Shown: positions 1-64,000 of the stretch, piece after piece
How positions within the stretch are numbered: position 1 is the stretch's first letter
Layout of the letters: each line of letters begins with the position of its first letter
Program-made: the position numbers and the translations under genes
Source of the DNA: Leifsonia sp. Leaf264
GTDB lineage: Bacteria; Actinomycetota; Actinomycetes; Actinomycetales; Microbacteriaceae
NCBI RefSeq assembly: GCF_001422325.1
Contig: NZ_LMMR01000006.1
Span: 434,001 to 498,000 of the forward strand
Length of the DNA stretch: 64,000 bases
Direction: 5' to 3'
Notes under the pieces: model-generated
What the model was told of the DNA's origin: nothing
Seen by the model: only the letters and a program-made list of their open reading frames with translations
Database searches by the model: none

Positions 1-123
1 GGGGTTGCATCCGGAGCTTCGCCGTGGTTCGAGGGCGGCATCCGTCGTCGCCATCGCCCATTCGGCATCGACTGCGAAGAGAAACGTCTGGTCTGGACAC
101 GTCGATCGAAGAGGGCCATCCTC
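1..123. other. upstream flank, no gene seen
   Basis: I see no convincing coding region here. The only recognisable content is the 5' leader of the following RidA gene (GTCTGGACAC at 91-100 and the Shine-Dalgarno stretch from 111). Confidence 0.4.
91..123 (+). promoter_or_regulatory. 5' leader shared by both RidA paralogues (copy 1)
   Basis: GTCTGGACAC (91-100), ten variable bases, then GAGGGCCATCCTCGTG (111-126), which ends in the GTG start. The same two blocks at the same spacing precede the second RidA gene at 9921-9956. GAGGG lies 8 nt before the GTG, which favours GTG over the in-frame ATG six bases later. The block was either copied with the gene or kept by selection. Confidence 0.6.
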
Positions 124-507
124 GTGGCTATGCGCCAGGTTCTCGCCACCACCCAAGCCCCGAGCTCGCCGATGTTCAGTCAGGGCGTCAAGGCCGGCCC
201 GTTCGTCTATGTCTCGGGCACAGCCGGAATCGACGTCGCGACCGGGCAGCTCGCCGGGCCCACGATCGGCGAGCAGGTCAGGCAGGCGCTGACCAACTGC
301 GAAGAGGTGCTGAAGGCCGCCAATGCGACCCTCGACGACGTCGTGGAGGTGGGCGTGCTGCTCGCCAAACCCGACGACTTCGCGGGGATGAACGAGGAGT
401 ACGCACGCTGGTTCCCGATCGAGCCGCCCACGCGCTACGCCGCGAAGCTCGGCGCGGTGCTTCCGGGGGTGCTGGTGTCGATTCGGATGACGGCGTACGT
501 GGGGTAG
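124..507 (+). CDS. ridA: RidA family reactive intermediate deaminase
   Basis: This 127-residue protein has the size and fold signature of RidA/YjgF/YER057c proteins: an N-terminal strand, 'FVYVSGTAGID' (residues about 29-39), a Gly-rich turn, and the C-terminal 'PGVLVSIRMTAYVG'. RidA hydrolyses reactive enamine/imine intermediates released by PLP enzymes, usually as a cytoplasmic trimer. In active RidA proteins an Arg in an 'R-x-(V/C)' C-terminal motif binds the substrate carboxylate; here 'SIRMTA' places an Arg there. GTG at 124 is preferred because GAGGG sits 8 nt upstream; ATG at 130 is the alternative. A close paralogue lies at 9954-10337. A methyltransferase follows after 34 nt with its own leaderless-looking start, so the two genes need not form an operon. 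Confidence 0.85.
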   Translation: MAMRQVLATTQAPSSPMFSQGVKAGPFVYVSGTAGIDVATGQLAGPTIGEQVRQALTNCEEVLKAANATLDDVVEVGVLLAKPDDFAGMNEEYARWFPIEPPTRYAAKLGAVLPGVLVSIRMTAYVG

Positions 508-541
508 GTGCGCCGTCCGCCCTTCGGGATACTGTGGCCGC

Positions 542-1300
542 ATGGTGGATGGCGCGGACGCGGACGGGTGGTCGCAGGTCGCCCAGGGCTGGGCGGAACT
601 CTGGGGCTCGTTCGCGGATCCGGCGCGACGGGCGATCATCGAGGCGGCCGCGATCGGGCCGGGAACGCGCGTGCTCGATGCGGGCTGCGGCAGCGGTGAA
701 TTCCTCGACCTGCTCGCCGAGCGCGGGGCGGTTGCCGTCGGTGCCGATCCCGCCCCCGCCATGGTCGCGCTCGCTCGGGAGGCCAGCGCTGGCACCGGCG
801 CCGACGTCGTGCTCGCCGACATCGAGAACCTTCCCTTCGCGGATGCCGCCTTCGACGTGGCCACGGCGGTGAACGCACTGCAGTTCGCCGAGGACACGAC
901 AGCCGCCGTTCGCGAGCTCGCCCGGGTGGTGCGACCGGGAGGCATCGTGGCCGTGTCCAACTGGGCGGAGGCTGCCCTCAACGACATCGACGTGGTCGAG
1001 GCCGCGATCGCCGAGGCCCGAGATGACGAACCGTACCCCGACGGCCCATTGCGGCCGGCCGGCGGTATCGAGGCGGCGCTCGCGGCCGGCGGGGTCCAGG
1101 TCGTGGACTCCCGCGTGGTGGACGTGCCGTGGTTCGCGCCCGACGAGGTCACCCTCGTGCGCGGCATCCTCCTCGGGGAGGACGCCGATGTGGTGACGTC
1201 GCTGCACGCAGTGATCGTGGCGGCCGCCGCCCCGTTCCGCGACGGTCGGGGCGGCTACGTGCTGCGCAACTCATTCCGGTGGGCGATCGCGCGGGTGTGA
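542..1300 (+). CDS. class I SAM-dependent methyltransferase
   Basis: This 252-residue Rossmann methyltransferase has motif I 'VLDAGCGSGEF' at residues 44-54, the acidic residue after strand 2 ('VGADPAP'), a motif II-like 'LPFADAAFDVA', and a post-motif 'VRPGGIVAVSNW'. These place it in the Methyltransf_11/25 (UbiE-like) group acting on a small molecule. The substrate cannot be read from sequence. No Shine-Dalgarno is visible: TACTGT (530-535) lies 6 nt before the ATG, which suggests a leaderless mRNA. Its base composition matches the neighbours. The 3' flank (1301-1507) holds no gene I can support. Confidence 0.85.
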   Translation: MVDGADADGWSQVAQGWAELWGSFADPARRAIIEAAAIGPGTRVLDAGCGSGEFLDLLAERGAVAVGADPAPAMVALAREASAGTGADVVLADIENLPFADAAFDVATAVNALQFAEDTTAAVRELARVVRPGGIVAVSNWAEAALNDIDVVEAAIAEARDDEPYPDGPLRPAGGIEAALAAGGVQVVDSRVVDVPWFAPDEVTLVRGILLGEDADVVTSLHAVIVAAAAPFRDGRGGYVLRNSFRWAIARV

Positions 1301-1507
1301 GCACTGCGCGCCGCACGCTGGGCACCGGGCGGCCGGGGCAGGCCTGCAGCCCGGGTGAGGAAGACACCGCGTGGGTTTCAAGTGTTAGGCCGAGTCTGTG
1401 AAGCCGATGCGAAGCAGTCCGAGGTCCCCTAATCTGGCGGACGAGTCTTGATCGTTGGGCTGCGACGAATCTCCGAGTCCAGCGCTGGCGGCCGAAGGGA
1501 AGCAGAG
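1301..1507. other. intergenic, boundary to accessory patch
   Basis: There is no supported gene. Base composition drops from GC-rich to more balanced around 1370-1450, just before the GmrSD-like gene. This may mark the left edge of acquired DNA. No tRNA, integrase or clear inverted repeat was found at the edge. Confidence 0.35.
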
Positions 1508-3322
1508 ATGGGCGCGGGTAGCGAAGCACAGAACCGTACGATTCGCGACTGGCTGGTCAGCATCGATCGCGGGCAGACACGCCTGCCAAGTTTTCAACGA
1601 GGACTCGCTTGGGAGCCAAAGCGCGTCGTTTCGATGCTGGAGACGATCATCCATGATCTCCCGCTCGGAGTAGCGCTGGTGCTCAACGTGGGCGACAAGG
1701 AACAGTTTGTTTCACGGCCTCTCGTGTCGGCACCTGACACGACGGAGGCAGTCACTGAGCACTTGCTCGACGGTCAGCAACGCCTCACTGCGCTGTACCG
1801 GGCGTTGAGGGACAACGACCCACGCATCACGTACTTCCTCCATCTGCCGGAACTCGACGACGATCCTCGCAACGACGACCACGACGTGTCGGTCCGAGTG
1901 GAGCGCCGTTGGGACAACAAGCATGGGACGCGATTCCCGGTCTGGGTCGATTCGCCGAAAGAGTGTCTGCAACGTGGATTGGTGCCGGTGCGCCTGTTCG
2001 ACCCTGCCAGCGATGAGAGCGGTGTATGGATTGAACACGCAACCGCGCACCTCGAGCCTGGCGAGGACGTGACCGACATTGTCGAGCTCCGCGCGAGGAT
2101 GAAGCATGTAACGACGACACGCGACCGCTTGAAGAAGCTCATCGCCGAGAAGCGGGAAACCGTAGCCCATTTCAATCTTCCATACCTTCGGTTGCCGGCC
2201 ACAACACACAAAGAGACAGCCTTGAGCGTGTTCGTCAACATGAACACAAATGCCAAGCCATTGAAGGCGTATGACATCGTGGTCGCTGAGCTTGAAGGGG
2301 CGACCGGTCATCGCCTGAAGGAGATGGAAGCAGAACTCGACGCCGAGCAGCCTCGAATCAAGAAGTACCTTTCGCTCGACAACGCAGTGCTCCAAACTTC
2401 TGCGCTCCTTCAGACGAAGTTGCCGAACCAAGTCGGCTACTTCGACATGGACTACGCACTCTTCGCCGAAAACTGGCCTCGCATGTCTCGTGGCCTACGT
2501 CGCGCGGTACAGACGATTGAGTCCCTGCGAATCTTCGATGGTGAGCGGTTGCCATCGGCTATTCCCCTCCCAGTAATCGCAGCGCTACTTGCGGACGAAC
2601 CAGAAGAGGGAGATCGCCGGGCCAACGTCGACAAGGTCATGCGTCGCTACGCATGGCGATGCTTTTGCACCAACCGTTATGAAGGTGCCGCCGCGACCCG
2701 GGCATTCGCGGACTATCGGGGGCTGGCGCAGATGCTCGCTGGGGACGGCGCTGAGAAGTCGGTTCCGGTGTTTGATGAAGAGCTGTATCCCCTCCCGACC
2801 GAACGCGAGCTCCGAAGTGCACCTTGGCCAAAGAACAAGAACTCGATCTCGCGCGCGATACTCGCGGCCTCGAACTACTTCGGTGCGCGCGATTTCGCGG
2901 ACGACACGATACTGACGCCGGAAAATGTAACTGCCCGGGAGTACCACCACGTCTTCCCGAATCAACTGCTTGCGGAAGCTGGTATCGAGCCCATGCTTGC
3001 TTTGAACTGCGTCTTGATCACATGGAAGACGAACCGAACGATCGGGCGACTCGACCCGATCACATACCTCGAGAAGCGTGCTGAAGCGGCTCCCGACGAC
3101 CGAGATATACGCGACCGGCTTGAGTCTCACCTCGTTCCGTACGAGAGCCTCGTCAGCGCAGGGCCATATCCGCAACCCTCTGGCGACGAACTACGTGCCG
3201 AAGTACAGCCCGACTATGACGCTTTTCTGAAGCACCGCTCTGCACTCGTCAGCAAATTCATGGCGATGGCGTGCGAGGGAACCCAGCCCCATATGAGGGA
3301 TGTTCTAGATTTGGCCAGCTGA
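1508..3322 (+). CDS. GmrSD-like DUF262 / DUF1524 protein
   Basis: The 604-residue protein starts at an ATG 7 nt after GAAGGGA; the longer TTG frame from 1448 is less likely. The N-terminal DUF262 (ParB/sulfiredoxin-like) motifs are clear: 'QRGLAW' (30-35) and 'DGQQRLTALYRAL' (88-100). The C-terminal part has 'EYHHVFPNQLL' near residue 480 and 'NRTIGRLDP' about 30 residues on, which fits a DUF1524 His-Me/HNH nuclease core. This architecture is that of GmrSD/BrxU-type, type IV-like restriction enzymes, which use nucleotide hydrolysis to cut modified phage DNA. Function here is inferred from domains only. The gene stands alone, with no methyltransferase or BREX/DISARM partner nearby. It is clearly less GC-rich than its neighbours and I see none of the host's GGATGC/GCATCC words in it, so it was probably acquired by transfer. 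Confidence 0.8.
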   Translation: MGAGSEAQNRTIRDWLVSIDRGQTRLPSFQRGLAWEPKRVVSMLETIIHDLPLGVALVLNVGDKEQFVSRPLVSAPDTTEAVTEHLLDGQQRLTALYRALRDNDPRITYFLHLPELDDDPRNDDHDVSVRVERRWDNKHGTRFPVWVDSPKECLQRGLVPVRLFDPASDESGVWIEHATAHLEPGEDVTDIVELRARMKHVTTTRDRLKKLIAEKRETVAHFNLPYLRLPATTHKETALSVFVNMNTNAKPLKAYDIVVAELEGATGHRLKEMEAELDAEQPRIKKYLSLDNAVLQTSALLQTKLPNQVGYFDMDYALFAENWPRMSRGLRRAVQTIESLRIFDGERLPSAIPLPVIAALLADEPEEGDRRANVDKVMRRYAWRCFCTNRYEGAAATRAFADYRGLAQMLAGDGAEKSVPVFDEELYPLPTERELRSAPWPKNKNSISRAILAASNYFGARDFADDTILTPENVTAREYHHVFPNQLLAEAGIEPMLALNCVLITWKTNRTIGRLDPITYLEKRAEAAPDDRDIRDRLESHLVPYESLVSAGPYPQPSGDELRAEVQPDYDAFLKHRSALVSKFMAMACEGTQPHMRDVLDLAS

Positions 3323-3377
3323 TTCGTTCCCCTGTCCCTACAAAAGCCGCCGGTTACCTCAGTGGTCGAGTGAGCGA

Positions 3378-3663
3378 GACACCGCGGCCCGCGCACTGCG
3401 CGCGGGCCACGGCATCCGTTTCAGTCGCCCTTCACGTTCACGATCTGGTGCAGCGTGTGCCGGATCGTGACGAGTGAGGACGCGTCGGCCATCACCTGGT
3501 CGATCGGCTTGTAGGCCTGCAGGATCTCGTCGATGAAGGCATCCGTGTCGCGGAACTCGATGCCCACCATCGCCTCCCGCAGCTGCTCGTGCGTGAACTC
3601 CCGCCGAGCCGCCGACCTCGAGAACGTGCGCCCGGCACCGCGCGGGGACGAGTTCAGCGACCC
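3378..3663. repeat. 286-bp direct repeat, copy A (rtcB 3' end plus terminator)
   Basis: This matches 6256-6541 in the same orientation with about 15 mismatches by hand count (about 95% identity). It covers the last about 80 codons of rtcB and the terminator hairpin beyond. Homology stops abruptly at about 3663, within the equivalent of the 'SLNSS' codons. The intact gene is copy B. Confidence 0.9.
3421..3663 (-). pseudogene. truncated rtcB 3' remnant, catalytic His changed to Arg
   Basis: The translated remnant runs from 'SLNSSPRGAGR' to the natural C-terminus 'HQIVNVKGD' and is nearly identical to the last 80 or so residues of the intact RtcB at 6299-7465. The histidine of the RtcB 'HGAGR' motif, which becomes guanylylated during ligation, is Arg here. 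The frame stays open upstream to about 3876 but that stretch (3664-3876) bears no resemblance to RtcB and starts with no good ribosome site, so it is a chance fusion. The fragment cannot be a working ligase. It is best read as the scar of a duplication or of DNA inserted at the rtcB 3' end. Confidence 0.8.
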
Positions 3664-3964
3664 CGTTGGCGGCAGAAGCAGTTCAATACCTGCGGAGAGC
3701 GCTTGCTGGCGCCTTCGCATCCGCTTTGCCCTGTGGCCCCCGGGCACCGTTGTCTGCAGATTCGTCACGCGGACCGGAACACCCTCGCGCCAGTCGAGTT
3801 GGCCGTGTTCGATCCGCAGGCGTAGACCGGGTGGGCCGGCAGCGGCAGCGGACGTGAGACGGCTCGGGATCGTCAAGTCGAAGCGGTAGTGCGCGTCACC
3901 TCACTCCTTGCCCAGATAGGCCCACTTGCGCAATCATGAAGATTGCTCATCTAAGCGGGCGACC

Positions 3965-4004
3965 TCGGTCGCCATGGGGGGAAGTCGGTCGCCATGGGGG
4001 GAAG
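3965..4004. repeat. 20-bp perfect tandem duplication
   Basis: Two exact adjacent copies of TCGGTCGCCATGGGGGGAAG (3965-3984, 3985-4004). Each copy carries an ATG followed by GGGGGGAAG. The second copy supplies purine-rich sequence just upstream of the ATG at 4016, so the duplication may alter translation of the next gene. Confidence 0.85.
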
Positions 4005-4015
4005 AAGGTATTCAG

Positions 4016-5020
4016 ATGACTGGCGTGCCTCCGGACGAGTCACTTCCGACGAATCAAACTCCCCCACCGCCAGCGGATGCCACCTCCCCGCCACCCACGT
4101 CGCCTCCACCAGCACAGGCCTCGAATACCAAATCAGGCAACGGGCTTGGAGTCGCGGCGCTGATTCTCGGGATCGTGGCATTCGTTCTCGCGTGGATTCC
4201 AGCGGTCGGCTTCTTCGGCATCTTCTTGGCCGTCTTGGGAATCATCCTGGGGATCATCGGCCTCGTAGCAAAGGGGCGTCCGAGGAACGTCGCGCTCGCA
4301 GGCACGATCGTCTCCGGCATCGCGCTGCTCATCTCGATCATCATGAGCGTTGTCTACGCTGCGGTCCTCGTGACGGCCGTGGACGAAGCGGTGACCGACA
4401 GCACCTCCGCCGAGATTGCGCCAGAGGACGAGCCGTCAAGCGAGGCGCCAGCCGAGGAAACGAACACCCCACAGGACTGGGCAGATTCCACGTTCGGGAC
4501 ATTCGACCCGATCAGCCAGACTGGTACAGGTGACAGCGTGATTGCCCTTCCGGATGCGACTGCCGCCGTGGTGACCGCAACGCACGATGGCTCCTCCAAC
4601 TTCGCAATCTCGGTTCTGGATGCCACCAATCAGTCGACAGGAGATCTGCTCGTCAACACCATCGGCGCATACTCCGGCACGACTGCCTACGGGTTCAACG
4701 CGATCGCGCAGGGTGTCAACCTGGAAGTGAAAGCGGACGGCAACTGGAGTATCACGATCGCTCCCATCAGCTCAGCGCCGGCGCTTGCACCGAGCGGCGC
4801 CGGCGATGCCGTGTTCCTCTATGACGGTGAGGCGTCTACGGCGGCTATCACGCACGACGGCGCCGCGAACTTCGTGGTGTCCGAAGAGACGGGCGATGCC
4901 CTCAGCATGGGGCTCCTGGTGAACGAGATCGGACCCTATTCGGGAACAGTCCCCCTCAGTGGCGGGCCGTCAGTGATCGACATCAGAGCCGACGGCAACT
5001 GGACGTTCACGGTCGGATAG
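4016..5020 (+). CDS. DUF4190-like membrane protein with two repeated extracellular domains
   Basis: This 334-residue protein has a Pro-rich cytoplasmic N-terminus (1-38), two or three hydrophobic segments (about 44-62, 64-86, 93-122) of the kind annotated DUF4190, an acidic linker (128-155), and two copies of a domain of about 75 residues (172-250 and 263-334). Each copy reads roughly 'GDxVxxLpd...TATHDGxxNF...LLVNxIGxYSGT...vxADGNWxxTI'. I do not know the function; the repeats may bind ligand outside the cell. The start at 4016 has GAAGAAGG 5-7 nt upstream. It lies between the two rtcB direct repeats with the excalibur protein, and the two genes converge on a shared terminator hairpin. GC content is slightly below the local average. 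Confidence 0.75.
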   Translation: MTGVPPDESLPTNQTPPPPADATSPPPTSPPPAQASNTKSGNGLGVAALILGIVAFVLAWIPAVGFFGIFLAVLGIILGIIGLVAKGRPRNVALAGTIVSGIALLISIIMSVVYAAVLVTAVDEAVTDSTSAEIAPEDEPSSEAPAEETNTPQDWADSTFGTFDPISQTGTGDSVIALPDATAAVVTATHDGSSNFAISVLDATNQSTGDLLVNTIGAYSGTTAYGFNAIAQGVNLEVKADGNWSITIAPISSAPALAPSGAGDAVFLYDGEASTAAITHDGAANFVVSEETGDALSMGLLVNEIGPYSGTVPLSGGPSVIDIRADGNWTFTVG

Positions 5021-5056
5021 TTCGCAAATCACGCAGTCGATGACGGGCCTGAGAAC

Positions 5057-5084
5057 CGCGGCCCGCGCATACGCGCGGGCCGCG
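5057..5084. terminator. bidirectional terminator hairpin
   Basis: CGCGGCCCGCGC, loop ATAC, GCGCGGGCCGCG: a perfect 12-bp stem between two convergent genes. The same arm sequence forms the hairpin after rtcB (6261-6289) and, with one mismatch, the one beside the rtcB remnant (3383-3410). No U-tract is present. Confidence 0.7.
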
Positions 5085-5107
5085 ACATCCGGTTTCGGGC
5101 GCAGTCA

Positions 5108-6175
5108 CTAGTCGCAGGCGATGCCGTCGCCGTCGCGATCGAGGTCGTAGATGTCGCTTCCGACGATGCGAACTGGCCCGGCGACGTAGGAGGGGCCGTT
5201 ACCGCTTCCACCTGCGCAGTCGACGTCGGAGTCGATCGGCACGCATGCGTCGGCGTAGTTGGTGTCGCATCCGTTGCCGGCTTCGGCGACAGGTTCCGGA
5301 GCAGGTGCCACGACCGGCTCCGGAGCGGGGGCCGGCTGACGGGTGCCGTTGGCGATGACCTCGTTCACCGGTGCAATGCTGGTCGCCTCCGACGCGACGG
5401 ATCGCGAGATCTCGACGCCGTCTTCGTAGACGACGGACCAGGTGGTGAGCTTCTCGCCCGCGACTCCGACGACTGCAACCGCCGTCGTGCCCGCATCGAG
5501 ATTGGCGTCGTCGACGGTGGACGACGCAAACGGAATCGGCGTGCGCTCCTCGACCTGCTTGGTGGTGCGCACGGGGGTCGGCGTCGGCGTGGGGATTGGA
5601 GTGGGTGCCTCCGACTTCTTCACGACAGTCGGGGCCTCGGTACTCTCGCTCTGGCTCGCCGCGAGGTTCTGACCCGAGTGGATCGTTGCAGCGACGGCGG
5701 AGCCACCCGCGCTGACGATGGCGAGTCCGACGATCAACACCAGAGCTGCGCTCGCCCGCGACTTCACCCGAATCGCACGGAAGGAGCCGACAACGAGCGC
5801 ATAGATGCCCGACGCCAGCACAGCGATGCCGATGAGGAGGAGCAACCCTGCCCATCCGGCCGACGCCACGAGAGAGATGCAGACGAGGCCGACAATGCCG
5901 ATGACGATATTCCGAACGAGTCGTGAGTGGCCAGCGCCGGTCGCCTTCGTTGTCGCTGCCTTCGTAGGCACTGCCTGCGTCGCCGTCGTAGTCGCTACCT
6001 TCGTAGGCACCGCCTGCGTCGCCGTCGGCTTCACAGTTTTCGGAGTCGGCTTTGTTCTCGGCGTCGGAACCGCCTTCGTGTATTCGTCGAGGTACCGGTC
6101 GGTCCAGGCGGCGCCGTCCCACCATCGCTGGCGTCCAGATCCGTCGTCGAACCAGCCTGCAGGAGCGTTCGCCAT
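5108..6175 (-). CDS. DUF2510 / G5 / excalibur multi-domain envelope protein
   Basis: This 355-residue protein starts at an ATG preceded by AAAGG. In order: a DUF2510 module (about 7-27, 'GWFDDGSGRQRWWDGAAWT'), a Thr/Pro/Lys linker with an internal tandem repeat 'TATQAVPTK' (51-59, 64-72), three or four membrane segments (about 88-165), a Pro/Thr-rich spacer (188-203), a G5-like domain (about 204-278), a Pro-Ala spacer, and a C-terminal excalibur Ca-binding domain ending 'DLDRDGDGIACD' with paired Cys. G5 domains bind sugars or zinc in cell-wall proteins and excalibur is an extracellular EF-hand-like fold, so the tail is expected outside the membrane. A role at the cell wall is inferred. It lies between the rtcB repeats, convergent with the DUF4190-like gene. 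Confidence 0.8.
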   Translation of the reverse strand: MANAPAGWFDDGSGRQRWWDGAAWTDRYLDEYTKAVPTPRTKPTPKTVKPTATQAVPTKVATTTATQAVPTKAATTKATGAGHSRLVRNIVIGIVGLVCISLVASAGWAGLLLLIGIAVLASGIYALVVGSFRAIRVKSRASAALVLIVGLAIVSAGGSAVAATIHSGQNLAASQSESTEAPTVVKKSEAPTPIPTPTPTPVRTTKQVEERTPIPFASSTVDDANLDAGTTAVAVVGVAGEKLTTWSVVYEDGVEISRSVASEATSIAPVNEVIANGTRQPAPAPEPVVAPAPEPVAEAGNGCDTNYADACVPIDSDVDCAGGSGNGPSYVAGPVRIVGSDIYDLDRDGDGIACD

Positions 6176-6255
6176 GGTGTGCCTTTCGTGGGTCCACCGG
6201 AGGCTAACGACTACGGCAGGCCGCATTCATGTCCCAGTCCGGGGGCGACGGCTGC

Positions 6256-6541
6256 GACACCGCGGCCCGCGCATCACGCGCGGGCCGCGGCATCCGTTTC
6301 AGTCGCCCTTCACGTTCACGATCTGGTGCAGCGTGTGCTTGATCGTGACGAGCGAGGACGCGTCGGCCATCACCTGGTCGATCGGCTTGTAGGCCTGCGG
6401 GATCTCGTCGATGAAGGCATCGGTGTCGCGAAACTCGATGCCCACCATCGCCTCCCGCAGCTGCTCGTGCGTGAACTCCCGCCGAGCCGCCGACCTCGAG
6501 AAGGTCCGCCCAGCACCGTGCGGTGACGAGTTCAGCGACAC
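6256..6541. repeat. 286-bp direct repeat, copy B (3' end of intact rtcB)
   Basis: Partner of 3378-3663. This copy is continuous with the full rtcB gene and keeps the catalytic His codon. Confidence 0.9.
6261..6289 (-). terminator. rtcB terminator hairpin
   Basis: A perfect 12-bp stem (CGCGGCCCGCGC / GCGCGGGCCGCG, loop ATCAC) begins 10 nt past the rtcB stop codon. It has no U-tract. Confidence 0.7.
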
Positions 6542-7465
6542 CGGGTTGCCGAGCCCCTCCACCACGTACGAGGCCGTGCCCATCGACCCGGGGATCAACC
6601 CCGGCCGCCCGGCATCCGCCTGGATCGCACCCTTCCGCGAGACCCACACCCTCTTGCCGTAGTGCATCTCGCTCTCGGTGAAGTTGTGGTGGCAGTTGAT
6701 CCGTTCGAGCTCGACGACCGATGTGCCGACCCACTCACTCACCTGCCGGATGACCCGGTCCATCATCTCCTCCCGGTTGAGCAGCGCGAAGTGCTGCGCC
6801 CACCGGAGCTCGTCGATGTACCGCGTGAACTCCGGCGTGCCCTCCACCAGGTAGGCGAGGTCGGGGTGCGGCAGGTCGATCCACCACTTCTTGGCCAGCC
6901 TCTGGGCGACCTTGATGTGGTGCTGCGCGATCTTGTTGCCCACTCCCCGGCTGCCGGAGTGCAGGAACAGCCACACCGCATCCGTCTCGTCGAGCGAGAC
7001 CTCGATGAAGTGGTTGCCGCTGCCGAGGGTTCCGAGCTGCTCCCGCCAGTTGCCCGCGTAGGTCGCGGGGTCGAAGCCCTTCGCCTCGGCGAGCTCCTCG
7101 AGCTCAGCGATGCGCGGAACGGCCGTCGCCACGATCTTGCGGTTGTACTTGCCGGCCGAGAGCGGGATGGCGCGCTCGATCTGCTCCCGCACCTCCCTCC
7201 GATCTGCGGGGAGGTCGGATGCCGCGAACCCGGTCTTCACCGCGATCATGCCGCATCCGATGTCCACCCCCACGGCGGCCGGAATGATGGCCTGCAGGGT
7301 CGGGATGACCGACCCCACGGTGGCGCCGAGCCCCAGGTGCGCGTCGGGCATGAGCGCCAGGTGCGGGTAGATGAACGGCATCGTCGATGAGAGCTTCGCC
7401 TGGTCGACGGTCTTCTCGTCGAGCAGGCTCGCCCATGAGACGAGCCGTTCGGAGATCTTCTCCAT
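6299..7465 (-). CDS. rtcB: RtcB family RNA-splicing ligase
   Basis: This 388-residue protein starts at the ATG following AAGGA. RtcB joins RNA 2',3'-cyclic phosphate or 3'-phosphate ends to 5'-OH ends using GTP and Mn, in the cytoplasm, and serves RNA repair. The motifs are complete: 'PDAHLG' near residue 41, 'GVDIGCGM' near 66-73 with the metal-binding Asp and Cys, 'GSGNHFIE', 'HSGSRGVG', 'NCHHNF', 'GSMG', and 'SPHGAGR' with the guanylylated His at about 316. At under 400 residues it belongs to the short bacterial RtcB group. No rtcA, archease or RtcR is adjacent. A small coding region lies upstream on the same strand but a strong terminator-like hairpin separates the two. The 3' end is duplicated at 3378-3663. 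Confidence 0.92.
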   Translation of the reverse strand: MEKISERLVSWASLLDEKTVDQAKLSSTMPFIYPHLALMPDAHLGLGATVGSVIPTLQAIIPAAVGVDIGCGMIAVKTGFAASDLPADRREVREQIERAIPLSAGKYNRKIVATAVPRIAELEELAEAKGFDPATYAGNWREQLGTLGSGNHFIEVSLDETDAVWLFLHSGSRGVGNKIAQHHIKVAQRLAKKWWIDLPHPDLAYLVEGTPEFTRYIDELRWAQHFALLNREEMMDRVIRQVSEWVGTSVVELERINCHHNFTESEMHYGKRVWVSRKGAIQADAGRPGLIPGSMGTASYVVEGLGNPVSLNSSPHGAGRTFSRSAARREFTHEQLREAMVGIEFRDTDAFIDEIPQAYKPIDQVMADASSLVTIKHTLHQIVNVKGD

Positions 7466-7546
7466 GGTCCTTTCCTTGTCTGTGCTTGTTGTTGAACGGA
7501 TGTCGCGACCTCGGGCCCGAGGCATCCGTCGCGCGCGCAGACAGAG

Positions 7547-7575
7547 AAAAACCCCGGGCCTCGAGTGGCACGGGG
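7547..7575 (-). terminator. intrinsic terminator or attenuator between small ORF and rtcB
   Basis: On the minus strand: CCCCGTGCC, loop ACTCGA, GGCCCGGGG, then TTTTT (7547-7551). The 9-bp stem has one mismatch and a true U-tract, making this the most canonical rho-independent terminator in the window. It lies 36 nt after the stop of the 42-residue ORF and about 80 nt before rtcB, so it could end the small transcript or gate read-through into rtcB. Confidence 0.75.
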
Positions 7576-7611
7576 TGACGATGATCTTCGACGGATGTCG
7601 AGAGGTCGGCG

Positions 7612-7740
7612 TCAGTGTGCCGGATCGAGAAGCTGATCGAGCTCGCGCTCGGGCTGGCGCGGACTGCGCTGGCCTTCGGTAGCGATCGCATTCGCGTTCG
7701 CTGCGAGTTCGATGGACGACAGAGTGCGCTGCAGGTACAC
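7612..7740 (-). CDS. small ORF (42 aa) upstream of rtcB
   Basis: A GTG start with AAAGGA 7 nt upstream opens a 42-codon frame: N-terminus MYLQRTLSSIELAANANAIA, then a polar tail ending 'LDQLLDPAH'. It is bounded downstream by a strong intrinsic terminator, which argues for a real short transcription unit. I do not recognise the sequence. It has no signal peptide or membrane segment, and the middle could form a short amphipathic helix. It might be a regulatory leader peptide for rtcB or an independent small protein. Confidence rests on the ribosome site and terminator, not homology. Confidence 0.5.
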   Translation of the reverse strand: MYLQRTLSSIELAANANAIATEGQRSPRQPERELDQLLDPAH

Positions 7741-7775
7741 GGTGACGTCCTTTCAGATTCCGGGGTGTGACGGAT

Positions 7776-7795
7776 GCTGCGCGAGAGTGCGCAGC
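7776..7795. repeat. short hairpin
   Basis: GCTGCGC, loop GAGAGT, GCGCAGC: a 7-bp perfect stem just upstream of the small ORF. Purpose unclear; it has no U-tract on either strand. Confidence 0.45.
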
Positions 7796-7843
7796 CTTGA
7801 GACCCTATGGGCGTTGGGCGTTCGGTGTCAACGATCGTGTGTT

Positions 7844-7923
7844 CGAGTCAGCGGAGTTCACGAGGGTTGATCGGAGGATGCGTGTGTTCTGGCGGCTGCG
7901 ACGGGATGGACTCCGCTGACTCG
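7844..7923. repeat. extragenic inverted-repeat element (80 nt)
   Basis: CGAGTCAGCGGAGT (7844-7857) pairs perfectly with ACTCCGCTGACTCG (7910-7923) across a 52-nt spacer. It is intergenic, between the small ORF and the membrane protein gene. The architecture matches the elements at 14616, 35530, 37685 and 41197 although the arm sequences differ. Confidence 0.7.
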
Positions 7924-8015
7924 CACGCCTGGGCGTCGGCGGAAGCATCCGTCGCCCGATCGCCCCTACGAAACGGCCGAATTCCGCAGGGCGTTCGAGC
8001 GAGCGGTCAGCAGGC

Positions 8016-8450
8016 TCAGGACTGCGTGCCCTGGTTCTGGATGACGACGACGCCGACGATTGCTGCGACCAGACCGACGACGGCCACGCCGACCAGGATC
8101 CATGCGATCGGGCTGCGATAGCGCCCACGGAGCACCGGCAGTCCCGCCACCGCGATCAACACTCCGAGCGCTGCGAACACAGCGATCGCATCGAGGAAGG
8201 CCGTGTTCCATGCCCGGGTCACCCCCGCGCCATAGGAGTCGCCGGCGTCGATCAACTGCGCGTAGATGCCGTAGTACATCGGCGCGAGCCAGAGGGTGAG
8301 GCCGACCGCGATGACTCCGATGAGGGCTCCGAGCCCGTGGAGGGCATAGGCCCAGAAGAGTCGCTGACCACTAGCGCGCGGCTTGGCCGAGCGGCCACCA
8401 CCCGCTCCGGCATCATTCGGGGCCAGCCGGGCGGATGCCGCTTCAGACAT
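8016..8450 (-). CDS. small integral membrane protein, unknown function
   Basis: This 144-residue protein starts with 'MSEAASARLAPND'; the longer upstream frame lacks a good start. After a polar Ala/Gly/Arg-rich N-terminus (about 1-30) come three hydrophobic segments: about 36-55, 75-100 and 110-135, with an extracytoplasmic loop 'YYGIYAQLIDAGDSYGAG' between the first two. I recognise no family motif. It is not obviously in an operon: the next gene downstream is over 270 nt away, and the upstream gene (8637-9314) is separated by about 190 nt. A membrane location is certain; a role is not. Confidence 0.65.
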   Translation of the reverse strand: MSEAASARLAPNDAGAGGGRSAKPRASGQRLFWAYALHGLGALIGVIAVGLTLWLAPMYYGIYAQLIDAGDSYGAGVTRAWNTAFLDAIAVFAALGVLIAVAGLPVLRGRYRSPIAWILVGVAVVGLVAAIVGVVVIQNQGTQS

Positions 8451-8636
8451 GAGTGACACTCTCGCACCGGCGCCGTCGCATCCTCCGAGTATGGCCTGCC
8501 ACGGGACAGGGTGCTCGGCCTTTTCGCCCCGACCGCGGAGGGCGGGCGAACCGCATCCGTTGTCGTGAGTGTTCGCCAGCGGCATCCGTTTCAGTCACCC
8601 TTCCCCAAACGGTCGTGGGCAACGCAGGCGTCACCC

Positions 8637-9314
8637 CTACGGCCCACCCAGCCAGTGGTCGATGCGGTGGTGGTCGGGGGCGAAGCCGTGGCTGACGCCG
8701 TAGAGCACGGCCTGGGTGCGACTCGTCGCGCCGATCTTGCGGTAGACCGACCGGATGTAGGACTTCACCGTGTTGGGGCTGAGGTAGGTGAGGCGGGCGA
8801 CGTCCGCGTTGCTCTTGCCCTGGGTGATGAGCGCGAGGATCTCCGACTCGCGATCGGTGATGCCCTCGAGGCGTCCGGGCCAGTCGAGGCCGGGTGCACT
8901 CGCGGCGCGGCGGCCGGAGTCGCTGATCACCACCTCGCCGGCGTGCACGGCTTCGATGGCGGCGACGAGTTCCGCGGCGGGCAGCGTCTTCGACAAGTAG
9001 CCGTGCACGCCGAGGGCGCGGGCGGAGTCGATCAGCTCGGACTGGAGGTTCCAGGTGTAGACGACCACATGCCGCGCCCGGGGGTTGGCGACAAGCCCGG
9101 CGATCTCGTGGTGATCGGATTCCGGCTGCGCGAACGAGTCGTAGAGCACCACGTCGACCTCGTCGCTCATCGCCGCGTTCGCGTCGATCTCGGCCACGAC
9201 GACGCGGTCGCGATAGTTGTCGAACAGGTGCGCCAGACCGGTGAGAACGACGTCGTAGTCGTCGACCAGCGCCACTGTGACAGGGCGAGTTCTCTGAACG
9301 GATGCGTTTGCCAT
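8637..9314 (-). CDS. orphan NarL/LuxR-family response regulator
   Basis: This 225-residue protein has an N-terminal receiver domain (about 12-130: acidic pair 'VDD' at 17-19, phospho-acceptor Asp about 59 in 'VLYDSF', Lys in 'YLSKTL') and a C-terminal LuxR helix-turn-helix ('ITDRESEILALITQGKSNADVARL', then 'SPNTVKSYIRSVYRKI'). Spacing between the domains fits a full-length NarL-type regulator. No histidine kinase is adjacent. ATG 9314 is chosen; an in-frame ATG at 9335 lies inside a palindrome, so it is a poor start. The gene is divergent from a GlsB-like stress gene and two palindromes fill the gap, so autoregulation and control of the neighbour are likely. Confidence 0.85.
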   Translation of the reverse strand: MANASVQRTRPVTVALVDDYDVVLTGLAHLFDNYRDRVVVAEIDANAAMSDEVDVVLYDSFAQPESDHHEIAGLVANPRARHVVVYTWNLQSELIDSARALGVHGYLSKTLPAAELVAAIEAVHAGEVVISDSGRRAASAPGLDWPGRLEGITDRESEILALITQGKSNADVARLTYLSPNTVKSYIRSVYRKIGATSRTQAVLYGVSHGFAPDHHRIDHWLGGP

Positions 9315-9327
9315 ACTCCCGGATATC

Positions 9328-9364
9328 ACACCCATAGGGGTGTAGTCCAGCACCCCCAGGGGTG
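9328..9364. promoter_or_regulatory. twin palindromic operator candidate
   Basis: Site 1 is ACACCC-ATAG-GGGTGT (9328-9343). Site 2 is CACCCC-CA-GGGGTG (9351-9364). Their centres are 22 bp apart, two helical turns. Site 2 ends one base before the -35 of the GlsB-like gene and site 1 lies 14 bp upstream of the regulator's start. This is the layout expected for a dimeric regulator acting on both genes; the divergent NarL-type protein is the obvious candidate. Confidence 0.65.
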
Positions 9365-9365
9365 G

Positions 9366-9394
9366 TTGAGTCGGTTGTTGTCCCCGGCTACAGT
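9366..9394 (+). promoter_or_regulatory. promoter of the GlsB-like gene
   Basis: TTGAGT (9366-9371), a 17-nt spacer, TACAGT (9389-9394). The -35 directly abuts the second palindrome, so the bound regulator would touch RNA polymerase. Confidence 0.65.
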
Positions 9395-9444
9395 CGGGGC
9401 TCGGCAAGCCTCCAGCAGGCGTCCACCAATAGAAGGAGAACACC

Positions 9445-9720
9445 ATGCTCGGCCTCATCATCAGCATCATCGTCATCGGCCTGATCGCCGGCTTCATCGC
9501 CCGCGCCGTCGTGCCCGGCAAGCAGGACATGAGCATCCTCATGACCATCGTGCTCGGAATCGTCGGCTCGTTCATCGGCGGATTCCTCGGATTCCTGATC
9601 TTCCAGCACGACCCGGCCGACGGCTTCTTCCAGCCCGCCGGCATCATCGGCTCCATCATCGGCGCGATCATCGCGCTGCTGATCTACGTCAGCGTTCGTC
9701 GCCGCAGCGTCGCTCACTGA
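9445..9720 (+). CDS. GlsB/YeaQ/YmgE family stress-response membrane protein
   Basis: This 91-residue protein has strong AGAAGGAGA ribosome site. The typical family pattern is complete: a first membrane helix with 'LIAGFIARAVVPGKQDMS' (14-31), a glycine-zipper helix 'GIVGSFIGGFLGF' (38-50), and a third helix 'GIIGSIIGAIIALLIYV' (66-82). Members are small inner-membrane proteins of general stress regulons; the biochemical role is unknown. The gene has a clear promoter, an adjacent palindrome pair and a strong terminator, so it is a single-gene unit, probably controlled by the divergent response regulator. Confidence 0.88.
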   Translation: MLGLIISIIVIGLIAGFIARAVVPGKQDMSILMTIVLGIVGSFIGGFLGFLIFQHDPADGFFQPAGIIGSIIGAIIALLIYVSVRRRSVAH

Positions 9721-9755
9721 CCCTCGGGCAGGATGGCGGCTCTCCAGTCGCCGAT

Positions 9756-9798
9756 GAACCGCGGTCCACGCTCGTGCGTGGGCCGCGGTTCCTCTTTT
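9756..9798 (+). terminator. intrinsic terminator of the GlsB-like gene
   Basis: GAACCGCGG (9756-9764) pairs with CCGCGGTTC (9783-9791), with an inner CCACGC/GCGTGG stem and a trailing CTCTTTT. A long GC stem with a U-tract. Confidence 0.85.
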
Positions 9799-9920
9799 AA
9801 GCGGGTGTTCGCGGCGACGGATGCTGCAGCTCAGTGCGCCGCGGACCACGCGCTGCAGGCCCTGTAGGGCGGCATCCGTCGGCGTCGTCACGCCCTGAGG
9901 CCGCGCGAACTCCGGTGCGC

Positions 9921-9953
9921 GTCTGGACACCGCCGGTCGGGAGGGCCATCCTC
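9921..9953 (+). promoter_or_regulatory. 5' leader shared by both RidA paralogues (copy 2)
   Basis: GTCTGGACAC (9921-9930) and GAGGGCCATCCTCGTG (9941-9956), the same blocks and spacing as 91-126. Confidence 0.6.
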
Positions 9954-10337
9954 GTGCATATGCGCGAGGTCGTCGTCTCCACCCAAGCCCCGAGATCACC
10001 GATGTTCAGCCAGGGCGTCAAGGCCGGCCCGTTCGTCTTCGTGTCGGGGACGACCGGCATCGACGTCGAGACCGGGCAGCTCGCAGGCCCGACCATCGGC
10101 GAACAGGTGCGGCAAGCGCTGACCAATTGCCGAGCTGTGCTGGAATCGGCCGGCGCGAGCCTGGACGATGTCGTCGAGGTGGGAGTGCTGCTCGCTGACC
10201 CCGACGACTTCGCCGGTATGAACGAGGAGTACGGCCGCTGGTTCCCGGAGGATCCGCCGACGCGCTACGCGGCGACCTTGGGCGCCGTGATCCCGGGCGT
10301 GCTCGTATCGATCCGCATGACCGCGTACATCGGTTAG
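9954..10337 (+). CDS. RidA family reactive intermediate deaminase (paralogue 2)
   Basis: This 127-residue protein is a close paralogue of the product of 124-507: most residues are identical, including 'STQAPRSPMFSQGVKAGPF', the mid-domain 'GEQVRQALTNC', and the C-terminal 'IPGVLVSIRMTAYIG'. The Arg of the 'SIRMT' motif is kept. The start is set at GTG 9954 by analogy with copy 1 and by GAGGG 8 nt upstream; ATG 9960 is possible. Why a genome keeps two such similar copies 10 kb apart is unclear: dosage, different induction, or recent duplication with the leader. Confidence 0.85.
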   Translation: MHMREVVVSTQAPRSPMFSQGVKAGPFVFVSGTTGIDVETGQLAGPTIGEQVRQALTNCRAVLESAGASLDDVVEVGVLLADPDDFAGMNEEYGRWFPEDPPTRYAATLGAVIPGVLVSIRMTAYIG

Positions 10338-10414
10338 GCGGTCGTCGGCTCGCTGCGGGGCGCGGCCGATCCGCATCCTGCCGCCGACGCTGGCGATCGG
10401 CACCGGATGCGCAG

Positions 10415-10455
10415 TACAGTGCCCCCATCATCAGCCGAGCTCCATCGTCGGCTGA
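10415..10455 (+). promoter_or_regulatory. promoter -10 and leader stem-loop
   Basis: TACAGT (10415-10420) is a good -10. It is followed by TCAGCCGA (10431-10438), a 9-nt loop and TCGGCTGA (10448-10455), an 8-bp perfect stem that would lie near the mRNA 5' end, 3 nt before AAGGAAGAAGG. It may protect the transcript or mask the ribosome site. Confidence 0.45.
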
Positions 10456-10471
10456 AGGAAGAAGGCCTCTC

Positions 10472-11035
10472 ATGAGCCTCGGACCACACACGACCACCCC
10501 GGTGCTCCTGATCCACAGCGCCGGACCCCAGGGCGCAGGCGAGGGCAGCTCGGACTTCGTCGATTCCCTGCGCGCGGCACTCGGATCCGAGTTCCCCGTC
10601 GACTTCCCGATCATGCCAGCGCCTGACGACCCGTCGTACGCTGACTGGAAGACCGAGGTGGTCCGGCTGCTCGATACAGCCTCCGCTCCGCCGCTGGTGG
10701 TCGGACATTCGCTGGGCGCATCCGTTCTGCTGAAGGTGCTCGCGGAGGGAGTGACGGATGCCGACATCCGCGCGCTCTTCCTCGTGGCCACGCCCTACTG
10801 GGGCAGCGAGCTCGAGGACTTCATGCTGCCCGCTGACTTCGCGAGCAGGCTTCCCGACGGGCTGCCGATCTTCCTGTACCAGAGCAGCGACGACGACGTG
10901 GTGCCCGCCTCCCATCTGGACCGCTACGCCCGCGAGCTCCCTGATGCGGAGGTGCGGCGCCTCGACCACGGCGGGCACCTGTTCTCGGACGGACTGCCTG
11001 AGCTGGTCGCCGACATGCGCGCTGTGGCGGAGTAG
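10472..11035 (+). CDS. RBBP9/YdeN-like alpha/beta hydrolase
   Basis: This 187-residue protein fits the short serine-hydrolase group (RBBP9/YdeN, DUF1749-like): strand 'PVLLIHSAG' with an oxyanion region, nucleophile elbow 'GHSLGAS' (Ser80), acid 'SSDDDVVP' (about 144-151) and 'HGGHLF' with the catalytic His. No signal peptide, so cytoplasmic. It has a strong AAGGAAGAAGG ribosome site. Substrate unknown; a small ester or amide is likely. It is followed by an epoxide-hydrolase-like gene with its own leaderless-looking start. Confidence 0.8.
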   Translation: MSLGPHTTTPVLLIHSAGPQGAGEGSSDFVDSLRAALGSEFPVDFPIMPAPDDPSYADWKTEVVRLLDTASAPPLVVGHSLGASVLLKVLAEGVTDADIRALFLVATPYWGSELEDFMLPADFASRLPDGLPIFLYQSSDDDVVPASHLDRYARELPDAEVRRLDHGGHLFSDGLPELVADMRAVAE

Positions 11036-11170
11036 AGCTCGGACTGAGCCTCGCGCTCAACGACTCGTGATCATCGCGGCGCGGTACCACTACTGATCAC
11101 CCGCGCGGCGGCCCGCCTGCCAACCCGCCCGCCCGCCCGGGTGTCGGAGGGGCGGAGTAGCTTGTGCGGC

Positions 11171-12415
11171 ATGAGCGCTCCACAGGCATTCGAGCTCCAT
11201 GTTCCCGACGCCGTTCTCTACGATCTCCGCGACCGCCTGAGGCGCACCCGCCTGCTCCCCGACTCGCCCCGCAAACCCGCGTCGGGCATGAACGCGGCCT
11301 ACCTGCGCGAGCTCATCGACACCTGGATCGACTGGGACTGGCGCGCCCGCGAGACCTGGCTCAACGCGCATCCGCAGTTCATCGCGCAGATCGGCGACAG
11401 TGCCGTGCACTTCGTGCATCGACGGGCGACGGATGCCGGCAGGCACGCCGGCGACCATGTCGGCTCGGGCGGGGGCGCGGATGCCGCATCCGGAGACTCG
11501 GGCGTCAGCGCATCCGACGCCGACGCTGACGAGGGTGCCGCGACCACCATCCCCACCGAGGCGCCCACGCTCCTCATCATGCACGGGTGGCCGCACACCT
11601 TCGCTCTGCAGCTCGACTTCGCCGACCAGCTGCCCGACTTCAACGTGGTCGTCGCGAGCCTGCCCGGCTTCGCGTTCTCCTCGCCCTACGCCGACGGACC
11701 GATGTCGGAGACCCGGTTGGCCGACACGATGCACGCGTTGATGACCGAGGTGCTCGGCTACGAGCACTACATCACCTACGGCGAAGACGTGACGGCCAAC
11801 ATCAGCGACCTTCTCGCGGCGCAGCATCCGGAGCAGGTGATCGGGATCCTGGCGACGAGTGCGCACTTCCCGAGCTACGACGAGCGTGACGCTCTGACCG
11901 ACCCTGAGGAGAAGGCCTTCTTCGACGAGCTGACGGCCAAGGGCGGCCCCGACGGCGCCTACGGTCACGTGCAGAACACCCGGCCCGACACTCTCGCGGC
12001 GGCGCTCAACGATTCCCCGGCCGGGCTGCTGGCCTGGCTCGCCGAGAAGCTGGTGGAGTGGAGCGATACCCCGCAGGGTGACCCGAGGGCCGTCGAGCGA
12101 CGCATCTCGCGCGACCGCATCCTCACCGAGGCGATGATCTACTGGGTCACCCAGAGCATCGGCACGTCCTTCCGGCCGTACTACGAGGGTGCCGACCGCC
12201 CCGATGCGATCCCGCCGACGTCGGTGCCGGCGGCCATCGCGATCCAGAGGCACGAAGGCAGCTACCCCGAGTCGGTCGCGCGCCGGCACTACACCGGCAT
12301 CCGCTCGTTCGACCGGCTGGAGGAGGGCGGCCACTTCACCGCGGCAGAGATCCCCGAGGAGTTGGCGCGACGGATGCGGGAGTTCGCCGCGTCGCTGACG
12401 GATCCTGCAGACTGA
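11171..12415 (+). CDS. epoxide hydrolase-like alpha/beta hydrolase with a low-complexity insertion
   Basis: This 414-residue protein begins with the EHN domain typical of microsomal-type epoxide hydrolases ('LRDRLRRTRLLPDSP', about 19-33; 'WIDWDWRARETWLNAHPQF'). The hydrolase core has oxyanion motif 'HGWP' (138-141), the nucleophile Asp about 206 in 'YGEDVTAN', and the C-terminal 'GGHFTAAE' with the catalytic His. In the canonical family the elbow is G-G-D-W-G; here it is G-E-D-V-T, so activity on epoxides is uncertain. Residues about 86-129 are an Asp/Ala/Gly/Ser-rich insertion between the EHN strand and the core, absent from family members I know. TAGCTT (11158-11163) lies 7 nt before the ATG and there is no close ribosome site, so the mRNA is probably leaderless. 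Confidence 0.8.
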   Translation: MSAPQAFELHVPDAVLYDLRDRLRRTRLLPDSPRKPASGMNAAYLRELIDTWIDWDWRARETWLNAHPQFIAQIGDSAVHFVHRRATDAGRHAGDHVGSGGGADAASGDSGVSASDADADEGAATTIPTEAPTLLIMHGWPHTFALQLDFADQLPDFNVVVASLPGFAFSSPYADGPMSETRLADTMHALMTEVLGYEHYITYGEDVTANISDLLAAQHPEQVIGILATSAHFPSYDERDALTDPEEKAFFDELTAKGGPDGAYGHVQNTRPDTLAAALNDSPAGLLAWLAEKLVEWSDTPQGDPRAVERRISRDRILTEAMIYWVTQSIGTSFRPYYEGADRPDAIPPTSVPAAIAIQRHEGSYPESVARRHYTGIRSFDRLEEGGHFTAAEIPEELARRMREFAASLTDPAD

Positions 12416-12467
12416 GGCGGGTACCACCGCTCACTGAGGGTCGAGCGAAGCGACCGCCCGAAGCGCG

Positions 12468-12830
12468 TCAGGAAGCCAGCGGCGCACCGAACCTGACGCG
12501 GGTTCCGAAGGGATCGCGCACCAGGGAGACGCGCTCGCCCCACGGCTGGTCGGAGGGCTCCTCCTCCACGGGGAAGCCGGCTGAGCGGACGGCATCCGTC
12601 GCCGAATCGACGTCGTCGACGTAGATCCAGAGGAGCATGCCGCCCACCGGATCCGGGTGCTCGGTCAGCCCGATGCCGAGTGCGCTCGAGCCGAGCTGCA
12701 GGGAGACGTAGACGGGCTCGGTCTCGTCGGGGAAGGCGTAGCGCACCTCGCCGCCGACGATATCTCGATAGAAGGCGAGGGCGGCGGTGAGATCGGGGAC
12801 TTCGAGGATCGCGAACGCCGACTGAATCAT
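12468..12830 (-). CDS. VOC family (glyoxalase/bleomycin resistance-like) protein
   Basis: This 120-residue protein carries two beta-alpha-beta-beta-beta halves: 'AFAILEVPDLTAALAFYRDIVG' at the N-terminus and 'LLWIYVDDVDSATDAVRSAGFPVEEEP' in the second half, ending 'RDPFGTRVRFG'. VOC proteins bind a metal at His/Glu positions; the first-strand metal His is not evident here (the strand reads 'AFAILEV'), so catalysis as a glyoxalase is unlikely and a binding or resistance role is possible. GGGAGAGG lies 9 nt upstream of the start. It is convergent with the hydrolase gene and not in a clear operon. Confidence 0.8.
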   Translation of the reverse strand: MIQSAFAILEVPDLTAALAFYRDIVGGEVRYAFPDETEPVYVSLQLGSSALGIGLTEHPDPVGGMLLWIYVDDVDSATDAVRSAGFPVEEEPSDQPWGERVSLVRDPFGTRVRFGAPLAS

Positions 12831-12977
12831 GCCGACAGCCTCTCCCTGAGGCGGGCGGAGGTCAACCCTGTGGCCGGGCTGGTTCGGCCGCTCTGCCGCT
12901 TCGGCCGCTCTGCTTCGAGGCTGCTTCTTGGCGCTTCGGGGCTCGCGCGCGGTACCGCTCTCGGCGGAGCGACGTGC

Positions 12978-14558
12978 CTACTCCAGCTCACGACCCGTCA
13001 GTCGCAGCTCCTCGAGGTCGAGCTGCGACTGGATGCGACGCAGCACGATGTCGTCGATGCGCTTCTCGTCGCGGAGGCTCACGATGGTCTCGCGCTTCAC
13101 CTCGAGCGCCGCGAGCCGGAGGCGATTGTACTGCTCCTTGTGGCGCGTGGTCTCCTCGTCGGGCTCCTCGGCACCGGCCGCCTCGAGGACGCTGACGTGC
13201 TGCTCCGCCTCGGCGAGCACCTTGTCGCGCACACTGTCGTCGACTCCGAGCTCGCTCGCGATGCCCGGGAGCGCCTCGATCGCCGCGCGGGATGCCGCCA
13301 GCTCGGCGAAGTTGCGCTCCTCGTCGATGCCGTCGTCGGCGGGCAGCCGCGCCCACCTGATGATCAGCGGCAGAATCGGGCCCTGCACACCGAGGGTGAG
13401 CACGATCACGACGGTGGTCACGAACACCACGAGGTCACGGTCGGGGAACGCGTCGCCCGATGCGAGAACCGTCGGAACGGCCAGCACCGCGGCCAGCGAC
13501 ACGGCACCGCGGAATCCGGCGAGCGCCGCCATCACGAGGGCTCGCGGCGAGGCCCGCAGGGTGCGCTGGTAGGGCCGCCGGTCGACGGTGCGGATGATCG
13601 TCGTCGTGATCACGATGAACAGCGCACGGATGACGATGAGCGCGATCCACACCACCACACCGAACACCACGCCGAGGCCGAGATGCGACGGCGGGAGCTC
13701 GCGGAGCACCACCTGCAGTTCGAGCCCGATCAGCACGAAGAGGGCCGCGTTCAGCAGGTAGGTGGTCACGGTCCAGAACGACTGCGCCTGGTCGCGCGCC
13801 TCGGGGCGGGCGACGCGGGGAGCGATGCGGCTCATCACCAGTCCGCAGACCACCACGGCGAGCACGCCCGACGAGCCGACGACCTCGGCGATCAAGAAGG
13901 CCGCGAAGGGGGTGATGATGAGTCCCACGTTGCTGAGCAGCGGCATCCGGATGCGGAGGGTCAGCGAACCGAGGAAGCCCATGCCGACTCCGATGGCCAC
14001 GCCGCCGACGTAGGAGACCAGGAGCGTCCAGGTGATCTCGAGCGGCGAGATCTGCTGCCCGCTCACCGCGACCGAGACGGCGAGAGCGTAGATCACCAGC
14101 GCCGTGCCGTCGTTGATGAGGCTCTCGGCGCGCAGCACTGTGCGCTGGCGACGCGGCAGCGAACCCGCGAGCTCGCTCACGGCTGTGGCATCCGTCGGCG
14201 CGAGAACGGCACCGAGCACGAGGGCGACGATCCAGGGCAGGCCGAACCAGGTGCCGACGACGGCCACGCCGAGGGCCGTGACGAACACGAGCAGGGTGCC
14301 GTTCAGCAGGATGACACGGATGAAGCGGCGGATCTCGCGCGTCGACGTCGTGAGGCTCTCCCAGAACAGCAGCACCGGGAGGAACAGCAGCAGCACGGCC
14401 TCGGGCGGCAGCTCGACCTCGCGGAAGGCCGGGATGAACCCGAGCAGCACGCCGAGCGGGATGAGCACTATCGGCGTGGTCACGCGCAGACGAGCGGCGA
14501 TCAGGCCGCCGATGAGCACGGCCAGGCCGATCGCGACGATCACCTCGAGCGCGAGCAT
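12978..14558 (-). CDS. CPA1-family Na+/H+ (or K+/H+) antiporter
   Basis: The 526-residue protein begins 'MLALEVIVAIGLAVLIGGLIA'; upstream in-frame starts would run through a palindromic repeat and are rejected. Twelve or so membrane segments follow. The CPA1 core is visible: 'APTDATAVSELAGSLP' and 'AESLINDGTALVIY', which holds the Asn-Asp ion-binding pair typical of electroneutral CPA1 exchangers, then 'GFRGAVSLAAVLAVP'. A cytoplasmic tail of about 125 residues, charged and helical, follows the last membrane segment and probably regulates transport. The role is pH and monovalent cation homeostasis; which cation is moved cannot be read. It is divergent from a methyltransferase with an inverted-repeat element between. 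Confidence 0.88.
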   Translation of the reverse strand: MLALEVIVAIGLAVLIGGLIAARLRVTTPIVLIPLGVLLGFIPAFREVELPPEAVLLLFLPVLLFWESLTTSTREIRRFIRVILLNGTLLVFVTALGVAVVGTWFGLPWIVALVLGAVLAPTDATAVSELAGSLPRRQRTVLRAESLINDGTALVIYALAVSVAVSGQQISPLEITWTLLVSYVGGVAIGVGMGFLGSLTLRIRMPLLSNVGLIITPFAAFLIAEVVGSSGVLAVVVCGLVMSRIAPRVARPEARDQAQSFWTVTTYLLNAALFVLIGLELQVVLRELPPSHLGLGVVFGVVVWIALIVIRALFIVITTTIIRTVDRRPYQRTLRASPRALVMAALAGFRGAVSLAAVLAVPTVLASGDAFPDRDLVVFVTTVVIVLTLGVQGPILPLIIRWARLPADDGIDEERNFAELAASRAAIEALPGIASELGVDDSVRDKVLAEAEQHVSVLEAAGAEEPDEETTRHKEQYNRLRLAALEVKRETIVSLRDEKRIDDIVLRRIQSQLDLEELRLTGRELE

Positions 14559-14615
14559 GCGTCCAGCTTGGCAGTGCCGGGGTGCCGGAGGGAGGGGTTG
14601 CGCCTCATCCCCGCG

Positions 14616-14677
14616 GTCGACTTGGCAGTTGTGGTGGGCTGAGGCATCCGTCAGCCCGCCGAAACTGCCAAGTCGAC
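14616..14677. repeat. extragenic inverted-repeat element, TTGGCAG family copy 1
   Basis: GTCGACTTGGCAGTT (14616-14630) pairs perfectly with AACTGCCAAGTCGAC (14663-14677). An inner stem GGGCTGA/TCAGCCC (14636-14642, 14651-14657) lies inside. Element length is 62 nt, between divergent promoters. Nearly the same arms occur at 41197-41258. Confidence 0.85.
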
Positions 14678-14743
14678 TCGGGATCCACTGGGGCGAGGCG
14701 CCTGCACGTGACGTCACGGGCGTTCAGGTCTACGCTCGGCGGC

Positions 14744-15943
14744 ATGGCTGACGACGAGGTCGATGCCCTGGCCGGGCAACTGCTCACGGCCGGGCTCGGA
14801 ATGACGCAGATGCTGTCGATCTACATCGGCGATCGACTGGGGTGGTACCGCGCGCTCGCTGATGGCAGCGCGCGCACGTCGGCTCAGCTGGCCGAGGCGA
14901 CCTCGACCGACGAGCGCTACGCGCGCGAGTGGCTCGAGCAGCAGGCCGTGTTCGGACTGCTCGAGGCGACGGATGCCGGCTCCGACGTCGGCGCGGGCGC
15001 GGCCCCGGGCGCGGGCGACGGCACAGGCGTGGGCTCCGGTGGTGCCGGCGCTGGCAGCGCCGCCGATGCTGCCGACAACGCCGGCGCCGCCGCATCCGAA
15101 GCCGCAGCCGCCGCCGCCGCAGCCCGCACCTTCCGCCTGCCGCCGGCCGCCGCCGAAGTGCTCACCGACGAGCACAGCCTCGCCTACGTGGCGCCGTTCG
15201 CGCGCACCCTCACGGCCGCCGCCGTGCGGATGCCCGAGTTGCTCGACGCCTACAGGTCGGGCGATGGCGTGGGCTGGGCGGAGTACGGCGCCGACATGCG
15301 CGAGTCCCAGGCCGACGCGAACAGACCGTGGTTCGAGAGCCGACTGGCCGACGTGCTGCGCTCCGTCCCCGAGCTGAAGAGCGCCCTCGAGCGACCGGGC
15401 GCCCGCATCGCCGAGATCGGGTTCGGCGGCGGACACGCCTCCATCGCGCTCGCCCTCGGATTCCCGGATGCCGCCATCACCGGATTCGACGTGGATGAGG
15501 CATCCGTCACCCTCGCACGGCAGAACGCGGCCGACGCCGGCGTGCACGACCGCATCGACTTCCACCTCGCGAACGGAGCCGACCTCGCCGGCAGTTTCGA
15601 CGTCGTGTTCGCCTTCGAGTGCGTGCACGACATGGCGCAGCCCGTTCCCGTGCTCGCTGCAGCCCGGGCGGCACTCGCGCCCGGCGGCCTGATGATCGTC
15701 GTCGACGAGGCCGTCGCCGACGAGTTCACCGCCCCGGGCGACGAGACCGAGCAGCTGATGTACGGCTTCAGCCTGCTGGTCTGCCTTCCCGACGGACGCT
15801 CGCACACCCCATCGGAGGCGACCGGAACCGTGATGCGCCGCTCGATCCTGGAGTCGTACGCCCGGCGGGCGGGGTTCGCCGCCGTCGACGTGCTGCCGAT
15901 CGAGGGTTTCGCGGCGTTCAGGTTCTACGCGCTGCGGCCCTGA
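14744..15943 (+). CDS. SAM-dependent methyltransferase with N-terminal winged helix and low-complexity insertion
   Basis: This 399-residue protein has an N-terminal dimerisation/winged-helix region (1-75, 'TSAQLAEATSTDERYAREWLEQQ'), an Ala/Gly/Asp-rich insertion (about 77-127), then 'RTFRLPPAAAEVL' resuming the winged-helix fold and a Rossmann domain with motif I 'IAEIGFGGGHAS' (about 222-233) and 'GFDVDEASV'. The layout resembles actinobacterial 'transcriptional regulator/methyltransferase' (Rv2258c-like) enzymes and plant O-methyltransferases. The substrate is unknown. The insertion falls exactly where family members have a short wing loop, and a similar one occurs in the hydrolase at 11171. 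TACGCT (14731-14736), 7 nt before ATG, suggests a leaderless mRNA. Confidence 0.82.
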   Translation: MADDEVDALAGQLLTAGLGMTQMLSIYIGDRLGWYRALADGSARTSAQLAEATSTDERYAREWLEQQAVFGLLEATDAGSDVGAGAAPGAGDGTGVGSGGAGAGSAADAADNAGAAASEAAAAAAAARTFRLPPAAAEVLTDEHSLAYVAPFARTLTAAAVRMPELLDAYRSGDGVGWAEYGADMRESQADANRPWFESRLADVLRSVPELKSALERPGARIAEIGFGGGHASIALALGFPDAAITGFDVDEASVTLARQNAADAGVHDRIDFHLANGADLAGSFDVVFAFECVHDMAQPVPVLAAARAALAPGGLMIVVDEAVADEFTAPGDETEQLMYGFSLLVCLPDGRSHTPSEATGTVMRRSILESYARRAGFAAVDVLPIEGFAAFRFYALRP

Positions 15944-15971
15944 ACGCCCCGCCGCCCGGCGCCATCGCGGC

Positions 15972-16023
15972 ACCCCAAGCCGCAATCGCGACGCGGCGTC
16001 GCGGCGGCGTTCCGGCGTGGGGT
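15972..16023. repeat. nested inverted repeat between convergent genes
   Basis: Inner stem CGCGAC (15987-15992) with GTCGCG (15998-16003); outer arms ACCCCA (15972-15977) and TGGGGT (16018-16023). It probably acts as a bidirectional terminator for the methyltransferase and the response regulator. Confidence 0.45.
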
Positions 16024-16094
16024 CGCGGGGCACGACACGCAGCGCGCCAAGCGAACGCCGGCCAGACCCGTCAGGCAGTCAGGCCGCGGCCCCA

Positions 16095-16721
16095 TCAGCG
16101 CAGAATCCCCCGCTGCCGCGCGGCCGACACCGCCGCCGTGCGCGAGGTCACGTCGAGCTTGGAGAAGATGTGTGCGAGGTGAGACTTCACCGTGGTCTCG
16201 CTCACGAACAGGCGCCCGGCCACCTCGGTGTTCGACAGGCCGGCGGCGACGAGTTCGAGCACCTCGATCTCGCGTGAGCTGAGACTCACCTGGGGTGCGC
16301 GCATGCGGTCGAGCAGACGCGACGCGATCACCGGTGCGAGGGCGCTCTCGCCGGCGGCCGCCGCCCGCACGGCGGCTGTCAGCTCGGCCGGCGGCGCGTC
16401 CTTCAGCAGGTAACCGCTGGCACCGGCCTCGACGGCACCGAGGATGTCGGCATCCGAGTCGTAGTTCGTCAGCACGAGAACGTACGGCGGGGCATCGAGG
16501 GCACGGATGCGGCGGGTCGCGTCGGCGCCGGTGCTGGTCGAGCGGGAACCGAACTGCAGGTCCATGAGCACCACGTCGGGGTTCTCGCGTTCGGCGGCGC
16601 GCACGGCATCCTCGGGCGTCTCGGCCTCGGCGACGACCTCGAGGTCGGGCTCGAGGTCGAACAGCGCGCGCAGCCCAGCCCGCACGATGGGGTGGTCGTC
16701 GGCGATCACTAGACGGATCAT
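16095..16721 (-). CDS. NarL-family response regulator
   Basis: The 208-residue regulator begins 'MIRLVIADDHPIVRAG'. Its receiver domain has the acidic pair Asp8-Asp9, phospho-acceptor Asp54 ('VLMDLQFG'), Thr in 'VLTNYD' and Lys in 'YLLKDAP'. The LuxR helix-turn-helix ('SSREIEVLELVAAGLSNTEV', 'SETTVKSHLAHIFSKL') occupies the C-terminus. Its ATG overlaps the kinase stop in an ATGA, so the two are translationally coupled. A slightly long loop after Asp54 ('QFGSRSTSTGAD') is typical of this subgroup. The pair most likely controls the divergent ABC exporter at 18099-19948. Confidence 0.9.
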   Translation of the reverse strand: MIRLVIADDHPIVRAGLRALFDLEPDLEVVAEAETPEDAVRAAERENPDVVLMDLQFGSRSTSTGADATRRIRALDAPPYVLVLTNYDSDADILGAVEAGASGYLLKDAPPAELTAAVRAAAAGESALAPVIASRLLDRMRAPQVSLSSREIEVLELVAAGLSNTEVAGRLFVSETTVKSHLAHIFSKLDVTSRTAAVSAARQRGILR

Positions 16722-17935
16722 GGCGCGCCCGACCCCGACCCCGACGCCGACCCCGCCTCTGCCTCGGCGAGCGCGATCTCGATCGCGAGGGTGGTGCCGC
16801 GGCCCGGCGCCGAGTCGATCTCGAGCGAGCCGCCGAGCTGCTGCACCCTCTCGCGCGTGGCGCGCAGCCCGAAGGAATCCGAGGTGACGCCGTCGGCGGC
16901 ATCCGTCTGACCGATGTCGAAGCCCGACCCGTCGTCGACGATGGTGAAGCGCAGCGCGCTGCCGTCGACAGTGAGCTCGATCGTGGCGCGGCTGGCATCG
17001 GCGTGCTGGATGACGTTCGCGATGGCGCCCTGCGCTATGCGCAGCAGCGCCGTCTGCAGGTGCATGGGCAGGGTGACGGCATCCGAGACCCGCACCGTGA
17101 CCTCGAGCGGCTGCCACTGGGTGGCGGCGAGCCGCCGGAGCGCGCCGCCGAGACCCTGGTCGTCGAGTTCCGGCGGGCTCAGCTCGCGGATGAAGCGGCG
17201 GGTGTCGGCGAGGTTCGCGGCCGCCGTCTCGCGGGCCAGCCTGATGTGTTCGACCCCGGGGCGATCGGGGTCGGCCTGCTCGGCGGCATGCAGCAGCATC
17301 TGGATGCTCGAGAGCCCTTGGGCGACGGTGTCGTGGATCTCGCGGGCGAGCCGGGCCCGCTCCGCCAGCACGCCGGACTCGTGCTCGGTCATCGCGAGCT
17401 GGTCGCGAGTGGCGATCAGCTCGGCCATGAGGGTCTCGCGCTGCTCGGCCTCGCGGGCGAGAGCCTGGTAACCGAGCCCGATGAGCAGCGCGACGCCGGC
17501 TCCGACCAGCGGGCCCACGACGCCGCCGACGGTCCACTCCCCGTGGGATCCGAGGGCGACGATCGCGACGATCGTCGACAGCACGATCGCGAGCGAGCCC
17601 CACCAGCGGCCGAGCAGGTGCAGGTAGAGGAAGAACAGCGGGAACACGATGTAGGCGGCATCCGGGGTGAGCCAGAGCAGCACGATCCACTCGGCGCTGA
17701 GGAGTCCGAGCCACAGGAGTCTCGGCATCCGTCCCCGCGAACTGATGCCGCGAGCCAGCACGGCGCCGAACACGTAGGTGACCAGCAGCACGACCGACAA
17801 GGCGATCACGGCGGCGCTCGAGTCGGTCGGCACGAGCGCGGCGCGGGCGACGACGAGAACGGTGAGGGCGAGGAACAGCACGTGCAGCCCGGCACGCAGG
17901 CCCGCGAACACCGGGGTCAGCGGGGTGTGGGCCAT
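16718..17935 (-). CDS. HisKA_3 (NarX/DesK-type) sensor histidine kinase
   Basis: This 405-residue kinase has five or six hydrophobic segments within residues 12-157, no large extracellular domain, a short coiled coil (158-190), the HisKA_3 dimerisation motif 'LAREIHDTVAQGLSSIQ' with phosphorylated His201, and a HATPase_c domain ('AQGAIANVIQHADAS', 'IVDDGSGFD', 'FGLRATRERVQQLGGSLEI'). Such kinases sense membrane or envelope stress from within the bilayer. The tail is Ser/Gly/Ala-rich. TAGAGT (minus strand; plus 17942-17947) is 6 nt before the start, so the mRNA is probably leaderless. It is coupled with the response regulator and divergent from an FtsX-type exporter, the classic arrangement for an inducible detoxification module. 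Confidence 0.9.
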   Translation of the reverse strand: MAHTPLTPVFAGLRAGLHVLFLALTVLVVARAALVPTDSSAAVIALSVVLLVTYVFGAVLARGISSRGRMPRLLWLGLLSAEWIVLLWLTPDAAYIVFPLFFLYLHLLGRWWGSLAIVLSTIVAIVALGSHGEWTVGGVVGPLVGAGVALLIGLGYQALAREAEQRETLMAELIATRDQLAMTEHESGVLAERARLAREIHDTVAQGLSSIQMLLHAAEQADPDRPGVEHIRLARETAAANLADTRRFIRELSPPELDDQGLGGALRRLAATQWQPLEVTVRVSDAVTLPMHLQTALLRIAQGAIANVIQHADASRATIELTVDGSALRFTIVDDGSGFDIGQTDAADGVTSDSFGLRATRERVQQLGGSLEIDSAPGRGTTLAIEIALAEAEAGSASGSGSGAP

Positions 17936-18098
17936 GTGCTGACTCTACGCGCGGCGGCGCTGCGGCTCATCGTCCGAAAGTACGACTCGGAGACCCGCCG
18001 ATCGGTCGCCGAGGAGCATGCTCGCGGCCGATGACCCGAACGCGCATCGACGGGAGAGTCGAATGGTCACCGGATGCGGTGACGGAAATGGAGTCACC

Positions 18099-19169
18099 AT
18101 GTTCGTCGCACTGCGCGACCTGCGCTTCGCGAAGGGCCGATTCGTGCTCATCGGCTCGGTCGTCGCCCTCATCACCGTTCTCGTCGGGTTCCTCAGTGGA
18201 CTCACCGGCGGGCTCGCCATCCAGAACATCTCGGGGGTGCTGGCCCTCCCGGCCGACAGGCTCGTGTTCTCGGAGCCCACCGACGGCTCCGGATCGGCGA
18301 GCTTCTCCGACTCCGCCATCACGGAGCAGATGGCAGCGGCCTGGGCATCAGCGGACGGCGTCGACTCGGCGCAGCCGCTCGGCATCAGCCAGACGCGCGC
18401 CGAGGCCGGCGACATCCGCACGGCCATCGCTCTCTTCGGCGTCGAGCCCGGCTTCGACGCCACGTCGCCCACGGCAGACGGCCGGCTCGGCCTGTCCACG
18501 ACTGCCGCCGATGAGCTCGGCGTCACGACGGGTGACGACGTCACCATCGCCGGCACCGACTACACGGTCGAGACCGTCGAGGGCGACTGGTGGTACAGCC
18601 ACACCCCCGTCGTGCAGATGACCATCGACGACTGGCAGGCGTATTCGGCCGCCACGGGCAACCCCGACGCCTACGCCACAGTGCTCGCCGTCGACGGCGA
18701 CCCCGACTGGGCATCCGTCGACAAGACAGCCGCGACGCAGTCGGAGAGCCTCATCGGATCGCTCACCGCCATCGGCGCGTTCCGCTCCGAGATCGGCTCG
18801 CTGCTGCTCATGGTCGCCATGCTGTTCGGCATCTCGGGCCTCGTGATCGGTGCGTTCTTCACCGTGTGGACCATCCAGCGCACCGGCGACATCGCCGTGC
18901 TCAAGGCCCTCGGTGCAAGCACGCCCTCGCTCGTCAAGGATGCCCTCGGACAGGCGCTCATCGTGCTCCTGCTCGGCATCGGCGTCGGCCTCGCCGTCGT
19001 CACCGGCCTCGGCGCCCTCGCCGGAACGGCGCTGCCGTTCCTGCTCTCCCCCATCACCACCCTCCTGCCCGGCGCGATCATGATCGTGCTCGGCCTCGCG
19101 GGCGCCGCTTTCGCGCTCCGCTCCGTCACCTCAGCCGACCCCCTCACAGCCCTCGGGAGCAACCGATGA
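18099..19169 (+). CDS. FtsX-family ABC transporter permease
   Basis: This 356-residue protein (GGAG 6 nt upstream) has one N-terminal membrane helix (about 15-40), a large extracytoplasmic MacB-type domain (about 41-235), and three C-terminal helices (about 245-350) with the FtsX signature around 'AFFTVWTIQRTGDIAVLKALGAS'. This is the MacB/DevC type VII ABC fold, which works by mechanotransmission rather than by direct passage of substrate. Its stop overlaps the start of the ATPase gene (ATGA). The substrate is unknown; antimicrobial peptide or lipid export is usual when a NarL-type two-component pair sits next door. Confidence 0.87.
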   Translation: MFVALRDLRFAKGRFVLIGSVVALITVLVGFLSGLTGGLAIQNISGVLALPADRLVFSEPTDGSGSASFSDSAITEQMAAAWASADGVDSAQPLGISQTRAEAGDIRTAIALFGVEPGFDATSPTADGRLGLSTTAADELGVTTGDDVTIAGTDYTVETVEGDWWYSHTPVVQMTIDDWQAYSAATGNPDAYATVLAVDGDPDWASVDKTAATQSESLIGSLTAIGAFRSEIGSLLLMVAMLFGISGLVIGAFFTVWTIQRTGDIAVLKALGASTPSLVKDALGQALIVLLLGIGVGLAVVTGLGALAGTALPFLLSPITTLLPGAIMIVLGLAGAAFALRSVTSADPLTALGSNR

Positions 19170-19948
19170 TCACCCTCGACGACGTCACCCTCACCTTCCC
19201 CGACGGAGACACCCGCGTCACCGCCGTCGACCACGTGTCTCTCACAGCGCATCCCGGAACCGTGACAGGCATCACCGGGCCGAGCGGAAGCGGCAAGTCC
19301 AGCCTGCTCGCCGTCGCCGCCACGCTGATCACGCCCGACTCCGGTCGCGTCATCATCGACGGGGTCGAGACCACGGGTCTCGGCGCCGGCGACGCCAGCC
19401 GACTGCGCCGCGACTCCATCGGCATCGTCTTCCAGCAGTCCAACCTGCTGCCGTCGCTCACGGCGCGGGAGCAGCTGATGGTGATGAACGAGCTCGGCGC
19501 CAAGCACTCGCGGAGTCGGCGAGCTGAAGCCGCCACCCACGCCGACGACCTCCTCGCGTCGGTCGGGCTGGCCGACCAGCGCGGCAAGCGCCCGCACCAG
19601 CTCTCGGGCGGGCAACGCCAGCGCGTGAACATCGCCAGGGCGCTGATGAACGACCCGAGCGTGCTGCTCGTCGACGAACCGACGAGCGCCCTCGACCAGG
19701 AGCGCGGCGCCGAGATCATCGAGCTCATCCTGCGACTGTCGGCCGAGCGCAGCACCTCCACGCTGCTCGTCACCCACGACCTCGTGCACCTGCCGCGGAT
19801 GCATGCCGTGGTGCGCATCGTCGATGGGCGCGTGGAGTCGGCGACCGCCGGTGGCGCTGCGGCTGCGTCGTCGACTGGGCCCGCGCCTACGTCTGCGACT
19901 GGGCCCGCGCCCGCGTCTGCGTCACGGCTTCAACCGACGGATGCGTGA
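19166..19948 (+). CDS. ABC transporter ATP-binding protein (MacB/LolD-like)
   Basis: The 260-residue ATPase has all nucleotide-binding motifs: Walker A 'GPSGSGKSS', Q-loop 'FQQSNLLPS', signature 'LSGGQRQR', Walker B 'VLLVDEPTSALD' and the H-loop in 'LVTHDL'. It is coupled to the upstream permease by an ATGA overlap and powers the exporter. The last about 30 residues are a Thr/Gly/Pro/Ala repeat ('TGPAPTSATGPAPAS') not found in core LolD proteins, apparently a low-complexity extension. The unit is probably regulated by the divergent two-component system. Confidence 0.9.
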   Translation: MITLDDVTLTFPDGDTRVTAVDHVSLTAHPGTVTGITGPSGSGKSSLLAVAATLITPDSGRVIIDGVETTGLGAGDASRLRRDSIGIVFQQSNLLPSLTAREQLMVMNELGAKHSRSRRAEAATHADDLLASVGLADQRGKRPHQLSGGQRQRVNIARALMNDPSVLLVDEPTSALDQERGAEIIELILRLSAERSTSTLLVTHDLVHLPRMHAVVRIVDGRVESATAGGAAAASSTGPAPTSATGPAPASASRLQPTDA

Positions 19949-19980
19949 CGCCGGGGGCCGCCGCCGCTACGCTCAGCCAC

Positions 19981-20172
19981 ATGGCTGATGATCAGGACCG
20001 CTCCGTACGCACCTACACGATCCTGTTCAGTGCCGTCGGCGCCGTGATGCTGCTCGTGGGCCTGCTCGATCTGCTCACGACCGACGACAACGCGCTGCTC
20101 GCCTGGGTGATCATCGCGTGCGGCGTGTTCAACATCGGGCTCGCCATCGTGTTCCACCGGCGACGCGGGTAG
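19981..20172 (+). CDS. small two-helix membrane protein
   Basis: This 63-residue protein has a polar N-terminus 'MADDQDRSVRTYT' and two hydrophobic helices ('ILFSAVGAVMLLVGLLDLL' and 'AWVIIACGVFNIGLAIVF') ending in 'HRRRG', so both ends are cytoplasmic. No family is recognised. It starts 32 nt after the ABC ATPase gene. TACGCT (19968-19973) lies 7 nt before the ATG with no ribosome site, the same leaderless pattern as at 14744, which supports it as a real gene with its own promoter. Confidence 0.6.
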   Translation: MADDQDRSVRTYTILFSAVGAVMLLVGLLDLLTTDDNALLAWVIIACGVFNIGLAIVFHRRRG

Positions 20173-20213
20173 GACTGGCGCGGTCGGACTCGATCGCCGA
20201 GGCCCGGAAGCCG

Positions 20214-22193
20214 TCAGCGAACAGAGCGGGTCTTCCGGGTGCGACGGATGCGGGCGGCTCCGAGGAGCGCCATCCCCAGCGCCGTGAGGAACACGGCGGC
20301 CGCGAGGGAGTCCCGCGAGTCGACACCGGTCGCGGCCAGGGTGCCGGACCCGCCGGAAGCGGTGCCTGAGCCGCCGCCATCACTCGTGCCGCCACTCGTG
20401 CCGCCGCCACCCGTGCCGCCGCCATCGGTACCGCCGCCGCCCGTGCCACCTCCGGAGTCGGCTGTGTTGATGATCGAGCAGGAGACGTCGTCGCCCCAGT
20501 CGACCGTCACGGTGTCGCCCACCACGGTGGCGCCGGTGCAGACCCAATCACGGGCGACGTAGCCGTCGGGCCCACCCGATTCGCTGAGCACGTAGTCACC
20601 AGGAAGCACCTCGGCCTCCGTGACCGGCGTTGATCCCGTCGCCCCCGAGATCGGAGTCGGACCAGCCGCTGAGAGCACCCAGTCGGAGGGGGAGGCGGTT
20701 CCGCCCGACACGATCTTGATGAGCGTGAGCTTCGGATCAGCGAGGTCGAAGGTGTTGACGATCGTGCACGTCACGTCGTCACCGGCCTCCACCGACACCA
20801 CGCCGTCCACCACCTCGGCTCCGTCGCAACTCCAGTCGCCGGCGGTGTAGTCGGCGGGCCCGCCCGACTCGCTCAGCGTGTAGTCACCGGGATCGACGAC
20901 GGCATCCGTCACCGTGGAATCCCCCGACGCACCCGTTATCGGAGTCGGACCCGAAGCCGACAGCTCCCAGTCACCAGCATCCGCGTCGCCGCCGTCGACG
21001 ACCTTCACCAGCGTGAGCTCCGCCTGCGTCGGCGGAGTCGAGCAGCTGAGCTGCGCGTCGAACGGGAAGTCGTGCACCTCGCGGGGCGTCGTGCCCGCTG
21101 GGCCGCCTGGCCCATGCGTGAAGGAGGTACCGATGATGTTGCCCTCGATGTTCTGCGTCACCTCCCAGAGCACGTCGGCGCGCGGCGCGTAGATCGTTCC
21201 CTCGAGCGAGTCGCCGCCGGTCACTGTGACGGTCGTCGCTGTGGGGAAGTTGTACAGGATGAACGGCGCCTGGGCCGATGTTGCGCCGGGAGAGTTCGGC
21301 ATCCGACCGTTGAACGACGAGCCAGTGACGTTGACGAGAAGGGGCGAGGACTGCGTGGGTTCGTCATCGTAGGTGAGTTCACCGAGCGCCGAGAGGTCCT
21401 CGGCGGTGATGGTGAGCACGTTGGTCTGGCCCGGAACGAGTTCAACGTGTCCGCGTGTCCCGGTGGCGAATGGCGAGGTCAGGGGAGCGCCCTGGTCGTC
21501 GGTGAGCACGACGGTGTTCGGGCACGTGCCGAGATCCGTCGACAGGCCGCGATACGTCTTGAAGGCTGTCGGGATGTCGATGAGATTCGACGGCACCGGG
21601 GTGCCGATCGAAGCCGGCGTCTGACGCGACGTGCCCTCGATGCGCGGAGTAGCCTCGGCGGCGGCAGCAGGCTTCGTGATGCGCCAGTCGATGGGCGAGT
21701 TGTTCATGTCGACGTCGTGCGCGAGATAGGTGCTCGGATTGGCCACCTTGGCGTAGCCGCCGTTCAGCACCCGGAGGATGTTCCCGCCCGACTGGGCGAA
21801 GTTCATGCCCCCACCCACATAGAGCGATGTCGGAACGGTGTCGCCTGGGGCGATGAACGTGGGCGTGGGCGTGGTGCCGCCGGCCTCGACGTTGTAGGTG
21901 GTTCCGAAGGAGAGGTTTCCGCCGAGCGCGAGAGTGCCCTCTGACTCGTCGGCGTTGAGGAAGACGTTCCGCTCGATGAACACGAGGAAGCCACTGTTCG
22001 CCGGATGCGCCGGATAGGGCGTCGCCGGGGGCGGGGGTGGGGTGGGAGTGATCGGCACGCGCACGGGATTGACCGGACCGACGTCGGCGGCCGCCGGAGC
22101 GACGACTCCGACGAGGCCTCCGAGGATTGCGCTCCCTGCGGTGAGTGCGCCGGCGGCGATGAGGGTGATGGAACGCCTTGGCCGACTGAGCAT
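20214..22193 (-). CDS. choice-of-anchor A surface protein with LAATG sorting signal
   Basis: This 659-residue protein has an N-terminal signal peptide (about 1-36, Ala-rich, ending 'APAAA'), a choice-of-anchor A domain (about 65-375, 'FLVFIERNVFLNADESEGTL' to the 'GTIYAPRAD' strand), two prealbumin-like (SpaA/CNA-B-related) repeats of about 88 residues ('LTLVKVVDGG...CTIVNT' and 'LTLIKIVSGG...CSIINT'), a Gly/Thr/Ser stalk, and at 619-623 'LAATG', then a hydrophobic helix and the basic tail 'RIRRTRKTRSVR'. This is a class E-type (LAXTG) sortase signal, so the protein should be linked to peptidoglycan and act as an adhesin or stalk. No sortase gene is in the window. It is divergent from the clpP operon. 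Confidence 0.85.
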   Translation of the reverse strand: MLSRPRRSITLIAAGALTAGSAILGGLVGVVAPAAADVGPVNPVRVPITPTPPPPPATPYPAHPANSGFLVFIERNVFLNADESEGTLALGGNLSFGTTYNVEAGGTTPTPTFIAPGDTVPTSLYVGGGMNFAQSGGNILRVLNGGYAKVANPSTYLAHDVDMNNSPIDWRITKPAAAAEATPRIEGTSRQTPASIGTPVPSNLIDIPTAFKTYRGLSTDLGTCPNTVVLTDDQGAPLTSPFATGTRGHVELVPGQTNVLTITAEDLSALGELTYDDEPTQSSPLLVNVTGSSFNGRMPNSPGATSAQAPFILYNFPTATTVTVTGGDSLEGTIYAPRADVLWEVTQNIEGNIIGTSFTHGPGGPAGTTPREVHDFPFDAQLSCSTPPTQAELTLVKVVDGGDADAGDWELSASGPTPITGASGDSTVTDAVVDPGDYTLSESGGPADYTAGDWSCDGAEVVDGVVSVEAGDDVTCTIVNTFDLADPKLTLIKIVSGGTASPSDWVLSAAGPTPISGATGSTPVTEAEVLPGDYVLSESGGPDGYVARDWVCTGATVVGDTVTVDWGDDVSCSIINTADSGGGTGGGGTDGGGTGGGGTSGGTSDGGGSGTASGGSGTLAATGVDSRDSLAAAVFLTALGMALLGAARIRRTRKTRSVR

Positions 22194-22286
22194 GTCTCAT
22201 GCTCGCATCGGCATGCTCGGAAGACAAGGGGGTGCGCGGGCCTGAGACGACTGCCGGGGCCAACCGCCCACAGACGATCCGCCGAC

Positions 22287-22298
22287 GGCAGAACTGCC
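22287..22298. promoter_or_regulatory. palindrome upstream of clpP pair, PopR-box candidate
   Basis: GGCAG-AA-CTGCC between the divergent adhesin and clpP genes. From memory, the Streptomyces PopR box is built of TTCTGCC and GGCAGAA half-sites; both half-site sequences are present here (one per strand) but overlapped rather than spaced, so the match is suggestive only. Confidence 0.4.
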
Positions 22299-22349
22299 CG
22301 TGGCGGATGCGCTGGGCTCACGGCATCCGTTCACCGCACAGTGGATGAC

Positions 22350-22964
22350 ATGAGCACAGACACCGCCATCCAACCCATCGACCATGAACTCGTCACGCGG
22401 CTGTTCCAGAACCGCGTCGTGATGCTCGGCAACGAGCTCGACCAGAACCTCGGCAACAGGTTGTGCAGCCAGCTGCTGATGCTGAGCGCTGAAGATCAGC
22501 ATGCCGACATCGGCTTCTGGATCAACTCCCCCGGCGGCTCGGTGTCGGCGATGCTGGCGATCCGCGACGTGATGCAGGCGATCCCGAACGACGTGTCGAC
22601 CCTCGCCATCGGCATGGCGGCGAGCGCCGGGCAGTTCCTGCTCACATCGGGCACGCCGGGCAAGCGGTACGCGCTGCCGCACGCGCGCATCCTGATGCAC
22701 CAGGGCTCCGCGGGCATCGGGGGAACCGCGGTCGACGTCGAACTGCAGGCCGACGACCTGCGCTACACCCGCGACCTGGTGCTCGGCATCATGGCCGACG
22801 CCACGGGCCAGAGCGTGGAGACACTCACCGTCGACTCGCTGCGCGACCGCTGGTACACGGCCGAGCAGGCACGCGAGTACGGCTTCCTCGATCGGGTGGT
22901 GTCGAGCATGCCCGACATCTACCCGCGCACCTTCGGGTCGCTGCCGATCGGACCGCGGGCATGA
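22350..22964 (+). CDS. ClpP protease subunit, catalytic (second clpP operon)
   Basis: This 204-residue ClpP peptidase has an intact triad: Ser92 in 'GMAASAGQ', His117 in 'RILMHQ' and Asp166 in 'LRDRW'. The N-terminal 'RVVMLGNELDQNLGNRLCSQLLML' and 'INSPGGSVSAMLAI' match the family. ClpP forms double heptamers that degrade substrates fed by ClpX/ClpC. The gene is paired with a second clpP by an ATGA overlap, as in actinobacterial clpP3-clpP4 operons. A ClpP paralogue pair encoded apart from clpX is usually a conditional back-up system. CACAGT lies 7 nt before the ATG (possible leaderless start); a GTG nine bases upstream is an alternative. Confidence 0.88.
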   Translation: MSTDTAIQPIDHELVTRLFQNRVVMLGNELDQNLGNRLCSQLLMLSAEDQHADIGFWINSPGGSVSAMLAIRDVMQAIPNDVSTLAIGMAASAGQFLLTSGTPGKRYALPHARILMHQGSAGIGGTAVDVELQADDLRYTRDLVLGIMADATGQSVETLTVDSLRDRWYTAEQAREYGFLDRVVSSMPDIYPRTFGSLPIGPRA

Positions 22965-23581
22965 GCACCTACACGATCCCCTCCGTCGTCGAACGGCGCG
23001 GCAATGTCGAACGCTCGCTCGACGTCTACAGTCGCCTGCTGTCGGAACGCATCGTCTATCTCGGCACCGAGATCGACGACGGCGTCGCCAACGTACTCAT
23101 CGCGCAACTGCTGCATCTCGAATCGGAGAGCACGGATGCGCCGGTGAGCCTGTACATCAACTCCCCCGGCGGCTCGCCGTCGGCGATGCTCGCCGTGTAC
23201 GACACGATGCAGCACATCCGTCCGATGGTGGCGACGACCTGCGTCGGCCAGGCAGCGGGGCCTGCGGCGGTGCTGCTCGCCGGCGGAGCGCCCGGCAACC
23301 GCGCGATCCTGCGGCACGGTCGTGTCATCCTGCATCAGCCGTCGACGCAGGGGCAGGGATCCATTCCAGACCTGATCATCCACGCCGACGAGGTGCTGCG
23401 GGTGCGCGCCGAGCTCGAGGAGGTGCTCGCGGCCGACACCGGACGCGACCTGGCGTCGCTGCGGCGAGACACCGACCGCGACCTCATCCTGCCGGCGGCC
23501 GCCGCCGTCGAGTATGGGCTGGCGGATGCCGTGGTGGCGACGCAGCGTGGTGGTGCTGGCGCACTGCTTCCCGCACGTTAG
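22961..23581 (+). CDS. ClpP-like subunit lacking the catalytic serine (ClpR-like)
   Basis: This 206-residue ClpP-family protein aligns over its full length ('RIVYLGTEIDDGVANVLIAQL', 'INSPGGSPSAMLAVYDTM'). The nucleophile motif, normally 'GQAAS', reads 'CVGQAAGPAAVLLA': residue 100 is Gly (codon GGG). His125 ('VILHQP') and Asp174 ('TDRD') are kept. Such subunits, like plant and cyanobacterial ClpR, cannot cut peptide bonds themselves but form mixed rings. It is coupled to the active ClpP upstream by ATGA overlap, so a hetero-tetradecamer with half or fewer active sites is the natural inference. The C-terminus carries a short low-complexity tail. The coding frame has no other sign of decay. Confidence 0.88.
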   Translation: MSTYTIPSVVERRGNVERSLDVYSRLLSERIVYLGTEIDDGVANVLIAQLLHLESESTDAPVSLYINSPGGSPSAMLAVYDTMQHIRPMVATTCVGQAAGPAAVLLAGGAPGNRAILRHGRVILHQPSTQGQGSIPDLIIHADEVLRVRAELEEVLAADTGRDLASLRRDTDRDLILPAAAAVEYGLADAVVATQRGGAGALLPAR

Positions 23582-23602
23582 GAACCGCGCGCGTGCAGCG
23601 CC

Positions 23603-23855
23603 ACAGTCAGCGGTCGAGTGGCCGCTGATCGAGTAGTGCCCGAGCGCAGCGAGGACACGTATCGAGATCCACCAGGACCGCCCCAGGCATTCGGCGCCGC
23701 AGCCGGCGGGCGAGTGACCGCTGATCGAGTAGTGCCCGAGCGCAGCGAGGACACGTATCGAGATCCACCAGGATCGCGCCACGCATGTGGCGCCGCAGTC
23801 GGCGGGTCTCGATACGCGTGCTCCTTCGTCGCGCGCTACTCGACCAGCGGGCGGG
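23603..23855. repeat. tandem 96-bp repeat carrying a 48-nt element, plus inverted copy
   Basis: Two direct copies about 96 bp apart each contain the same 48-nt core (23622-23669 and 23718-23765, identical by eye). A diverged inverted copy (core 'TCTCGATACG...CTACTCGACCAGCGG') follows at about 23806-23850, then a further partial one to about 23890. The exact reverse complement of the core recurs at 31809-31856. The core begins CCGCTGATCGAGTAG and ends CGTATCGAGATC. This is a dispersed extragenic repeat; the gene-free stretch 23582-23914 holds nothing else. Confidence 0.85.
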
Positions 23856-23914
23856 AGGGCGCGCGTGCTCCTTCGTCGCTCTCTACTGGGACCCGCGGGG
23901 CGGTAGGGCGCTGC

Positions 23915-24586
23915 TCAGGCGGCCATCACGTAGGTGGGCGCGGCACCGAACGGCGCGATCGGCTCCTCGGGCGCCCCCGGGAAGCCTGGCTCTGGGGCGA
24001 TCGGGATGCCGGGTTCCGTCGGCGTGAGCGGGAAATCGGGCTCAGTGGGAGGCTGCGTGGGCTCGTCGGGCTGAGTCGGGGCATCCGGAGCCGACGGGAT
24101 GAACGGCGGCTCGGGAGCTTCGGGCACCCCTGGAGCGCTCGGCTCGTCGGGCGAAGCTGGCGGTACGTCGGTCTCGCCGCGCGTCGGCCCCGCCTGACGC
24201 TGCGCGCCAGAACGCGTGCGTCGCAGCGCCGTGAGTCGCCGCATCCGTTCGCCGTCTCGGCGTTCGATCATGGCGCCGACTCCTGCCGCGATGTCGTGAA
24301 GAGTGAGGCCGAGCGCCTCGGCCACGGCACCGAGGATCTCGCTCGAGGGCTCCTTGCGTCCGCGCTCGATCTCGGAGAGGTACTGCGTGCTCACGCCGGC
24401 GGCTGAGGCCACGTCGGCGAGGATGCGCCGCTGCTCGGCGCGCGTCTGGCGCAGGAAGGCGCCAACAAGATCGCGCCAGAGCGGCTCGCGCTGCGGCTGC
24501 GGCTGCGTGCTCGGCGCCCTGCTCGGCATCGAGCGCGCGGACGGCATCATGGTCAGGTCGCTGCGGATCGGGATCACTGTACCCAT
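23915..24586 (-). CDS. PopR/ClgR-like XRE regulator ending in Ala-Ala
   Basis: This 223-residue protein has an HTH_3 domain at about 40-100 ('FLRQTRAEQRRILADVASAA', 'VSTQYLSEIERGRKEPSSEI'), closely resembling the Clp regulators ClgR and PopR. The C-terminal 90 residues are Pro/Glu/Thr/Ser-rich and disordered, ending 'PTYVMAA'. In Streptomyces, PopR activates clpP3-clpP4 and is itself degraded by ClpP1P2 through C-terminal alanines. The same ending here, next to a clpP pair, fits that feedback. It is convergent with the clpP operon. AGGCTA (plus 24593-24598; TAGCCT on the minus strand) is 6 nt before the ATG, indicating a leaderless mRNA. Activator function and degradation are inferred. Confidence 0.8.
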   Translation of the reverse strand: MGTVIPIRSDLTMMPSARSMPSRAPSTQPQPQREPLWRDLVGAFLRQTRAEQRRILADVASAAGVSTQYLSEIERGRKEPSSEILGAVAEALGLTLHDIAAGVGAMIERRDGERMRRLTALRRTRSGAQRQAGPTRGETDVPPASPDEPSAPGVPEAPEPPFIPSAPDAPTQPDEPTQPPTEPDFPLTPTEPGIPIAPEPGFPGAPEEPIAPFGAAPTYVMAA

Positions 24587-24700
24587 AGCGCGAGGCTAGT
24601 CAGCGAGTGCCGCCACGTCATCCCTATCCGCTCAGAGCAGAACGGATGCCGTCGTGCTCGACAGGGCTGCGCGCGTCCGACATCAGATGCGCCCTCGGCA

Positions 24701-24784
24701 GGGTGTCGATGCTCTGGCGGGTGCAGGAACCCCCGCCGAGTCAGCGGAACCCCGCCGAGTCATCGGAACCCCGCCGAGTCAGCG
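24701..24784. repeat. tandem 19-20-bp array, also direct-repeat copy left of sulP
   Basis: Three units of about 19-20 bp starting GGAAC (24726, 24746, 24765), each containing CCGCCGAGTCA. The stretch 24701-24759 matches 26541-26599 in the same orientation, so the SulP gene is flanked by direct repeats. Confidence 0.75.
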
Positions 24785-24831
24785 CGGAAGCGTGCGATCC
24801 GCGACCCGCGACGTGCAGACCGGCGGCGCCG

Positions 24832-26331
24832 TCAGACCCCGAACCGCCCCGTCAGGCGACGGTGGAAGCCGGTGCTGCGCTCGTCGAGTCCCTCGATCGT
24901 GACCGCGGCGCCGTGCGATCGGTACTTCGTCTCGATGGAGTCCAGGGCGGCGACGGTGGAGGCGTCCCAGATCTGCGCCCGGCTGAGATCGATGGTGACG
25001 GATGCCGGGTCGTCGGCGTAGCTGAACCTGTCGACGAGGTCGTTGCTGCTGCCGAAGAACAGCGGACCGACCACGTCGTAGTGCACGCTCTCGCCGTCGG
25101 CGCTGAGCTCACGCTCGACCGAGATGACGTGGGCGACGCGTCGAGCGAAGAGCACCATCGCGAGGATCACGCCGACGATGACGCCGAGGGCGAGGTTGTT
25201 CGTCGCAACGACGACGACCACGGTGACCACCATGACGAGCGTCTCGGGGATCGGCATCCGTCGCAGAGTGGACGGCTTGAGGCTGTGCCAGTCGACCGTG
25301 GTGACGGCGACCACCATCATGACGGCGGCGAGGGCGACCATGGGGATCTGTCCCATGATCGGGCTCAACGCCGTGACCAGGAAGAGCAGGAAGACGCCCG
25401 CGACGGCGGTGGAGATGCGGGTGCGGGCGCCGCCGGTCTTGACGTTGAGCACGGTCTGGCCGATCATCGCGCAGCCGGCGATGCCGCCGTAGAAGCCGGC
25501 GAGGATGTTCGAGACCCCGAGCGCCCACGACTCGCGGCCCTTGTGTGACGGAGTGTCGGTCATCTCGTCGACGAGCTTCGCGGTGAGGAGAGTCTCCATG
25601 AGACCGACGAACGCCACGCTCAATGCCGTCGGCAGGATGATCTGCAGCGTCGCGAGGTTCAGTGGCACCAGGAACGGCGTGATGCCGGGGAGCTGTCCGG
25701 TGAGCGGGCCCTCGTCTGCGACATCCGGAACCGCGATGTTCGCGATGATGACGATGGCGGTGACGACCACGATGGCGATCAGCGGCGACGGCACCGCTTT
25801 CGTGAAGCGCGGCACGATGAAGATGATCGCGAGCGTCAGCGCGAAGAGGGCGTAGGCGATCCACGGCACGTTGATCACGTGCGGCACCTGCGCCACGAAG
25901 ATGAGGATGCCGAGGGCGTTGACGAAGCCGATCATCACGGAGCGCGGGATGAAGCGCATGAGCCGAGCGAGGCCGGCGAGGCCGAAGGCGATCTGGATGA
26001 GTCCGGCGAGGATCACCGTCGGGAGCACGTATTCGACACCGCGGTCGTGCACCAACGGCGCGATGACCAGGGCGACGGAACCGGCTGCGGCGGTGATGAC
26101 GCCGGGGCGGCCGCCGAGCACCGACATCGTCAGTGCCAGCACGATGGACGCGACGAGGCTCACCATGGGATCGACCCCGGCGACGATCGAGAACGAGATG
26201 ACCTCGGGCACGAGCGCGAGGGTCGTGACCATACCGGCGAGCACCTCCCGCGACAGCTGGCGCGGCGAGCGCAGCGCGGTCAGGACCGTGACCGGGGTGC
26301 GGATGAGGGCGGGGCGCTGGGCAGCGGGCAT
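24832..26331 (-). CDS. SulP family anion permease with STAS domain
   Basis: The 499-residue protein has the SulP fold: a long membrane domain (about 25-410) with 'QLSREVLAGMVTTLALVPEVISF' in place of the usual first-helix 'GLTVALVLIPQAIAYA', the conserved 'GVGNILAGFFGG'-like 'GVSNILAGFYGGIAGCAMIGQTVLNVKTG', and a C-terminal STAS domain (about 415-495, 'VTIDLSRAQIWDASTVAALD'). It imports anions such as sulfate, bicarbonate or dicarboxylates. No carbonic anhydrase or sulfur genes are near, so the substrate is open. GGAG lies 9 nt before the start. The gene is bracketed by short direct repeats and is not in an operon. Confidence 0.88.
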   Translation of the reverse strand: MPAAQRPALIRTPVTVLTALRSPRQLSREVLAGMVTTLALVPEVISFSIVAGVDPMVSLVASIVLALTMSVLGGRPGVITAAAGSVALVIAPLVHDRGVEYVLPTVILAGLIQIAFGLAGLARLMRFIPRSVMIGFVNALGILIFVAQVPHVINVPWIAYALFALTLAIIFIVPRFTKAVPSPLIAIVVVTAIVIIANIAVPDVADEGPLTGQLPGITPFLVPLNLATLQIILPTALSVAFVGLMETLLTAKLVDEMTDTPSHKGRESWALGVSNILAGFYGGIAGCAMIGQTVLNVKTGGARTRISTAVAGVFLLFLVTALSPIMGQIPMVALAAVMMVVAVTTVDWHSLKPSTLRRMPIPETLVMVVTVVVVVATNNLALGVIVGVILAMVLFARRVAHVISVERELSADGESVHYDVVGPLFFGSSNDLVDRFSYADDPASVTIDLSRAQIWDASTVAALDSIETKYRSHGAAVTIEGLDERSTGFHRRLTGRFGV

Positions 26332-26540
26332 GGGATCGGACTCCGGCTGAGTGGCTCCGGGAGAAGGACTCCGGCAGAGCGGTGGGACGAGGTGGCGGTG
26401 GTGAGCGCAACGTCGCGCGGGAGTCCACGCCCGTCAGCAGCGACGGCGGGGTGGAGGAACGGATGCGGCGACGCCGAGTGCGCGGCCGCGAACGCACAAC
26501 ACTACAAGACCGTCCGACCCGGGGAGGCTTCGACCTGGCG

Positions 26541-26599
26541 GGGTGTAGATGTTCTGGCGGGGGTAGGAACCGCCGCCGAGACACCGATACCCCGCCGAG
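26541..26599. repeat. direct-repeat copy right of sulP
   Basis: About 59 nt with roughly ten mismatches to 24701-24759, same orientation, including GGTGT-AGATG-TTCTGGCGG and two CCGCCGAG units 20 bp apart. Confidence 0.7.
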
Positions 26600-26710
26600 T
26601 GGGCGGCGGATGCGGCGCGGGCGGGCGGGCGCCGGCGCCGGCGTCGGCGCCGGCGCCGGGCGACGGATGCGCTGCCGGCGGCCCGGCGGGCGCCGGGCGC
26701 GCGGCGACGG

Positions 26711-28409
26711 CTACCGCGCCGGGCGCACCACCAGGCCCGTGCCGCCTCCGCGGCGCACGGGTTCCGCCGCGGCCGTCAGCAGGCCCTTCGGCCCCACCTC
26801 GATCGTGGCCGCCGCACCGATCTGCGCGGCCGAGGTGAACTGGTCGCCTGAGGGCACCAGCACCTGGCCGTACGGCTCCAGCGCGGCACCGTAGGCGGTG
26901 ATGAACTCGGGCTCCGCCGACGTCGTGGGACCGTTCCGCTGCGACGCGCGCGGCGCCGCCACGGCCTCGGGCAGCGTCATGCCCAGGTCGATGCGGTTCA
27001 TCAGGATCTGAAGCACCGTGGTGATGATGGTCGCGCCACCGGGCGATCCGACGACGAACTTGACCGCTCCGTCGTCGAGCACGATGGTCGGCGACATCGA
27101 CGACCGCGGGCGCTTGCCGGGCTCGATGCGGTTCGGGTCGGTGGCGTTGTAGACGGTGCTGAAGTCGGTGAGCTCGTTGTTGAGCAGGAAGCCGCGTCCG
27201 GGCACCACCATCGCCGAGCCTCCGGTCTGCTCGATCGTGAGCGTGTACGCCGCCGCGTTGCCCCACTTGTCGACGACGGACACATGCGTGGTCGACACGT
27301 TCTCGGTGTCGGCCGGTTCCTCGAACGCCGCAGTGCCGCATCCGGAGCCGTCCAAGGCACCTGCAGCGACGGGGCGAACCGATGCAGCGGTCGGGTCGAT
27401 CGTGCAATCGCGCGAATCCGCGAACGACTGGCTGAGCAGCGTGTCGGTCGGGACGTCGACGAACGCGGGGTCGCCGAGGTACGCGCCGCGGTCCGCGAAG
27501 GCCCTGGCCGATGCCTCGAGGTAGAGGTGGAGGGCGGCTGCGGCATCCGTCGACGACAGTTCGTGGTTCTCGAGGATGTTGAGCGCCTCGCCCACCGCGA
27601 TGCCGCCGGACGACGACGGCGCCATGCCGTAGACGTCGAGGCCGCGGTAGTCGACGTGCGTGGCCGCCTGCTTCACGACCTCGTATCCGGCGAGGTCGGC
27701 GGTGGTCATGGTGCCGGCCGGCGCGGGGAGGGTGGAAGACGGATCGATCCGCGGATGCTGCACCACGTCGGCGATCTCGGCGGCGAGCCGCCCTCTGTAG
27801 AGCGCGTCCGGTCCGCGCAGGGCGATCAACGCGAGAGTCTTGGCAAGCGCGGGGTTGCGGAACGTCGTGCCGACCTTCGGGGCGTCGCCACCGGGCAGGA
27901 ACAGCTTGGCCGTGTCGGGGAACGCGGCGAACCGCGCCTTGTTGTCGAGGGTCTGGTTGCGGAAGGTGTCGTCGACCGGGAAGCCCTTCGCGGCCAGCAG
28001 GATGGCCGGCGCGAGGATGGTCGAGAGGCCCTTGGTGCCGTACTCGTCGAGGGCCGCGTCCCAGGTGGCGAGCGATCCGGGCACTCCCACCGAGACTCCC
28101 GAAGAGACGAGCTGCGGCGTGAACGGATAGGGCGCGCCTGTCGCAGGGTCGATGAACGCGTCGGGCGTGATGCCGGCCGGTGCCGTCTCCCGTTTTGGTG
28201 TGACCGCCGCCGTGGCCGGTGCCGCTGCCCGTGCCACTGCCGGTGCGGGCACCGTACGCGGTGACGGATGCTGCAGCCAGCGGCTGCGCCGACGCCGGCG
28301 CGACGCCAGCGAGGGCGCCCAGGGCGAGAGCGCCGGCGGTGGCGAGCGCCATCCGTCGGAGCATCCGGGAGCGGTGTGAAGGAGCAGTAGGTGCGACGTT
28401 GCGAATCAT
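26711..28409 (-). pseudogene. gamma-glutamyltransferase, disrupted (N-terminal deletion and frameshift)
   Basis: The start (ATG at 28409 with GGGGGAC upstream) opens a good signal peptide ('MALATAGALALGALAGVAPASA'), but that frame enters a Gly/Thr-rich stretch and then nonsense. The GGT body lies in another frame, running from about 28200 ('KRETAPAGITPDAF') to the stop at 26711. It retains the self-cleavage and nucleophile site 'VSTTHVSVVD' and the Gly-rich 'GSPGGATIITT' region. The conserved first part of GGT (the 'GGNAVDAA' and 'GGGGF' region, some 70-100 residues) is missing altogether. So a deletion replaced it with a short repeat 'GTGSGTG' and shifted the frame. As drawn, no functional enzyme can be made, unless assembly error explains it. 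GGT normally cleaves extracellular glutathione. Confidence 0.78.
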
Positions 28410-28487
28410 GCGTTGTCCCCCGAAATGGTCACAGGCAGGTGCTGCCCACGCTAGCCCCGGGTGCCGGATGGGACAAGGGTCTCGCGG

Positions 28488-28572
28488 GCGCACTGTTGCT
28501 CCCACGGCGCACCATCCTCCTGTCGGGCGCACCTCTCTCCCGGTGGGCGCACCTGTGCTCCGACGGCGCAGG
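28488..28572. repeat. five GGCGCAC units at about 20-bp spacing
   Basis: GGCGCAC or GGCGCAG occurs at 28488, 28507, 28527, 28547 and 28566, that is, every 19-20 bp, with variable bases between. Three inverted GTGCGCC/GGCGC units follow up to about 28616. Two-turn helical phasing places all units on one face of DNA. Confidence 0.75.
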
Positions 28573-28668
28573 GTGCTCGGTGCGCCGACGGAGGAAGGGT
28601 GCGCCGGAGAGGCGCGAGGTCAGCGGGGTGGGTTGGCCGTGGCTCGCGCGCTTCGACCGCGAACTCCG

Positions 28669-28706
28669 TTCGGGCCTCAGCGAACGCATTCGGGCCTCAG
28701 CGAACG
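28669..28706. repeat. two-unit 20-bp repeat
   Basis: TTCGGGCCTCAGCGAACG at 28669-28686 and again at 28689-28706, exact and 20 bp apart. Each unit is itself partly palindromic (TTCG...CGAA). Confidence 0.75.
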
Positions 28707-28719
28707 GAAGTGGGGCGCG

Positions 28720-29736
28720 CTACGCCGACCCTCGCACCACCAGCTCCGTCGGCATCGTGAGCCGCGCGGCGGGCTGGCCGTCGATCACCTCGAGCAGCAT
28801 CCGCACCATCTCGCGGGCGATGCGATCAAAGGGCTGGCGCATGGTGGTGAGCTCGGGCGAGGTGCGCGTGGCGATGGGCGCGTCGTCGAACCCCGCCACG
28901 GCGACGTCGCCGGGCACCGAGCGTCCGGCGGCGCGCAGCACGTCGAGGGCGCCTGCAGCCATGAGGTCGTTGGCGGCGAAGACGGCGTCGACATCCGGAT
29001 GCCGCTCCAGCAGCGCCCGCATGGCCCTCTCGCCGCTCGTGCGCGAGTAGTCGCCCTCCTCGACCAGCGACTCCTCGAACGAGGAGCCCATCTCGAGCCT
29101 GTATCCCTCGAGGCGCCCGGTGCCTCCCGACGTGTCGAGCGGACCGGCGATGTGGGCGACCCGCGTGCGCCCGAGCCCACGCAGGTGCACCACCATGTCG
29201 CGCGCGCCCTCGAGGTCGTCGGCGGCGACGTAGCCGATCCGGCGTTCGTAGCCGAGCGGGATGCCGCAGGCTATGACCGGAACCTCGGCGGCCACGAGCT
29301 CCCCGAGGAAGCTCTCACGTCCGCGGTGGGATGAGACGAGCAGAGCTCCGTCGACGTGTCCGGCGGTGATGAACTCGGTGGCGCGCCGCTGTTCGGCATC
29401 CGACCCCGCCATCAGCAGCACGAGCGGGAGGTCGCGTTCGGCGAGGGCGGCGGCTGCTCCGCGCATGAGGGCCGAGAAGTTCGGGTCCTCGAAGAGGCGC
29501 TCGTGCGACTCGGTGAGCAGGAAGGCGATGGAGTTGGCACGGGCCGTCGCCAGGTTGCGGGCGTGCGGGTTGGCGCGGAAGCCGGTCTTCTTGATGGCCT
29601 TCTCGACGGCGGCGGCTGCATCCGGGCTCACCCAGTGACCGCCGTTGAGCACGCGTGAGACCGTGCCGCGCGAGACGCCGGATTCGCGCGCGACGTCCTC
29701 GATCGTCGGACGCTTGCGCGGGGTGCTGTCAGCCAC
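28720..29736 (-). CDS. LacI-family transcriptional regulator
   Basis: This 338-residue protein has the LacI helix-turn-helix ('TIEDVARESGVSRGTVSRVL', 11-30), hinge helix ('ANPHARNLATARAN') and a periplasmic-binding-like effector domain to the C-terminus ('VAVAGFDDAPIATRTSPELTTMRQP'). It lies 27 nt beyond the sugar importer operon on the same strand and probably represses it and the divergent beta-galactosidase, releasing on binding a galactoside. The start is GTG: AGCCTA (plus 29743-29748; TAGGCT on the minus strand) lies 6 nt upstream, so it may also have its own leaderless transcript. Confidence 0.9.
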   Translation of the reverse strand: MADSTPRKRPTIEDVARESGVSRGTVSRVLNGGHWVSPDAAAAVEKAIKKTGFRANPHARNLATARANSIAFLLTESHERLFEDPNFSALMRGAAAALAERDLPLVLLMAGSDAEQRRATEFITAGHVDGALLVSSHRGRESFLGELVAAEVPVIACGIPLGYERRIGYVAADDLEGARDMVVHLRGLGRTRVAHIAGPLDTSGGTGRLEGYRLEMGSSFEESLVEEGDYSRTSGERAMRALLERHPDVDAVFAANDLMAAGALDVLRAAGRSVPGDVAVAGFDDAPIATRTSPELTTMRQPFDRIAREMVRMLLEVIDGQPAARLTMPTELVVRGSA

Positions 29737-29763
29737 GGTGTCAGCCTAGGGGTGGGTGGACGA

Positions 29764-30726
29764 TCACGCCTTCACCGCGCCAGCGGCCAGGTCGACCCGC
29801 CAGTAGCGCTGCAGCACGAGGAACAGGGCGATGAGCGGGATGATCGACAGCAGCGCCCCGGTGATCACCAGGGTGTACAACGCCGGCACTGTCGAGCCCT
29901 GGTTCAGCAGGCCCGAGAGGCCCACGGTGATCGGGAACAGCTTGTCGTCGCCGAGCATGATGTACGGCAGCATGAAGTTGTTCCAGATGGCCACGAACTG
30001 GAACAGGAACACTGTCACGAGGCCCGGCAGCATCATCGGCATGGCCAGGCGGTGCAGGATGAACAGCTCGCCCGCCCCCTCCGTGCGGCCCGACTCGATG
30101 ATCTCGGTCGGCACCGCGGCAGCCGCGTAGATGCGCGCCAGGTAGATGCCGTAGGGGCTGATGATCTGCGGCACCAGCACGGCCCAGTAGGTATTGGTCA
30201 TGCCCACCTGCGCCAGCAGGAAGTACTGCGGGATCGCCAGGATCACGCCGGGCACGAGCACGCCCATGAGCAGCACCTTGAAGACGCCCGACTTGCCCGG
30301 GAAGGTGAACTTGGCCAGAGCGTAGCCCGAGAGCATCGACACGTAGGTGGAGAGCACCGCACCGACGCCGGCGTACAACGCCGTGTTCAGCATCCAGCGC
30401 CAGTACAGACCGTCGCGGTACTGGGTGAGCTCCACGATGTTGTCCCACAGGTGGGTCGACGGCAGGAAGGTGAAGGTGCTGAACAGCTCGGAGCCGTCCT
30501 TGGTCGACGCGATCACGACCCACATCACCGGCGTCAGGCAGTACAGGGCTCCGATGAGCAGCACCAGCGTGGTGCCGAGCGACATGGGCGCCTTGGCTCG
30601 ACGCGACGGCAGCGTCTTCGGGCGCCGCGAGAGCGATGGCAGGCGGGGAGCATCCGAGGGAGAGGGGACTCCGGAGCCGGAGGCGGGCCGGGGGTTCACA
30701 GCCGGCATGTTGGTCGTTGCAGTCAT
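29764..30726 (-). CDS. sugar ABC transporter permease (MalG/LacG type)
   Basis: This 320-residue permease has a Pro/Ser-rich N-terminus (about 1-47), six membrane helices, and the EAA loop 'IIESGRTEGAGELFILHRLA' that docks the ATPase. It is the second of two CUT1-family permeases and starts 3 nt after the stop of the first, with the partner stop and this start nearly touching. It imports a disaccharide with the binding protein at 31864-33180. No ATPase gene is in the operon, so a shared MsiK-like ATPase encoded elsewhere must energise it. Confidence 0.9.
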   Translation of the reverse strand: MTATTNMPAVNPRPASGSGVPSPSDAPRLPSLSRRPKTLPSRRAKAPMSLGTTLVLLIGALYCLTPVMWVVIASTKDGSELFSTFTFLPSTHLWDNIVELTQYRDGLYWRWMLNTALYAGVGAVLSTYVSMLSGYALAKFTFPGKSGVFKVLLMGVLVPGVILAIPQYFLLAQVGMTNTYWAVLVPQIISPYGIYLARIYAAAAVPTEIIESGRTEGAGELFILHRLAMPMMLPGLVTVFLFQFVAIWNNFMLPYIMLGDDKLFPITVGLSGLLNQGSTVPALYTLVITGALLSIIPLIALFLVLQRYWRVDLAAGAVKA

Positions 30727-30729
30727 GGA

Positions 30730-31698
30730 TCAGTCCTCCTGACCGAAAGCGCGTCGCTGCACGACGCGGAGGAAGAAGAACGAGATGGCGAAGGTGGCCA
30801 GCGCGATGATGATCGACGTGGCCGATGCCGTGTACACGTCGTCGCGGGTGAAGGCGTCGCGGTAGACGAGCATGAGCGGCGACCACGTGGTCGACAGGCT
30901 GTTGGTGAGCGGGCGCAGCGTCATCGGCTCGGCGAAGACCTGCAGCGTGGCGATCATGGAGAACAACGCCGTCATCACGAGAGCCGGTGCGATGATCGGG
31001 ATCTTGATGCGCAGGGCGATCTGCACCTCGGATGCGCCGTCGATGGTCGCGGCCTCGTAGATCTCGCTCGGCACGGCCTTCAGCGAGGTGTACATCACGA
31101 TCATGTTGAAGCCGACGCCACCCCACAGCGCGATGTTGGCGATGGCGAAGATCACCAGCCCCGGCGACAGCAGCGACGGAACATCCCAGCCGAGCTGGTC
31201 GAAGATCCAGTAGAACGGGCTCACGCCGGGCAGGTAGAGGAAGCCCCAGAGCAGCGAGGAGATGACGGCGGGAACCGCGTACGGCAGGAAGATCGAGACG
31301 CGGGAGAAGCCGCGGGCGCGCGTGCGACGGGAATCGAGCAGCAGCGCGAACAGCAGGGCCAGGCCGAGCATGGTCGGGACCAGGATGAGCCCGTAGAGCA
31401 GCACCCGGATGACGGATGCCGCGAAGGCCGGATCCGACAGCGACGCGATGTAGTTGTCGAAGCCGGCGAAGACCTGCGAGCGGGCACCGGAACCGAGGCC
31501 GAGGCCCTTCACGACGGTCTTCTGGAAGCTGAGGTACAGCGTGTAGACGATGGGTGCCGCCATGAACACGAGGAACAGCACAATGCCGGGCAGCAGCATC
31601 ATGTAGGGCACGAGCGCCCGCTTGCGTGCCGCCTTGCGCTTGGCCGGGCTGAGCTTGGCCGGGCTGAGCTTGACTGGCCTCTCGGCTGTCGCTGTCAT
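30730..31698 (-). CDS. sugar ABC transporter permease (MalF/LacF type)
   Basis: This 322-residue protein starts at ATG 31698 after AGGAG at 6 nt; the longer frame upstream runs through the 48-nt repeat element and is rejected. The cytoplasmic N-terminus has a tandem 'KLSPA' repeat followed by a Lys/Arg-rich stretch, then six helices beginning 'ALVPYMMLLPGIVLFLVF'. The EAA loop is 'EIYEAATIDGASEVQIALRI'. First permease of the CUT1 importer; operon order is binding protein, this gene, then the second permease, then lacI. Confidence 0.9.
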   Translation of the reverse strand: MTATAERPVKLSPAKLSPAKRKAARKRALVPYMMLLPGIVLFLVFMAAPIVYTLYLSFQKTVVKGLGLGSGARSQVFAGFDNYIASLSDPAFAASVIRVLLYGLILVPTMLGLALLFALLLDSRRTRARGFSRVSIFLPYAVPAVISSLLWGFLYLPGVSPFYWIFDQLGWDVPSLLSPGLVIFAIANIALWGGVGFNMIVMYTSLKAVPSEIYEAATIDGASEVQIALRIKIPIIAPALVMTALFSMIATLQVFAEPMTLRPLTNSLSTTWSPLMLVYRDAFTRDDVYTASATSIIIALATFAISFFFLRVVQRRAFGQED

Positions 31699-31808
31699 CG
31701 GGGTCTCCTGTGGTGTGCGCTTCGGCCGCGGCCTGCGGCCGGGCCTCTGCGAACGGTGATGGGAAAGGGGTGGCGGGGGCCGCATGGACTCGGCCCCCGC
31801 CCGGATGC

Positions 31809-31856
31809 GATCTCGATACGTGTCCTCGCTGCGCTCGGGCACTACTCGATCAGCGG
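31809..31856. repeat. 48-nt dispersed repeat, inverted copy
   Basis: The exact reverse complement of 23622-23669 and 23718-23765. It lies between the binding-protein gene and the first permease gene, a position where structured repeats often stabilise the upstream mRNA and set expression ratios. Confidence 0.85.
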
Positions 31857-31863
31857 GAGAGTG

Positions 31864-33180
31864 CTACTTGACCGTGAAACCGCTGGCCTTCATGTCATCC
31901 AGCGTGATCTTCTGCATCGCCGTGACGGCGTCGAGGAAGGCGCTGGTCTTCTTGGCCTCGGCCGCCTTGGCGAACTCGTCGTTGTAGGCGCTGTAGGCCA
32001 CGTTGACGTTCGGGCCGTAGGTGAACGGCCCGACGGCCTGGGCCGCATCCGCTGCCACATCGTAGAAGTCGGGCTGGTTGCTGAAGAACGCCGGAGCCTC
32101 GGTGAGGGCGGATGCCGCTGCATCCGTCGCCGCCGGGTAGATGCCGGTCTCCTTCACGAGAGCCTTGACGGCCTCGGGGTCGGTGTTCAGCCAGGTCGCG
32201 AACTTCACTGCGGCCGCTGCGTGCTTCGACTGCGTGGTGACGGCCGTCGAGGATCCACCCCAGTTGCCGTTCGACGGTGCCGAGGCGTCCCAGTTGGGAA
32301 GCGGCGCCGCCTTCCACTTGCCGGCGGTGTCGGCGGCGTTGCCCGAGAGCACGCCGGGGCCCCAGACGGCTCCGGTCCAGCCCACCTGGGTGCCGTCGTT
32401 CAGGCCGGCGTTCCACTCGGGGGTGTACATCGGCTTGTTGTCGATCACGCCCTCCTCGACGAGTCCGCCCCAGTACTCGGCGACCTTCTGAGTGGGCTCT
32501 GCGTCGATGTCGACGCCCCAGGCGTCACCGTCGATCGACCACCACGAGGCTCCGGCCTGCTGCGAGAGGCCGGTGAACCAGCCGGCGTCGTTCGCCGAGA
32601 ACGTGCCGAGGTACTTGGTGGGGTCTGCCGCGTGGATCTTGCGGGCTGCATCCGCGTACTCGTCCCACGTGGTGGGAACGCTGATGCCGAGCTGCTGGAA
32701 GATGTCGTCGCGGTAGAAGAACATCATGGGGCCGGTGTCCTGCGGGATGGCGTAGACGGCGTCGCTGCCGAGGGTGACCGAGTTCCAGACGCCGTCGGGG
32801 AAGGTCGAGGCGAGGTCCTTCGCTCCGTCGCCGGCGATGTCGGCGATGGCGTCGGCCGAGACGAGCGTCGGGATCTTCTGGTACTCGGCCTGGATCAGGT
32901 CGGGGGCGCCGCTGCCCGCCTTGATGGCCGTGAGGAGCTTCGTGATGGCCGGGTCTCCGCCGTCCTGCTTGGCGACGGTGACCTGGATGTTCGGGTTGGC
33001 CTTGTTCCAGATGTCGACCACCTTGTCGAGGTTGGGCGCCCAGGCCCAGTAGGTGAGATCCACCTTCTCGTCCGATGATCCGCCGTCGCTGCCAGAATCG
33101 GCCGTGGCCGTGCATCCCGTCATGATGAGCGCTGCTGCGGCGGCTGTTGCAATGGCGCCGATGCGAAGTCGAGCTCGCAT
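31864..33180 (-). CDS. sugar ABC transporter substrate-binding lipoprotein
   Basis: This 438-residue protein begins with a lipoprotein signal peptide, the lipid-carrying Cys being residue 23 in 'LIMTGC', followed by a Ser/Asp/Gly linker. The body is a CUT1 extracellular solute-binding domain ('VDLTYWAWAPNLDKVVDIWNK', 'VTVAKQDGGDPAITKLLTAI', 'DLIQAEYQKIP', 'WNAGLNDGTQVGWTGAVWGP'). Many Trp residues suit sugar stacking. It is the first gene of the importer operon and divergent from the GH42 beta-galactosidase, so the ligand is probably a beta-galactoside or galacto-oligosaccharide. Confidence 0.9.
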   Translation of the reverse strand: MRARLRIGAIATAAAAALIMTGCTATADSGSDGGSSDEKVDLTYWAWAPNLDKVVDIWNKANPNIQVTVAKQDGGDPAITKLLTAIKAGSGAPDLIQAEYQKIPTLVSADAIADIAGDGAKDLASTFPDGVWNSVTLGSDAVYAIPQDTGPMMFFYRDDIFQQLGISVPTTWDEYADAARKIHAADPTKYLGTFSANDAGWFTGLSQQAGASWWSIDGDAWGVDIDAEPTQKVAEYWGGLVEEGVIDNKPMYTPEWNAGLNDGTQVGWTGAVWGPGVLSGNAADTAGKWKAAPLPNWDASAPSNGNWGGSSTAVTTQSKHAAAAVKFATWLNTDPEAVKALVKETGIYPAATDAAASALTEAPAFFSNQPDFYDVAADAAQAVGPFTYGPNVNVAYSAYNDEFAKAAEAKKTSAFLDAVTAMQKITLDDMKASGFTVK

Positions 33181-33293
33181 TTCGTCCTCCTTGTCGAAAG
33201 CTGTGTTGTGCAGGGTTGTGGCACGACCGCTCTCGCTGAGAAGAACGCCGCTGTGCCTGTGAGCGATCCCAGTAACTCACAGACTGAATGGGT

Positions 33294-33345
33294 TGTCAAC
33301 ACGGTTGCAGCCTGCTTTTGCTTGTGTTTGCTTGTGTGCTAGAAC
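33294..33345 (+). promoter_or_regulatory. beta-galactosidase promoter and weak LacI-site candidate
   Basis: TTGCTT (33318-33323), 16-nt spacer, TAGAAC (33340-33345) makes a plausible promoter 31 nt before the gene. TGTCAACACGGTTGCA (33294-33309) is a weak CG-centred imperfect palindrome of the LacI kind between the divergent units. A TTTGCTTGTG direct repeat overlaps the promoter. Confidence 0.4.
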
Positions 33346-33376
33346 TGGGAACGCACACAGTCAAAGGAGATCGTCC

Positions 33377-35524
33377 ATGTCGACCCAGCACACGGGAAGC
33401 CCGCTCGCGGCCCCTGCAGAGCACGCCTTCGACGTGTCCGATCCCGTGACGGATGCCGCGACCGACGCGTCGTCTGCCGCAGCGCGCGACTCCGCCGCCG
33501 CGCCGACGACGTCAGCGCGCTCCGGCTGGATCCCCGGCACCAGCGCCATCCGGTTCGGCGGCGACTACAACCCCGAGCAGTGGCCGCGCGAGACCTGGCT
33601 CGAGGACATCGAGCTGATGCGCGAGGCCGGGGTCAACCTCGTGAGCGTCGGCATCTTCTCCTGGGCGCTCATCGAGCCGCGCGAGGGCGAGTACGACTTC
33701 AGCTTCCTCGACGAGGTGCTCGACCTTCTCGCCGGTGCCGGCATCGACGTCGACCTCGGCACTCCGACGACGGTGCCGCCGGCCTGGTTCTGGAAGAAGT
33801 ACCCGCAGTCGCGTCCGGTCACCCGGGAGGGCGTCACGCTCGGCTTCGGCTCGCGCGGGCTCGTCAGCCCGTCGTCGCCGGAGTACCGGGCGGCATCCGT
33901 CGCCGTCGCCTCGGCCCTCGCCGAGCGTTACGGATCCCACCCCGCCGTGGTGCTCTGGCACGTGCACAACGAGTACGGCGCCCCAATCGGCGAGAGCTAC
34001 GACGACTACTCGGTGCTCGGCTTCAGGCGCTGGCTGCAGGACCGCTACGGATCGCTCGAGCAGCTGAACTCGGCCTGGGGCACGTCGTTCTGGGGCCAGC
34101 GCTACGGGGAGTGGGACGAGATCGACGCCCCGCGGCAGTCGGCCTCCATCTCCAACCCGGCGCAGCGCCTGGACTTCAAGCGGTTCTCCTCGGATGCCCT
34201 CCTCGCCTGCTTCATCGGCGAGCGCGACGCCATCCGCCGGCACGCGCCGCAGCCCATCACCACCAACTTCATGGCCACGAGTTGCCCCTCGGTCGACTAC
34301 TGGACGTGGGCGCGCGAGGTCGACATCGTCTCCAACGACCACTACCTCACCGCCGAACGCGACGACAACCACGTGATGCTGGCGATGGACGCCGACTTCA
34401 CCCGCTCTCTCGCCGGCGGCAGGCCGTGGATCCTCATGGAGCACTCCACCTCGGCGGTCAACTGGCAGCCGCGCAACATCGCCAAGCGCTCGGGCGAGCT
34501 CGCCCGCAACAGCCTCTCCCACGTGGCGCGCGGGTCGGACGCCGTGCTGTTCTTCCAGTTCCGGGCCAGCCGCTTCGGTGCCGAGAAGTTCCACTCCGCG
34601 ATGCTCCCCCACGCCGGCACCTCCTCTCGCACCTGGCGCGAGGTGGTGCAGCTCGGCTCGCTTCTGGGCGCCGCATCGTCGCTGCGCGGCTCACGGGTCG
34701 AGGCATCCGTCGCCATCGTGTGGAGCACCGAATCGTTCTGGGCGCAGGACCTCGAGTGGCGGCCCTCGGTCGACCTCGCCCACCGCGAGCGCATGGAGGC
34801 GTTCTACACCGCGCTGTGGAACCTCGGCGTGACCGTCGACTACGTGCACCCGTCGGCCGATCTCTCCGGCTACGCCGTGGTGTTCGCGCCGTCGCTCTAC
34901 CTGCTCGACGACGAGGGCTCCTCCAACCTGCGCGGCTACGTCGCCGGTGGAGGAACCCTCGCCGTGTCGTACTTCTCCGGCATCGTGTCGTCGAACGACG
35001 ACGTGCCGGCCGGCGCCTATCCCGGCCAGTTGCGCGAGGTGCTCGGACTCTCGATCGAGGAGTTCCTGCCGCTGAAGTCCGGCGACACCGTCGGACTGTC
35101 CGGAGCGACGGATGCGGCATGGACCGGTTCCGTCTGGAGCGACGCCATCGTCCTCGAGGGCGCAACCGCGGTGAGCAGCTACGTCGACGGACCTGCCGCC
35201 GGGCAGCCGGCGATCACGGTCAACGACTCCGGTGACGGCTCGGCCTGGTACCTCTCGACCCGCCTCGACGGCGCCGACCTAGAGGGCTTCGTCGTCGACG
35301 TGCTCACCTCTGCCGGCGTCGCCGTGCAGCCCCCTGTCGTCGGCCTCGAGCGGGTCACTCGGGTCGCCGACGACGGCACGCGCTACACCGTCGTGATCAA
35401 CCACGCCGAGACGTCCGCCTCCGTCGGCATCGAGGGAACCGACCTGGCGACAGGCGAACCCGTCGCCGCCGACGCCGTGGTGGCGGGCGGGGCCGTGCGC
35501 ATCATCCGGGAGTCCAGGCACTGA
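33377..35524 (+). CDS. GH42 beta-galactosidase
   Basis: This 715-residue enzyme starts at ATG after AAAGGAGA. GH42 signatures: 'GGDYNPEQWPRETWLEDIELM' start at about 61, acid/base Glu199 in 'WHVHNEYG', nucleophile Glu355 in 'ILMEHSTSAVNWQ', then the trimerisation (beta-galactosidase) domain and a C-terminal beta domain. The first about 50 residues are an Ala/Thr/Asp-rich extension not usual in the family. The Cys cluster that binds zinc in some GH42 enzymes ('CYC') is missing after Glu199. No signal peptide: it hydrolyses galactosides in the cytoplasm after import by the divergent ABC system. Confidence 0.93.
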   Translation: MSTQHTGSPLAAPAEHAFDVSDPVTDAATDASSAAARDSAAAPTTSARSGWIPGTSAIRFGGDYNPEQWPRETWLEDIELMREAGVNLVSVGIFSWALIEPREGEYDFSFLDEVLDLLAGAGIDVDLGTPTTVPPAWFWKKYPQSRPVTREGVTLGFGSRGLVSPSSPEYRAASVAVASALAERYGSHPAVVLWHVHNEYGAPIGESYDDYSVLGFRRWLQDRYGSLEQLNSAWGTSFWGQRYGEWDEIDAPRQSASISNPAQRLDFKRFSSDALLACFIGERDAIRRHAPQPITTNFMATSCPSVDYWTWAREVDIVSNDHYLTAERDDNHVMLAMDADFTRSLAGGRPWILMEHSTSAVNWQPRNIAKRSGELARNSLSHVARGSDAVLFFQFRASRFGAEKFHSAMLPHAGTSSRTWREVVQLGSLLGAASSLRGSRVEASVAIVWSTESFWAQDLEWRPSVDLAHRERMEAFYTALWNLGVTVDYVHPSADLSGYAVVFAPSLYLLDDEGSSNLRGYVAGGGTLAVSYFSGIVSSNDDVPAGAYPGQLREVLGLSIEEFLPLKSGDTVGLSGATDAAWTGSVWSDAIVLEGATAVSSYVDGPAAGQPAITVNDSGDGSAWYLSTRLDGADLEGFVVDVLTSAGVAVQPPVVGLERVTRVADDGTRYTVVINHAETSASVGIEGTDLATGEPVAADAVVAGGAVRIIRESRH

Positions 35525-35529
35525 GAACG

Positions 35530-35615
35530 GCGCACAATTCAGGCTCGAATCCCTGTGACGGGCGTGGCGCGCGTCCGAGCGCGGCGTGGCGCGCGGTCCC
35601 GCCTGAATTGAGCGC
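35530..35615. repeat. extragenic inverted-repeat element (86 nt)
   Basis: GCGC-A-CAATTCAGGC (35530-35544) against GCCTGAATTG-A-GCGC (35601-35615). Inside lie two direct copies of GGCGTGGCGCGCG (35561-35573, 35583-35595). It starts 6 nt after the beta-galactosidase stop codon. Confidence 0.8.
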
Positions 35616-35828
35616 ATCGGTACCTCATGGGACCGGCTGCGGATGCTGCGCGCGACTACACCATCGCGGCTCTCTCGTCGCAGGATCTGCGGTTTCATGT
35701 CACCCGTTTGTGGGACATCGACGTTCTTGGCCCTGCACCCTTGCAGGCTGCGACGAAGCGGTGGTTTGATCGCGAAACATACGCCGGAGTTCACCGGCGC
35801 GCACTCCTACTACGACGTCAGGAAAGAC

Positions 35829-37586
35829 ATGCGCAGATACAGAACCATCGCAGTGACATCAGCACTCGCTCTCGCCCTCACCGCCCTGGCCGCGGCTCCG
35901 GCCGGGGCCGCCACGACAGAGGCGACGGGAGAGCAGGAGTTCGTCGTGCTCTTCGCCGAGGGCACGTCCACGGATGCCGCTCACGCGGCTGTGGCCGCAG
36001 CCGGCGGCACGATCGTCTCGGAGAACACCGATGTCGGGGTCGCGACGGTGCGCACCACCGATGCCGACTTCGCCACGGATGCCGCTTCCCAGAAGGCCAT
36101 CGCCGGCACGGCGCAGAACCGCGTCATCGCCGACGTGCCTGCCGCCCGTTCGGCATCAGGCGACGCCAAGAAGGTCGACGAGGCCGAAGCCGCCGTGCGC
36201 GAGGCCACCGGTTCAGCGAAGGCCGCCGCCAAGGCCCCGGCAGCGAAGAAGGGCACGGCCGCGGCCGAACCGCTCGCATCGCTGCAGTGGGACATGAAGC
36301 AGATCGGCGCGACGACCGATGGCTCCTACAAGTACGAGAAGGGGAGCAAGAAGGTCCTCGTGGGCATCATCGACACCGGTGTCGACGGATCGCATCCCGA
36401 CATCGCGCCGAACTTCGACGCCAAGGACAGCCGCAACTTCACCGTCGACGTGCCCGTCGACGCCAACGGCGCCACCATCGACGGACCATGCGAGGAGGAG
36501 CCGGACCAGTCCTGCACCGACCCGGCCGACGTCGACGAAAACGGTCACGGAACCCACGTCGCCTCGACGATCGGCTCGCCGATCAACGGCATCGGGATCG
36601 CCGGGGTCGCACCGAACGTGTCGCTGGTGAACCTGCGCGCCGGACAGGACTCGGGATACTTCTTCCTGCAGCCGTCGCTCGACGCCCTCACCTACGCCGG
36701 CAAGCTCGGCGTCGACGTCGTGAACATGAGCTACTACGTCGACCCGTGGCTGTTCAACTGCACGAACAACTCGGCGGACTCCCCCGCCGACCAGCAGGAG
36801 CAGAAGACCATCATCACGGCCATGCAGCGTGCGCTCGACTTCGCCCGGCTGCGCGGAGTGACGTTGATCTCCGCTGCCGGCAACGGTGCGACCGACTACA
36901 CCAAGGCACTCACGGACTCGGGCAGCCCCGACTTCGCCGACGTTCCCGGTGAGGTGGCGTACACGCGCGACCTGCTCGACCCCGCGAACTGCGTCTCGAT
37001 GCCGTCCGAGGGCAAGGGCGTGATCTCGGTCAGCAGCACCGGCCAGACCAAGCGCAAGGCGTACTACTCCGACTACGGCAACGGCTACGTCGACGTCGCG
37101 GCTCCCGGTGGCGACGTCTACGACACCCCGGCCGGAACACGCGACCTCGCCGGCGGCATCCTCGCGGCCTACCCCGCGAACGTCGCCCTGGCCGAGGGCG
37201 CCATCGACGATGCGGGCAACGTGATCGCACCGTGGGCCGTGAAGAGCTGCGACGCATCCGGGAAGACCTGCGGGTACTACCAGTACCTGCAGGGCACCTC
37301 GATGGCGTCGCCGCACGCCGTCGGAGTCGCGGCGCTCATCGTGAGCAAGTACGGCCTGCCCGACATCATCCGTGGCGGCAAGTACCTGCCGCCCCAGCTG
37401 GTGGAGGCGCGACTCAAGCAGAGCGCCGTCGCCACGGCCTGCCCGGTTCCGGCGGCGTACACCTACACGCGCACGCTGCTCTCGGGTGCTGTCGTCACCG
37501 ACACCCACACCTGCGAGGGCACGAAGGCGAAGAACGGGTTCTACGGATCCGGCATCGTCAACGCGCTGCGGGCCGTGGGCCACTGA
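35829..37586 (+). CDS. secreted subtilisin-like serine protease (S8)
   Basis: This 585-residue protease begins 'MRRYRTIAVTSALALALTAL', a signal peptide ending near residue 28, then an I9-like propeptide (about 36-102, 'EFVVLFAEGTSTDAAHAAV'), an Ala/Lys linker, and the peptidase domain with Asp182 ('GIIDTGVDGSHPDI'), His240 ('NGHGTHVAS') and Ser491 ('GTSMASPHA'). Internal Cys pairs suggest disulfides. In-frame starts upstream would precede the signal peptide and are rejected. There is no C-terminal anchor, so it should be released. AGGAAAG is close upstream of the ATG. A strong terminator follows. Confidence 0.92.
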   Translation: MRRYRTIAVTSALALALTALAAAPAGAATTEATGEQEFVVLFAEGTSTDAAHAAVAAAGGTIVSENTDVGVATVRTTDADFATDAASQKAIAGTAQNRVIADVPAARSASGDAKKVDEAEAAVREATGSAKAAAKAPAAKKGTAAAEPLASLQWDMKQIGATTDGSYKYEKGSKKVLVGIIDTGVDGSHPDIAPNFDAKDSRNFTVDVPVDANGATIDGPCEEEPDQSCTDPADVDENGHGTHVASTIGSPINGIGIAGVAPNVSLVNLRAGQDSGYFFLQPSLDALTYAGKLGVDVVNMSYYVDPWLFNCTNNSADSPADQQEQKTIITAMQRALDFARLRGVTLISAAGNGATDYTKALTDSGSPDFADVPGEVAYTRDLLDPANCVSMPSEGKGVISVSSTGQTKRKAYYSDYGNGYVDVAAPGGDVYDTPAGTRDLAGGILAAYPANVALAEGAIDDAGNVIAPWAVKSCDASGKTCGYYQYLQGTSMASPHAVGVAALIVSKYGLPDIIRGGKYLPPQLVEARLKQSAVATACPVPAAYTYTRTLLSGAVVTDTHTCEGTKAKNGFYGSGIVNALRAVGH

Positions 37587-37613
37587 TCGCGGCGTCGCGC
37601 TGAACAGCGATGC

Positions 37614-37641
37614 GGGGCCGGCCTTCGGGTCGGCCCCGTTT
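37614..37641 (+). terminator. terminator of the S8 protease gene
   Basis: GGGGCCGGCC (37614-37623), loop TTCG, GGTCGGCCCC (37628-37637), then GTTT. A tetraloop stem with one G-U pair and a short U-tract. Confidence 0.8.
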
Positions 37642-37684
37642 CCGTGCGCCGGCGCGGACCTGCGGTATCCGGTCGCCCGCACCG

Positions 37685-37761
37685 CGACGTGAATGCAGGA
37701 CCAGGCCCGACACAGGCGCCATATGGGGGCAAGTCGACTCTCATCCTGCATTCGCACGTCG
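37685..37761. repeat. extragenic inverted-repeat element (77 nt)
   Basis: CGACGTGAATGCAGGA (37685-37700) pairs with TCCTGCATTCGCACGTCG (37744-37761) with a two-base bulge. It is intergenic between convergent genes and shares the architecture, not the sequence, of the elements at 7844, 14616, 35530 and 41197. Confidence 0.75.
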
Positions 37762-37777
37762 ATCGGGCGGGGCGGAT

Positions 37778-37840
37778 GCTCGGGGCTCGGGGCTCGGGGC
37801 TCGGGGCTCGGGGCTCGGTGCTCGGTGCTCGGGCTCGGGG
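37778..37840. repeat. heptanucleotide tandem array
   Basis: Eight contiguous units of GCTCGGG or GCTCGGT (37778-37833) and a partial ninth. It ends 18 nt before the stop codon of the yjbR-like gene on the other strand. A short array of this kind is prone to slippage and likely differs in length between strains. Confidence 0.85.
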
Positions 37841-37857
37841 CCCGGGCCCGGCAGCGC

Positions 37858-38250
37858 TCAGTCGGGGTGATCCGCCAGCCAGCGCGAGGCCAGCTTCGGC
37901 GGAGCCACGGCGAACCACGCCTCCACCACGAGTTCCTCGAGGCGACGCTGCTGGATGCGGTCGAGCCACACCAGGATCGCCGGGAAGTCGACGAAGTGCG
38001 GCGTGGTGAGGAACACGTCGGCGTCCTCCTCGAGCAGGGCGAGCTTGGTCGCCTCGTCGTCGACCCGCGCCCCGAGCACGGGCTCCTCCTGCTCGACGAG
38101 GCCCAGGTGCACGAGCTCCTTCTTGCGCAACGGCCGCTCCCACACGAAGCCCTTGTCGTGCACCCGCCAGTGCGCGCTGCCCCAGCTCACGGCCTCGGTC
38201 GTATCGGGCAGCTCGAGCGCGAGCCGCCGCACCTCGTCCCAGTCGGCCAT
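37858..38250 (-). CDS. MmcQ/YjbR family protein
   Basis: This 130-residue protein begins 'MADWDEVRRLALELPDTTEA', the typical YjbR start, with 'SWGSAHWRVHDKGFVWERPL' and the C-terminal 'LVVEAWFAVAPPKLASRWLADHP', which matches the 'ELIEEAWRLVAPKRL' helix of the family. The fold is a CyaY-like DNA-binding candidate; its role is unsettled. TACCGT (minus strand; plus 38258-38263) lies 7 nt before ATG without a ribosome site, so the mRNA is likely leaderless. The 3' side abuts the heptamer array. Confidence 0.82.
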   Translation of the reverse strand: MADWDEVRRLALELPDTTEAVSWGSAHWRVHDKGFVWERPLRKKELVHLGLVEQEEPVLGARVDDEATKLALLEEDADVFLTTPHFVDFPAILVWLDRIQQRRLEELVVEAWFAVAPPKLASRWLADHPD

Positions 38251-38283
38251 GTTCGCCACGGTACGCCCGCGCACCCGCGGCTG

Positions 38284-39858
38284 TCACCTGGTGCTGGTCG
38301 CGGATCCTGACGACGAGGCCGTGTCGGGCACTGGAGCCGTCGGGACGGATGCCGCGGACTCCGACGCGGCCGCAGGCGCGACGGGTGCAGCGGACGCCGC
38401 AGGCACGGCGGGCGCGGAGGAGGCCGCAGGCGGAGCAGGTGCAACGGCCGCGGGCGCAGCGGCATCCGTCATCGCGCGGCCCGGCAGCCACAGCGACACC
38501 CCGGCTGCCACGACGGTGAAGCCGACGGCCCACCAGAACGCGCCGTCGAAGCCACGCTCCACGTCGGCCGTGCTGGTCGCCGACGCCGTCGAGAGCTCGA
38601 GGATGACGGCGAGGATCGCGACGCCGAACGATCCGCCGATCTGCTGGGCGAGCCGCGTGATGATGCTGGCGTGCGGAACCTCCGCGCGCTCGAGCCCGAT
38701 GAAGGCGACGGACATCACCGGGATCATGACGGTGCCCAGCCCGATTCCCCGCACGACGAGCACGAGCATGAGCCACAGCTCGTTCGTCGATCCGTCGGCG
38801 AACGCGAACGGCACTGTCGCGAGCCCCAGAACGACGAACCCGACCACGGTCACCCACCGTGCGCCGATGGAGTCGGTCAGGCGCCCGGCCAGGGTGCGGC
38901 TGAGGAGCGCTCCGACTCCTTGGGGAATGAGGAGGAGGCCGGCCGCCAGGGCATCCGTTCCCTTCACGTTCTGGAAGTACAGCGGCAGCAGCAGCATCGA
39001 GCCGTACAGCGATGCTCCCGAGAGGAACAGCACGACCGACGACGATGCCACCGATCGGCGGCCCAGAAGCCTGATGTCGACGAGAGCGTCACCGCGCCGC
39101 TGCAGCGCCGAGAACACGAAGGCCACGAGCAGTGCGGCACCGGCGAGCGCGGGGGCCCATACGTCGGCCCGACCGAAGCCGCCGTCCTTGCCGACGTTCG
39201 AGAGTCCGTAGAGGATGCCGACGAGGGCCGGGGAGAGCAGCAGCAGGCCGCGCAGATCCAGCCTGACGCCGCCGCGCGGGCCGTCAGCCGGCAGGAAGCG
39301 CCAGGCCAGGGCGAGCCCGACGAGGCAGAACGGCACGTTGACCCAGAACATCCAGCGCCAGTCGAGCGTCGTGAGGATGACGCCGCCGAGCGCCGGGCCG
39401 AGGATGGGACCGAGCGCGGCCGGCAGGCTCACGACGGCCATGAGACGACCGATCGACCTGCCGCCCGCCGCCTGCATGACGAGGGTCGCCATCAGCGGCA
39501 GCATGAGTCCGCCGCCGACGCCCTGCAGCACGCGGAAGGCGATCAGGCTCGGCGCATTCCAGGCGAGCGAACAGGCGACGGACCCGCTCAGGAAGATGGT
39601 GAGGGCGATCATCCACAGGCGCTTGCCACCGAGCTTGGCCTGCGCCCACCCGACCACGGGGATCGTCACGCCCAACGCGAGCAGGTATCCCGTGCTCACC
39701 CACTGGATGACGGCGACGGAGGCATCCAGATCCGTCGCGAGAGTGTGCAGTGCGACGCTCACGATGGTGCTGTCGAAGATGACGGCGAGGCCGCCTGTCA
39801 CCAAGACGAGTGCGATGGTGAGCACACCGCGATCGAGCTTCTCGGGCGCCTGCGGCAT
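38284..39858 (-). CDS. DHA2-family MFS multidrug exporter (EmrB/QacA type)
   Basis: This 524-residue protein has fourteen predicted membrane segments with DHA2 motifs: 'FDSTIVSVALHTLATDLDAS' (motif D1), 'GWAQAKLGGKRLW' (motif A) and 'RVLQGVGGGLMLPL' (motif B), 'LGPILGPALGGVI' (motif C). It exports drugs or toxic compounds in exchange for protons. The last 60 residues are an Ala/Pro/Val/Ser-rich cytoplasmic tail, unusual for the family. Ribosome site CCAGGAGG is strong. It is divergent from a TetR gene with two palindromes between, so induction by a ligand of that regulator is expected. Confidence 0.9.
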   Translation of the reverse strand: MPQAPEKLDRGVLTIALVLVTGGLAVIFDSTIVSVALHTLATDLDASVAVIQWVSTGYLLALGVTIPVVGWAQAKLGGKRLWMIALTIFLSGSVACSLAWNAPSLIAFRVLQGVGGGLMLPLMATLVMQAAGGRSIGRLMAVVSLPAALGPILGPALGGVILTTLDWRWMFWVNVPFCLVGLALAWRFLPADGPRGGVRLDLRGLLLLSPALVGILYGLSNVGKDGGFGRADVWAPALAGAALLVAFVFSALQRRGDALVDIRLLGRRSVASSSVVLFLSGASLYGSMLLLPLYFQNVKGTDALAAGLLLIPQGVGALLSRTLAGRLTDSIGARWVTVVGFVVLGLATVPFAFADGSTNELWLMLVLVVRGIGLGTVMIPVMSVAFIGLERAEVPHASIITRLAQQIGGSFGVAILAVILELSTASATSTADVERGFDGAFWWAVGFTVVAAGVSLWLPGRAMTDAAAPAAVAPAPPAASSAPAVPAASAAPVAPAAASESAASVPTAPVPDTASSSGSATSTR

Positions 39859-39879
39859 CCTGTCCTCCTGGAGAAATTA

Positions 39880-39941
39880 AGATACAGACATGTATCTCAA
39901 CGGATGCTACTCCGCCGCGCTAAGATACACAAATGGATCTT
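39880..39941. promoter_or_regulatory. paired TetR operator candidates
   Basis: Site 1: AGATACA-GACA-TGTATCT (39880-39897), perfect 7-bp arms, near the MFS start. Site 2: AAGATACA-CAAA-TGGATCTT (39922-39941), 8-bp arms with one mismatch, overlapping the tetR -10 (TAAGAT, 39921-39926) and its start codon (39933). Centres are 43 bp apart, about four turns. Confidence 0.75.
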
Positions 39942-40547
39942 GCGGACACCCCCAAGCGTCGGCGCGGGCAGGAGCTCGAGGACGCCCTGCTGGCCGCGGC
40001 GTGGGAGCAGCTGACCGAGGGCGGGTACAGCGCCTTCACCATCGAAGCCGTCGCCGAGCGTGCCCAGACCAGTCGCCCCGTGATCTACCGACGCTGGCCT
40101 GACCGCAACGCCCTGGTGCTCGCCGCCCTGCGCTTCGGCATCGTGCGTGACCGCGTCGAGGCGCCGGACACCGGCACGCTGCGCGGCGACCTCGTGGAGA
40201 CGCTGCGGCTCTGGAACATCGCACGCACGCCGCTCATCCCGCTGGTGAGCGTGCAGCTCGGCGCCTACTACGCCGAGACCGGAACGACCTTCGCCGACAT
40301 CCGCCAGTCGATCATCGGCGAACGCAGCGACGGCGGCGAGATGAACGTGATCTACGAGCGCGCCATCGCCCGCGGCGAGATCGACCCGAACCGCCTGACC
40401 CCCCGCATAGCCACCCTGCCGTTCGACCTGTTCCGGCACGACGTGCTCATGACGCTGAAGCCGATCACCGACACCGTCATCGACGAGATCGTCGACGAGG
40501 TGTTCCTGCCGCTGGTGCGGCCGGACGCAGCGCCGGTCGAGGGCTAG
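39933..40547 (+). CDS. TetR-family repressor of the MFS exporter
   Basis: This 204-residue protein has a TetR N-terminal helix-turn-helix ('AFTIEAVAERAQTSRPVIYRRW', about 34-55) and a helical ligand domain of the TetR_C_16/AcrR kind. It is divergent from the MFS gene. TAAGAT lies 6 nt before ATG, so the mRNA is leaderless, and the second operator covers both the -10 and the start codon, a tight autoregulatory arrangement. Its stop codon shares CTAG with the stop of the convergent Hcp gene. Confidence 0.9.
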   Translation: MDLADTPKRRRGQELEDALLAAAWEQLTEGGYSAFTIEAVAERAQTSRPVIYRRWPDRNALVLAALRFGIVRDRVEAPDTGTLRGDLVETLRLWNIARTPLIPLVSVQLGAYYAETGTTFADIRQSIIGERSDGGEMNVIYERAIARGEIDPNRLTPRIATLPFDLFRHDVLMTLKPITDTVIDEIVDEVFLPLVRPDAAPVEG

Positions 40548-41044
40548 AAGCCTTCGCGGTTCGCTTTCACATCCCACTGGAACAGGGATGCCGGGGCGAG
40601 GGATCCGTCGGGCAGCTGCCTGCTGTACTCGAAGCTCACGGCGCTGTAGACGAAGCTCACGCTCTCGAGCGCGGCATCCACCTCGACTGCTCCGGCGCCT
40701 GAGACCGACGTCACCGTCACGTCCGTGAATCGCACGACGAGGTGCTGCGTCGGGCTCTCGCCTGAACGCCGTGCCGCGAAGACGGCATCGGGACTGTGCC
40801 TCCCCGTGGCACAGGCGAGCAGGAGGCCCGCGGATGCCGCATCGACGTGATGCGTGAAGTGGAAGTCCTGCAGCTGCACCTTGCCGGCGCCGGCCCCGCC
40901 GACCCCGCCTCCGCCGCCGAACCTGCCGCCCCCGGAGTTCGTCGCACCCCAACTCCACGACAGCACGTCGATCTCGTCGCGGTGCTCGGCATCGGTGCTC
41001 TCACCGGTGATGCCGGCGATCTGCAGGAACATGGGGCTGGACAT
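40544..41044 (-). CDS. Hcp-family (type VI tube-like) protein
   Basis: This 166-residue protein starts at ATG 41044 after GAGGAG (6 nt). It shows the Hcp1 (DUF796) pattern: 'MFLQIAGITGESTDAEHRDE', 'EIDVLSWSWG', 'FHFTHHVDAASAGLLLACATG', 'LVVRFTDVTVTSVS', and 'SVSFVYSAVSFEY', ending 'FQWDVKANREGF'. Hcp forms hexameric rings of the type VI secretion tube in Gram-negative bacteria. No T6SS sheath, VgrG, baseplate or ClpV gene is visible, and the host is an actinobacterium, so this is a stand-alone member of unknown job. A Gly-rich loop (about 37-55) is an insertion relative to typical Hcp. The gene shares its CTAG stop with convergent tetR. Confidence 0.82.
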   Translation of the reverse strand: MSSPMFLQIAGITGESTDAEHRDEIDVLSWSWGATNSGGGRFGGGGGVGGAGAGKVQLQDFHFTHHVDAASAGLLLACATGRHSPDAVFAARRSGESPTQHLVVRFTDVTVTSVSGAGAVEVDAALESVSFVYSAVSFEYSRQLPDGSLAPASLFQWDVKANREGF

Positions 41045-41196
41045 GGTGGCGCTCCTCTGGACGACGACGGATGCGTCGGGTGGCGCCCCGCCCGGTCCCA
41101 TCCCACGCCCGCTGGACCGTCGGGCGCAAGGGTGTCGGCCCGGTGCTGCGCCTCGTGTCGCGCGCTGAGGACGGTGCGCGGTCGAGTCTCTCCGTA

Positions 41197-41258
41197 GTCG
41201 AGTTGGCAGTTCTGGCTGCCTGACGGATGCGGCATCCAACCAGTACTGCCAACTCGAC
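41197..41258. repeat. extragenic inverted-repeat element, TTGGCAG family copy 2
   Basis: GTCGAGTTGGCAGT (41197-41210) pairs with ACTGCCAACTCGAC (41245-41258), extended past one mismatch by CTGG/CCAG. The inner part contains GGATGC-G-GCATCC. The arms are nearly those of 14616-14677. It lies upstream of the Hcp gene and downstream of the sigma-factor gene. Confidence 0.85.
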
Positions 41259-41282
41259 CCCACGCCGCGGGGAGTGGGCGGC

Positions 41283-42503
41283 TCAACCGGCCTTGGACTC
41301 CAGGTAGCGCCGCTCGGCGGCGTTCAGGGCCAGCCGCGCGGCTGTCGCGAACTCGGCCCGTGCGGCATCCGGAGCCCCCGACAGCTGGAGCAGGTGCGCG
41401 CGCACGGCGTGCACCCTGAAGTGTCCGGCGAGTGCCGGTTCGAGGGCGACGGTCTCGAGCTCCCGCAACCCGACGTCGGGGCCCCACACCATGGCCATGG
41501 CGACGACCCAGTTGAGCTCGACCATCGGCCCGGGCGCCGTGCGGCGCAGCAGCTCGTAGAGCCCGAGGATCTCGGGCCAGTCGGTCTCGGTCGTGGACGG
41601 CGACTCGTCGTGCACGGCGGCGATGGCCGCCTGCAGTTGGTACGGCCCGGCCGGTGCTGACTCGAGTGCTCCCGTCACGAGCGCGACGCCCTCGTCGATC
41701 AGGGACCGATCCCACAGCGAACGGTCCTGCTCGGCGAGCGGAACCAGCGTGCCGGGGCCGCCCTCGATGGCGAAGCTGATGCGCGCCTCACGCCGGCATT
41801 CCGTCAGCAGCATGAGTGCGAGCAGGCCGGCGACCTCGCCCCGCCACGGCGCATCGTCGGGAGTCGCGGCGTGCAGCTGCCTGGCCAGCCTGATCGCCTC
41901 GGAGGACAGGTCGATCCGCGTGAGGGTCTCACCCCCCGTCGCCGTATGCCCCTCGGTGTATACGAGGTAGAGCACGGCGCAGACCGCCGCGATCCGATCG
42001 CCCAGTTCATCGGGTTGCGGCATCCGGAACTCGGATCCGCTCGCTCGGATGCGTGCCTTCGCCCGCGAGATGCGCTGGCCCACCGTCGCCTCTGGCAGGA
42101 GCAGTCCGCGAGCGATCTCGGCCGTCGTCAGGCCACCGACTGCCCGCAGAGTGAGAGCGAGCTGCGCCGGCAGCGGCACGGCCGGGTGGCAGCAGAGCAG
42201 GAACAGGGTGAGCGAGTCGTCGCGGGCCGGAATCGAGTCCGGCGGGGCATCGAGGTCGAACACTGTCTCCTCGCGCCGACGCCTCGCCACGTCGCTCCGC
42301 ACCTGCTCCACGTAGCGACGGTGCGCGACGGTGACGAGCCAGGCCCGCGGGTTCTCGGGCGGATCCTCCCGCCATTGAACCGATGCCGCGAGCAGCGCCT
42401 CCTGCATCGCGTCCTCGCTGGCCTCGAAGTCGCGGGTGCGACGCACGAGGATGGCGAGGGCTGACGGGGCGGCGGCCCGCAGCATCGGTTCGACGTCGGT
42501 CAT
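41283..42503 (-). CDS. ECF42-group sigma factor (DUF6596 C-terminal domain)
   Basis: This 406-residue sigma factor has sigma2 (about 20-75, 'RTRDFEASEDAMQEALLAAS' then 'WLVTVAHRRYVEQVRSD'), sigma4 (about 105-160, 'LALTLRAVGGLTTAEIARGL' and 'ATVGQRISRAKARI') and a long C-terminal helical extension with 'VLYLVYTEGHTATGGE' and TPR-like repeats. This is the ECF42 architecture; the extension replaces an anti-sigma factor. Its partner is a DGPF/YCII protein, encoded 19 nt upstream in the same operon, and a matching ECF42 promoter precedes that gene. The stress that activates it is not known. Confidence 0.9.
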   Translation of the reverse strand: MTDVEPMLRAAAPSALAILVRRTRDFEASEDAMQEALLAASVQWREDPPENPRAWLVTVAHRRYVEQVRSDVARRRREETVFDLDAPPDSIPARDDSLTLFLLCCHPAVPLPAQLALTLRAVGGLTTAEIARGLLLPEATVGQRISRAKARIRASGSEFRMPQPDELGDRIAAVCAVLYLVYTEGHTATGGETLTRIDLSSEAIRLARQLHAATPDDAPWRGEVAGLLALMLLTECRREARISFAIEGGPGTLVPLAEQDRSLWDRSLIDEGVALVTGALESAPAGPYQLQAAIAAVHDESPSTTETDWPEILGLYELLRRTAPGPMVELNWVVAMAMVWGPDVGLRELETVALEPALAGHFRVHAVRAHLLQLSGAPDAARAEFATAARLALNAAERRYLESKAG

Positions 42504-42522
42504 GACAGGGCTGGCGCTGGCG

Positions 42523-42894
42523 TCAGAGCTCCATACCGGCGTTGGCCATGACCGGATGCACCGACACCATGCCGTTCTGGGCCTCGGGCAGCCGCCCGGC
42601 GATCTCGACGGCGCGGTCGAGGGTGTCGACGTCGACGATGTAATAGCCGCCGAACCACTCCTTGGCCTCGATGAACGGCCCGTCGCTGGCGATCGGGCCC
42701 GAGGCGCCCACGCTCACGACGCGCGCTGTCTCGGGGGCGGCGAGCTGCTCGGCGTCGACGAGCTCGCCGGACTCCTGCAGGTCGGCGAACAGCTTCTCGT
42801 AGATGGCCATGCCTTCAGCCTGCTGCTCGGGCGTGAACGAGGCGAAGGCGCCCGCCCACTCGGGATTGCTCTTGATGAGGATGAGGTACTTCAC
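42523..42894 (-). CDS. YCII/DGPF-domain protein, ECF42 partner
   Basis: This 123-residue protein starts at GTG with AAGGAG 7 nt upstream. The YCII-related fold carries the signature 'SDGPFIEAKEWFGGYYIVD' near residues 70-88, the DGPF motif for which this group is named. DGPF proteins accompany ECF42 sigma factors and are usually their targets; their biochemistry is unknown. Here the gene is first in the operon and is preceded by a promoter matching the ECF42 motif, so positive autoregulation is likely. Confidence 0.88.
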   Translation of the reverse strand: MKYLILIKSNPEWAGAFASFTPEQQAEGMAIYEKLFADLQESGELVDAEQLAAPETARVVSVGASGPIASDGPFIEAKEWFGGYYIVDVDTLDRAVEIAGRLPEAQNGMVSVHPVMANAGMEL

Positions 42895-42948
42895 GAATCC
42901 ACTCCTTGCACTGATGGGCGGGAGGCCGGATGGCGTTCCCATCAGTAT

Positions 42949-42975
42949 GTCGATGCCGGTGCCGGGATTTCGACA
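42949..42975 (-). promoter_or_regulatory. ECF42-type promoter
   Basis: Minus strand: TGTCGA (42970-42975), a 17-nt spacer, then CGAC (42949-42952). From memory, the published ECF42 motif is TGTCGA at -35 with CGA(T/C) at -10. It precedes the DGPF gene by about 55 nt. Confidence 0.7.
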
Positions 42976-42998
42976 GTCCGCCACAGAAGCGTGCGAAG

Positions 42999-44447
42999 CT
43001 ACCGAGCCCTCCACGGAACACGCCGATCGACCAGCACCAGCACCAGCAGGGCCACGCCCAGCCCGACGACGACGCCGGCCATGCCGTGGAGTCCGGCATC
43101 CGTCGCCCGTTCCGGGAAGGCGAAGCCGATGATCGCCGAGGCCACGATCGCCCCCAGGTAGGTCGAGGTGCGGAGGAGCCCCGAGGCGACGGCGATGTCG
43201 GATGCCGGCGCCTGGTCGTACAGGGCGGCCTGATTGCTCACGCCGGTGAGGCCGGTGACGGCGCCGAACAGCAGGCTGAGAGCCACGAGCAGCACCACCG
43301 AGGTGTCGCCGCTCACCATCGACAGGGCGACGCCGCCCAGGGTCACGGCGACGGCGCTGCCGATCAGCGGCCCACGCACGAGAGCGCGACGCGAGACGAG
43401 CGCCGCCGCGACGGCGCCGACGAGGGTCATGGGCAGCATGACGAGTCCACTGACGCTGGCCGCGAGGCCGCGCCCCTCCTCGAGCCACTGCACGTAGCCG
43501 TAGAGCACCATGTACATCGCCGTCTGCGTGAGTGCCTGGCGACCGTAGGTGCGCACGAGAGGTCCGTTGCGGCGCAGCATCCGCACGTCGATGAACGGAT
43601 GCCGGGCCCGACGCTCCCACAGGATGAGCCCCGAGACAGCCGTCACGACGAGCGCGAGCAGCCACCAGTCGGGCTGCCTGATGCCCTGGAGAAACAGGAT
43701 GAGTCCCACGATGGCGGCCGCGAACAGGGCGAGTCCGGCCGGGTCGAGCGCGCTCAGCAGCTCTCGACCGCCGTCCCGGCGGCGCGGTGCGTCGGCGGGG
43801 ATCCAGAGCAGTGTCATGACGATGCCGATGACACCGAGCGGGATGTTGATGGCGAACACCGCGCGCCAGTCCCAGAGTCCGACGAGCACTCCGCCGAGGG
43901 GCAGACCGAGCGCTGCGGTCACCTGGGCGGCGATCGACATGGTTCCGAGCACGGCGCCGGGAATGCCGAGCCCGAGTCCGTCAGCGCGCTGGCGGATCAA
44001 CGCCATCGCCGTCGGATAGCCGGCGGCGGTTCCGATGCCGATGAGCACCCGCGAGACCAGCAGCCATCCGAAGCTCGGGGCGAAGGCGCCGACGAACCCG
44101 GCGACCACCACGATCGCCATGCCGGCGATGAACACCCGACGCGGCCCGAACTGCGTCGCCAGCTTGCCCATCGTCGGCTGGGCAACGGCACTGGCGACGT
44201 AGACCGCGGCGACGAGCGTCGCCGTCTGTCCGGCGCTGACCCCGAACGCGAGACCGATGGCCACCAGGGAGGTGGCGATGATCGAGCTGTTGATCGGGTT
44301 GAGAGCGGCACCCCACATCAACGGCGCGACGAATCGGGCCGGGAAGGCCTTCCGGGGTGCGACGGATGCCGCGGGCTGCACCGCCGGCACAGCGCCGGTA
44401 CCGACGCCGGAGTTCACGGCGTCGCCGGGTTCGAGGCGGTCGGTCAC
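42999..44447 (-). CDS. MFS transporter, DHA2-like
   Basis: This 482-residue protein has about 14 membrane helices, motif A 'GKLATQFGPRRVFIAG', and 'RVLIGIGTAAGYPTAMALIR', 'ALGLPLGGVLVGLWDWRAVF'. An N-terminal region of about 35 residues is Pro/Ala/Val-rich. GTG start overlaps the stop of the isochorismatase-like gene (GTGA), so it is translationally coupled to it. The MarR-hydrolase-MFS order suggests an efflux or detoxification unit whose substrate the hydrolase also acts on or modifies. Confidence 0.88.
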   Translation of the reverse strand: MTDRLEPGDAVNSGVGTGAVPAVQPAASVAPRKAFPARFVAPLMWGAALNPINSSIIATSLVAIGLAFGVSAGQTATLVAAVYVASAVAQPTMGKLATQFGPRRVFIAGMAIVVVAGFVGAFAPSFGWLLVSRVLIGIGTAAGYPTAMALIRQRADGLGLGIPGAVLGTMSIAAQVTAALGLPLGGVLVGLWDWRAVFAINIPLGVIGIVMTLLWIPADAPRRRDGGRELLSALDPAGLALFAAAIVGLILFLQGIRQPDWWLLALVVTAVSGLILWERRARHPFIDVRMLRRNGPLVRTYGRQALTQTAMYMVLYGYVQWLEEGRGLAASVSGLVMLPMTLVGAVAAALVSRRALVRGPLIGSAVAVTLGGVALSMVSGDTSVVLLVALSLLFGAVTGLTGVSNQAALYDQAPASDIAVASGLLRTSTYLGAIVASAIIGFAFPERATDAGLHGMAGVVVGLGVALLVLVLVDRRVPWRAR

Positions 44448-45061
44448 CGCACCTCGACGTCAGCGGCCACCGGTGCGGTTGCTGCGCGCAGCAGCGCCAG
44501 CACCTCGGCCGTCGTCCCGGTCTCACCGAGGGCCGGGAAGATGTTCTCGACCGCGTTCGCGTGGACGGCGGCATCCGAGTCGGTCATCGCGTCGGTCGCC
44601 AGCACCACGTTGTAGCCGTGCTCGAAGGCCGCCCGCGCCGTGGTCTCGACGCCCTTGCTGGTCGAGATGCCGGCGAACACGATCTGCGTGACGCCGAGCT
44701 GCTGCAACTGCTCATGCAGCGTGGTCTCGTGGAAGGCACCCCAGGTGCGCTTGACGACCCTGATTCCCTCGCCCTCCAGCTCGGGCACCAGGTCGGCCCA
44801 GTCGGCGGGACGGACCGGTGCCGCCTGTCCGGAGGCGACGGATGCCGCAGCCAGGGCGAGCGATCGCTCGCTGCGACCGGGCGCTCCCCCGGTCACAGTG
44901 ACGAGCACGACGGGGAGGTCGGCGGCACGGAAGGCGTCGGCGAGGGCGGCGGCACGGCCGATGACGGTGGAGATGTCGTGGACCACGGGCAGGGCCGTGA
45001 TGCCGTTCTGCAGGTCGATGACGACGAGGGCGGGCCGGGGATCGAGCGGGGTGATGGGCAT
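44444..45061 (-). CDS. isochorismatase-like hydrolase lacking the nucleophilic Cys
   Basis: This 205-residue isochorismatase-fold protein keeps Asp16 ('VVIDLQNG') and Lys104 ('VVKRTWGAF'). The position of the catalytic Cys in amidohydrolase members ('TNxCVExTAR') is Gly137 here ('ISTSKGVETTAR'). Cys-less members exist, such as YecD-like proteins and isochorismatases that use Asp chemistry, so it may act on vinyl ethers or be non-catalytic; amidase chemistry is unlikely. It is coupled to the downstream MFS gene by a GTGA overlap and lies 45 nt after marR, so all three should be co-regulated. Confidence 0.85.
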   Translation of the reverse strand: MPITPLDPRPALVVIDLQNGITALPVVHDISTVIGRAAALADAFRAADLPVVLVTVTGGAPGRSERSLALAAASVASGQAAPVRPADWADLVPELEGEGIRVVKRTWGAFHETTLHEQLQQLGVTQIVFAGISTSKGVETTARAAFEHGYNVVLATDAMTDSDAAVHANAVENIFPALGETGTTAEVLALLRAATAPVAADVEVR

Positions 45062-45106
45062 GGGGGTCTTTCCGGGGTTCGGGGACGGGACGGGGTCAGG
45101 ACGGGG

Positions 45107-45574
45107 TCAGCGGCTGAAGTCGGGATCGAGCAGTCGGTCGAGGAGGAGCACGGCCTCGGCGAGGCGCGATTGCTCGGCGGCGGTCAGGCGCTCGTCGAGC
45201 CGACGAGCGAGCCAGCCGCGCTTCGCGTCCCGGCCCTCGAGGAGTTGGCGCTGACCGTTCTCCGTGAGGAAGACGACGCTCGCTCGTCCGTCGGCGGGAT
45301 CGGGCCTGCGGGCGACGTAGCCGGCCTTCTCGAGCGGAGCGAGAGCCGCGGCCATCGACTGCGGGCGCATCTCCTCGCCGCGGGCGAGCTCCGACGTCGT
45401 GGCCGGGCCGACGGAGTACAGCCGACGCACGATGTTCCCCTGCGTCGTCGAGAACTCCTGCACACCGGACTCCGCGCGCAGGCGCCGGTTGAGGCGGCTC
45501 ACCGTGGAGGGGAGGGCGGCGGCGAGTGCTGCGAGCTCCGGGGCTATCGCGGCGGGGGCGGCATCCGAGGTCAT
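45107..45574 (-). CDS. MarR-family regulator
   Basis: This 155-residue protein has the MarR winged helix ('SVGPATTSELARGEEMRPQSMAAALAPLE', then the wing 'RPDPADGRASVVFLTENGQ') flanked by dimerisation helices. It heads a three-gene operon with the isochorismatase-like protein and the MFS transporter and probably represses it until a small aromatic ligand binds. A candidate operator overlaps its promoter at 45582-45600. Confidence 0.9.
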   Translation of the reverse strand: MTSDAAPAAIAPELAALAAALPSTVSRLNRRLRAESGVQEFSTTQGNIVRRLYSVGPATTSELARGEEMRPQSMAAALAPLEKAGYVARRPDPADGRASVVFLTENGQRQLLEGRDAKRGWLARRLDERLTAAEQSRLAEAVLLLDRLLDPDFSR

Positions 45575-45581
45575 GAATCCA

Positions 45582-45600
45582 CTGTACCTCCGATATACAG
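45582..45600. promoter_or_regulatory. MarR operator candidate
   Basis: CTGTA (45582-45586) and TACAG (45596-45600), an inverted repeat around the likely -10 (TGTATA, minus strand) and the ribosome site of marR. Weak but well placed. Confidence 0.4.
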
Positions 45601-45623
45601 ATTACCTGCACAGTTTTCCTGAA

Positions 45624-45652
45624 GAACCTCCGGAACTTCACGCAGGAGGTTC
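45624..45652. repeat. hairpin upstream of marR
   Basis: GAACCTCC (45624-45631) and GGAGGTTC (45645-45652), an 8-bp stem. It may be part of a regulatory site or a roadblock between marR and the large operon. Confidence 0.4.
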
Positions 45653-45746
45653 CTTCGATCTCGACGCCTCTTCGTCGTTCCGTCGGCGAGTTGCCCGATC
45701 GAGCCAGACCGGGGCCTGCCCCTAGAAGCCCGCCCGGGAGCGGGTC

Positions 45747-45815
45747 TATGATCGGCAGCAGATCAGTTGTCAGCTCCCGCCCCTACGCGCCAGTTGGCTG
45801 CATCCCGAACAACTG
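45747..45815 (+). promoter_or_regulatory. candidate promoter and repeats upstream of the giant operon
   Basis: TATGAT (45747-45752) is the best -10-like hexamer in the gene-free 45575-45996 stretch. CAGTTGT (45764-45770), CAGTTGG (45791-45797) and inverted ACAACTG (45809-45815) follow, giving a repeat set suited to a regulator. The implied leader would be nearly 240 nt. Confidence 0.35.
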
Positions 45816-45996
45816 AATTCTCGCGATGTCCGCTGTGTTCCGGGCATCCTCCGCCCGTGCGCCGAGCCGTCACCCCGCTCGATCCGCACGCCCGGAGCCG
45901 AATCGTCCGCAGAGTTGCGGACGCATGCACGCACCGAACCGGACGCCCACGGCAGGCATGCTGCCGACATCCGTCCGAACCGCACAGTGGGACACG

Positions 45997-48900
45997 ATGA
46001 CCGACATCGGAACCGGATTCCTCAACGGGATCGAAGCCTTCGCCAATTCACGCCTCGGCGAGATGAGCGGCACCTCCTTCAAGGACACGGTGCCGTTCCT
46101 CGAGTCGATCGTCACCTTCGGCGCCGTCGGCGACGTGAAGCCGACCTTCGAGAAGCTGAAGGCCGACATCAAGGCCGCCGTCGCCCTGGTCGAACCCATC
46201 GCCAAGGCGATCAAGAAGCAGACCGACCTGATCGCCAAGATGGTGAAGGAGTCGGCCGACGACATCGACAAGGACGACTTCAACGCCGATACAGCGGCCC
46301 GCGTCGCCGTGCGCATCGGCATGGCCCTCGCCGCCATGGACGAGGCGTTCAACATCGTCGCCAAGGAGCTCGCCAAGAAGGCCGACGGCACTGTCGACGA
46401 GGCCATCCGCTCCGGCCTGATGGACTTCTGGAACCCGTGGGCGCAGCCGTTCAAGGACCTGGGGGCCGGTTCGGGCAAGCTGCTCGACAGCTTCGGGACG
46501 ACGGTACTCGGCGTCTCGAACCTCACCAAGAAGCTCGGCGACGTGCTCGTGCTCGACCGCACCGGTGGCAAGTTCATCCTGGCCGCCAAGCTCGTGAACC
46601 TCGGACCGGTCACCCTCGGCCTGATGACTCTCGACAAGGTCTCCTTCGAGGCCTTCCTGCAGTTCAGCGACCGCGAGATCGCGAACCCGACCGCCGAGGA
46701 GAAGACGAGCCTGCTCGAACGGGACGGCAAGTGGTTCATCGGCGACGTCGTCATCCTGGGCTTCAGGATGCAGACCATGCTCGAGCCCGGACTCACCAAG
46801 GACCCGCTGCTCTCCAAGGTCATGCCGGGCTCGGCGGAACCGCAGACCACGACCCTGACCACCATCTCGGTCGACACCGGCCAGGGCGTCTACCTCGGCG
46901 ACGGCCGCGGCAACGAACGCGCCGTCCTGCCCGTGCGCTTCTCGTTCCCGGGCGTCGAACTGCGCGAGGTGGCCTTCGGACTGCGCCGGAACGAGGCCCG
47001 CGACGTCACCGGATTCGAACTCACGACGTCCATCGCCGCCAAGCTCGGCGACGTCATCGGCCTGCAGATCGTCGGCACCGGCTTCATCGTCGCGCTGAAC
47101 GGCGACGTCGAGCAGCAGGCCGTCTTCGACATCCCGGTCTCCCCGCGCTGGCCCGATGCGATCGGCCTGCGGGTCAAGGCCGGCCCCGTCACCGGTGGCG
47201 GCTTCATCCAGCGCGTCGAGCGCACCTACAAGGTCGACGGACAGGACGTGAAGCGCGTCGAGTTCGGCGGGGTGGTGCAACTGCAGATCCTCAAGTTCGG
47301 ACTCTCGGCCATCGTCATCCTCTCGCCGGATCCGTTCTCCCTGGTGCTCGTCATCGGCGTGCGGTTCCCGGTGGCCATCGACCTCAGCATGGGATTCACG
47401 CTCAACGGCATCGGCGGCATCCTGGCCCTCAACCGAGGCCTCGACCTGGAGGCCCTGCGCTCGGGCATGAAGGAGCACATCCTCGACAAGATGCTGTTCC
47501 CCGACAACCCCGTCGCCGAGGCGCCCAAGCTGCTCGACAAGGTCGCGAGTGTGTTCCCGCCGAAGGACGGCGGCTTCGTGTTCGGGCCCATCGTCGAGCT
47601 CGGCTGGGGCTCGCAGGCGAAGTTCGTCGAGATGAAGCTCGGCGTCGTCCTGGCACTGCCCGACCCGATGATCGTCGTGCTCGGTTCCCTGCGGGTCCGG
47701 ATCCCGACGAAGGAGGCGCCGATCACCGACATCCGTGCCGACGTCTTCATCGCGATCACGCCCGACTACCTGCTGCTGTTCGCGAGCATGCGCGACTCCA
47801 CCATCGCCGGCATCAAGATCTCGGGCGATCTCGGCCTCTACATCCAGTGGTCGGGCAGCGGCGCGTTCGAGTTCTCGGTCGGCGGCTTCCATCCCGAGTA
47901 CGAGAAGCTCACCGGCGGCAAGCCGAAACTCGGCGACATGGACCGCGTCACCATCGACCTGTCGCCGTCGAAGGCCATCAGCTTCGTCATCAAGGCCTAC
48001 TTCGCCATCACGGCGGGCTCGGTCATGCTCGGCGTGGAGGGCAAGCTGAACGCCGACTTCGCCGTCATCGCGGCCAGGGCCTGGCTCACCCTCGACATGA
48101 TCTTCATCTGGGCGCCGCGCTTCGCCTTCAAGATCAGCATCGAGGTGGGCGTCGAGGTCGACCTGTTCGGCTGCACGATCTGCTCGATCGTCTTCCGCGG
48201 CTCGCTCGAGGGCACCAAGCCGTTCAAGCTCCAGGGCCACATCAAGGTCGACGTCTGGTTCCTCCCCACCTTCGACGAGGACCTGGGCCCGGTCGAGTGG
48301 GGCGAGAAGCCGGCTCCGATCCTCGCCAAGGTCGACGCGCTGGCGATCGCGGCCCGCGCCATGAACGAGGACGACGCCTGGAAGGTGCAGTTGCCAGACC
48401 ACGCGGCGCAGCTCGTCACCCTGGCCGAGGTCGACGACATCGACGGACGCATCGCGCATCCCCTGGCCGGCGTCGAGGTGTCGCAGACCCAGGTGCCGTT
48501 CGGAGTCAAGATCAGCCGCATCGGCTCCGCCCCGGTGCAGGCCGACATGGTGACCATCGGCACTCCGACGTCGACCCCGGACTCGGGCCTGGTCGGAGCC
48601 GTGAGCGAGCTCAAGACCGCCTTCGCACCGGGCCAGTTCTTCGAGCTCGAGGGCGAGGGCCTGCTCGCCCGCTCCGGCTTCGAGGACATGACCGGCGGAT
48701 GCCGCATCGCAGCGGCCACCACCCCGAAGGTCGGCACCGCGACGCCGGCGACTGTCGCGTACCAGACCTACGTGCGCAACCCCGACGAGCCCGACTCCCT
48801 GATCGAGTTCGCGGGCATCTTCGCCACCTACGCCACGTCCTACGCCACCAAGACGAACGTGGGTCGGGCCGTCGCCGACGTCGGCAATCCGTACCTGCAG

Positions 48901-49086
48901 CCGACACCACCGAACGCCGGGGTGACGGTCTCCGACAAGGGCACCTCGACGATCGCGGATGCCGCCACCGGCGGCGCGCTGCTCGCCGGCCTCGGGGAGC
49001 TCACGGCGACGCAGGCCGCCCTCGTGACTGCCGCCGTCAACACCGAGAGCGCCGCATCGGCGACGCGCCTGATCGTGAGGGGATGA
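45997..49086 (+). CDS. DUF6603-like giant protein, first gene of a four-gene module
   Basis: This 1029-residue protein starts at ATG 45997; upstream in-frame starts lie in Arg/Pro-rich shadow sequence. The N-terminal 180 residues are helical and Lys/Ala-rich ('FEKLKADIKAAVALVEPIAK'). From about 200 the protein is beta-rich. The region about 464-770 matches my recollection of DUF6603: 'GFTLNGIGGILALNRGLDLE', 'MLFPDNPVAEAPKLLDKVAS', 'FVFGPIVELGWGS', 'VLGSLRVRIPTKEAPI', 'SVGGFHPEY'. A Cys pair 'GCTIC' lies at about 725. No signal peptide or enzyme motif is seen. A large beta-structure with a helical leader suggests a structural component. It starts an operon with the next three genes (gap to the next, 4 nt). 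Confidence 0.8.
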   Translation: MTDIGTGFLNGIEAFANSRLGEMSGTSFKDTVPFLESIVTFGAVGDVKPTFEKLKADIKAAVALVEPIAKAIKKQTDLIAKMVKESADDIDKDDFNADTAARVAVRIGMALAAMDEAFNIVAKELAKKADGTVDEAIRSGLMDFWNPWAQPFKDLGAGSGKLLDSFGTTVLGVSNLTKKLGDVLVLDRTGGKFILAAKLVNLGPVTLGLMTLDKVSFEAFLQFSDREIANPTAEEKTSLLERDGKWFIGDVVILGFRMQTMLEPGLTKDPLLSKVMPGSAEPQTTTLTTISVDTGQGVYLGDGRGNERAVLPVRFSFPGVELREVAFGLRRNEARDVTGFELTTSIAAKLGDVIGLQIVGTGFIVALNGDVEQQAVFDIPVSPRWPDAIGLRVKAGPVTGGGFIQRVERTYKVDGQDVKRVEFGGVVQLQILKFGLSAIVILSPDPFSLVLVIGVRFPVAIDLSMGFTLNGIGGILALNRGLDLEALRSGMKEHILDKMLFPDNPVAEAPKLLDKVASVFPPKDGGFVFGPIVELGWGSQAKFVEMKLGVVLALPDPMIVVLGSLRVRIPTKEAPITDIRADVFIAITPDYLLLFASMRDSTIAGIKISGDLGLYIQWSGSGAFEFSVGGFHPEYEKLTGGKPKLGDMDRVTIDLSPSKAISFVIKAYFAITAGSVMLGVEGKLNADFAVIAARAWLTLDMIFIWAPRFAFKISIEVGVEVDLFGCTICSIVFRGSLEGTKPFKLQGHIKVDVWFLPTFDEDLGPVEWGEKPAPILAKVDALAIAARAMNEDDAWKVQLPDHAAQLVTLAEVDDIDGRIAHPLAGVEVSQTQVPFGVKISRIGSAPVQADMVTIGTPTSTPDSGLVGAVSELKTAFAPGQFFELEGEGLLARSGFEDMTGGCRIAAATTPKVGTATPATVAYQTYVRNPDEPDSLIEFAGIFATYATSYATKTNVGRAVADVGNPYLQPTPPNAGVTVSDKGTSTIADAATGGALLAGLGELTATQAALVTAAVNTESAASATRLIVRG

Positions 49087-49090
49087 CCTG

Positions 49091-52000
49091 ATGGCCGACC
49101 TTGATGCCATCGCCGCGAGCGTCGTCGCGCCGCTGTCGAACACCGCCACCCGCGTGGTGCAGGACGCCTTCTCGCTGGCCCTCGCGAAGGAGGACGAGTT
49201 CGACGAGAGCGCCGTGGCCATCGAATCGCTCGAGTTCGCCTCGACGGCCGTCGGCGGCCTGGCCGCTGCGGCGAGCGCGCCGCCCGCCGGAAGCGTGCGC
49301 ACGACATCGCGGGTGGAGGTTCCGCTCGCCGACAGCGCCGGTGGGACCGCATCCGCCGGCCTCTCCGTGACCCTGTACGGTCCGGGCGACGTGCGCGGTA
49401 TCGATCCGGCCCAGATCGTGCGACGGTTCCCGGCGCCGGGAACCCAGACCGCCGAGGAGACCGTGCTCGCGCACATCGAGTTCGACAGGCCGGAGCTGCC
49501 GTGGGCGTTCAGCGCCGCACCCCAGGCGGCGGTCATGCGACCGTGGCTCACCCTCGTCGTACTGGAGCGGTCGACCATCACCCGCGAGCCGGCGACGAGC
49601 GCGCTGCTGCCGGTGTTCCAGGTGCCGCTCGCGCAGCTGCCCACCCTCACCCGCGCCGACCTCTGGGCGCACGCGCAGGCTCCGGCCACGACGACAGGGC
49701 AGGACCTGAGCGCGCGCCTGTCCCCGGCCCATGCCCCCGTCAACCTGTCGCGGGTGATCTCGCCGCGCATCCTGAAGCAGGACACCGACTACGTCGCGGC
49801 CCTGGTTCCGACGACGGATGCGGGGGTGCGCGGCGGTCTCGGCCTCACCGGCGGCTCCCTCGATCCGGCCTGGACGAGCTCCTCGCCCGACCCCGTGCGC
49901 CTGCCCGTGTACGACAGCTGGGAGTTCCGCACCGGACCCGACGGCGACTTCCGCTCGCTCGCGATCAAGCTGCAGGGCGTGGCGGCCCCGTATGAGGTCG
50001 GCCGCAAGTTCATCGACACCTCCCAGCCAGGCAAGCCGTTGCGTGCCCTCGCCGCCGACGAGGTCGGCCGCAAGCAGGTGCTGCGCTGCGCGCTGTTCTC
50101 GCCGAGCGCACCGAAGACCCCCGAGCAGCAGGTGGCCGAGACGGCGGTCTGGCCCGACGCCATGATCGACGAGCTCCGTGCCGAACTCGATCTCCCGGCG
50201 GCGATCGAGGGCACCGAGGAGCAGACCGACGGCGTACCCGACCTGCCCATCATCGGCCCGCGCATCTACGCGAAACTGCACCGCGGCAGTGCTGTCATTG
50301 AGGGCTCCGACTGGTTCGCCGAGCTCAACCTCGCCCCGGTGAAGCGCATCGTCGGCGGACTCGGCACCCGGGTGGTGCAACGCGACCAGGAGCGACTGAT
50401 GCAGTCGGCCTGGGCGCAGCTCGGAGAGGTGGAGGCGGCGAATCGGGCCATCCGCCTCGCCCAGCTCGCCGAGCTGCTCGCCACCAGGCTGTTCACCCGC
50501 ATCGGCGAACTGCAGACCGGGCACCTGCTCCAGGTCGCGGCCCCTCTCGCCACCCGCATCTCCGTCAACGCCGGCAGCACGCTGTTCTCCGACGTCACCC
50601 TGAGCGCCACGCCCGTCGCCGCGACGCGAGGCGCATTCCGCCGGGTCACCCGCCCAGCAGGACCGCTGATCCGGCGAACGGATGCGGCCTCCCAGCAACG
50701 GGCGGGCGACATCGTGGGCACCGAGGCGACCATGCGCGACTTCACCAGGGTGTACGAGAACCCGGAGGGCATCGGCCGTCTCACCGCCGATGTCGTCGCC
50801 CATCTCGACCTGCAGTTGGTGAGCGCGGCCATCGGCACCCCCGTCGATTCCATCGCGGGCGTGCTGAAGGAGGCCAACGCCCGCGTCGAACGGGAGGGCG
50901 GATTCGCCACCTACCTCACCGAGCCGAACCGGTGGAAGGCCGCCGACGCGTCGTTCGACCTGGGCGCGGCTGTGGCGACCCGGTGGAGCGAGAAGCTGCT
51001 GCGCCCGTCGTCGGTTCCGGCCGTCGAGGCCATCCGCGCCCAACGCGTCGGGCCGCTCGCCGCCGAGCTGTCGCTGTCGAAGACGACGAGCGCGAGCCCA
51101 TTGCGCGAGCGGCTCAAGGGCACGGCCGTGAAGCTCAACGACAGGGTGCTGGTCGACCTCGGCGTCGTCGACGTGCGACCCGACGGCCCGGTGATCGACG
51201 GGCCGGTGATCGACGGACCCATCATCCGCGGCCCGGTCGACGGCCCAGTCATCGACGGCCCCATCATCCGCGGGCCGATCGTCGACGGCCCCGTCATCCG
51301 CGGCCCCGTCGTCGCTCCCCTCAACCCGCGCATCCCGCTCACCCGCCGCTCCCCGATCGGCGGAGCCGTCGGTCGCCTGCCGCAGGGCGGAGCCGGCCCC
51401 GCAGTCCGCGTTCCCGTCGACGGCGGTGCCCTGAGAGGCGGCGCGGGAGGCGTGGCGGTCGGCGGTGGCGCTCTCGGTGCCCGCCGCATCCCCGTCGAAG
51501 GGCACGTGCTGGTGGGCGGCAGAGGCCTGCGCGTCATCGACGTGCAGAACCTCAAGAAGCTCGGCGACACCAGGGACAGCGCTGAACTCGACGCCGGCCT
51601 GGCGCAGTTCGCCGAGCTGGCCGAGGTGAAGCTGACGCCGACCCTCGACCGCATCGACCAGTTGCCCTTCGACGTGCTGCGGGCCGAGATGACCTCGCTC
51701 ATCGACCCCGGCGCCCTGCTCACCATCGACACCGTCCCGCACCGCGACGCCCTGGCCGTGGCATCCGCCGCCATCACGACGGCCATAGATCCGCGGACCA
51801 CCGTGCGCGCGTCCCTCGCGGGCAGACTGCACCTCAGCGCCGGGCTCGCCGACCGCTGGTTCGCCCAGCCGCGCATAGCGCCGATCATGGCGGCGCCGCG
51901 CTTCGACCGCCCGATGTACCGCGCCCTCGAGGAGTACGACCGCGAATGGCTGGTTCCCGGGCTCGGCCTGCTGCCGGCGAACGACTTCGTCACGGTGCTC

Positions 52001-52615
52001 TCGACCAATCGGGAGTTCATGGCCGCGTTCTTCGTCGGGCTCAGCGACGAGATGGGCCGCGAACTGCTGTGGCGCGGCTACCCCACCGACCAGCGCGGCA
52101 CCTACTTCCACCGGTTCTGGAATCCGCTGAAGGACGAGCTGGGAAAGCCGATCCACCTGTTCCCGAAGAAGAAGCTGGCCGACCAGATCTCCCTCGGCGG
52201 AGGCAGCAAGGACTGCGCTGTCATCGTGGTCAAGAGCGAACTCGTGCGCCGCTTCCCCGACCTCATCATCCAGGCCGTGAAGAACCAGGGCACTGTGCGC
52301 GACCCGGTGTTCGAGAAGGTCGACTCTCCGCAGAAGACCGCGCCCATCCTGTTCTCCGAGGTGCTCGACCCCGACATCGCCCTCGTCGGCGTCGACATCT
52401 CGGTCGACGAACTCGACGGCGATGAGTGGTGGATCACCATCGCGGAGCATCCGTCGGCCACCAGATTCCAGCGTCCGGCCGACGCCCAGCTGCCTGCGGG
52501 CCAGACGCAGCTCACCGACACAGCCCAGCACTCAGCCGCCTACGCCGAGAAGCACCTGCACCGCCCGGTGCGGGTGGCCTTCCAGGCGACGGACCTCATC
52601 GTGAGAGAGGCGTAG
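49091..52615 (+). CDS. giant protein of unknown function, module gene 2
   Basis: This 1174-residue protein has a ribosome site AGGGGAT. I can name no domain. The middle (about 697-745) is a Gly-Pro-Val-Ile repeat of units like 'DGPVIDGPII' and 'RGPV'. C-terminal hallmarks are 'NREFMAAFFVGLSDEMGREL' at about 974-993, directly followed by 'LWRGYPTDQRGTYFHRFW', then 'LVRRFPDLIIQAV' and 'WWITIAEHPSATRF' (about 1112). From memory, very similar motifs occur in large uncharacterised proteins of other bacteria, so the family is broad. No signal peptide or membrane segment. Codon use and GC match the host, so it is long resident. Coupled to genes 1 and 3 by gaps of 4 and 3 nt. Confidence 0.8.
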   Translation: MADLDAIAASVVAPLSNTATRVVQDAFSLALAKEDEFDESAVAIESLEFASTAVGGLAAAASAPPAGSVRTTSRVEVPLADSAGGTASAGLSVTLYGPGDVRGIDPAQIVRRFPAPGTQTAEETVLAHIEFDRPELPWAFSAAPQAAVMRPWLTLVVLERSTITREPATSALLPVFQVPLAQLPTLTRADLWAHAQAPATTTGQDLSARLSPAHAPVNLSRVISPRILKQDTDYVAALVPTTDAGVRGGLGLTGGSLDPAWTSSSPDPVRLPVYDSWEFRTGPDGDFRSLAIKLQGVAAPYEVGRKFIDTSQPGKPLRALAADEVGRKQVLRCALFSPSAPKTPEQQVAETAVWPDAMIDELRAELDLPAAIEGTEEQTDGVPDLPIIGPRIYAKLHRGSAVIEGSDWFAELNLAPVKRIVGGLGTRVVQRDQERLMQSAWAQLGEVEAANRAIRLAQLAELLATRLFTRIGELQTGHLLQVAAPLATRISVNAGSTLFSDVTLSATPVAATRGAFRRVTRPAGPLIRRTDAASQQRAGDIVGTEATMRDFTRVYENPEGIGRLTADVVAHLDLQLVSAAIGTPVDSIAGVLKEANARVEREGGFATYLTEPNRWKAADASFDLGAAVATRWSEKLLRPSSVPAVEAIRAQRVGPLAAELSLSKTTSASPLRERLKGTAVKLNDRVLVDLGVVDVRPDGPVIDGPVIDGPIIRGPVDGPVIDGPIIRGPIVDGPVIRGPVVAPLNPRIPLTRRSPIGGAVGRLPQGGAGPAVRVPVDGGALRGGAGGVAVGGGALGARRIPVEGHVLVGGRGLRVIDVQNLKKLGDTRDSAELDAGLAQFAELAEVKLTPTLDRIDQLPFDVLRAEMTSLIDPGALLTIDTVPHRDALAVASAAITTAIDPRTTVRASLAGRLHLSAGLADRWFAQPRIAPIMAAPRFDRPMYRALEEYDREWLVPGLGLLPANDFVTVLSTNREFMAAFFVGLSDEMGRELLWRGYPTDQRGTYFHRFWNPLKDELGKPIHLFPKKKLADQISLGGGSKDCAVIVVKSELVRRFPDLIIQAVKNQGTVRDPVFEKVDSPQKTAPILFSEVLDPDIALVGVDISVDELDGDEWWITIAEHPSATRFQRPADAQLPAGQTQLTDTAQHSAAYAEKHLHRPVRVAFQATDLIVREA

Positions 52616-52618
52616 ACC

Positions 52619-55600
52619 ATGCCCGTCGAGACCCCCGACGAACTCGCCGCCGTGCGCGAGCGCATCGCCACACTCACCGAGAAGCGACGCACCCTCCTCC
52701 GCCGGCCGCCCGGCCGCGGCCTGCGCGGCGACATCCTCGACCTCGATGACGACCTGCGCGAGGTCATCGGCGGCCTGCGCGACAGGCTCGACCCTTGCGA
52801 CGCGTCGCCCGAGGTACCACTGGTGCTCCTGCCCGTGCGCATCGAGAGCAAGCTCGCCCCCGGTACGTCGACGCTGCGCGTGCGCATCACGCCCGACGAG
52901 GCTCACATCGACAGCCTGCTTCGATCGGTGACTGAAGCCGAGGTCGCCGCCGGTCAGGTGTACTGGCACGCCGTCTGGGTCGACGCGCCGGATGCCGCTG
53001 CCGACGCCGTCGCCGACGCCGCGGCGTGGACGACCCTCACCGAGGCGGTCGGCGCCCGCCGCGCCGGCTGGGTGGCCGAGGTGACCACCCCCACGAATCT
53101 CGCCACCCGTGGACAGGGCGACCCTGCCTTCCCCGCAACACCGGAGGAGGTGGCTCACGGCACGGTTGCGCGCTGCCTACCCGACCAGTTCGTGGTGCGG
53201 GTGTTCCCGAGCGGCGGGGCCCCGATCACAGTGACGGGCTCGCCCGTCGCGCCCGACGTGCCGCTCTCGCCGATAGCCTTCGGCGACGACGAACTGAGCG
53301 AGGTGGCCGGCCTGAACGTGCCCGTCGGCTCGGAGTGGACGATCGATTTCGAGGCGGCGAAGACGGCCGGCCTGGGGGTCGAGGTTCCGCTGCCCGCCGG
53401 CACGACTCTCCTCGACAGGATCGTGGTGGTCGGCACCCGCAACTCGGTGTCGGAGGAGGCGAACGCCGCCGACTTCGTCGAACTCCTCACCAGTCACAGG
53501 TTCAGCGACGGCGTCTCCCTCCTCGCCGCCGGAACGGCGACGAACAACGCCGATGCCGAGCGCTCCCCCTACCGCCCGGCCGCAAGCGCCGGCGCACCGT
53601 CCGTCGAGCCGCGGACGCCGTCACCGGATGCCGCCCGGCTCGCGGCGGCGCTCGGCCTCGACGCGGCATCCGTCGAGCACCTCCTCGATCCGGCAGCGCC
53701 GGTCTCGACGCAGGACCAGGCCGAGGCTGCCGCCAACACGGCGCTCTGGTTCGCCACCTGGGAGCCGGTGCTCGAGCGCCTCGACGACCTCGACATCCCG
53801 GCCGTCACGCCCGGGAGCATCGAGTCGGCGAGGCGCCTGCACCGCGACCACGTGCGCGGAGCCGGCCCGGCCCCGGCGCTGCGCATCGGTGCGCAGCCGT
53901 ACGGCGTGCTCCCCGTCGCAGACCTCGACGCCTGGAGCCCGCGCTCCGGCGAGATCACCGCGCAGCTCGTGCCGCTCATCCGGCGCACCCTGGCCCGCTG
54001 GGTGAGCCGCTCACCGGTCGTGCCGCACGTGCGTCCCGGCGACCAGCTCAGCGACCAGGACCTGCTCGACATGCTGGGAACCAGCCCGGTGGCGACCGGG
54101 GTGCGAGCCAGGCCTGCCGTCGACGGTCCGCAGCTGGCCTCCTTCGCCGCGGCGACTGGAGCCGATGCCGCCCAGTTGGTGGCCGAGGCGCAGCTGCGTA
54201 CGGCCATGCTGGCGCAGTTCTCCGTCGACGCCGCCAAGGTGCTGCAGACGCCGGCGCCGCACGACGACTCCCGCACCATCGGACTGCCCCTCGTCTCCGA
54301 TCGGGATGCCGAGGTGGTCGCCCAGATCCTCGCCGGCACCACCCCCAAGGTCGACAGCGTGCTGCAGGCTCTGCTCGACATCGCCTGGGACAGCGCCAAA
54401 CGGCTGCGGTTCCGTGCAGCGCCGCAGGAGTTCGTGGGGCCGCTGCTCGACTTCGTTCAGCTCGACCCCGACATCGCCCAGATCGTGAAGTCGGCGGCAT
54501 CCGCCGATGCCGCCGTCGACGACACGGCGCCGTCGCGGTTCTTCGCCGCCGCCGAGAAGGTGGCCGCCGTGCAGCACTTCGACGGCCAGCCCGCCGAGCG
54601 CGTGAGCATAGCCGCGATCGAGCCCGTGGCCGAGGCGCGCACCTCACTCGCCCAGGTGGCCCTCGACCTCGGCGACACGGCCCAGGCGAAGTGGCTGGGC
54701 AGCAGCGCCATCACCGAACTGCTCTACGCCTTCGGCGTCGGCGGCGAGGTGCGCGCCGCCATGATCGCCCTCGCCGACGCCCCGCTCGACGAGAGGCGCA
54801 TCGCCGTCGCCCACGCCCTCGACATCGCCTCGCACAGGGTCGACGCCTGGGCCACGGGGCTGGCGAGCGCACGACGTGCCACGCTGGCGGCATCCGCCCC
54901 CGTCGGAATGACCATCGGCGCCTTCGGCTACGTCGAGCAGATCCGCCTGGGGGCGAGTCGCCGCGACCCCGACGGCTGGATCCACGCCCCGAGCAGCTCG
55001 CACGCCGTCGCCGCCGGAGTGCTCGCGAGCGCCCACACCTCCAACATCGGTGCGAAGCCCGGCTCGCAGCCTTTCGCGATCGACCTGTCGAGCCGCCGCG
55101 GCGTCGAGCTGCGTCGCGTGCTCGAGGGCGTGCAGGCCGGCCAGTCGATCGGAGCGCTCCTCGGGTACCAGATCGAACGCGGGCTGGCCGGAACGTCGGC
55201 CGCCCGCTTCCAGCTCAGCCTGCGGCAGATCGCCCCGGCGGCCACGGACCAGCTCGGCAACGACGAGGCTCAGGAGGTCGCGGCGGCCCGCGTCGCAGCG
55301 GCCGATGTCGTCGACGGAGCCGAACTGCTGCGGCGGTTCCCGCTCGACTCCCTCGCCGTCGCGAACCCGCCGTTGCGTGCCCGGCTCTCCCGCAAGCCGG
55401 ACAACGCCTTCATCGAGACCTGGGATGCCGTGTCGAACGCGGAATGGGACCGGCTGGTGGCCGCCATGCGCGGTGCTGCCGCCACCCTCGACGCCGTGTC
55501 GGATGCACTGCTCAGCGAGAGCGTGCTGCAGTACTCCTCGGGAAACCCACAGCGCGCCTCGGCCGCGATGGACGCCATGGCCAGCGGTGCCGCCGTCGAC

Positions 55601-57175
55601 CCCGACCTCGGCGTGCTGAACGTGCGTCAGGCCGGCCGCGTGCTCACCCACGGCGTGTTCGCCGCCATCCCGGTGGGCGCTCCCGGCTGGTCGACCACCC
55701 GCCCGCGTGCCATCGCCGAGCCCAGGCTCGAGGCCTGGGCGGCACGGCGGCTCGGAGATCCGGCCGACATCACCGTGACCGGGGCCGCAGGCGGGCACAC
55801 CCTCGCCGAGGCGGGCTGGGCCGCCCTCGACCTCGTCTTCACCGACGACCCGGCGTCGCTCGACCGCGAGCTTCGCGCTGCGATCCCGGCGATGGGCGAC
55901 GCACCGCTTGCCGATGAGCTGCTGCGCGCGGCCGCCCTCGCCGGCAGCCTGCGCTCCCTCGCCGCCGGCGGAACACCCCTCGGGCCCGACGCCCTCGTGC
56001 GCACCGGAGTCGCGCCCGAGCGCAGCCTCGACACCGACGAGCTTCTCGACAGGGTCGACAGGGTTCTCGACGCCCTCTCCGATGTCCTCGGTGCCGGCCA
56101 GGCCGTCATCGCCGCCGTCGATCCCGACACCCTCGCCGTCGAGGAAGCCGACGTCGCCGCCGTCGTCGCCGCGGTGCGCGGGCTCACCGCCTTCGGCGTT
56201 CCCCTGGTTCCGGATGCCGCGATCCCGTCGAACGTCGCATGGGCCGTCGGCGCCTGGCAGGCGGCATCGGCTCGGCTCGGCCAGGCCCGGGCCACCCTCG
56301 CCGCCCTGCGCGACCCCGCTCGCGAACCGGCAGCGACCACGGGCGAGATCGTCGACGCCTGCCGGGCCGTGGCCGAGGGGATCCTGGGCGACGGCTTCCT
56401 GCTGCTCCCGCTGCTGGCGAAGCCGGCCGGCACCGACTCGTTCCACGACGCCATCACGCGACCGGCCATGAAGAAGCAACCGGCGCGAGCGCACATCAAC
56501 GCCTTCGTGCGCGACCACGCGAGCGTGCAGGCCGGCGTCGGGCGCCTCGCCGAGGCGCAACTGCTCGGCGGCGTGCTCGGCGCCCCGATCCCGCTGCGCG
56601 TGGTGCAGCTCACCGAGCACGATGAGGAGACCGGCGACCCGGCCGCCGGCACCGAGCGCTGGCTGGCGGGGCCGTTGCCCGACGACATCCCGTGGCCTGC
56701 CGCATCCGCCAGCCATCTCCTCGTCGAACTGCTGGGCGATGACGACGACTTCTCGGGCCCGTTCGCCGGGCTGGCCATCGACGGCTGGGCCGAGACCCTG
56801 CCGTTCCAGCCCGACCAACGGGCGTTCGATCCCGCAGCCCCCGACAATCCGCTGCGCGCGGCGCGAGCCACGACAGGCCTGGCCGTGCACGCCAACCAGG
56901 CCTCGGCCCGAGCGCCGCAGGTGCTGCTGTCGGCCGTGTCGCCCGACGGGAAGCGCTGGACGACGGACTCCGTGGTGGCGACGGTGCTCGAGGCGGTCGA
57001 CCTGGCCAAGGCCCGGCTCGTCACCTACGAGCACACGCCGGGCGATGCCGCCATCCTGCCCGCCATCTACGTGGCGAGTCCGTGGCTGCAGATCCGCAAG
57101 GGGCTCGAGTTCAGCGAGCTCGCAACGGTCAAGTGGGCAGGGGACGCCATCCCGTTCCTCTCGGAGGTGAAGTGA
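52619..57175 (+). CDS. giant protein of unknown function, module gene 3 (1518 aa)
   Basis: This is the largest gene in the window. The N-terminal 60 residues are helical and charged (Arg/Glu/Leu heptads). Then 'VPLVLLPVRIESKL' and 'TLRVRITPDEAHIDSL' (about 66-100), 'LRIGAQPYGVLPVADLDAW' (about 420-438), 'FGYVEQIRLG' and 'GWIHAPSSSHAVA' (about 770-795), and 'QSIGALLGYQIERGLA' (about 842-857). I recall the same series of motifs in other unannotated giant proteins. Much of the remainder is helical and Ala-rich. No catalytic signature, signal peptide or membrane helix is visible. It overlaps gene 4 by 1 nt (TGATG). Confidence 0.8.
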   Translation: MPVETPDELAAVRERIATLTEKRRTLLRRPPGRGLRGDILDLDDDLREVIGGLRDRLDPCDASPEVPLVLLPVRIESKLAPGTSTLRVRITPDEAHIDSLLRSVTEAEVAAGQVYWHAVWVDAPDAAADAVADAAAWTTLTEAVGARRAGWVAEVTTPTNLATRGQGDPAFPATPEEVAHGTVARCLPDQFVVRVFPSGGAPITVTGSPVAPDVPLSPIAFGDDELSEVAGLNVPVGSEWTIDFEAAKTAGLGVEVPLPAGTTLLDRIVVVGTRNSVSEEANAADFVELLTSHRFSDGVSLLAAGTATNNADAERSPYRPAASAGAPSVEPRTPSPDAARLAAALGLDAASVEHLLDPAAPVSTQDQAEAAANTALWFATWEPVLERLDDLDIPAVTPGSIESARRLHRDHVRGAGPAPALRIGAQPYGVLPVADLDAWSPRSGEITAQLVPLIRRTLARWVSRSPVVPHVRPGDQLSDQDLLDMLGTSPVATGVRARPAVDGPQLASFAAATGADAAQLVAEAQLRTAMLAQFSVDAAKVLQTPAPHDDSRTIGLPLVSDRDAEVVAQILAGTTPKVDSVLQALLDIAWDSAKRLRFRAAPQEFVGPLLDFVQLDPDIAQIVKSAASADAAVDDTAPSRFFAAAEKVAAVQHFDGQPAERVSIAAIEPVAEARTSLAQVALDLGDTAQAKWLGSSAITELLYAFGVGGEVRAAMIALADAPLDERRIAVAHALDIASHRVDAWATGLASARRATLAASAPVGMTIGAFGYVEQIRLGASRRDPDGWIHAPSSSHAVAAGVLASAHTSNIGAKPGSQPFAIDLSSRRGVELRRVLEGVQAGQSIGALLGYQIERGLAGTSAARFQLSLRQIAPAATDQLGNDEAQEVAAARVAAADVVDGAELLRRFPLDSLAVANPPLRARLSRKPDNAFIETWDAVSNAEWDRLVAAMRGAAATLDAVSDALLSESVLQYSSGNPQRASAAMDAMASGAAVDPDLGVLNVRQAGRVLTHGVFAAIPVGAPGWSTTRPRAIAEPRLEAWAARRLGDPADITVTGAAGGHTLAEAGWAALDLVFTDDPASLDRELRAAIPAMGDAPLADELLRAAALAGSLRSLAAGGTPLGPDALVRTGVAPERSLDTDELLDRVDRVLDALSDVLGAGQAVIAAVDPDTLAVEEADVAAVVAAVRGLTAFGVPLVPDAAIPSNVAWAVGAWQAASARLGQARATLAALRDPAREPAATTGEIVDACRAVAEGILGDGFLLLPLLAKPAGTDSFHDAITRPAMKKQPARAHINAFVRDHASVQAGVGRLAEAQLLGGVLGAPIPLRVVQLTEHDEETGDPAAGTERWLAGPLPDDIPWPAASASHLLVELLGDDDDFSGPFAGLAIDGWAETLPFQPDQRAFDPAAPDNPLRAARATTGLAVHANQASARAPQVLLSAVSPDGKRWTTDSVVATVLEAVDLAKARLVTYEHTPGDAAILPAIYVASPWLQIRKGLEFSELATVKWAGDAIPFLSEVK

Positions 57176-58947
57176 TGGCCGTCAACATCCCCATCGACAT
57201 GATGGTCAGCGCTGTGACGAATCCGAAGCTGGAGGCGATCCTCACGCTGCTGCAGGTGGCCGATCCCCCGGCGATGGTGCGGCTCGAGCCCGACTCGATC
57301 ACCGGCGACCCGGCGCCGGGCGCCGAGGCGCGCATCGCCGACGCCGCCTGGATGCTCGGGCGGCAGTGGCAGTTCGGCGAACTCACCGGCGAGGACGCGG
57401 GGTCGGTGGTCTCGGTGCACGTTGCATCCAGCGCGTTGCCGATCACGGCATGGGCCCCGCTGTCGGGCTCCTCCATCGACCTGGCCGGCGCCGACTGGCG
57501 GCCGTGGCGCGACGGCGCGCTGCTCGAGGAACTGGTGCAGGACGTGCCGGAGCTCGCGTTCGGCGACGGGCTGCGGCAACGCGCCGAGGCCGGCGCCCAG
57601 CTGGTGGACCTGCTGACGGATGCCGGCGAGAAGACGCTGGCGCGTTCGCTGGCGGGGCTGCATCCGCTCGCCCTCGACGACGATCCGAACGATCCGCTCG
57701 GCCTCAATGATCCGCAGGCCGCCCGCCTGTTCGCCGTGCTGGGTGGAAAGGTTCCCGACGGCGGCACCCTCGCAACCGAGCTGCGTGCCGGCGACCCGGC
57801 CTGGATCGCTGACGCCGCGGATACAGCGGCCACCCGCGCCGTGATCGTCGAGTGGCTCGACTGGCTCGGCGGGGCGCCGGACTCGGGCGGCGCGTGGTCG
57901 ACCGAGCGTCTCGAGTACAGGTTCGCTCTGCGCTTCGGCGACAAGGCCAACGCTGTCTTCGCGCGCGGCACCCAGTTCGGCTCGGCGTCGGTGCGCTGGA
58001 GCGACCTGGAGTGGGTCGAGGGCGCCAGTGCCGACCTCCCCGACGAGGCGCCGGCCGGAACCCCCGTCACCAGCGAGGCGACCATGCTCGCCACCCCGTT
58101 GCGATACCCGGGCATGCCGGCCGACCGCTACTGGCAGCTCGAGGACGGCGCTGTGGACGTCGGGGCCATCGAGGCGCAGACCAACGACCTCGCCCGTCTG
58201 TGCTTGGCCGAGTTCGCCATGTCGTCGGGCGACGACTGGCTGGCCGTTCCTGTCGACGGCCTCCTCGGGGCCGTGAACCGCGTCGGCGTCGTCACGCTGA
58301 CCGACGACTTCGGCGACGCCGTCACGGTTCCCGAACTGGTCGATCCCGCCTTCACCATGTTCGGTGTCGCCTCGGCCGGAGGGCGGATGCTGCCGGGCAT
58401 CGTGCTGCCCCCTGTGGCCGCTGGGACCATCGTCGGCGAGGCCCTCGAGGACGTGCTGTTCCTCCGCGACGAGATGGCGAACATGGCCTGGGCGATCGAG
58501 AACTCGGTGCAGGGGCGCAGCGGCGACCCGCGGCGGCGTTCCAGCGAGCGACCGCCGGAGCCCGACCCGTGGCCGGAGGGACTCACCCAGGAGGAGAGGG
58601 CGTACAGGCTCCAGTCGCCGGTGCCTGCGCACTGGATCCCGCTGGCGCCCGTGGCCCTGAAGCCGGGGCAGGTGTCGTTGCGCAAGGCGGCGCTGCTGCG
58701 GGACGGCGTTCCCGTGGTGCCGAGCGGCGTCACGCTGCATCCGACGCCGCTGACGTTCCCCGGGGAGGAGCTGCCGCGCGAGGGCGTGCACCTGCGCGCG
58801 GTTCCGGTGCTGGCACGGCGGGCCGACGGTCGCTACGCCAAGTGGGCGGCCTATCGCGTGCGCACAGGACGCGGCGAGGCCTCCAGCCGACTCGCGTGGG
58901 ACTCCGCGTTGTCGTTCACCGACATGACGCATCCGCCGACGGCGTAG
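57175..58947 (+). CDS. protein of unknown function, module gene 4
   Basis: This 590-residue protein has a strong GGAGGTGA ribosome site inside the end of gene 3. Hallmarks are 'LGRQWQFGELTGEDAGS' (61-77), 'VPAHWIPLAPV' (about 482-492), 'ELPREGVHLRAVPV' (about 531-544) and 'GRGEASSRLAWD' (about 564-575). I recall equivalents of these in uncharacterised proteins, found with relatives of gene 3. Trp and acidic residues are frequent; no signal peptide or membrane helix. A proline/arginine-rich disordered link lies near 447-470. It ends the operon, 9 nt from the convergent DUF2207 gene, with no obvious terminator. Confidence 0.8.
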   Translation: MAVNIPIDMMVSAVTNPKLEAILTLLQVADPPAMVRLEPDSITGDPAPGAEARIADAAWMLGRQWQFGELTGEDAGSVVSVHVASSALPITAWAPLSGSSIDLAGADWRPWRDGALLEELVQDVPELAFGDGLRQRAEAGAQLVDLLTDAGEKTLARSLAGLHPLALDDDPNDPLGLNDPQAARLFAVLGGKVPDGGTLATELRAGDPAWIADAADTAATRAVIVEWLDWLGGAPDSGGAWSTERLEYRFALRFGDKANAVFARGTQFGSASVRWSDLEWVEGASADLPDEAPAGTPVTSEATMLATPLRYPGMPADRYWQLEDGAVDVGAIEAQTNDLARLCLAEFAMSSGDDWLAVPVDGLLGAVNRVGVVTLTDDFGDAVTVPELVDPAFTMFGVASAGGRMLPGIVLPPVAAGTIVGEALEDVLFLRDEMANMAWAIENSVQGRSGDPRRRSSERPPEPDPWPEGLTQEERAYRLQSPVPAHWIPLAPVALKPGQVSLRKAALLRDGVPVVPSGVTLHPTPLTFPGEELPREGVHLRAVPVLARRADGRYAKWAAYRVRTGRGEASSRLAWDSALSFTDMTHPPTA

Positions 58948-58956
58948 GCGCGCGCC

Positions 58957-60753
58957 TCACACCCCGCCGCCACCGCCCCCGCCGCTGCCTCCGCCGGAGA
59001 CGGCGCCTCCACCCGAGCCACCGCTCGACGCCGAGTAGCTCGAGGTCACGCTCGACGAGACCGAGCCGATGCTCGCGGCGAAGACCGCCGCGTTGAACGG
59101 ATGCGACCCCACGTACCAGCCGGGCTGCGTTCCGGCCTCCTCGTAGTAGCGCCCGAGTTCGACCGTCCACGTCTTCTCGTGGCCGAGGAGCACGGCCCAC
59201 GACAGCAGCCTCTCGGTGAGGTCGAGCATCTGCTCCCTGTCGTCGGTGGCGATCGGGGTGCGCTCGGCACCCTGCGGCGACTGCAGGTACCTGATGCGAT
59301 CGGCCTCGGCCAGCCGGATGTACTCGTCCAACCCCTTCAGGTGGTCGCGTGCCTCGACGCCCTTGGCATCGAGCGGATGCTTCGCCACGGCCACGCAGGC
59401 AGCGATGAGCGCGAGCACGGCGACGCCGATGAAGACGCCAGGCCAGAAGCCGCCGTAGACCGTCGCCAGCGCTATGGCCGAGAACAGGACGGCCGCGATG
59501 CTCGTCACGATGGCTCCCACAACGACGAGGGCGACGGCCCGGGTCGGGAACGGCTTGCGATAGGCATCCGTCACGGAATCGGCGCGCACCCTCTTTCCCA
59601 GTGCGGCAAGGCGCTTGAGGGCCTTCGAGTCGCTCTTTCCGAGCGGCCGTCGCTCACCGGGGGTGAGCTCGGCACCGAAGACGGCGTGCAGCAGCTCGAG
59701 GTCGTCAGCGCTCGGATCCGGGTTACGGAAGGCCTCGCGCCCCGTGGCACGGGTCTGCAGGAACTCGATCTCGTAGCCGTCCTTGCGGCCGGGCCTCGGG
59801 TTCGCGACCTCGACTATGCGCACACGACCGGCGACGGCGAGCGCGAGGATCTGCGCCGGCGTCACGGTCGTGGTCTTGTTGAGGATCACGCCGGCCAACG
59901 GGATGCTCACCCCGACCGGCGGGAGGTACTCGGCCACGATGATCCCCCGGCCGGGCGCGCTCCTCAGTCGTGTCGCACGGATGATGAAGGCGCCGATCAT
60001 GGCGAGCACGCTGAGCACGGTGAAGACCAGCGCGATGATCGGCCACGGAGCGGCCCAGAAGCCGTCGTCACGCGGGGTGAACGTGCCGGGCTCGAAGCCG
60101 ATCGAGAAGCTGAGGTTCTCGTGCGGCCCGATGTCCGATGCCGCGAAGACGTAGCCGTCGGCAGTCTCGGAGATGTCGGCCGGACCATCGGCGCCCTCCG
60201 GGCCGGATGCGGCGTCGGCCTTCCCGGTGCGTGCCTCGAGCAGGTCTGCGGGCAGGTGCACCCGTGCGCTCACCTGGCCGAACGGCTGCGCCCAGTCGGT
60301 GCCGTTGGTGTCGCGGTAGAACTCCTGGGCGTCGGTGTCGGCGTAGTACTTGTCGAGGTACTTCTGCGTGTAGGTGATCACGTAGCCCTGTCGACCGTGC
60401 ACGTAGTCGTCGGCGGCGATGGTGAGGGTCAGCACGCCGTCGTCGCTGTCCTCCTCGTACGGCCGCGCCTGGCCGTCGGTGTCGGTCACCGACACCACGT
60501 GCAGTTCGGTCGGGTGCCCGTCGTAGTCCTCATTCAGGGCGCGACGGATGCCGTGATTCTGGTCGGCGTCGGGGAACACGGCCACCAGCGTCTCGACCGT
60601 CGTCAGGGTGGAGTGCCCGTCGGCGTCGCGGTCGAGGGAGTAGTCGCCGTGGAAGCTCTCGAAGGTGAAGTCGTCGGTGTCGGCCGCGGCTGGAGCGGCA
60701 GATCCCCCGATGACCAGGGCGACGGCGATGGTCAGCAGCAGGAGACGTCTCAC
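58957..60753 (-). CDS. DUF2207 membrane protein
   Basis: The 598-residue protein has a signal peptide ('LLLLTIAVALVIGGSAAPAAA'), a DUF2207 N-terminal extracellular region (about 30-225, 'TLTTVETLVAVFPDADQNHGIRR', 'VITYTQKYLD'), a membrane helix (about 235-258), a cytoplasmic part, two helices (about 410-460), and a second cytoplasmic domain ('YIRLAEADRIRYLQSP'), ending in a Ser/Gly-rich tail as is common in DUF2207 proteins. Function unknown. The start is GTG; AGCCTA (plus 60760-60765; TAGGCT on the minus strand) is 6 nt upstream, so the mRNA is probably leaderless. Convergent with the giant operon. Confidence 0.87.
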   Translation of the reverse strand: MRRLLLLTIAVALVIGGSAAPAAADTDDFTFESFHGDYSLDRDADGHSTLTTVETLVAVFPDADQNHGIRRALNEDYDGHPTELHVVSVTDTDGQARPYEEDSDDGVLTLTIAADDYVHGRQGYVITYTQKYLDKYYADTDAQEFYRDTNGTDWAQPFGQVSARVHLPADLLEARTGKADAASGPEGADGPADISETADGYVFAASDIGPHENLSFSIGFEPGTFTPRDDGFWAAPWPIIALVFTVLSVLAMIGAFIIRATRLRSAPGRGIIVAEYLPPVGVSIPLAGVILNKTTTVTPAQILALAVAGRVRIVEVANPRPGRKDGYEIEFLQTRATGREAFRNPDPSADDLELLHAVFGAELTPGERRPLGKSDSKALKRLAALGKRVRADSVTDAYRKPFPTRAVALVVVGAIVTSIAAVLFSAIALATVYGGFWPGVFIGVAVLALIAACVAVAKHPLDAKGVEARDHLKGLDEYIRLAEADRIRYLQSPQGAERTPIATDDREQMLDLTERLLSWAVLLGHEKTWTVELGRYYEEAGTQPGWYVGSHPFNAAVFAASIGSVSSSVTSSYSASSGGSGGGAVSGGGSGGGGGGGV

Positions 60754-60826
60754 AGCCCCAGCCTAGGTCGGGGCGACGACGCGCGACCGGCGTGATGGTG
60801 GCGTGGCATCCGCCATACTCGGAATC

Positions 60827-62134
60827 ATGTCCACCCAGCCGGTACGCCCGGGGAACGCGCGCCAGCATCCGAACTGGCGAGTGCATCCCGCGTGGATCGT
60901 GGCGGCCGTCGCGTTCCTCGCACTGGTCGGTGCCGCCGGATTCCGGGCCGCGCCGAGCGTGCTCATGCTGCCGTTGCAGGAGGAGTTCGGCTGGACGCGC
61001 ACCCAGCTGTCGGTGGCCGTCACGGTCAACCTGCTGCTCTACGGCCTGATGGCGCCGTTCGCGGCGGCGTTGATGGCGCGCTTCGGCATGCGCATAGTCA
61101 CGACCTGTGCGCTGCTGCTGGTGGCCGCCGGAGCCGGGCTCAGCATCTTCGCGACCGAGCCCTGGATGCTGGTGCTCACCTGGGGCCTGCTCATCGGCGT
61201 CGGCACGGGTTCGATGGCGCTGGTCTTCGCGGCGACAGTGGCCGACCAGTGGTTCGTGCGCCGCCGCGGCCTCGTCGTCGGCGTGCTCACCGCCGGCAGC
61301 GCCACCGGCCAGCTGGCTTTCCTGCCGTTCATCGCGATCCTGGTCGAGCAGCAGGGCTGGCGCTACGCCTCGCTGCTCGTCGCCGCCGGTGCCCTCGCCG
61401 TGGTCCCGCTCGTGCTGCTCTTCCTGCGCAACAATCCCGTCGACCTCGGACTCACGCCGTTCGGGGCTCCAGACAGCTACGTCTACCAGCCGCCCGCGAA
61501 GGGCAATGCGGCGAAGCTCGCGCTGTCGACCCTGGCCAGAGCCAGCCGGGTACGTACCTTCTGGGCACTGGTGGCAGGCTTCGCGATCTGCGGCGCGACC
61601 ACGAACGGCCTCGTCGGCACCCACTTCATCCCGAGCGCGCACGACCACGGCATGTCCGAGACCACCGCGGCCGGGCTGCTCGCCGTCGTCGGGGTGTTCG
61701 ACATCGTCGGCACCATAGCCTCCGGCTGGCTGACCGACCGGGTGAACCCGCGCATCCTCCTCGCCGTCTACTACGCCGGCCGCGGCATCGGACTGCTCGT
61801 GCTGCCGTTCCTGCTCTCGGCGACAGTCGCGCCGCCCATCATCGTCTTCGTGGTCATCTACGGCCTGGACTGGGTGGCCACGGTCCCGCCGACCGTCGCG
61901 CTCTGCCGCGAGGTGTTCGGCAAGGACGGGCCCATCGTCTTCGGCTGGGTCTTCGCCGCCCACCAGATCGGGGCGGCCATCGCCGCGACGGCTGCGGCGA
62001 CGGTGCGGGATGCGACAGGCGAGTACACGCTGGCGTGGTTCGGTGCAGCCGGCCTCTGCGTCGTCGCGGCCGTGGTGAGCATCTCGATCTCGCGGCGTCC
62101 GCGGGAGCTCGCCGCGGCATCCGTGCCCGGCTGA
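60827..62134 (+). CDS. MFS transporter, monocarboxylate/OFA-like
   Basis: This 435-residue protein has 12 membrane segments: 'APSVLMLPLQEEFGWTRTQL' in helix 1-2, 'ALMARFGMRIV', 'GLLIGVGTGSMALVFAATVA' and 'WFVRRRGLVVGVLTAGSATG', motifs typical of MFS_1 proteins of the OFA or MCT-like branch. The second half holds 'GLLAVVGVFDIVGTIASGWLTDRVNPR'. Substrate unknown; organic acids are common. CATACT (60814-60819) lies 7 nt before ATG with no ribosome site. Monocistronic. Confidence 0.87.
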   Translation: MSTQPVRPGNARQHPNWRVHPAWIVAAVAFLALVGAAGFRAAPSVLMLPLQEEFGWTRTQLSVAVTVNLLLYGLMAPFAAALMARFGMRIVTTCALLLVAAGAGLSIFATEPWMLVLTWGLLIGVGTGSMALVFAATVADQWFVRRRGLVVGVLTAGSATGQLAFLPFIAILVEQQGWRYASLLVAAGALAVVPLVLLFLRNNPVDLGLTPFGAPDSYVYQPPAKGNAAKLALSTLARASRVRTFWALVAGFAICGATTNGLVGTHFIPSAHDHGMSETTAAGLLAVVGVFDIVGTIASGWLTDRVNPRILLAVYYAGRGIGLLVLPFLLSATVAPPIIVFVVIYGLDWVATVPPTVALCREVFGKDGPIVFGWVFAAHQIGAAIAATAAATVRDATGEYTLAWFGAAGLCVVAAVVSISISRRPRELAAASVPG

Positions 62135-62360
62135 TCCCGGCATCCGGAATCGAGGAATGATCGCTTGACGACTCGGCGTCGTCGTGCGATTCTGAAAGGC
62201 TGATCGGGCGCCGGAGACGCGCCCAGCGGCCGCGCACACCCACCCACCACAGCCATCGCCGGCAGCAGTGTCGGCGGGTGCGTGCAGACTGCGTCTGCGA
62301 TCCCGTCTCCACCCCATCACCCCAGATGTCCCCTCCCTTCCACCACCATTCGGAGATCTG
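62135..62360. other. intergenic leader of the ABC exporter
   Basis: Apart from a promoter at 62165-62193 I see only a GC-rich leader of about 165 nt with a small GGGCG...CGCCC hairpin near 62206-62224. No small gene is supported. Confidence 0.4.
62165..62193 (+). promoter_or_regulatory. promoter of the ABC exporter
   Basis: TTGACG (62165-62170), 17-nt spacer, GATTCT (62188-62193). The -35 is near consensus. Transcription would leave a leader of about 160 nt. Confidence 0.5.
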
Positions 62361-64000
62361 ATGCTCGGAAAGCTCCTCGTCCGCTACCTGAAGCCGTATC
62401 GCTGGGCCCTGCTCGGCGTGCTCGTCTTCCAGTTCATCGCGGCGCTCGCGTCGCTGTACCTGCCCACCCTCAACGCCCAGATCATCGACAAGGGCGTCGC
62501 GACCGGCGACACCGGCTACATCTGGTCGACCGGCGTGATGATGCTCGGCATCTCGCTCGCGCAGATCGTCGCCTCGATCATCGCCACCTACTTCGCGGCA
62601 CGAGCGGCCATGCAGGCCGGCCGCGACATCCGCGACAACATCTTCGAGAGGGTCAGCGGATTCTCCGAGCGCGAGGTCTCGCAGTTCGGCGCCGGTTCGC
62701 TCATCACCCGCAACACGAACGACGTGCAGCAGGTGCAGATGCTCGCCATGATGGGCGCGACCATGCTCGTCTCGGCGCCGCTGCTCGCCATCGGCGGCGT
62801 GATCATGGCCATCCGCCAGGACATCGGCCTCACCTGGATCATCGCCATCGCCGTGCCGGCACTGCTCATCGTCGCCGCCCTCATCATCAGCCGCATGGTG
62901 CCCTTGTTCCGCACCTACCAGAAGCGCCTCGACGCCGTGAACCGCATCATGCGCGAGCAGCTCACCGGCATCCGCGTGGTGCGCGCCTTCGTGCGCGAGC
63001 CCATCGAGGAGGAGCGCTTCGCCACGGCGAACTACGACATCATGGTCGTCGGTCGCAAGGTCGGATCGCTGTTCGTCATCCTGTTCCCGCTCGCGATGCT
63101 GGTGCTCAACGTCACCGTCGTCGCCGTGATCTGGTTCGGCGCCATCCGTGTCGACAACGGCGACATCCAGATCGGCACCCTGTTCGCGTTCATGCAGTAC
63201 ATCATGCAGATCCTCATGGGCGTGCTCATGGCGAGCTTCATGACGATCATGATCCCCCGCGCCGCCGTGTCGGCCGATCGCATCGGCGAGGTGCTCGACA
63301 GCACCAGCACCCTGGTACGCCCGGCGAAGCCGACCACCACGTTCCCCCAGCCCGGCTCGGTGTCGTTCGACGGAGCCGGCTTCACCTACCCCGGTGCCGA
63401 GCAGCCCGTGCTCTCGGGCATCACGTTCCGCGCCGAGCCCGGCGAGACCGTGGCTGTCGTCGGATCCACCGGAGCCGGCAAGACCACGCTCGTCTCGCTC
63501 ATCCCGCGCCTCTTCGACGTCACGGCCGGCTCGGTGTCCGTCGGCGGCGTCGACGTGCGCCAGGCCGACCTCGACCTGCTGTGGAACGGCATCGGCCTCG
63601 TGCCGCAGCGTCCGTTCCTGTTCACCGGTACCATCGCGTCCAACCTGCGCTTCGGCCGTGAGGAGGCGACGGACGACGAGCTCTGGCGCGCCCTCGAGAT
63701 CGCCCAGGGTGCAGACTTCGTCGCCGAGATGGACGGCCAGCTCGAGGCCCGCATCTCCCAGGGCGGCACCAACGTCTCGGGCGGCCAGCGGCAACGCCTG
63801 GCCATCGCCCGGGCGATCGTGCACCAGCCCGACGTACTCGTGTTCGACGACTCGTTCTCGGCCCTCGACCTCACGACCGACGCGCGACTACGACAAGCAC
63901 TCTGGAGGGAGCTGCCACAGGTGACGAAGATCGTGGTCGCCCAGCGCATCTCGACCATCACCGATGCCGACCGCATCGTCGTCCTCGACGACGGACGGAT
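62361..64000 (+). CDS. ABC exporter half-transporter with degenerate ATP site (partial)
   Basis: The gene runs off the window after 546 codons. ATG 62361 follows GGAG. An ABC_membrane domain (about 12-310, six helices) precedes a nucleotide-binding domain with Walker A 'GSTGAGKTT' (about 368-376), Q-loop 'LVPQRPFLF', signature 'VSGGQRQR', Walker B 'VLVFDDSFSALD' and 'VAQRISTI'. The Walker B catalytic Glu is Asp and the H-loop His is Gln. These are the marks of the degenerate half of heterodimeric exporters (TM287/288 and BmrCD type), so a second half-transporter with the intact site is expected directly downstream. Drug or lipid export is likely. Confidence 0.88.
   Translation, partial: MLGKLLVRYLKPYRWALLGVLVFQFIAALASLYLPTLNAQIIDKGVATGDTGYIWSTGVMMLGISLAQIVASIIATYFAARAAMQAGRDIRDNIFERVSGFSEREVSQFGAGSLITRNTNDVQQVQMLAMMGATMLVSAPLLAIGGVIMAIRQDIGLTWIIAIAVPALLIVAALIISRMVPLFRTYQKRLDAVNRIMREQLTGIRVVRAFVREPIEEERFATANYDIMVVGRKVGSLFVILFPLAMLVLNVTVVAVIWFGAIRVDNGDIQIGTLFAFMQYIMQILMGVLMASFMTIMIPRAAVSADRIGEVLDSTSTLVRPAKPTTTFPQPGSVSFDGAGFTYPGAEQPVLSGITFRAEPGETVAVVGSTGAGKTTLVSLIPRLFDVTAGSVSVGGVDVRQADLDLLWNGIGLVPQRPFLFTGTIASNLRFGREEATDDELWRALEIAQGADFVAEMDGQLEARISQGGTNVSGGQRQRLAIARAIVHQPDVLVFDDSFSALDLTTDARLRQALWRELPQVTKIVVAQRISTITDADRIVVLDDGR

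Follow-up and report, generated by a model that had tools for sequence, protein, structure and literature searches.

Results

Four adjacent giant genes

The window, the whole 64,000-nucleotide stretch of Leifsonia sp. Leaf264 DNA that was analysed, contains four consecutive genes (g1 to g4, Table 1), with spacings of 4 nt between g1 and g2 and 3 nt between g2 and g3, and a 1-nt overlap between g3 and g4. An earlier note, made from the letters alone, had described four open reading frames of these sizes, gaps and overlap, and the coordinates were recovered; its claim of a host-like composition also held, with GC3 values of 0.90-0.95 in g1-g4 compared with 0.88-0.91 in six neighbouring genes, the total GC of g1 being lower (0.67). 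Because the reading frame of g1 is open upstream as far as position 45826, the start codon used here is one option among others; alignments with several relatives cover the full 1029 residues. No sigma-70-like promoter was found directly upstream of g1 (45575..45996), and a crude hydropathy test detected no N-terminal hydrophobic segment in g1-g4, in line with the reported lack of signal peptides. Against two relatives, dN/dS is 0.07-0.17 for each gene, i.e. all four are under purifying selection, and these values together with conserved synteny place the module beyond chance.

Table 1. Coordinates of the module and its features within the window
Feature	Position	Strand	Description
Region immediately 5' of g1	45575..45996	+	where the enzyme gene ends in other lineages; without an enzyme gene here
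g1	45997..49086	+	1029 aa, DUF6603 protein; helical N-terminus then large beta-sheet, both predicted
g1 residues 1-182	45997..46542	+	mostly helical (AlphaFold2 model)
g1 residues 193-768	46573..48300	+	long predicted strands (AlphaFold2 model)
g1 residues 316-885	46942..48651	+	DUF6603 match (Pfam)
g2	49091..52615	+	1174 aa, family without a name
g2 linker, about residues 690-760	51158..51370	+	GPVIDGP-like repeats; false matches elsewhere arise here
g2 hallmark motif	52049..52108	+	around MGRELLWRGYPTDQRGTYF
g3	52619..57175	+	1518 aa, family without a name
g3 residues 843-949	55145..55465	+	weak similarity to a g4 segment (hhalign E 4.3e-4, probability 34%)
g4	57175..58947	+	590 aa, unnamed family; without a match among solved structures
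g4 hallmark motif	57361..57405	+	RQWQFGELTGEDAGS
g4 residues 134-230	57574..57864	+	weak similarity to a g3 segment (hhalign E 4.3e-4, probability 34%)

Family membership and the predicted g1 sheet

The DUF6603 domain proposed earlier for g1 was recovered far above the threshold (PF20248, residues 316-885, E 2.3e-98, 330 bits vs a curated Pfam cut-off of 27), and there was no other Pfam match in g1-g4 at E<=1. The description of g2-g4 as unnamed families was borne out in the libraries searched, as none matched Pfam, NCBIfam or PADLOC at E<=1 or any PDB sequence. Membership of a known enzyme or toxin family was rejected for g1-g4 on the lack of a match in family libraries, and a phage or tailocin origin was rejected likewise, there being no Pfam match of that kind and a single chance-level PHROGs match for each of g2, g3 and g4 (E 0.019 to 0.3). 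Pattern matches on viral contigs were confirmed in 0/14 cases for g4 and 0/11 for g2. The module is also present in one record labelled Bacteriophage sp., a putative assignment. Hallmark motifs had been suggested to define the families and they do retrieve relatives, e.g. WR[GE][YF]PTDxRG for g2. The g2 family search gave eight matches, four of which (G094, G356, G521 and G553) were discarded because they aligned only to residues ~690-766 in the repeat linker, leaving 4/398.

In the AlphaFold2 model of g1 (pTM 0.56), 20 of the 28 predicted strands tested are amphipathic, and the 19-residue hydrophobic peak that starts at residue 437 falls within predicted strands; g3 has a resembling peak (1.95, from residue 1179) in the hydropathy test. 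Foldseek searches with the model returned weak matches to ApoB100 and vitellogenin and equally weak ones to ushers and porins, with query TM-scores <=0.19 among the best 50 matches listed. From the model, we infer that the amphipathic DUF6603 sheet may contact lipid or membrane.

Distribution and co-inheritance

Homology searches place the same four giant proteins, in the same gene order, in hundreds of bacteria and some archaea. The locus sample comprised 80 named loci of 525, found through g2, and spans at least ten phyla; haloarchaea and Gram-positive Actinomycetota are among the carriers of the module. All four genes occur in a single order and strand in 60 of the 80 loci, and a contig end accounts for the gap in 18 of the remaining 20; g4 is absent from L118 and probably from L096. 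The order is also fixed in 11/12 plasmids (12 of 14 records sampled). This synteny survey confirmed the conservation of g1-g4 as a single unit, as the earlier note had proposed, and contradicted the refuting condition named there, that homologues would never be found together; the view of g2-g4 as unnamed families stood as well. The earlier reading lacked the enzyme slot, the enzyme tail and the amphipathic sheet, the one large assembly that it proposed (possibly a scaffold, tube or container) is a hypothesis, and the equal dosage that it assumed is not implied by gene order.

The nearest possible start lies within 20 nt in 49/71, 61/80 and 55/67 of the successive gene pairs, g3 and g4 are fused in L020, and DUF6603 is accompanied by g2-g4 in 8/12 genomes examined. 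By tree comparison the g1-g4 families co-evolve, with mirror-tree r values of 0.88-0.94 (38 rows in the Mantel test and 42 in the FastTree tree, the window included; incomplete and >80%-identical proteins were left out). Distribution is patchy, plasmids carry the module, and a distant Arthrobacter has it as a block, with module proteins 84-91% identical and RpoB 74%. Long chassis variants, 23 of 42 of which were searched for accessory domains, bear LTD, Kelch, PA14, F5/8C and FG-GAP domains, which are common on surface or secreted proteins. By crude tests, signal peptides were not found in g2-g4 homologues and are few in the upstream ORFs.

An exchangeable enzyme slot and a shared tail

A same-strand ORF adjoins the g1 start in 51/64 loci, with a 4-nt overlap in 13 of them, and is missing from the other 13. 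Three enzyme groups account for 38 of the 51 adjacent ORFs; the remaining 13 stand alone and some are perhaps chance ORFs in GC-rich DNA. The slot enzymes are PhoD-like phosphatases and trypsin-like, subtilisin-like (S8) and M64 peptidases, and catalytic serine or zinc motifs are kept in nearly all of those tested. In the tree, enzyme class changes between sister modules (L067/L081 and L101/L103). An enzyme slot adjoining g4 instead of g1 was seen once, and no family occurred more than three times among 62 downstream ORFs. The scanned ORFs were hand-picked (68 of 196 upstream, 62 of 143 downstream). Tyrosinase and galactose-oxidase-like genes are among the module neighbours; among the best 25 families listed per flank, none with a role in release, lysis or immunity is recurrent.

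The trypsin-like and S8 peptidases, otherwise unrelated, have in common a C-terminal tail of ~125 residues (hhalign E 4.7e-15), which joins the two catalytic types in a 14-member serine-peptidase cluster. It occurs almost only beside the module: all 19 tail matches in 11 module genomes lie there, and a tail-bearing peptidase was seen in one genome that has no DUF6603. The tail is missing from PhoD, M64 and two of the four S8 enzymes. That every enzyme class might have such a tail was rejected, since PhoD and M64 resemble neither one another nor the peptidases in sequence. No tail-like segment was detected inside g1-g4 by hhalign. The tail presumably docks to a putative complex of the four proteins.

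Only the chassis was found in the clade of the window, where none of the eight tree rows shows a recognised slot enzyme, and the tail was not found in the window genome; the chassis must therefore work there without enzyme and tail or with a partner encoded elsewhere. An MBL-fold hydrolase was considered as that partner, being upstream in L042 and L044 (54% identical), yet neither the window genome and its two congeners nor the L043 genome has it, and in the L041 genome it sits beyond the module locus examined; it was not adopted.

Discussion

The module looks like a modular enzyme-carrying machine. The reading preferred here, to which a probability of roughly 45% is given, is that g1-g4 encode a conserved chassis of four leaderless proteins, able to recruit or carry interchangeable hydrolases, in several lineages via the shared tail. 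The four proteins would assemble into one complex, the slot-encoded hydrolase would be recruited or carried by it, with the tail as its docking element where present, and the DUF6603 sheet would touch lipid or membrane. That the loaded particle leaves its producer and acts extracellularly, freed without a signal peptide, for example through lysis, is a guess, as is the idea that a protease or phosphatase reaches its target in this way.

Extracellular contractile injection systems and tailocins have large leaderless proteins, mobile operons and exchangeable cargo, and in Tc toxin complexes a variable enzymatic component goes with a small number of giant proteins without leaders. The module, known from its genes, resembles both in these respects. 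Unlike the former, g1-g4 have no sheath, tube, baseplate or AAA ATPase domain (Pfam, PHROGs), and contractile-injection families were not seen in the flanks among the best 25 of 35 and best 25 of 98 families listed. Unlike the latter, they have no TcA, TcB, RHS or SpvB domain (Pfam), and the enzymes are whole separate genes. Pfam also detected no bacterial microcompartment or encapsulin shell domain in g1-g4. The boldest form of the chassis model is rather doubtful: a new protein-delivery machine, neither contractile nor Tc-like and common to bacteria and archaea, in which the giant g2-g4 and a membrane-interacting DUF6603 sheet would export an exchangeable protease or phosphatase, in some lineages loaded by way of a dedicated C-terminal tail, to or through a target membrane.

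Known defence systems combine fixed sensors with varied effectors, as Avs and CBASS do with their constant part and exchangeable effector. An intracellular conflict or anti-phage system, in which g1-g4 would detect invaders and set the linked protease or phosphatase to work inside the cell, fits the constant module with its exchangeable hydrolase, the patchy distribution and plasmid carriage, and the leaderless proteins. However, g1-g4 match nothing in PADLOC and contain no Pfam NTPase (including STAND), cyclase or nuclease domain, while the tyrosinase and galactose-oxidase-like neighbours and the PA14, F5/8C or LTD inserts suit an extracellular role better; a defence function is considered unlikely.

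The strongly amphipathic strands of g1 and the weak resemblance of its fold to those of ApoB100 and vitellogenin could also point to a lipid-binding or lipid-carrying particle, with the sheet as a lipid-lined groove or belt, g2-g4 as the coat and the enzymes acting on the contents. That resemblance is no greater than to ushers and porins, all at the low TM-scores given above, and at pTM 0.56 the modelled sheet may be open or closed. Peptidases and PhoD-like proteins, rather than lipid enzymes, make up most of the linked enzymes, and unlike ushers, porins and these lipid carriers, g1 showed no signal peptide and the module extends to haloarchaea and Gram-positive Actinomycetota. Such a particle is decidedly unlikely. 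It is very improbable that g1-g4 form no complex and are separate proteins of one pathway merely travelling together: gene order indicates linked function, not binding, and some modules have no identified enzyme, but the tight gene coupling (<=20 nt in most pairs), the g3-g4 fusion and a tail confined to the module locus are typical of physical partners.

For the chassis model, the tail offers a direct handle, as it predicts partner enzymes and shows which segment a fusion for binding assays should contain. PF20248, to which g1 belongs, is a Pfam family without a described function that does not name the companions g2-g4, and no description of DUF6603, PF20248 or the four-gene system was found among the matches listed from the open-licence PMC literature. 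A 13-kb unit with one order in at least ten phyla, three large families without a Pfam or PDB-sequence match and an enzyme-exchange slot would be a widespread machine absent from the literature searched. If enzyme delivery is true, it would add a new class to the short list of such machines; if the module is a defence system, it would be one with unfamiliar parts.

A four-gene unit conserved across phyla

The positions, sizes and spacing that the earlier note gave for the four adjacent giant-protein genes, g1 to g4, are borne out by the reading frames of the window, with 4 nt between g1 and g2, 3 nt between g2 and g3, and a 1-nt overlap of g3 and g4. The assignment of g1 to DUF6603 also holds, as does the description of the other three as families without a name: no Pfam, NCBIfam or PADLOC model matched g2, g3 or g4 at E≤1, and a PHROG search returned one match each, at chance level. 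Against PDB sequences, single-sequence searches gave no match at E≤1 and profile searches gave chance matches only (best E 0.23). All four genes are under purifying selection, with dN/dS of 0.07-0.14 when compared with Leifsonia flava (L040) and of 0.08-0.17 when compared with Arthrobacter sp. SO3 (L044).

An alignment of the g2 C-terminus was scanned against one genome per species (84,980 species), giving 525 relatives, from which 80 loci (L040-L119) were kept; because g2 was the query, only the presence of g1, g3 and g4 is informative. The order g1-g2-g3-g4 on a single strand was found in 60 of the 80. Eleven of the incomplete loci lack g4, seven lack g1 and two lack both. For 18 of the 20, a contig end lies within 0.45 kb beyond the outermost match, towards the missing gene. 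In the remaining two, L118 has no g4 in the 4 kb that follow g3, and L096 has none over the final 1.1 kb of its contig. Ten NCBI phyla are represented among the 75 loci with a readable phylum, mainly Actinomycetota (24), Pseudomonadota (17), Bacteroidota (17) and Myxococcota (6), together with one haloarchaeon. An independent plasmid search with g4 gave 14 records, and 11 of the 12 plasmids fetched carry all four families, among others those of Rhizobium, Paraburkholderia, Gemmatirosa and four haloarchaea (one being the L111 record). At class level, g4 matched 10 of 246 genomes, including that of the window; six of the other nine hold all four genes and three are cut by contig ends. The condition that would have refuted a single module, homologues never found together, is contradicted by the 60 loci and 11 plasmids.

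Several variants were observed (see table). One locus encodes a g3-g4 fusion as a single frame, and at least two neighbouring ORFs take the place of g2, and likewise of g3, in Rhizobium and Halobellus, which suggests separable domains. The lone g4 of a Streptomyces plasmid, preceded at a few kb by IS5 transposase genes, is perhaps a module remnant. An unverified record named Bacteriophage sp. (L032, MT835531.1) carries the module, with g1 truncated where the record ends. Past the Rhizobium module, at 10-15 kb, come two genes for GH25 lysozymes and one for a glucosaminidase, which are possible lysis genes; no recurrence of such genes was seen beside other modules.

Coordinates of the module genes and of related features (L, fetched locus; G, whole genome; C, contig)
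Feature	Source	Position	Length (aa)	Assignment
g1	window	45997-49086	1029	DUF6603, E 2.3e-98
g2	window	49091-52615	1174	family without a name
g3	window	52619-57175	1518	family without a name
g4	window	57175-58947	590	family without a name
MFS, isochorismatase and MarR genes	window	about 42977-45710		
Class II module	L171	7468-18675		
Class II module	L172	3-13434		
Class II module	L173	3250-12387		
Single frame	L020	8141-14494	2118	g3-g4 fusion
Split g2 and g3	L027, Rhizobium	10104-17992		
Split g2 and g3	L037, Halobellus	3196-16678		
Lone g4	L033, Streptomyces anthocyanicus plasmid	17332-19137		
Two lysozyme genes, one glucosaminidase gene	L027	29782-35071		GH25 (lysozymes)
Upstream hydrolase	L042, Cryobacterium	1515-2849		MBL fold
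Upstream hydrolase	L044, Arthrobacter	1794-3176		MBL fold
Trypsin-like protein with tail	L208, genome G1146	13383-14828		
First DUF6603 gene	G1123:C13	34762-36303		
Second DUF6603 gene	G1123:C13	58493-60169		

A comparison less biased by the query drew on one set of 396 genomes from the window's phylum, with the window's own genome among them, for both DUF6603 (12 genomes) and g4 (10 genomes, possibly too low a count as three candidates per genome were scored); both occurred in eight, against about 0.3 expected if independent. The two genomes with g4 alone are represented by contigs of 3.2 and 4.9 kb. Of the four with DUF6603 alone, one is a 3.4-kb contig with g1-g2 and three (L171-L173) carry divergent class II modules, made up of a distant DUF6603 protein, a g2-like protein (E 6.9e-12 in L172; relatives in L171 and L173 were found by BLAST) and a third protein common to all three; g3 and g4 were not found in these loci. 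An ORF directly upstream of the L171 module has a sub-threshold MBL match (E 0.0047), and in one genome, G1123, about 23 kb separate two DUF6603 genes.

Over 38 rows, the pairwise distances within each family correlate between the four families at r 0.88-0.94, compared with at most 0.31 in 500 permutations. The module is present in all three genomes searched from the window's genus, but there are only four true cases among 398 genomes of its family. Module proteins of Arthrobacter sp. SO3 are 84-91% identical to those of the window, against 74% for RpoB (DNA, 83.6-85.2% against 77.6% for rpoB), and the similarity spans 45983 to 58947, interrupted at the g2 linker and excluding the flanks. Similarity to three Cryobacterium genomes begins about 0.27 kb farther upstream; RpoB of Cryobacterium glucosi is 90% identical to that of the window, and this likeness is therefore not evidence of transfer. 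L. flava shares both flanks with the window except for the MFS, isochorismatase and MarR genes, which separate a sigma-factor gene from the module in the window; the two are adjacent in L. flava, and the difference is an insertion or a loss.

Enzymes in the slot upstream of g1

Many lineages carry an enzyme gene directly upstream of g1. Of 196 upstream ORFs on the same strand, 68 were selected by hand for a Pfam scan, which identified PhoD (12), Peptidase_M64 (9), S8 (4), tyrosinase (3) and Trypsin_2 (3), with oxidase, MBL and PLD matches singly or in pairs; among 62 downstream ORFs, hand-picked from 143, each family occurred at most three times. Upstream sequence of 1.5 kb or more is available in 64 loci; in 51 of them a same-strand ORF of at least 250 aa ends no farther than 150 nt from a possible g1 start, in 13 cases with a 4-nt overlap. 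Some of these ORFs may be open by chance in GC-rich sequence. Iterative clustering of the 51 gave PhoD-like (14), serine peptidase (14) and M64 (10) groups and 13 singletons. The serine motif is present in all ten trypsin-like and all four S8 enzymes and the zinc motif in eight of nine M64 enzymes tested; ad hoc catalytic histidine patterns matched 2/10 trypsin-like and 2/4 S8 enzymes. In a 42-row tree built from g2+g3+g4, supported sisters differ in enzyme class (L067 PhoD and L081 M64; L101 trypsin-like and L103 M64), and six changes are needed for six M64 rows, five for nine PhoD rows and four for seven serine peptidase rows. Labels are nevertheless somewhat clustered, with 10 changes in total against a shuffled mean of 18.9.

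Although trypsin-like peptidases are unrelated to subtilisin-like ones, the last ~120 residues of the two groups align (profile-profile E 4.7e-15, probability 98%). This C-terminal tail of ~125 residues is present in 10/10 trypsin-like and 2/4 S8 enzymes and as a stand-alone ORF of 141-164 aa in five loci; it was not found in PhoD or M64 enzymes, and no segment of g1-g4 resembles it. When 20 module genomes were searched whole, 11 had the tail (ten chosen for having it, and Chitinophaga filiformis, L093, not so chosen) and nine did not; by coordinates all 19 matches map to the module, where 16 precede g1 and the other three closely follow g4. Among 247 genomes of one class, three besides the starting one have the tail, which in two directly adjoins g1, on a subtilisin-like protein by motif in one and a tandem trypsin-like pair in the other. 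The tail is best read as a putative docking device for the module, because different catalytic heads are joined to it and it is confined beside one operon. As an exception, G1146, a 2.6-Mb genome without DUF6603, encodes a trypsin-like protein with the tail.

Predicted structures

The AlphaFold2 model of g1 (59 sequences; pLDDT 78.7, pTM 0.56) is predicted to be helical over residues 1-182, followed by long strands over 193-768. Of 28 strands with at least six residues in the family profile, 20 are hydrophobic on one face and polar on the other, with a mean face difference of 2.62 against a shuffled mean of 1.18 and maximum of 1.72 on a scale adjusted by raising W and Y. The predicted DUF6603 sheet is amphipathic, and nothing further is drawn from it. 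The top Foldseek matches in the PDB were pilus ushers, a 1111-residue S-layer-type chain, ApoB100 and vitellogenin (E 2.7e-4 and weaker), then porins, with query TM-scores of at most 0.19 among the best 50; among viral models an unnamed protein (E 4.2e-6, TM 0.10-0.12) scored best, along with tail-fibre-like proteins. The better g4 model (pLDDT 81.3, pTM 0.77) matched nothing in the PDB below E 0.24.

Discussion

Extra domains in 23 long chassis variants include lamin-tail (3), Kelch (3), PA14 (1), F5/8C (1) and FG-GAP (1), types often seen on proteins that are secreted or exposed at the surface. A crude hydropathy test, for which start codons were uncertain, puts 6/68 upstream ORFs above the cut-off for a possible signal peptide, two of them within the three main groups, and a stricter cut-off was exceeded by 0/57 g4, 0/65 g2, 0/50 g3 and 4/59 g1 homologues. 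The surface-type domains, leaderless subunits and hydrolytic partners together suggest that the module may be a particle acting outward. No recurrent release, lysis or immunity family was seen beside it among the families listed.

The window's own copy fits less readily: its clade, eight tree rows on one side of a branch labelled none/unclear, has no recognised enzyme at the slot, and the MarR, isochorismatase and MFS genes upstream of g1 lie on the opposite strand. The window genome has zero matches to the tail or to the MBL-fold hydrolase found upstream of modules in Cryobacterium and Arthrobacter; these two hydrolases are 54% identical and their modules near-identical. Either a partner gene for the window's chassis lies at another place in the genome, or the chassis has its own function, and the missing enzyme is the main weakness of the recruiting-chassis reading here.

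None of the features looked for from contractile systems, Tc complexes, shell compartments, phages or PADLOC systems was found in g1-g4. An intracellular conflict or defence system, though improbable, would account for the slot nearly as well as a chassis. A chassis that recruits enzymes and acts outward is given a tentative probability of about 0.45 from these genomic patterns. No paper naming DUF6603 or PF20248 was found in the open-licence PMC literature, and wider searches gave nothing relevant among the titles listed. The system is rated as categorically new in its parts, with a function that is proposed: it may represent an enzyme-recruiting chassis.
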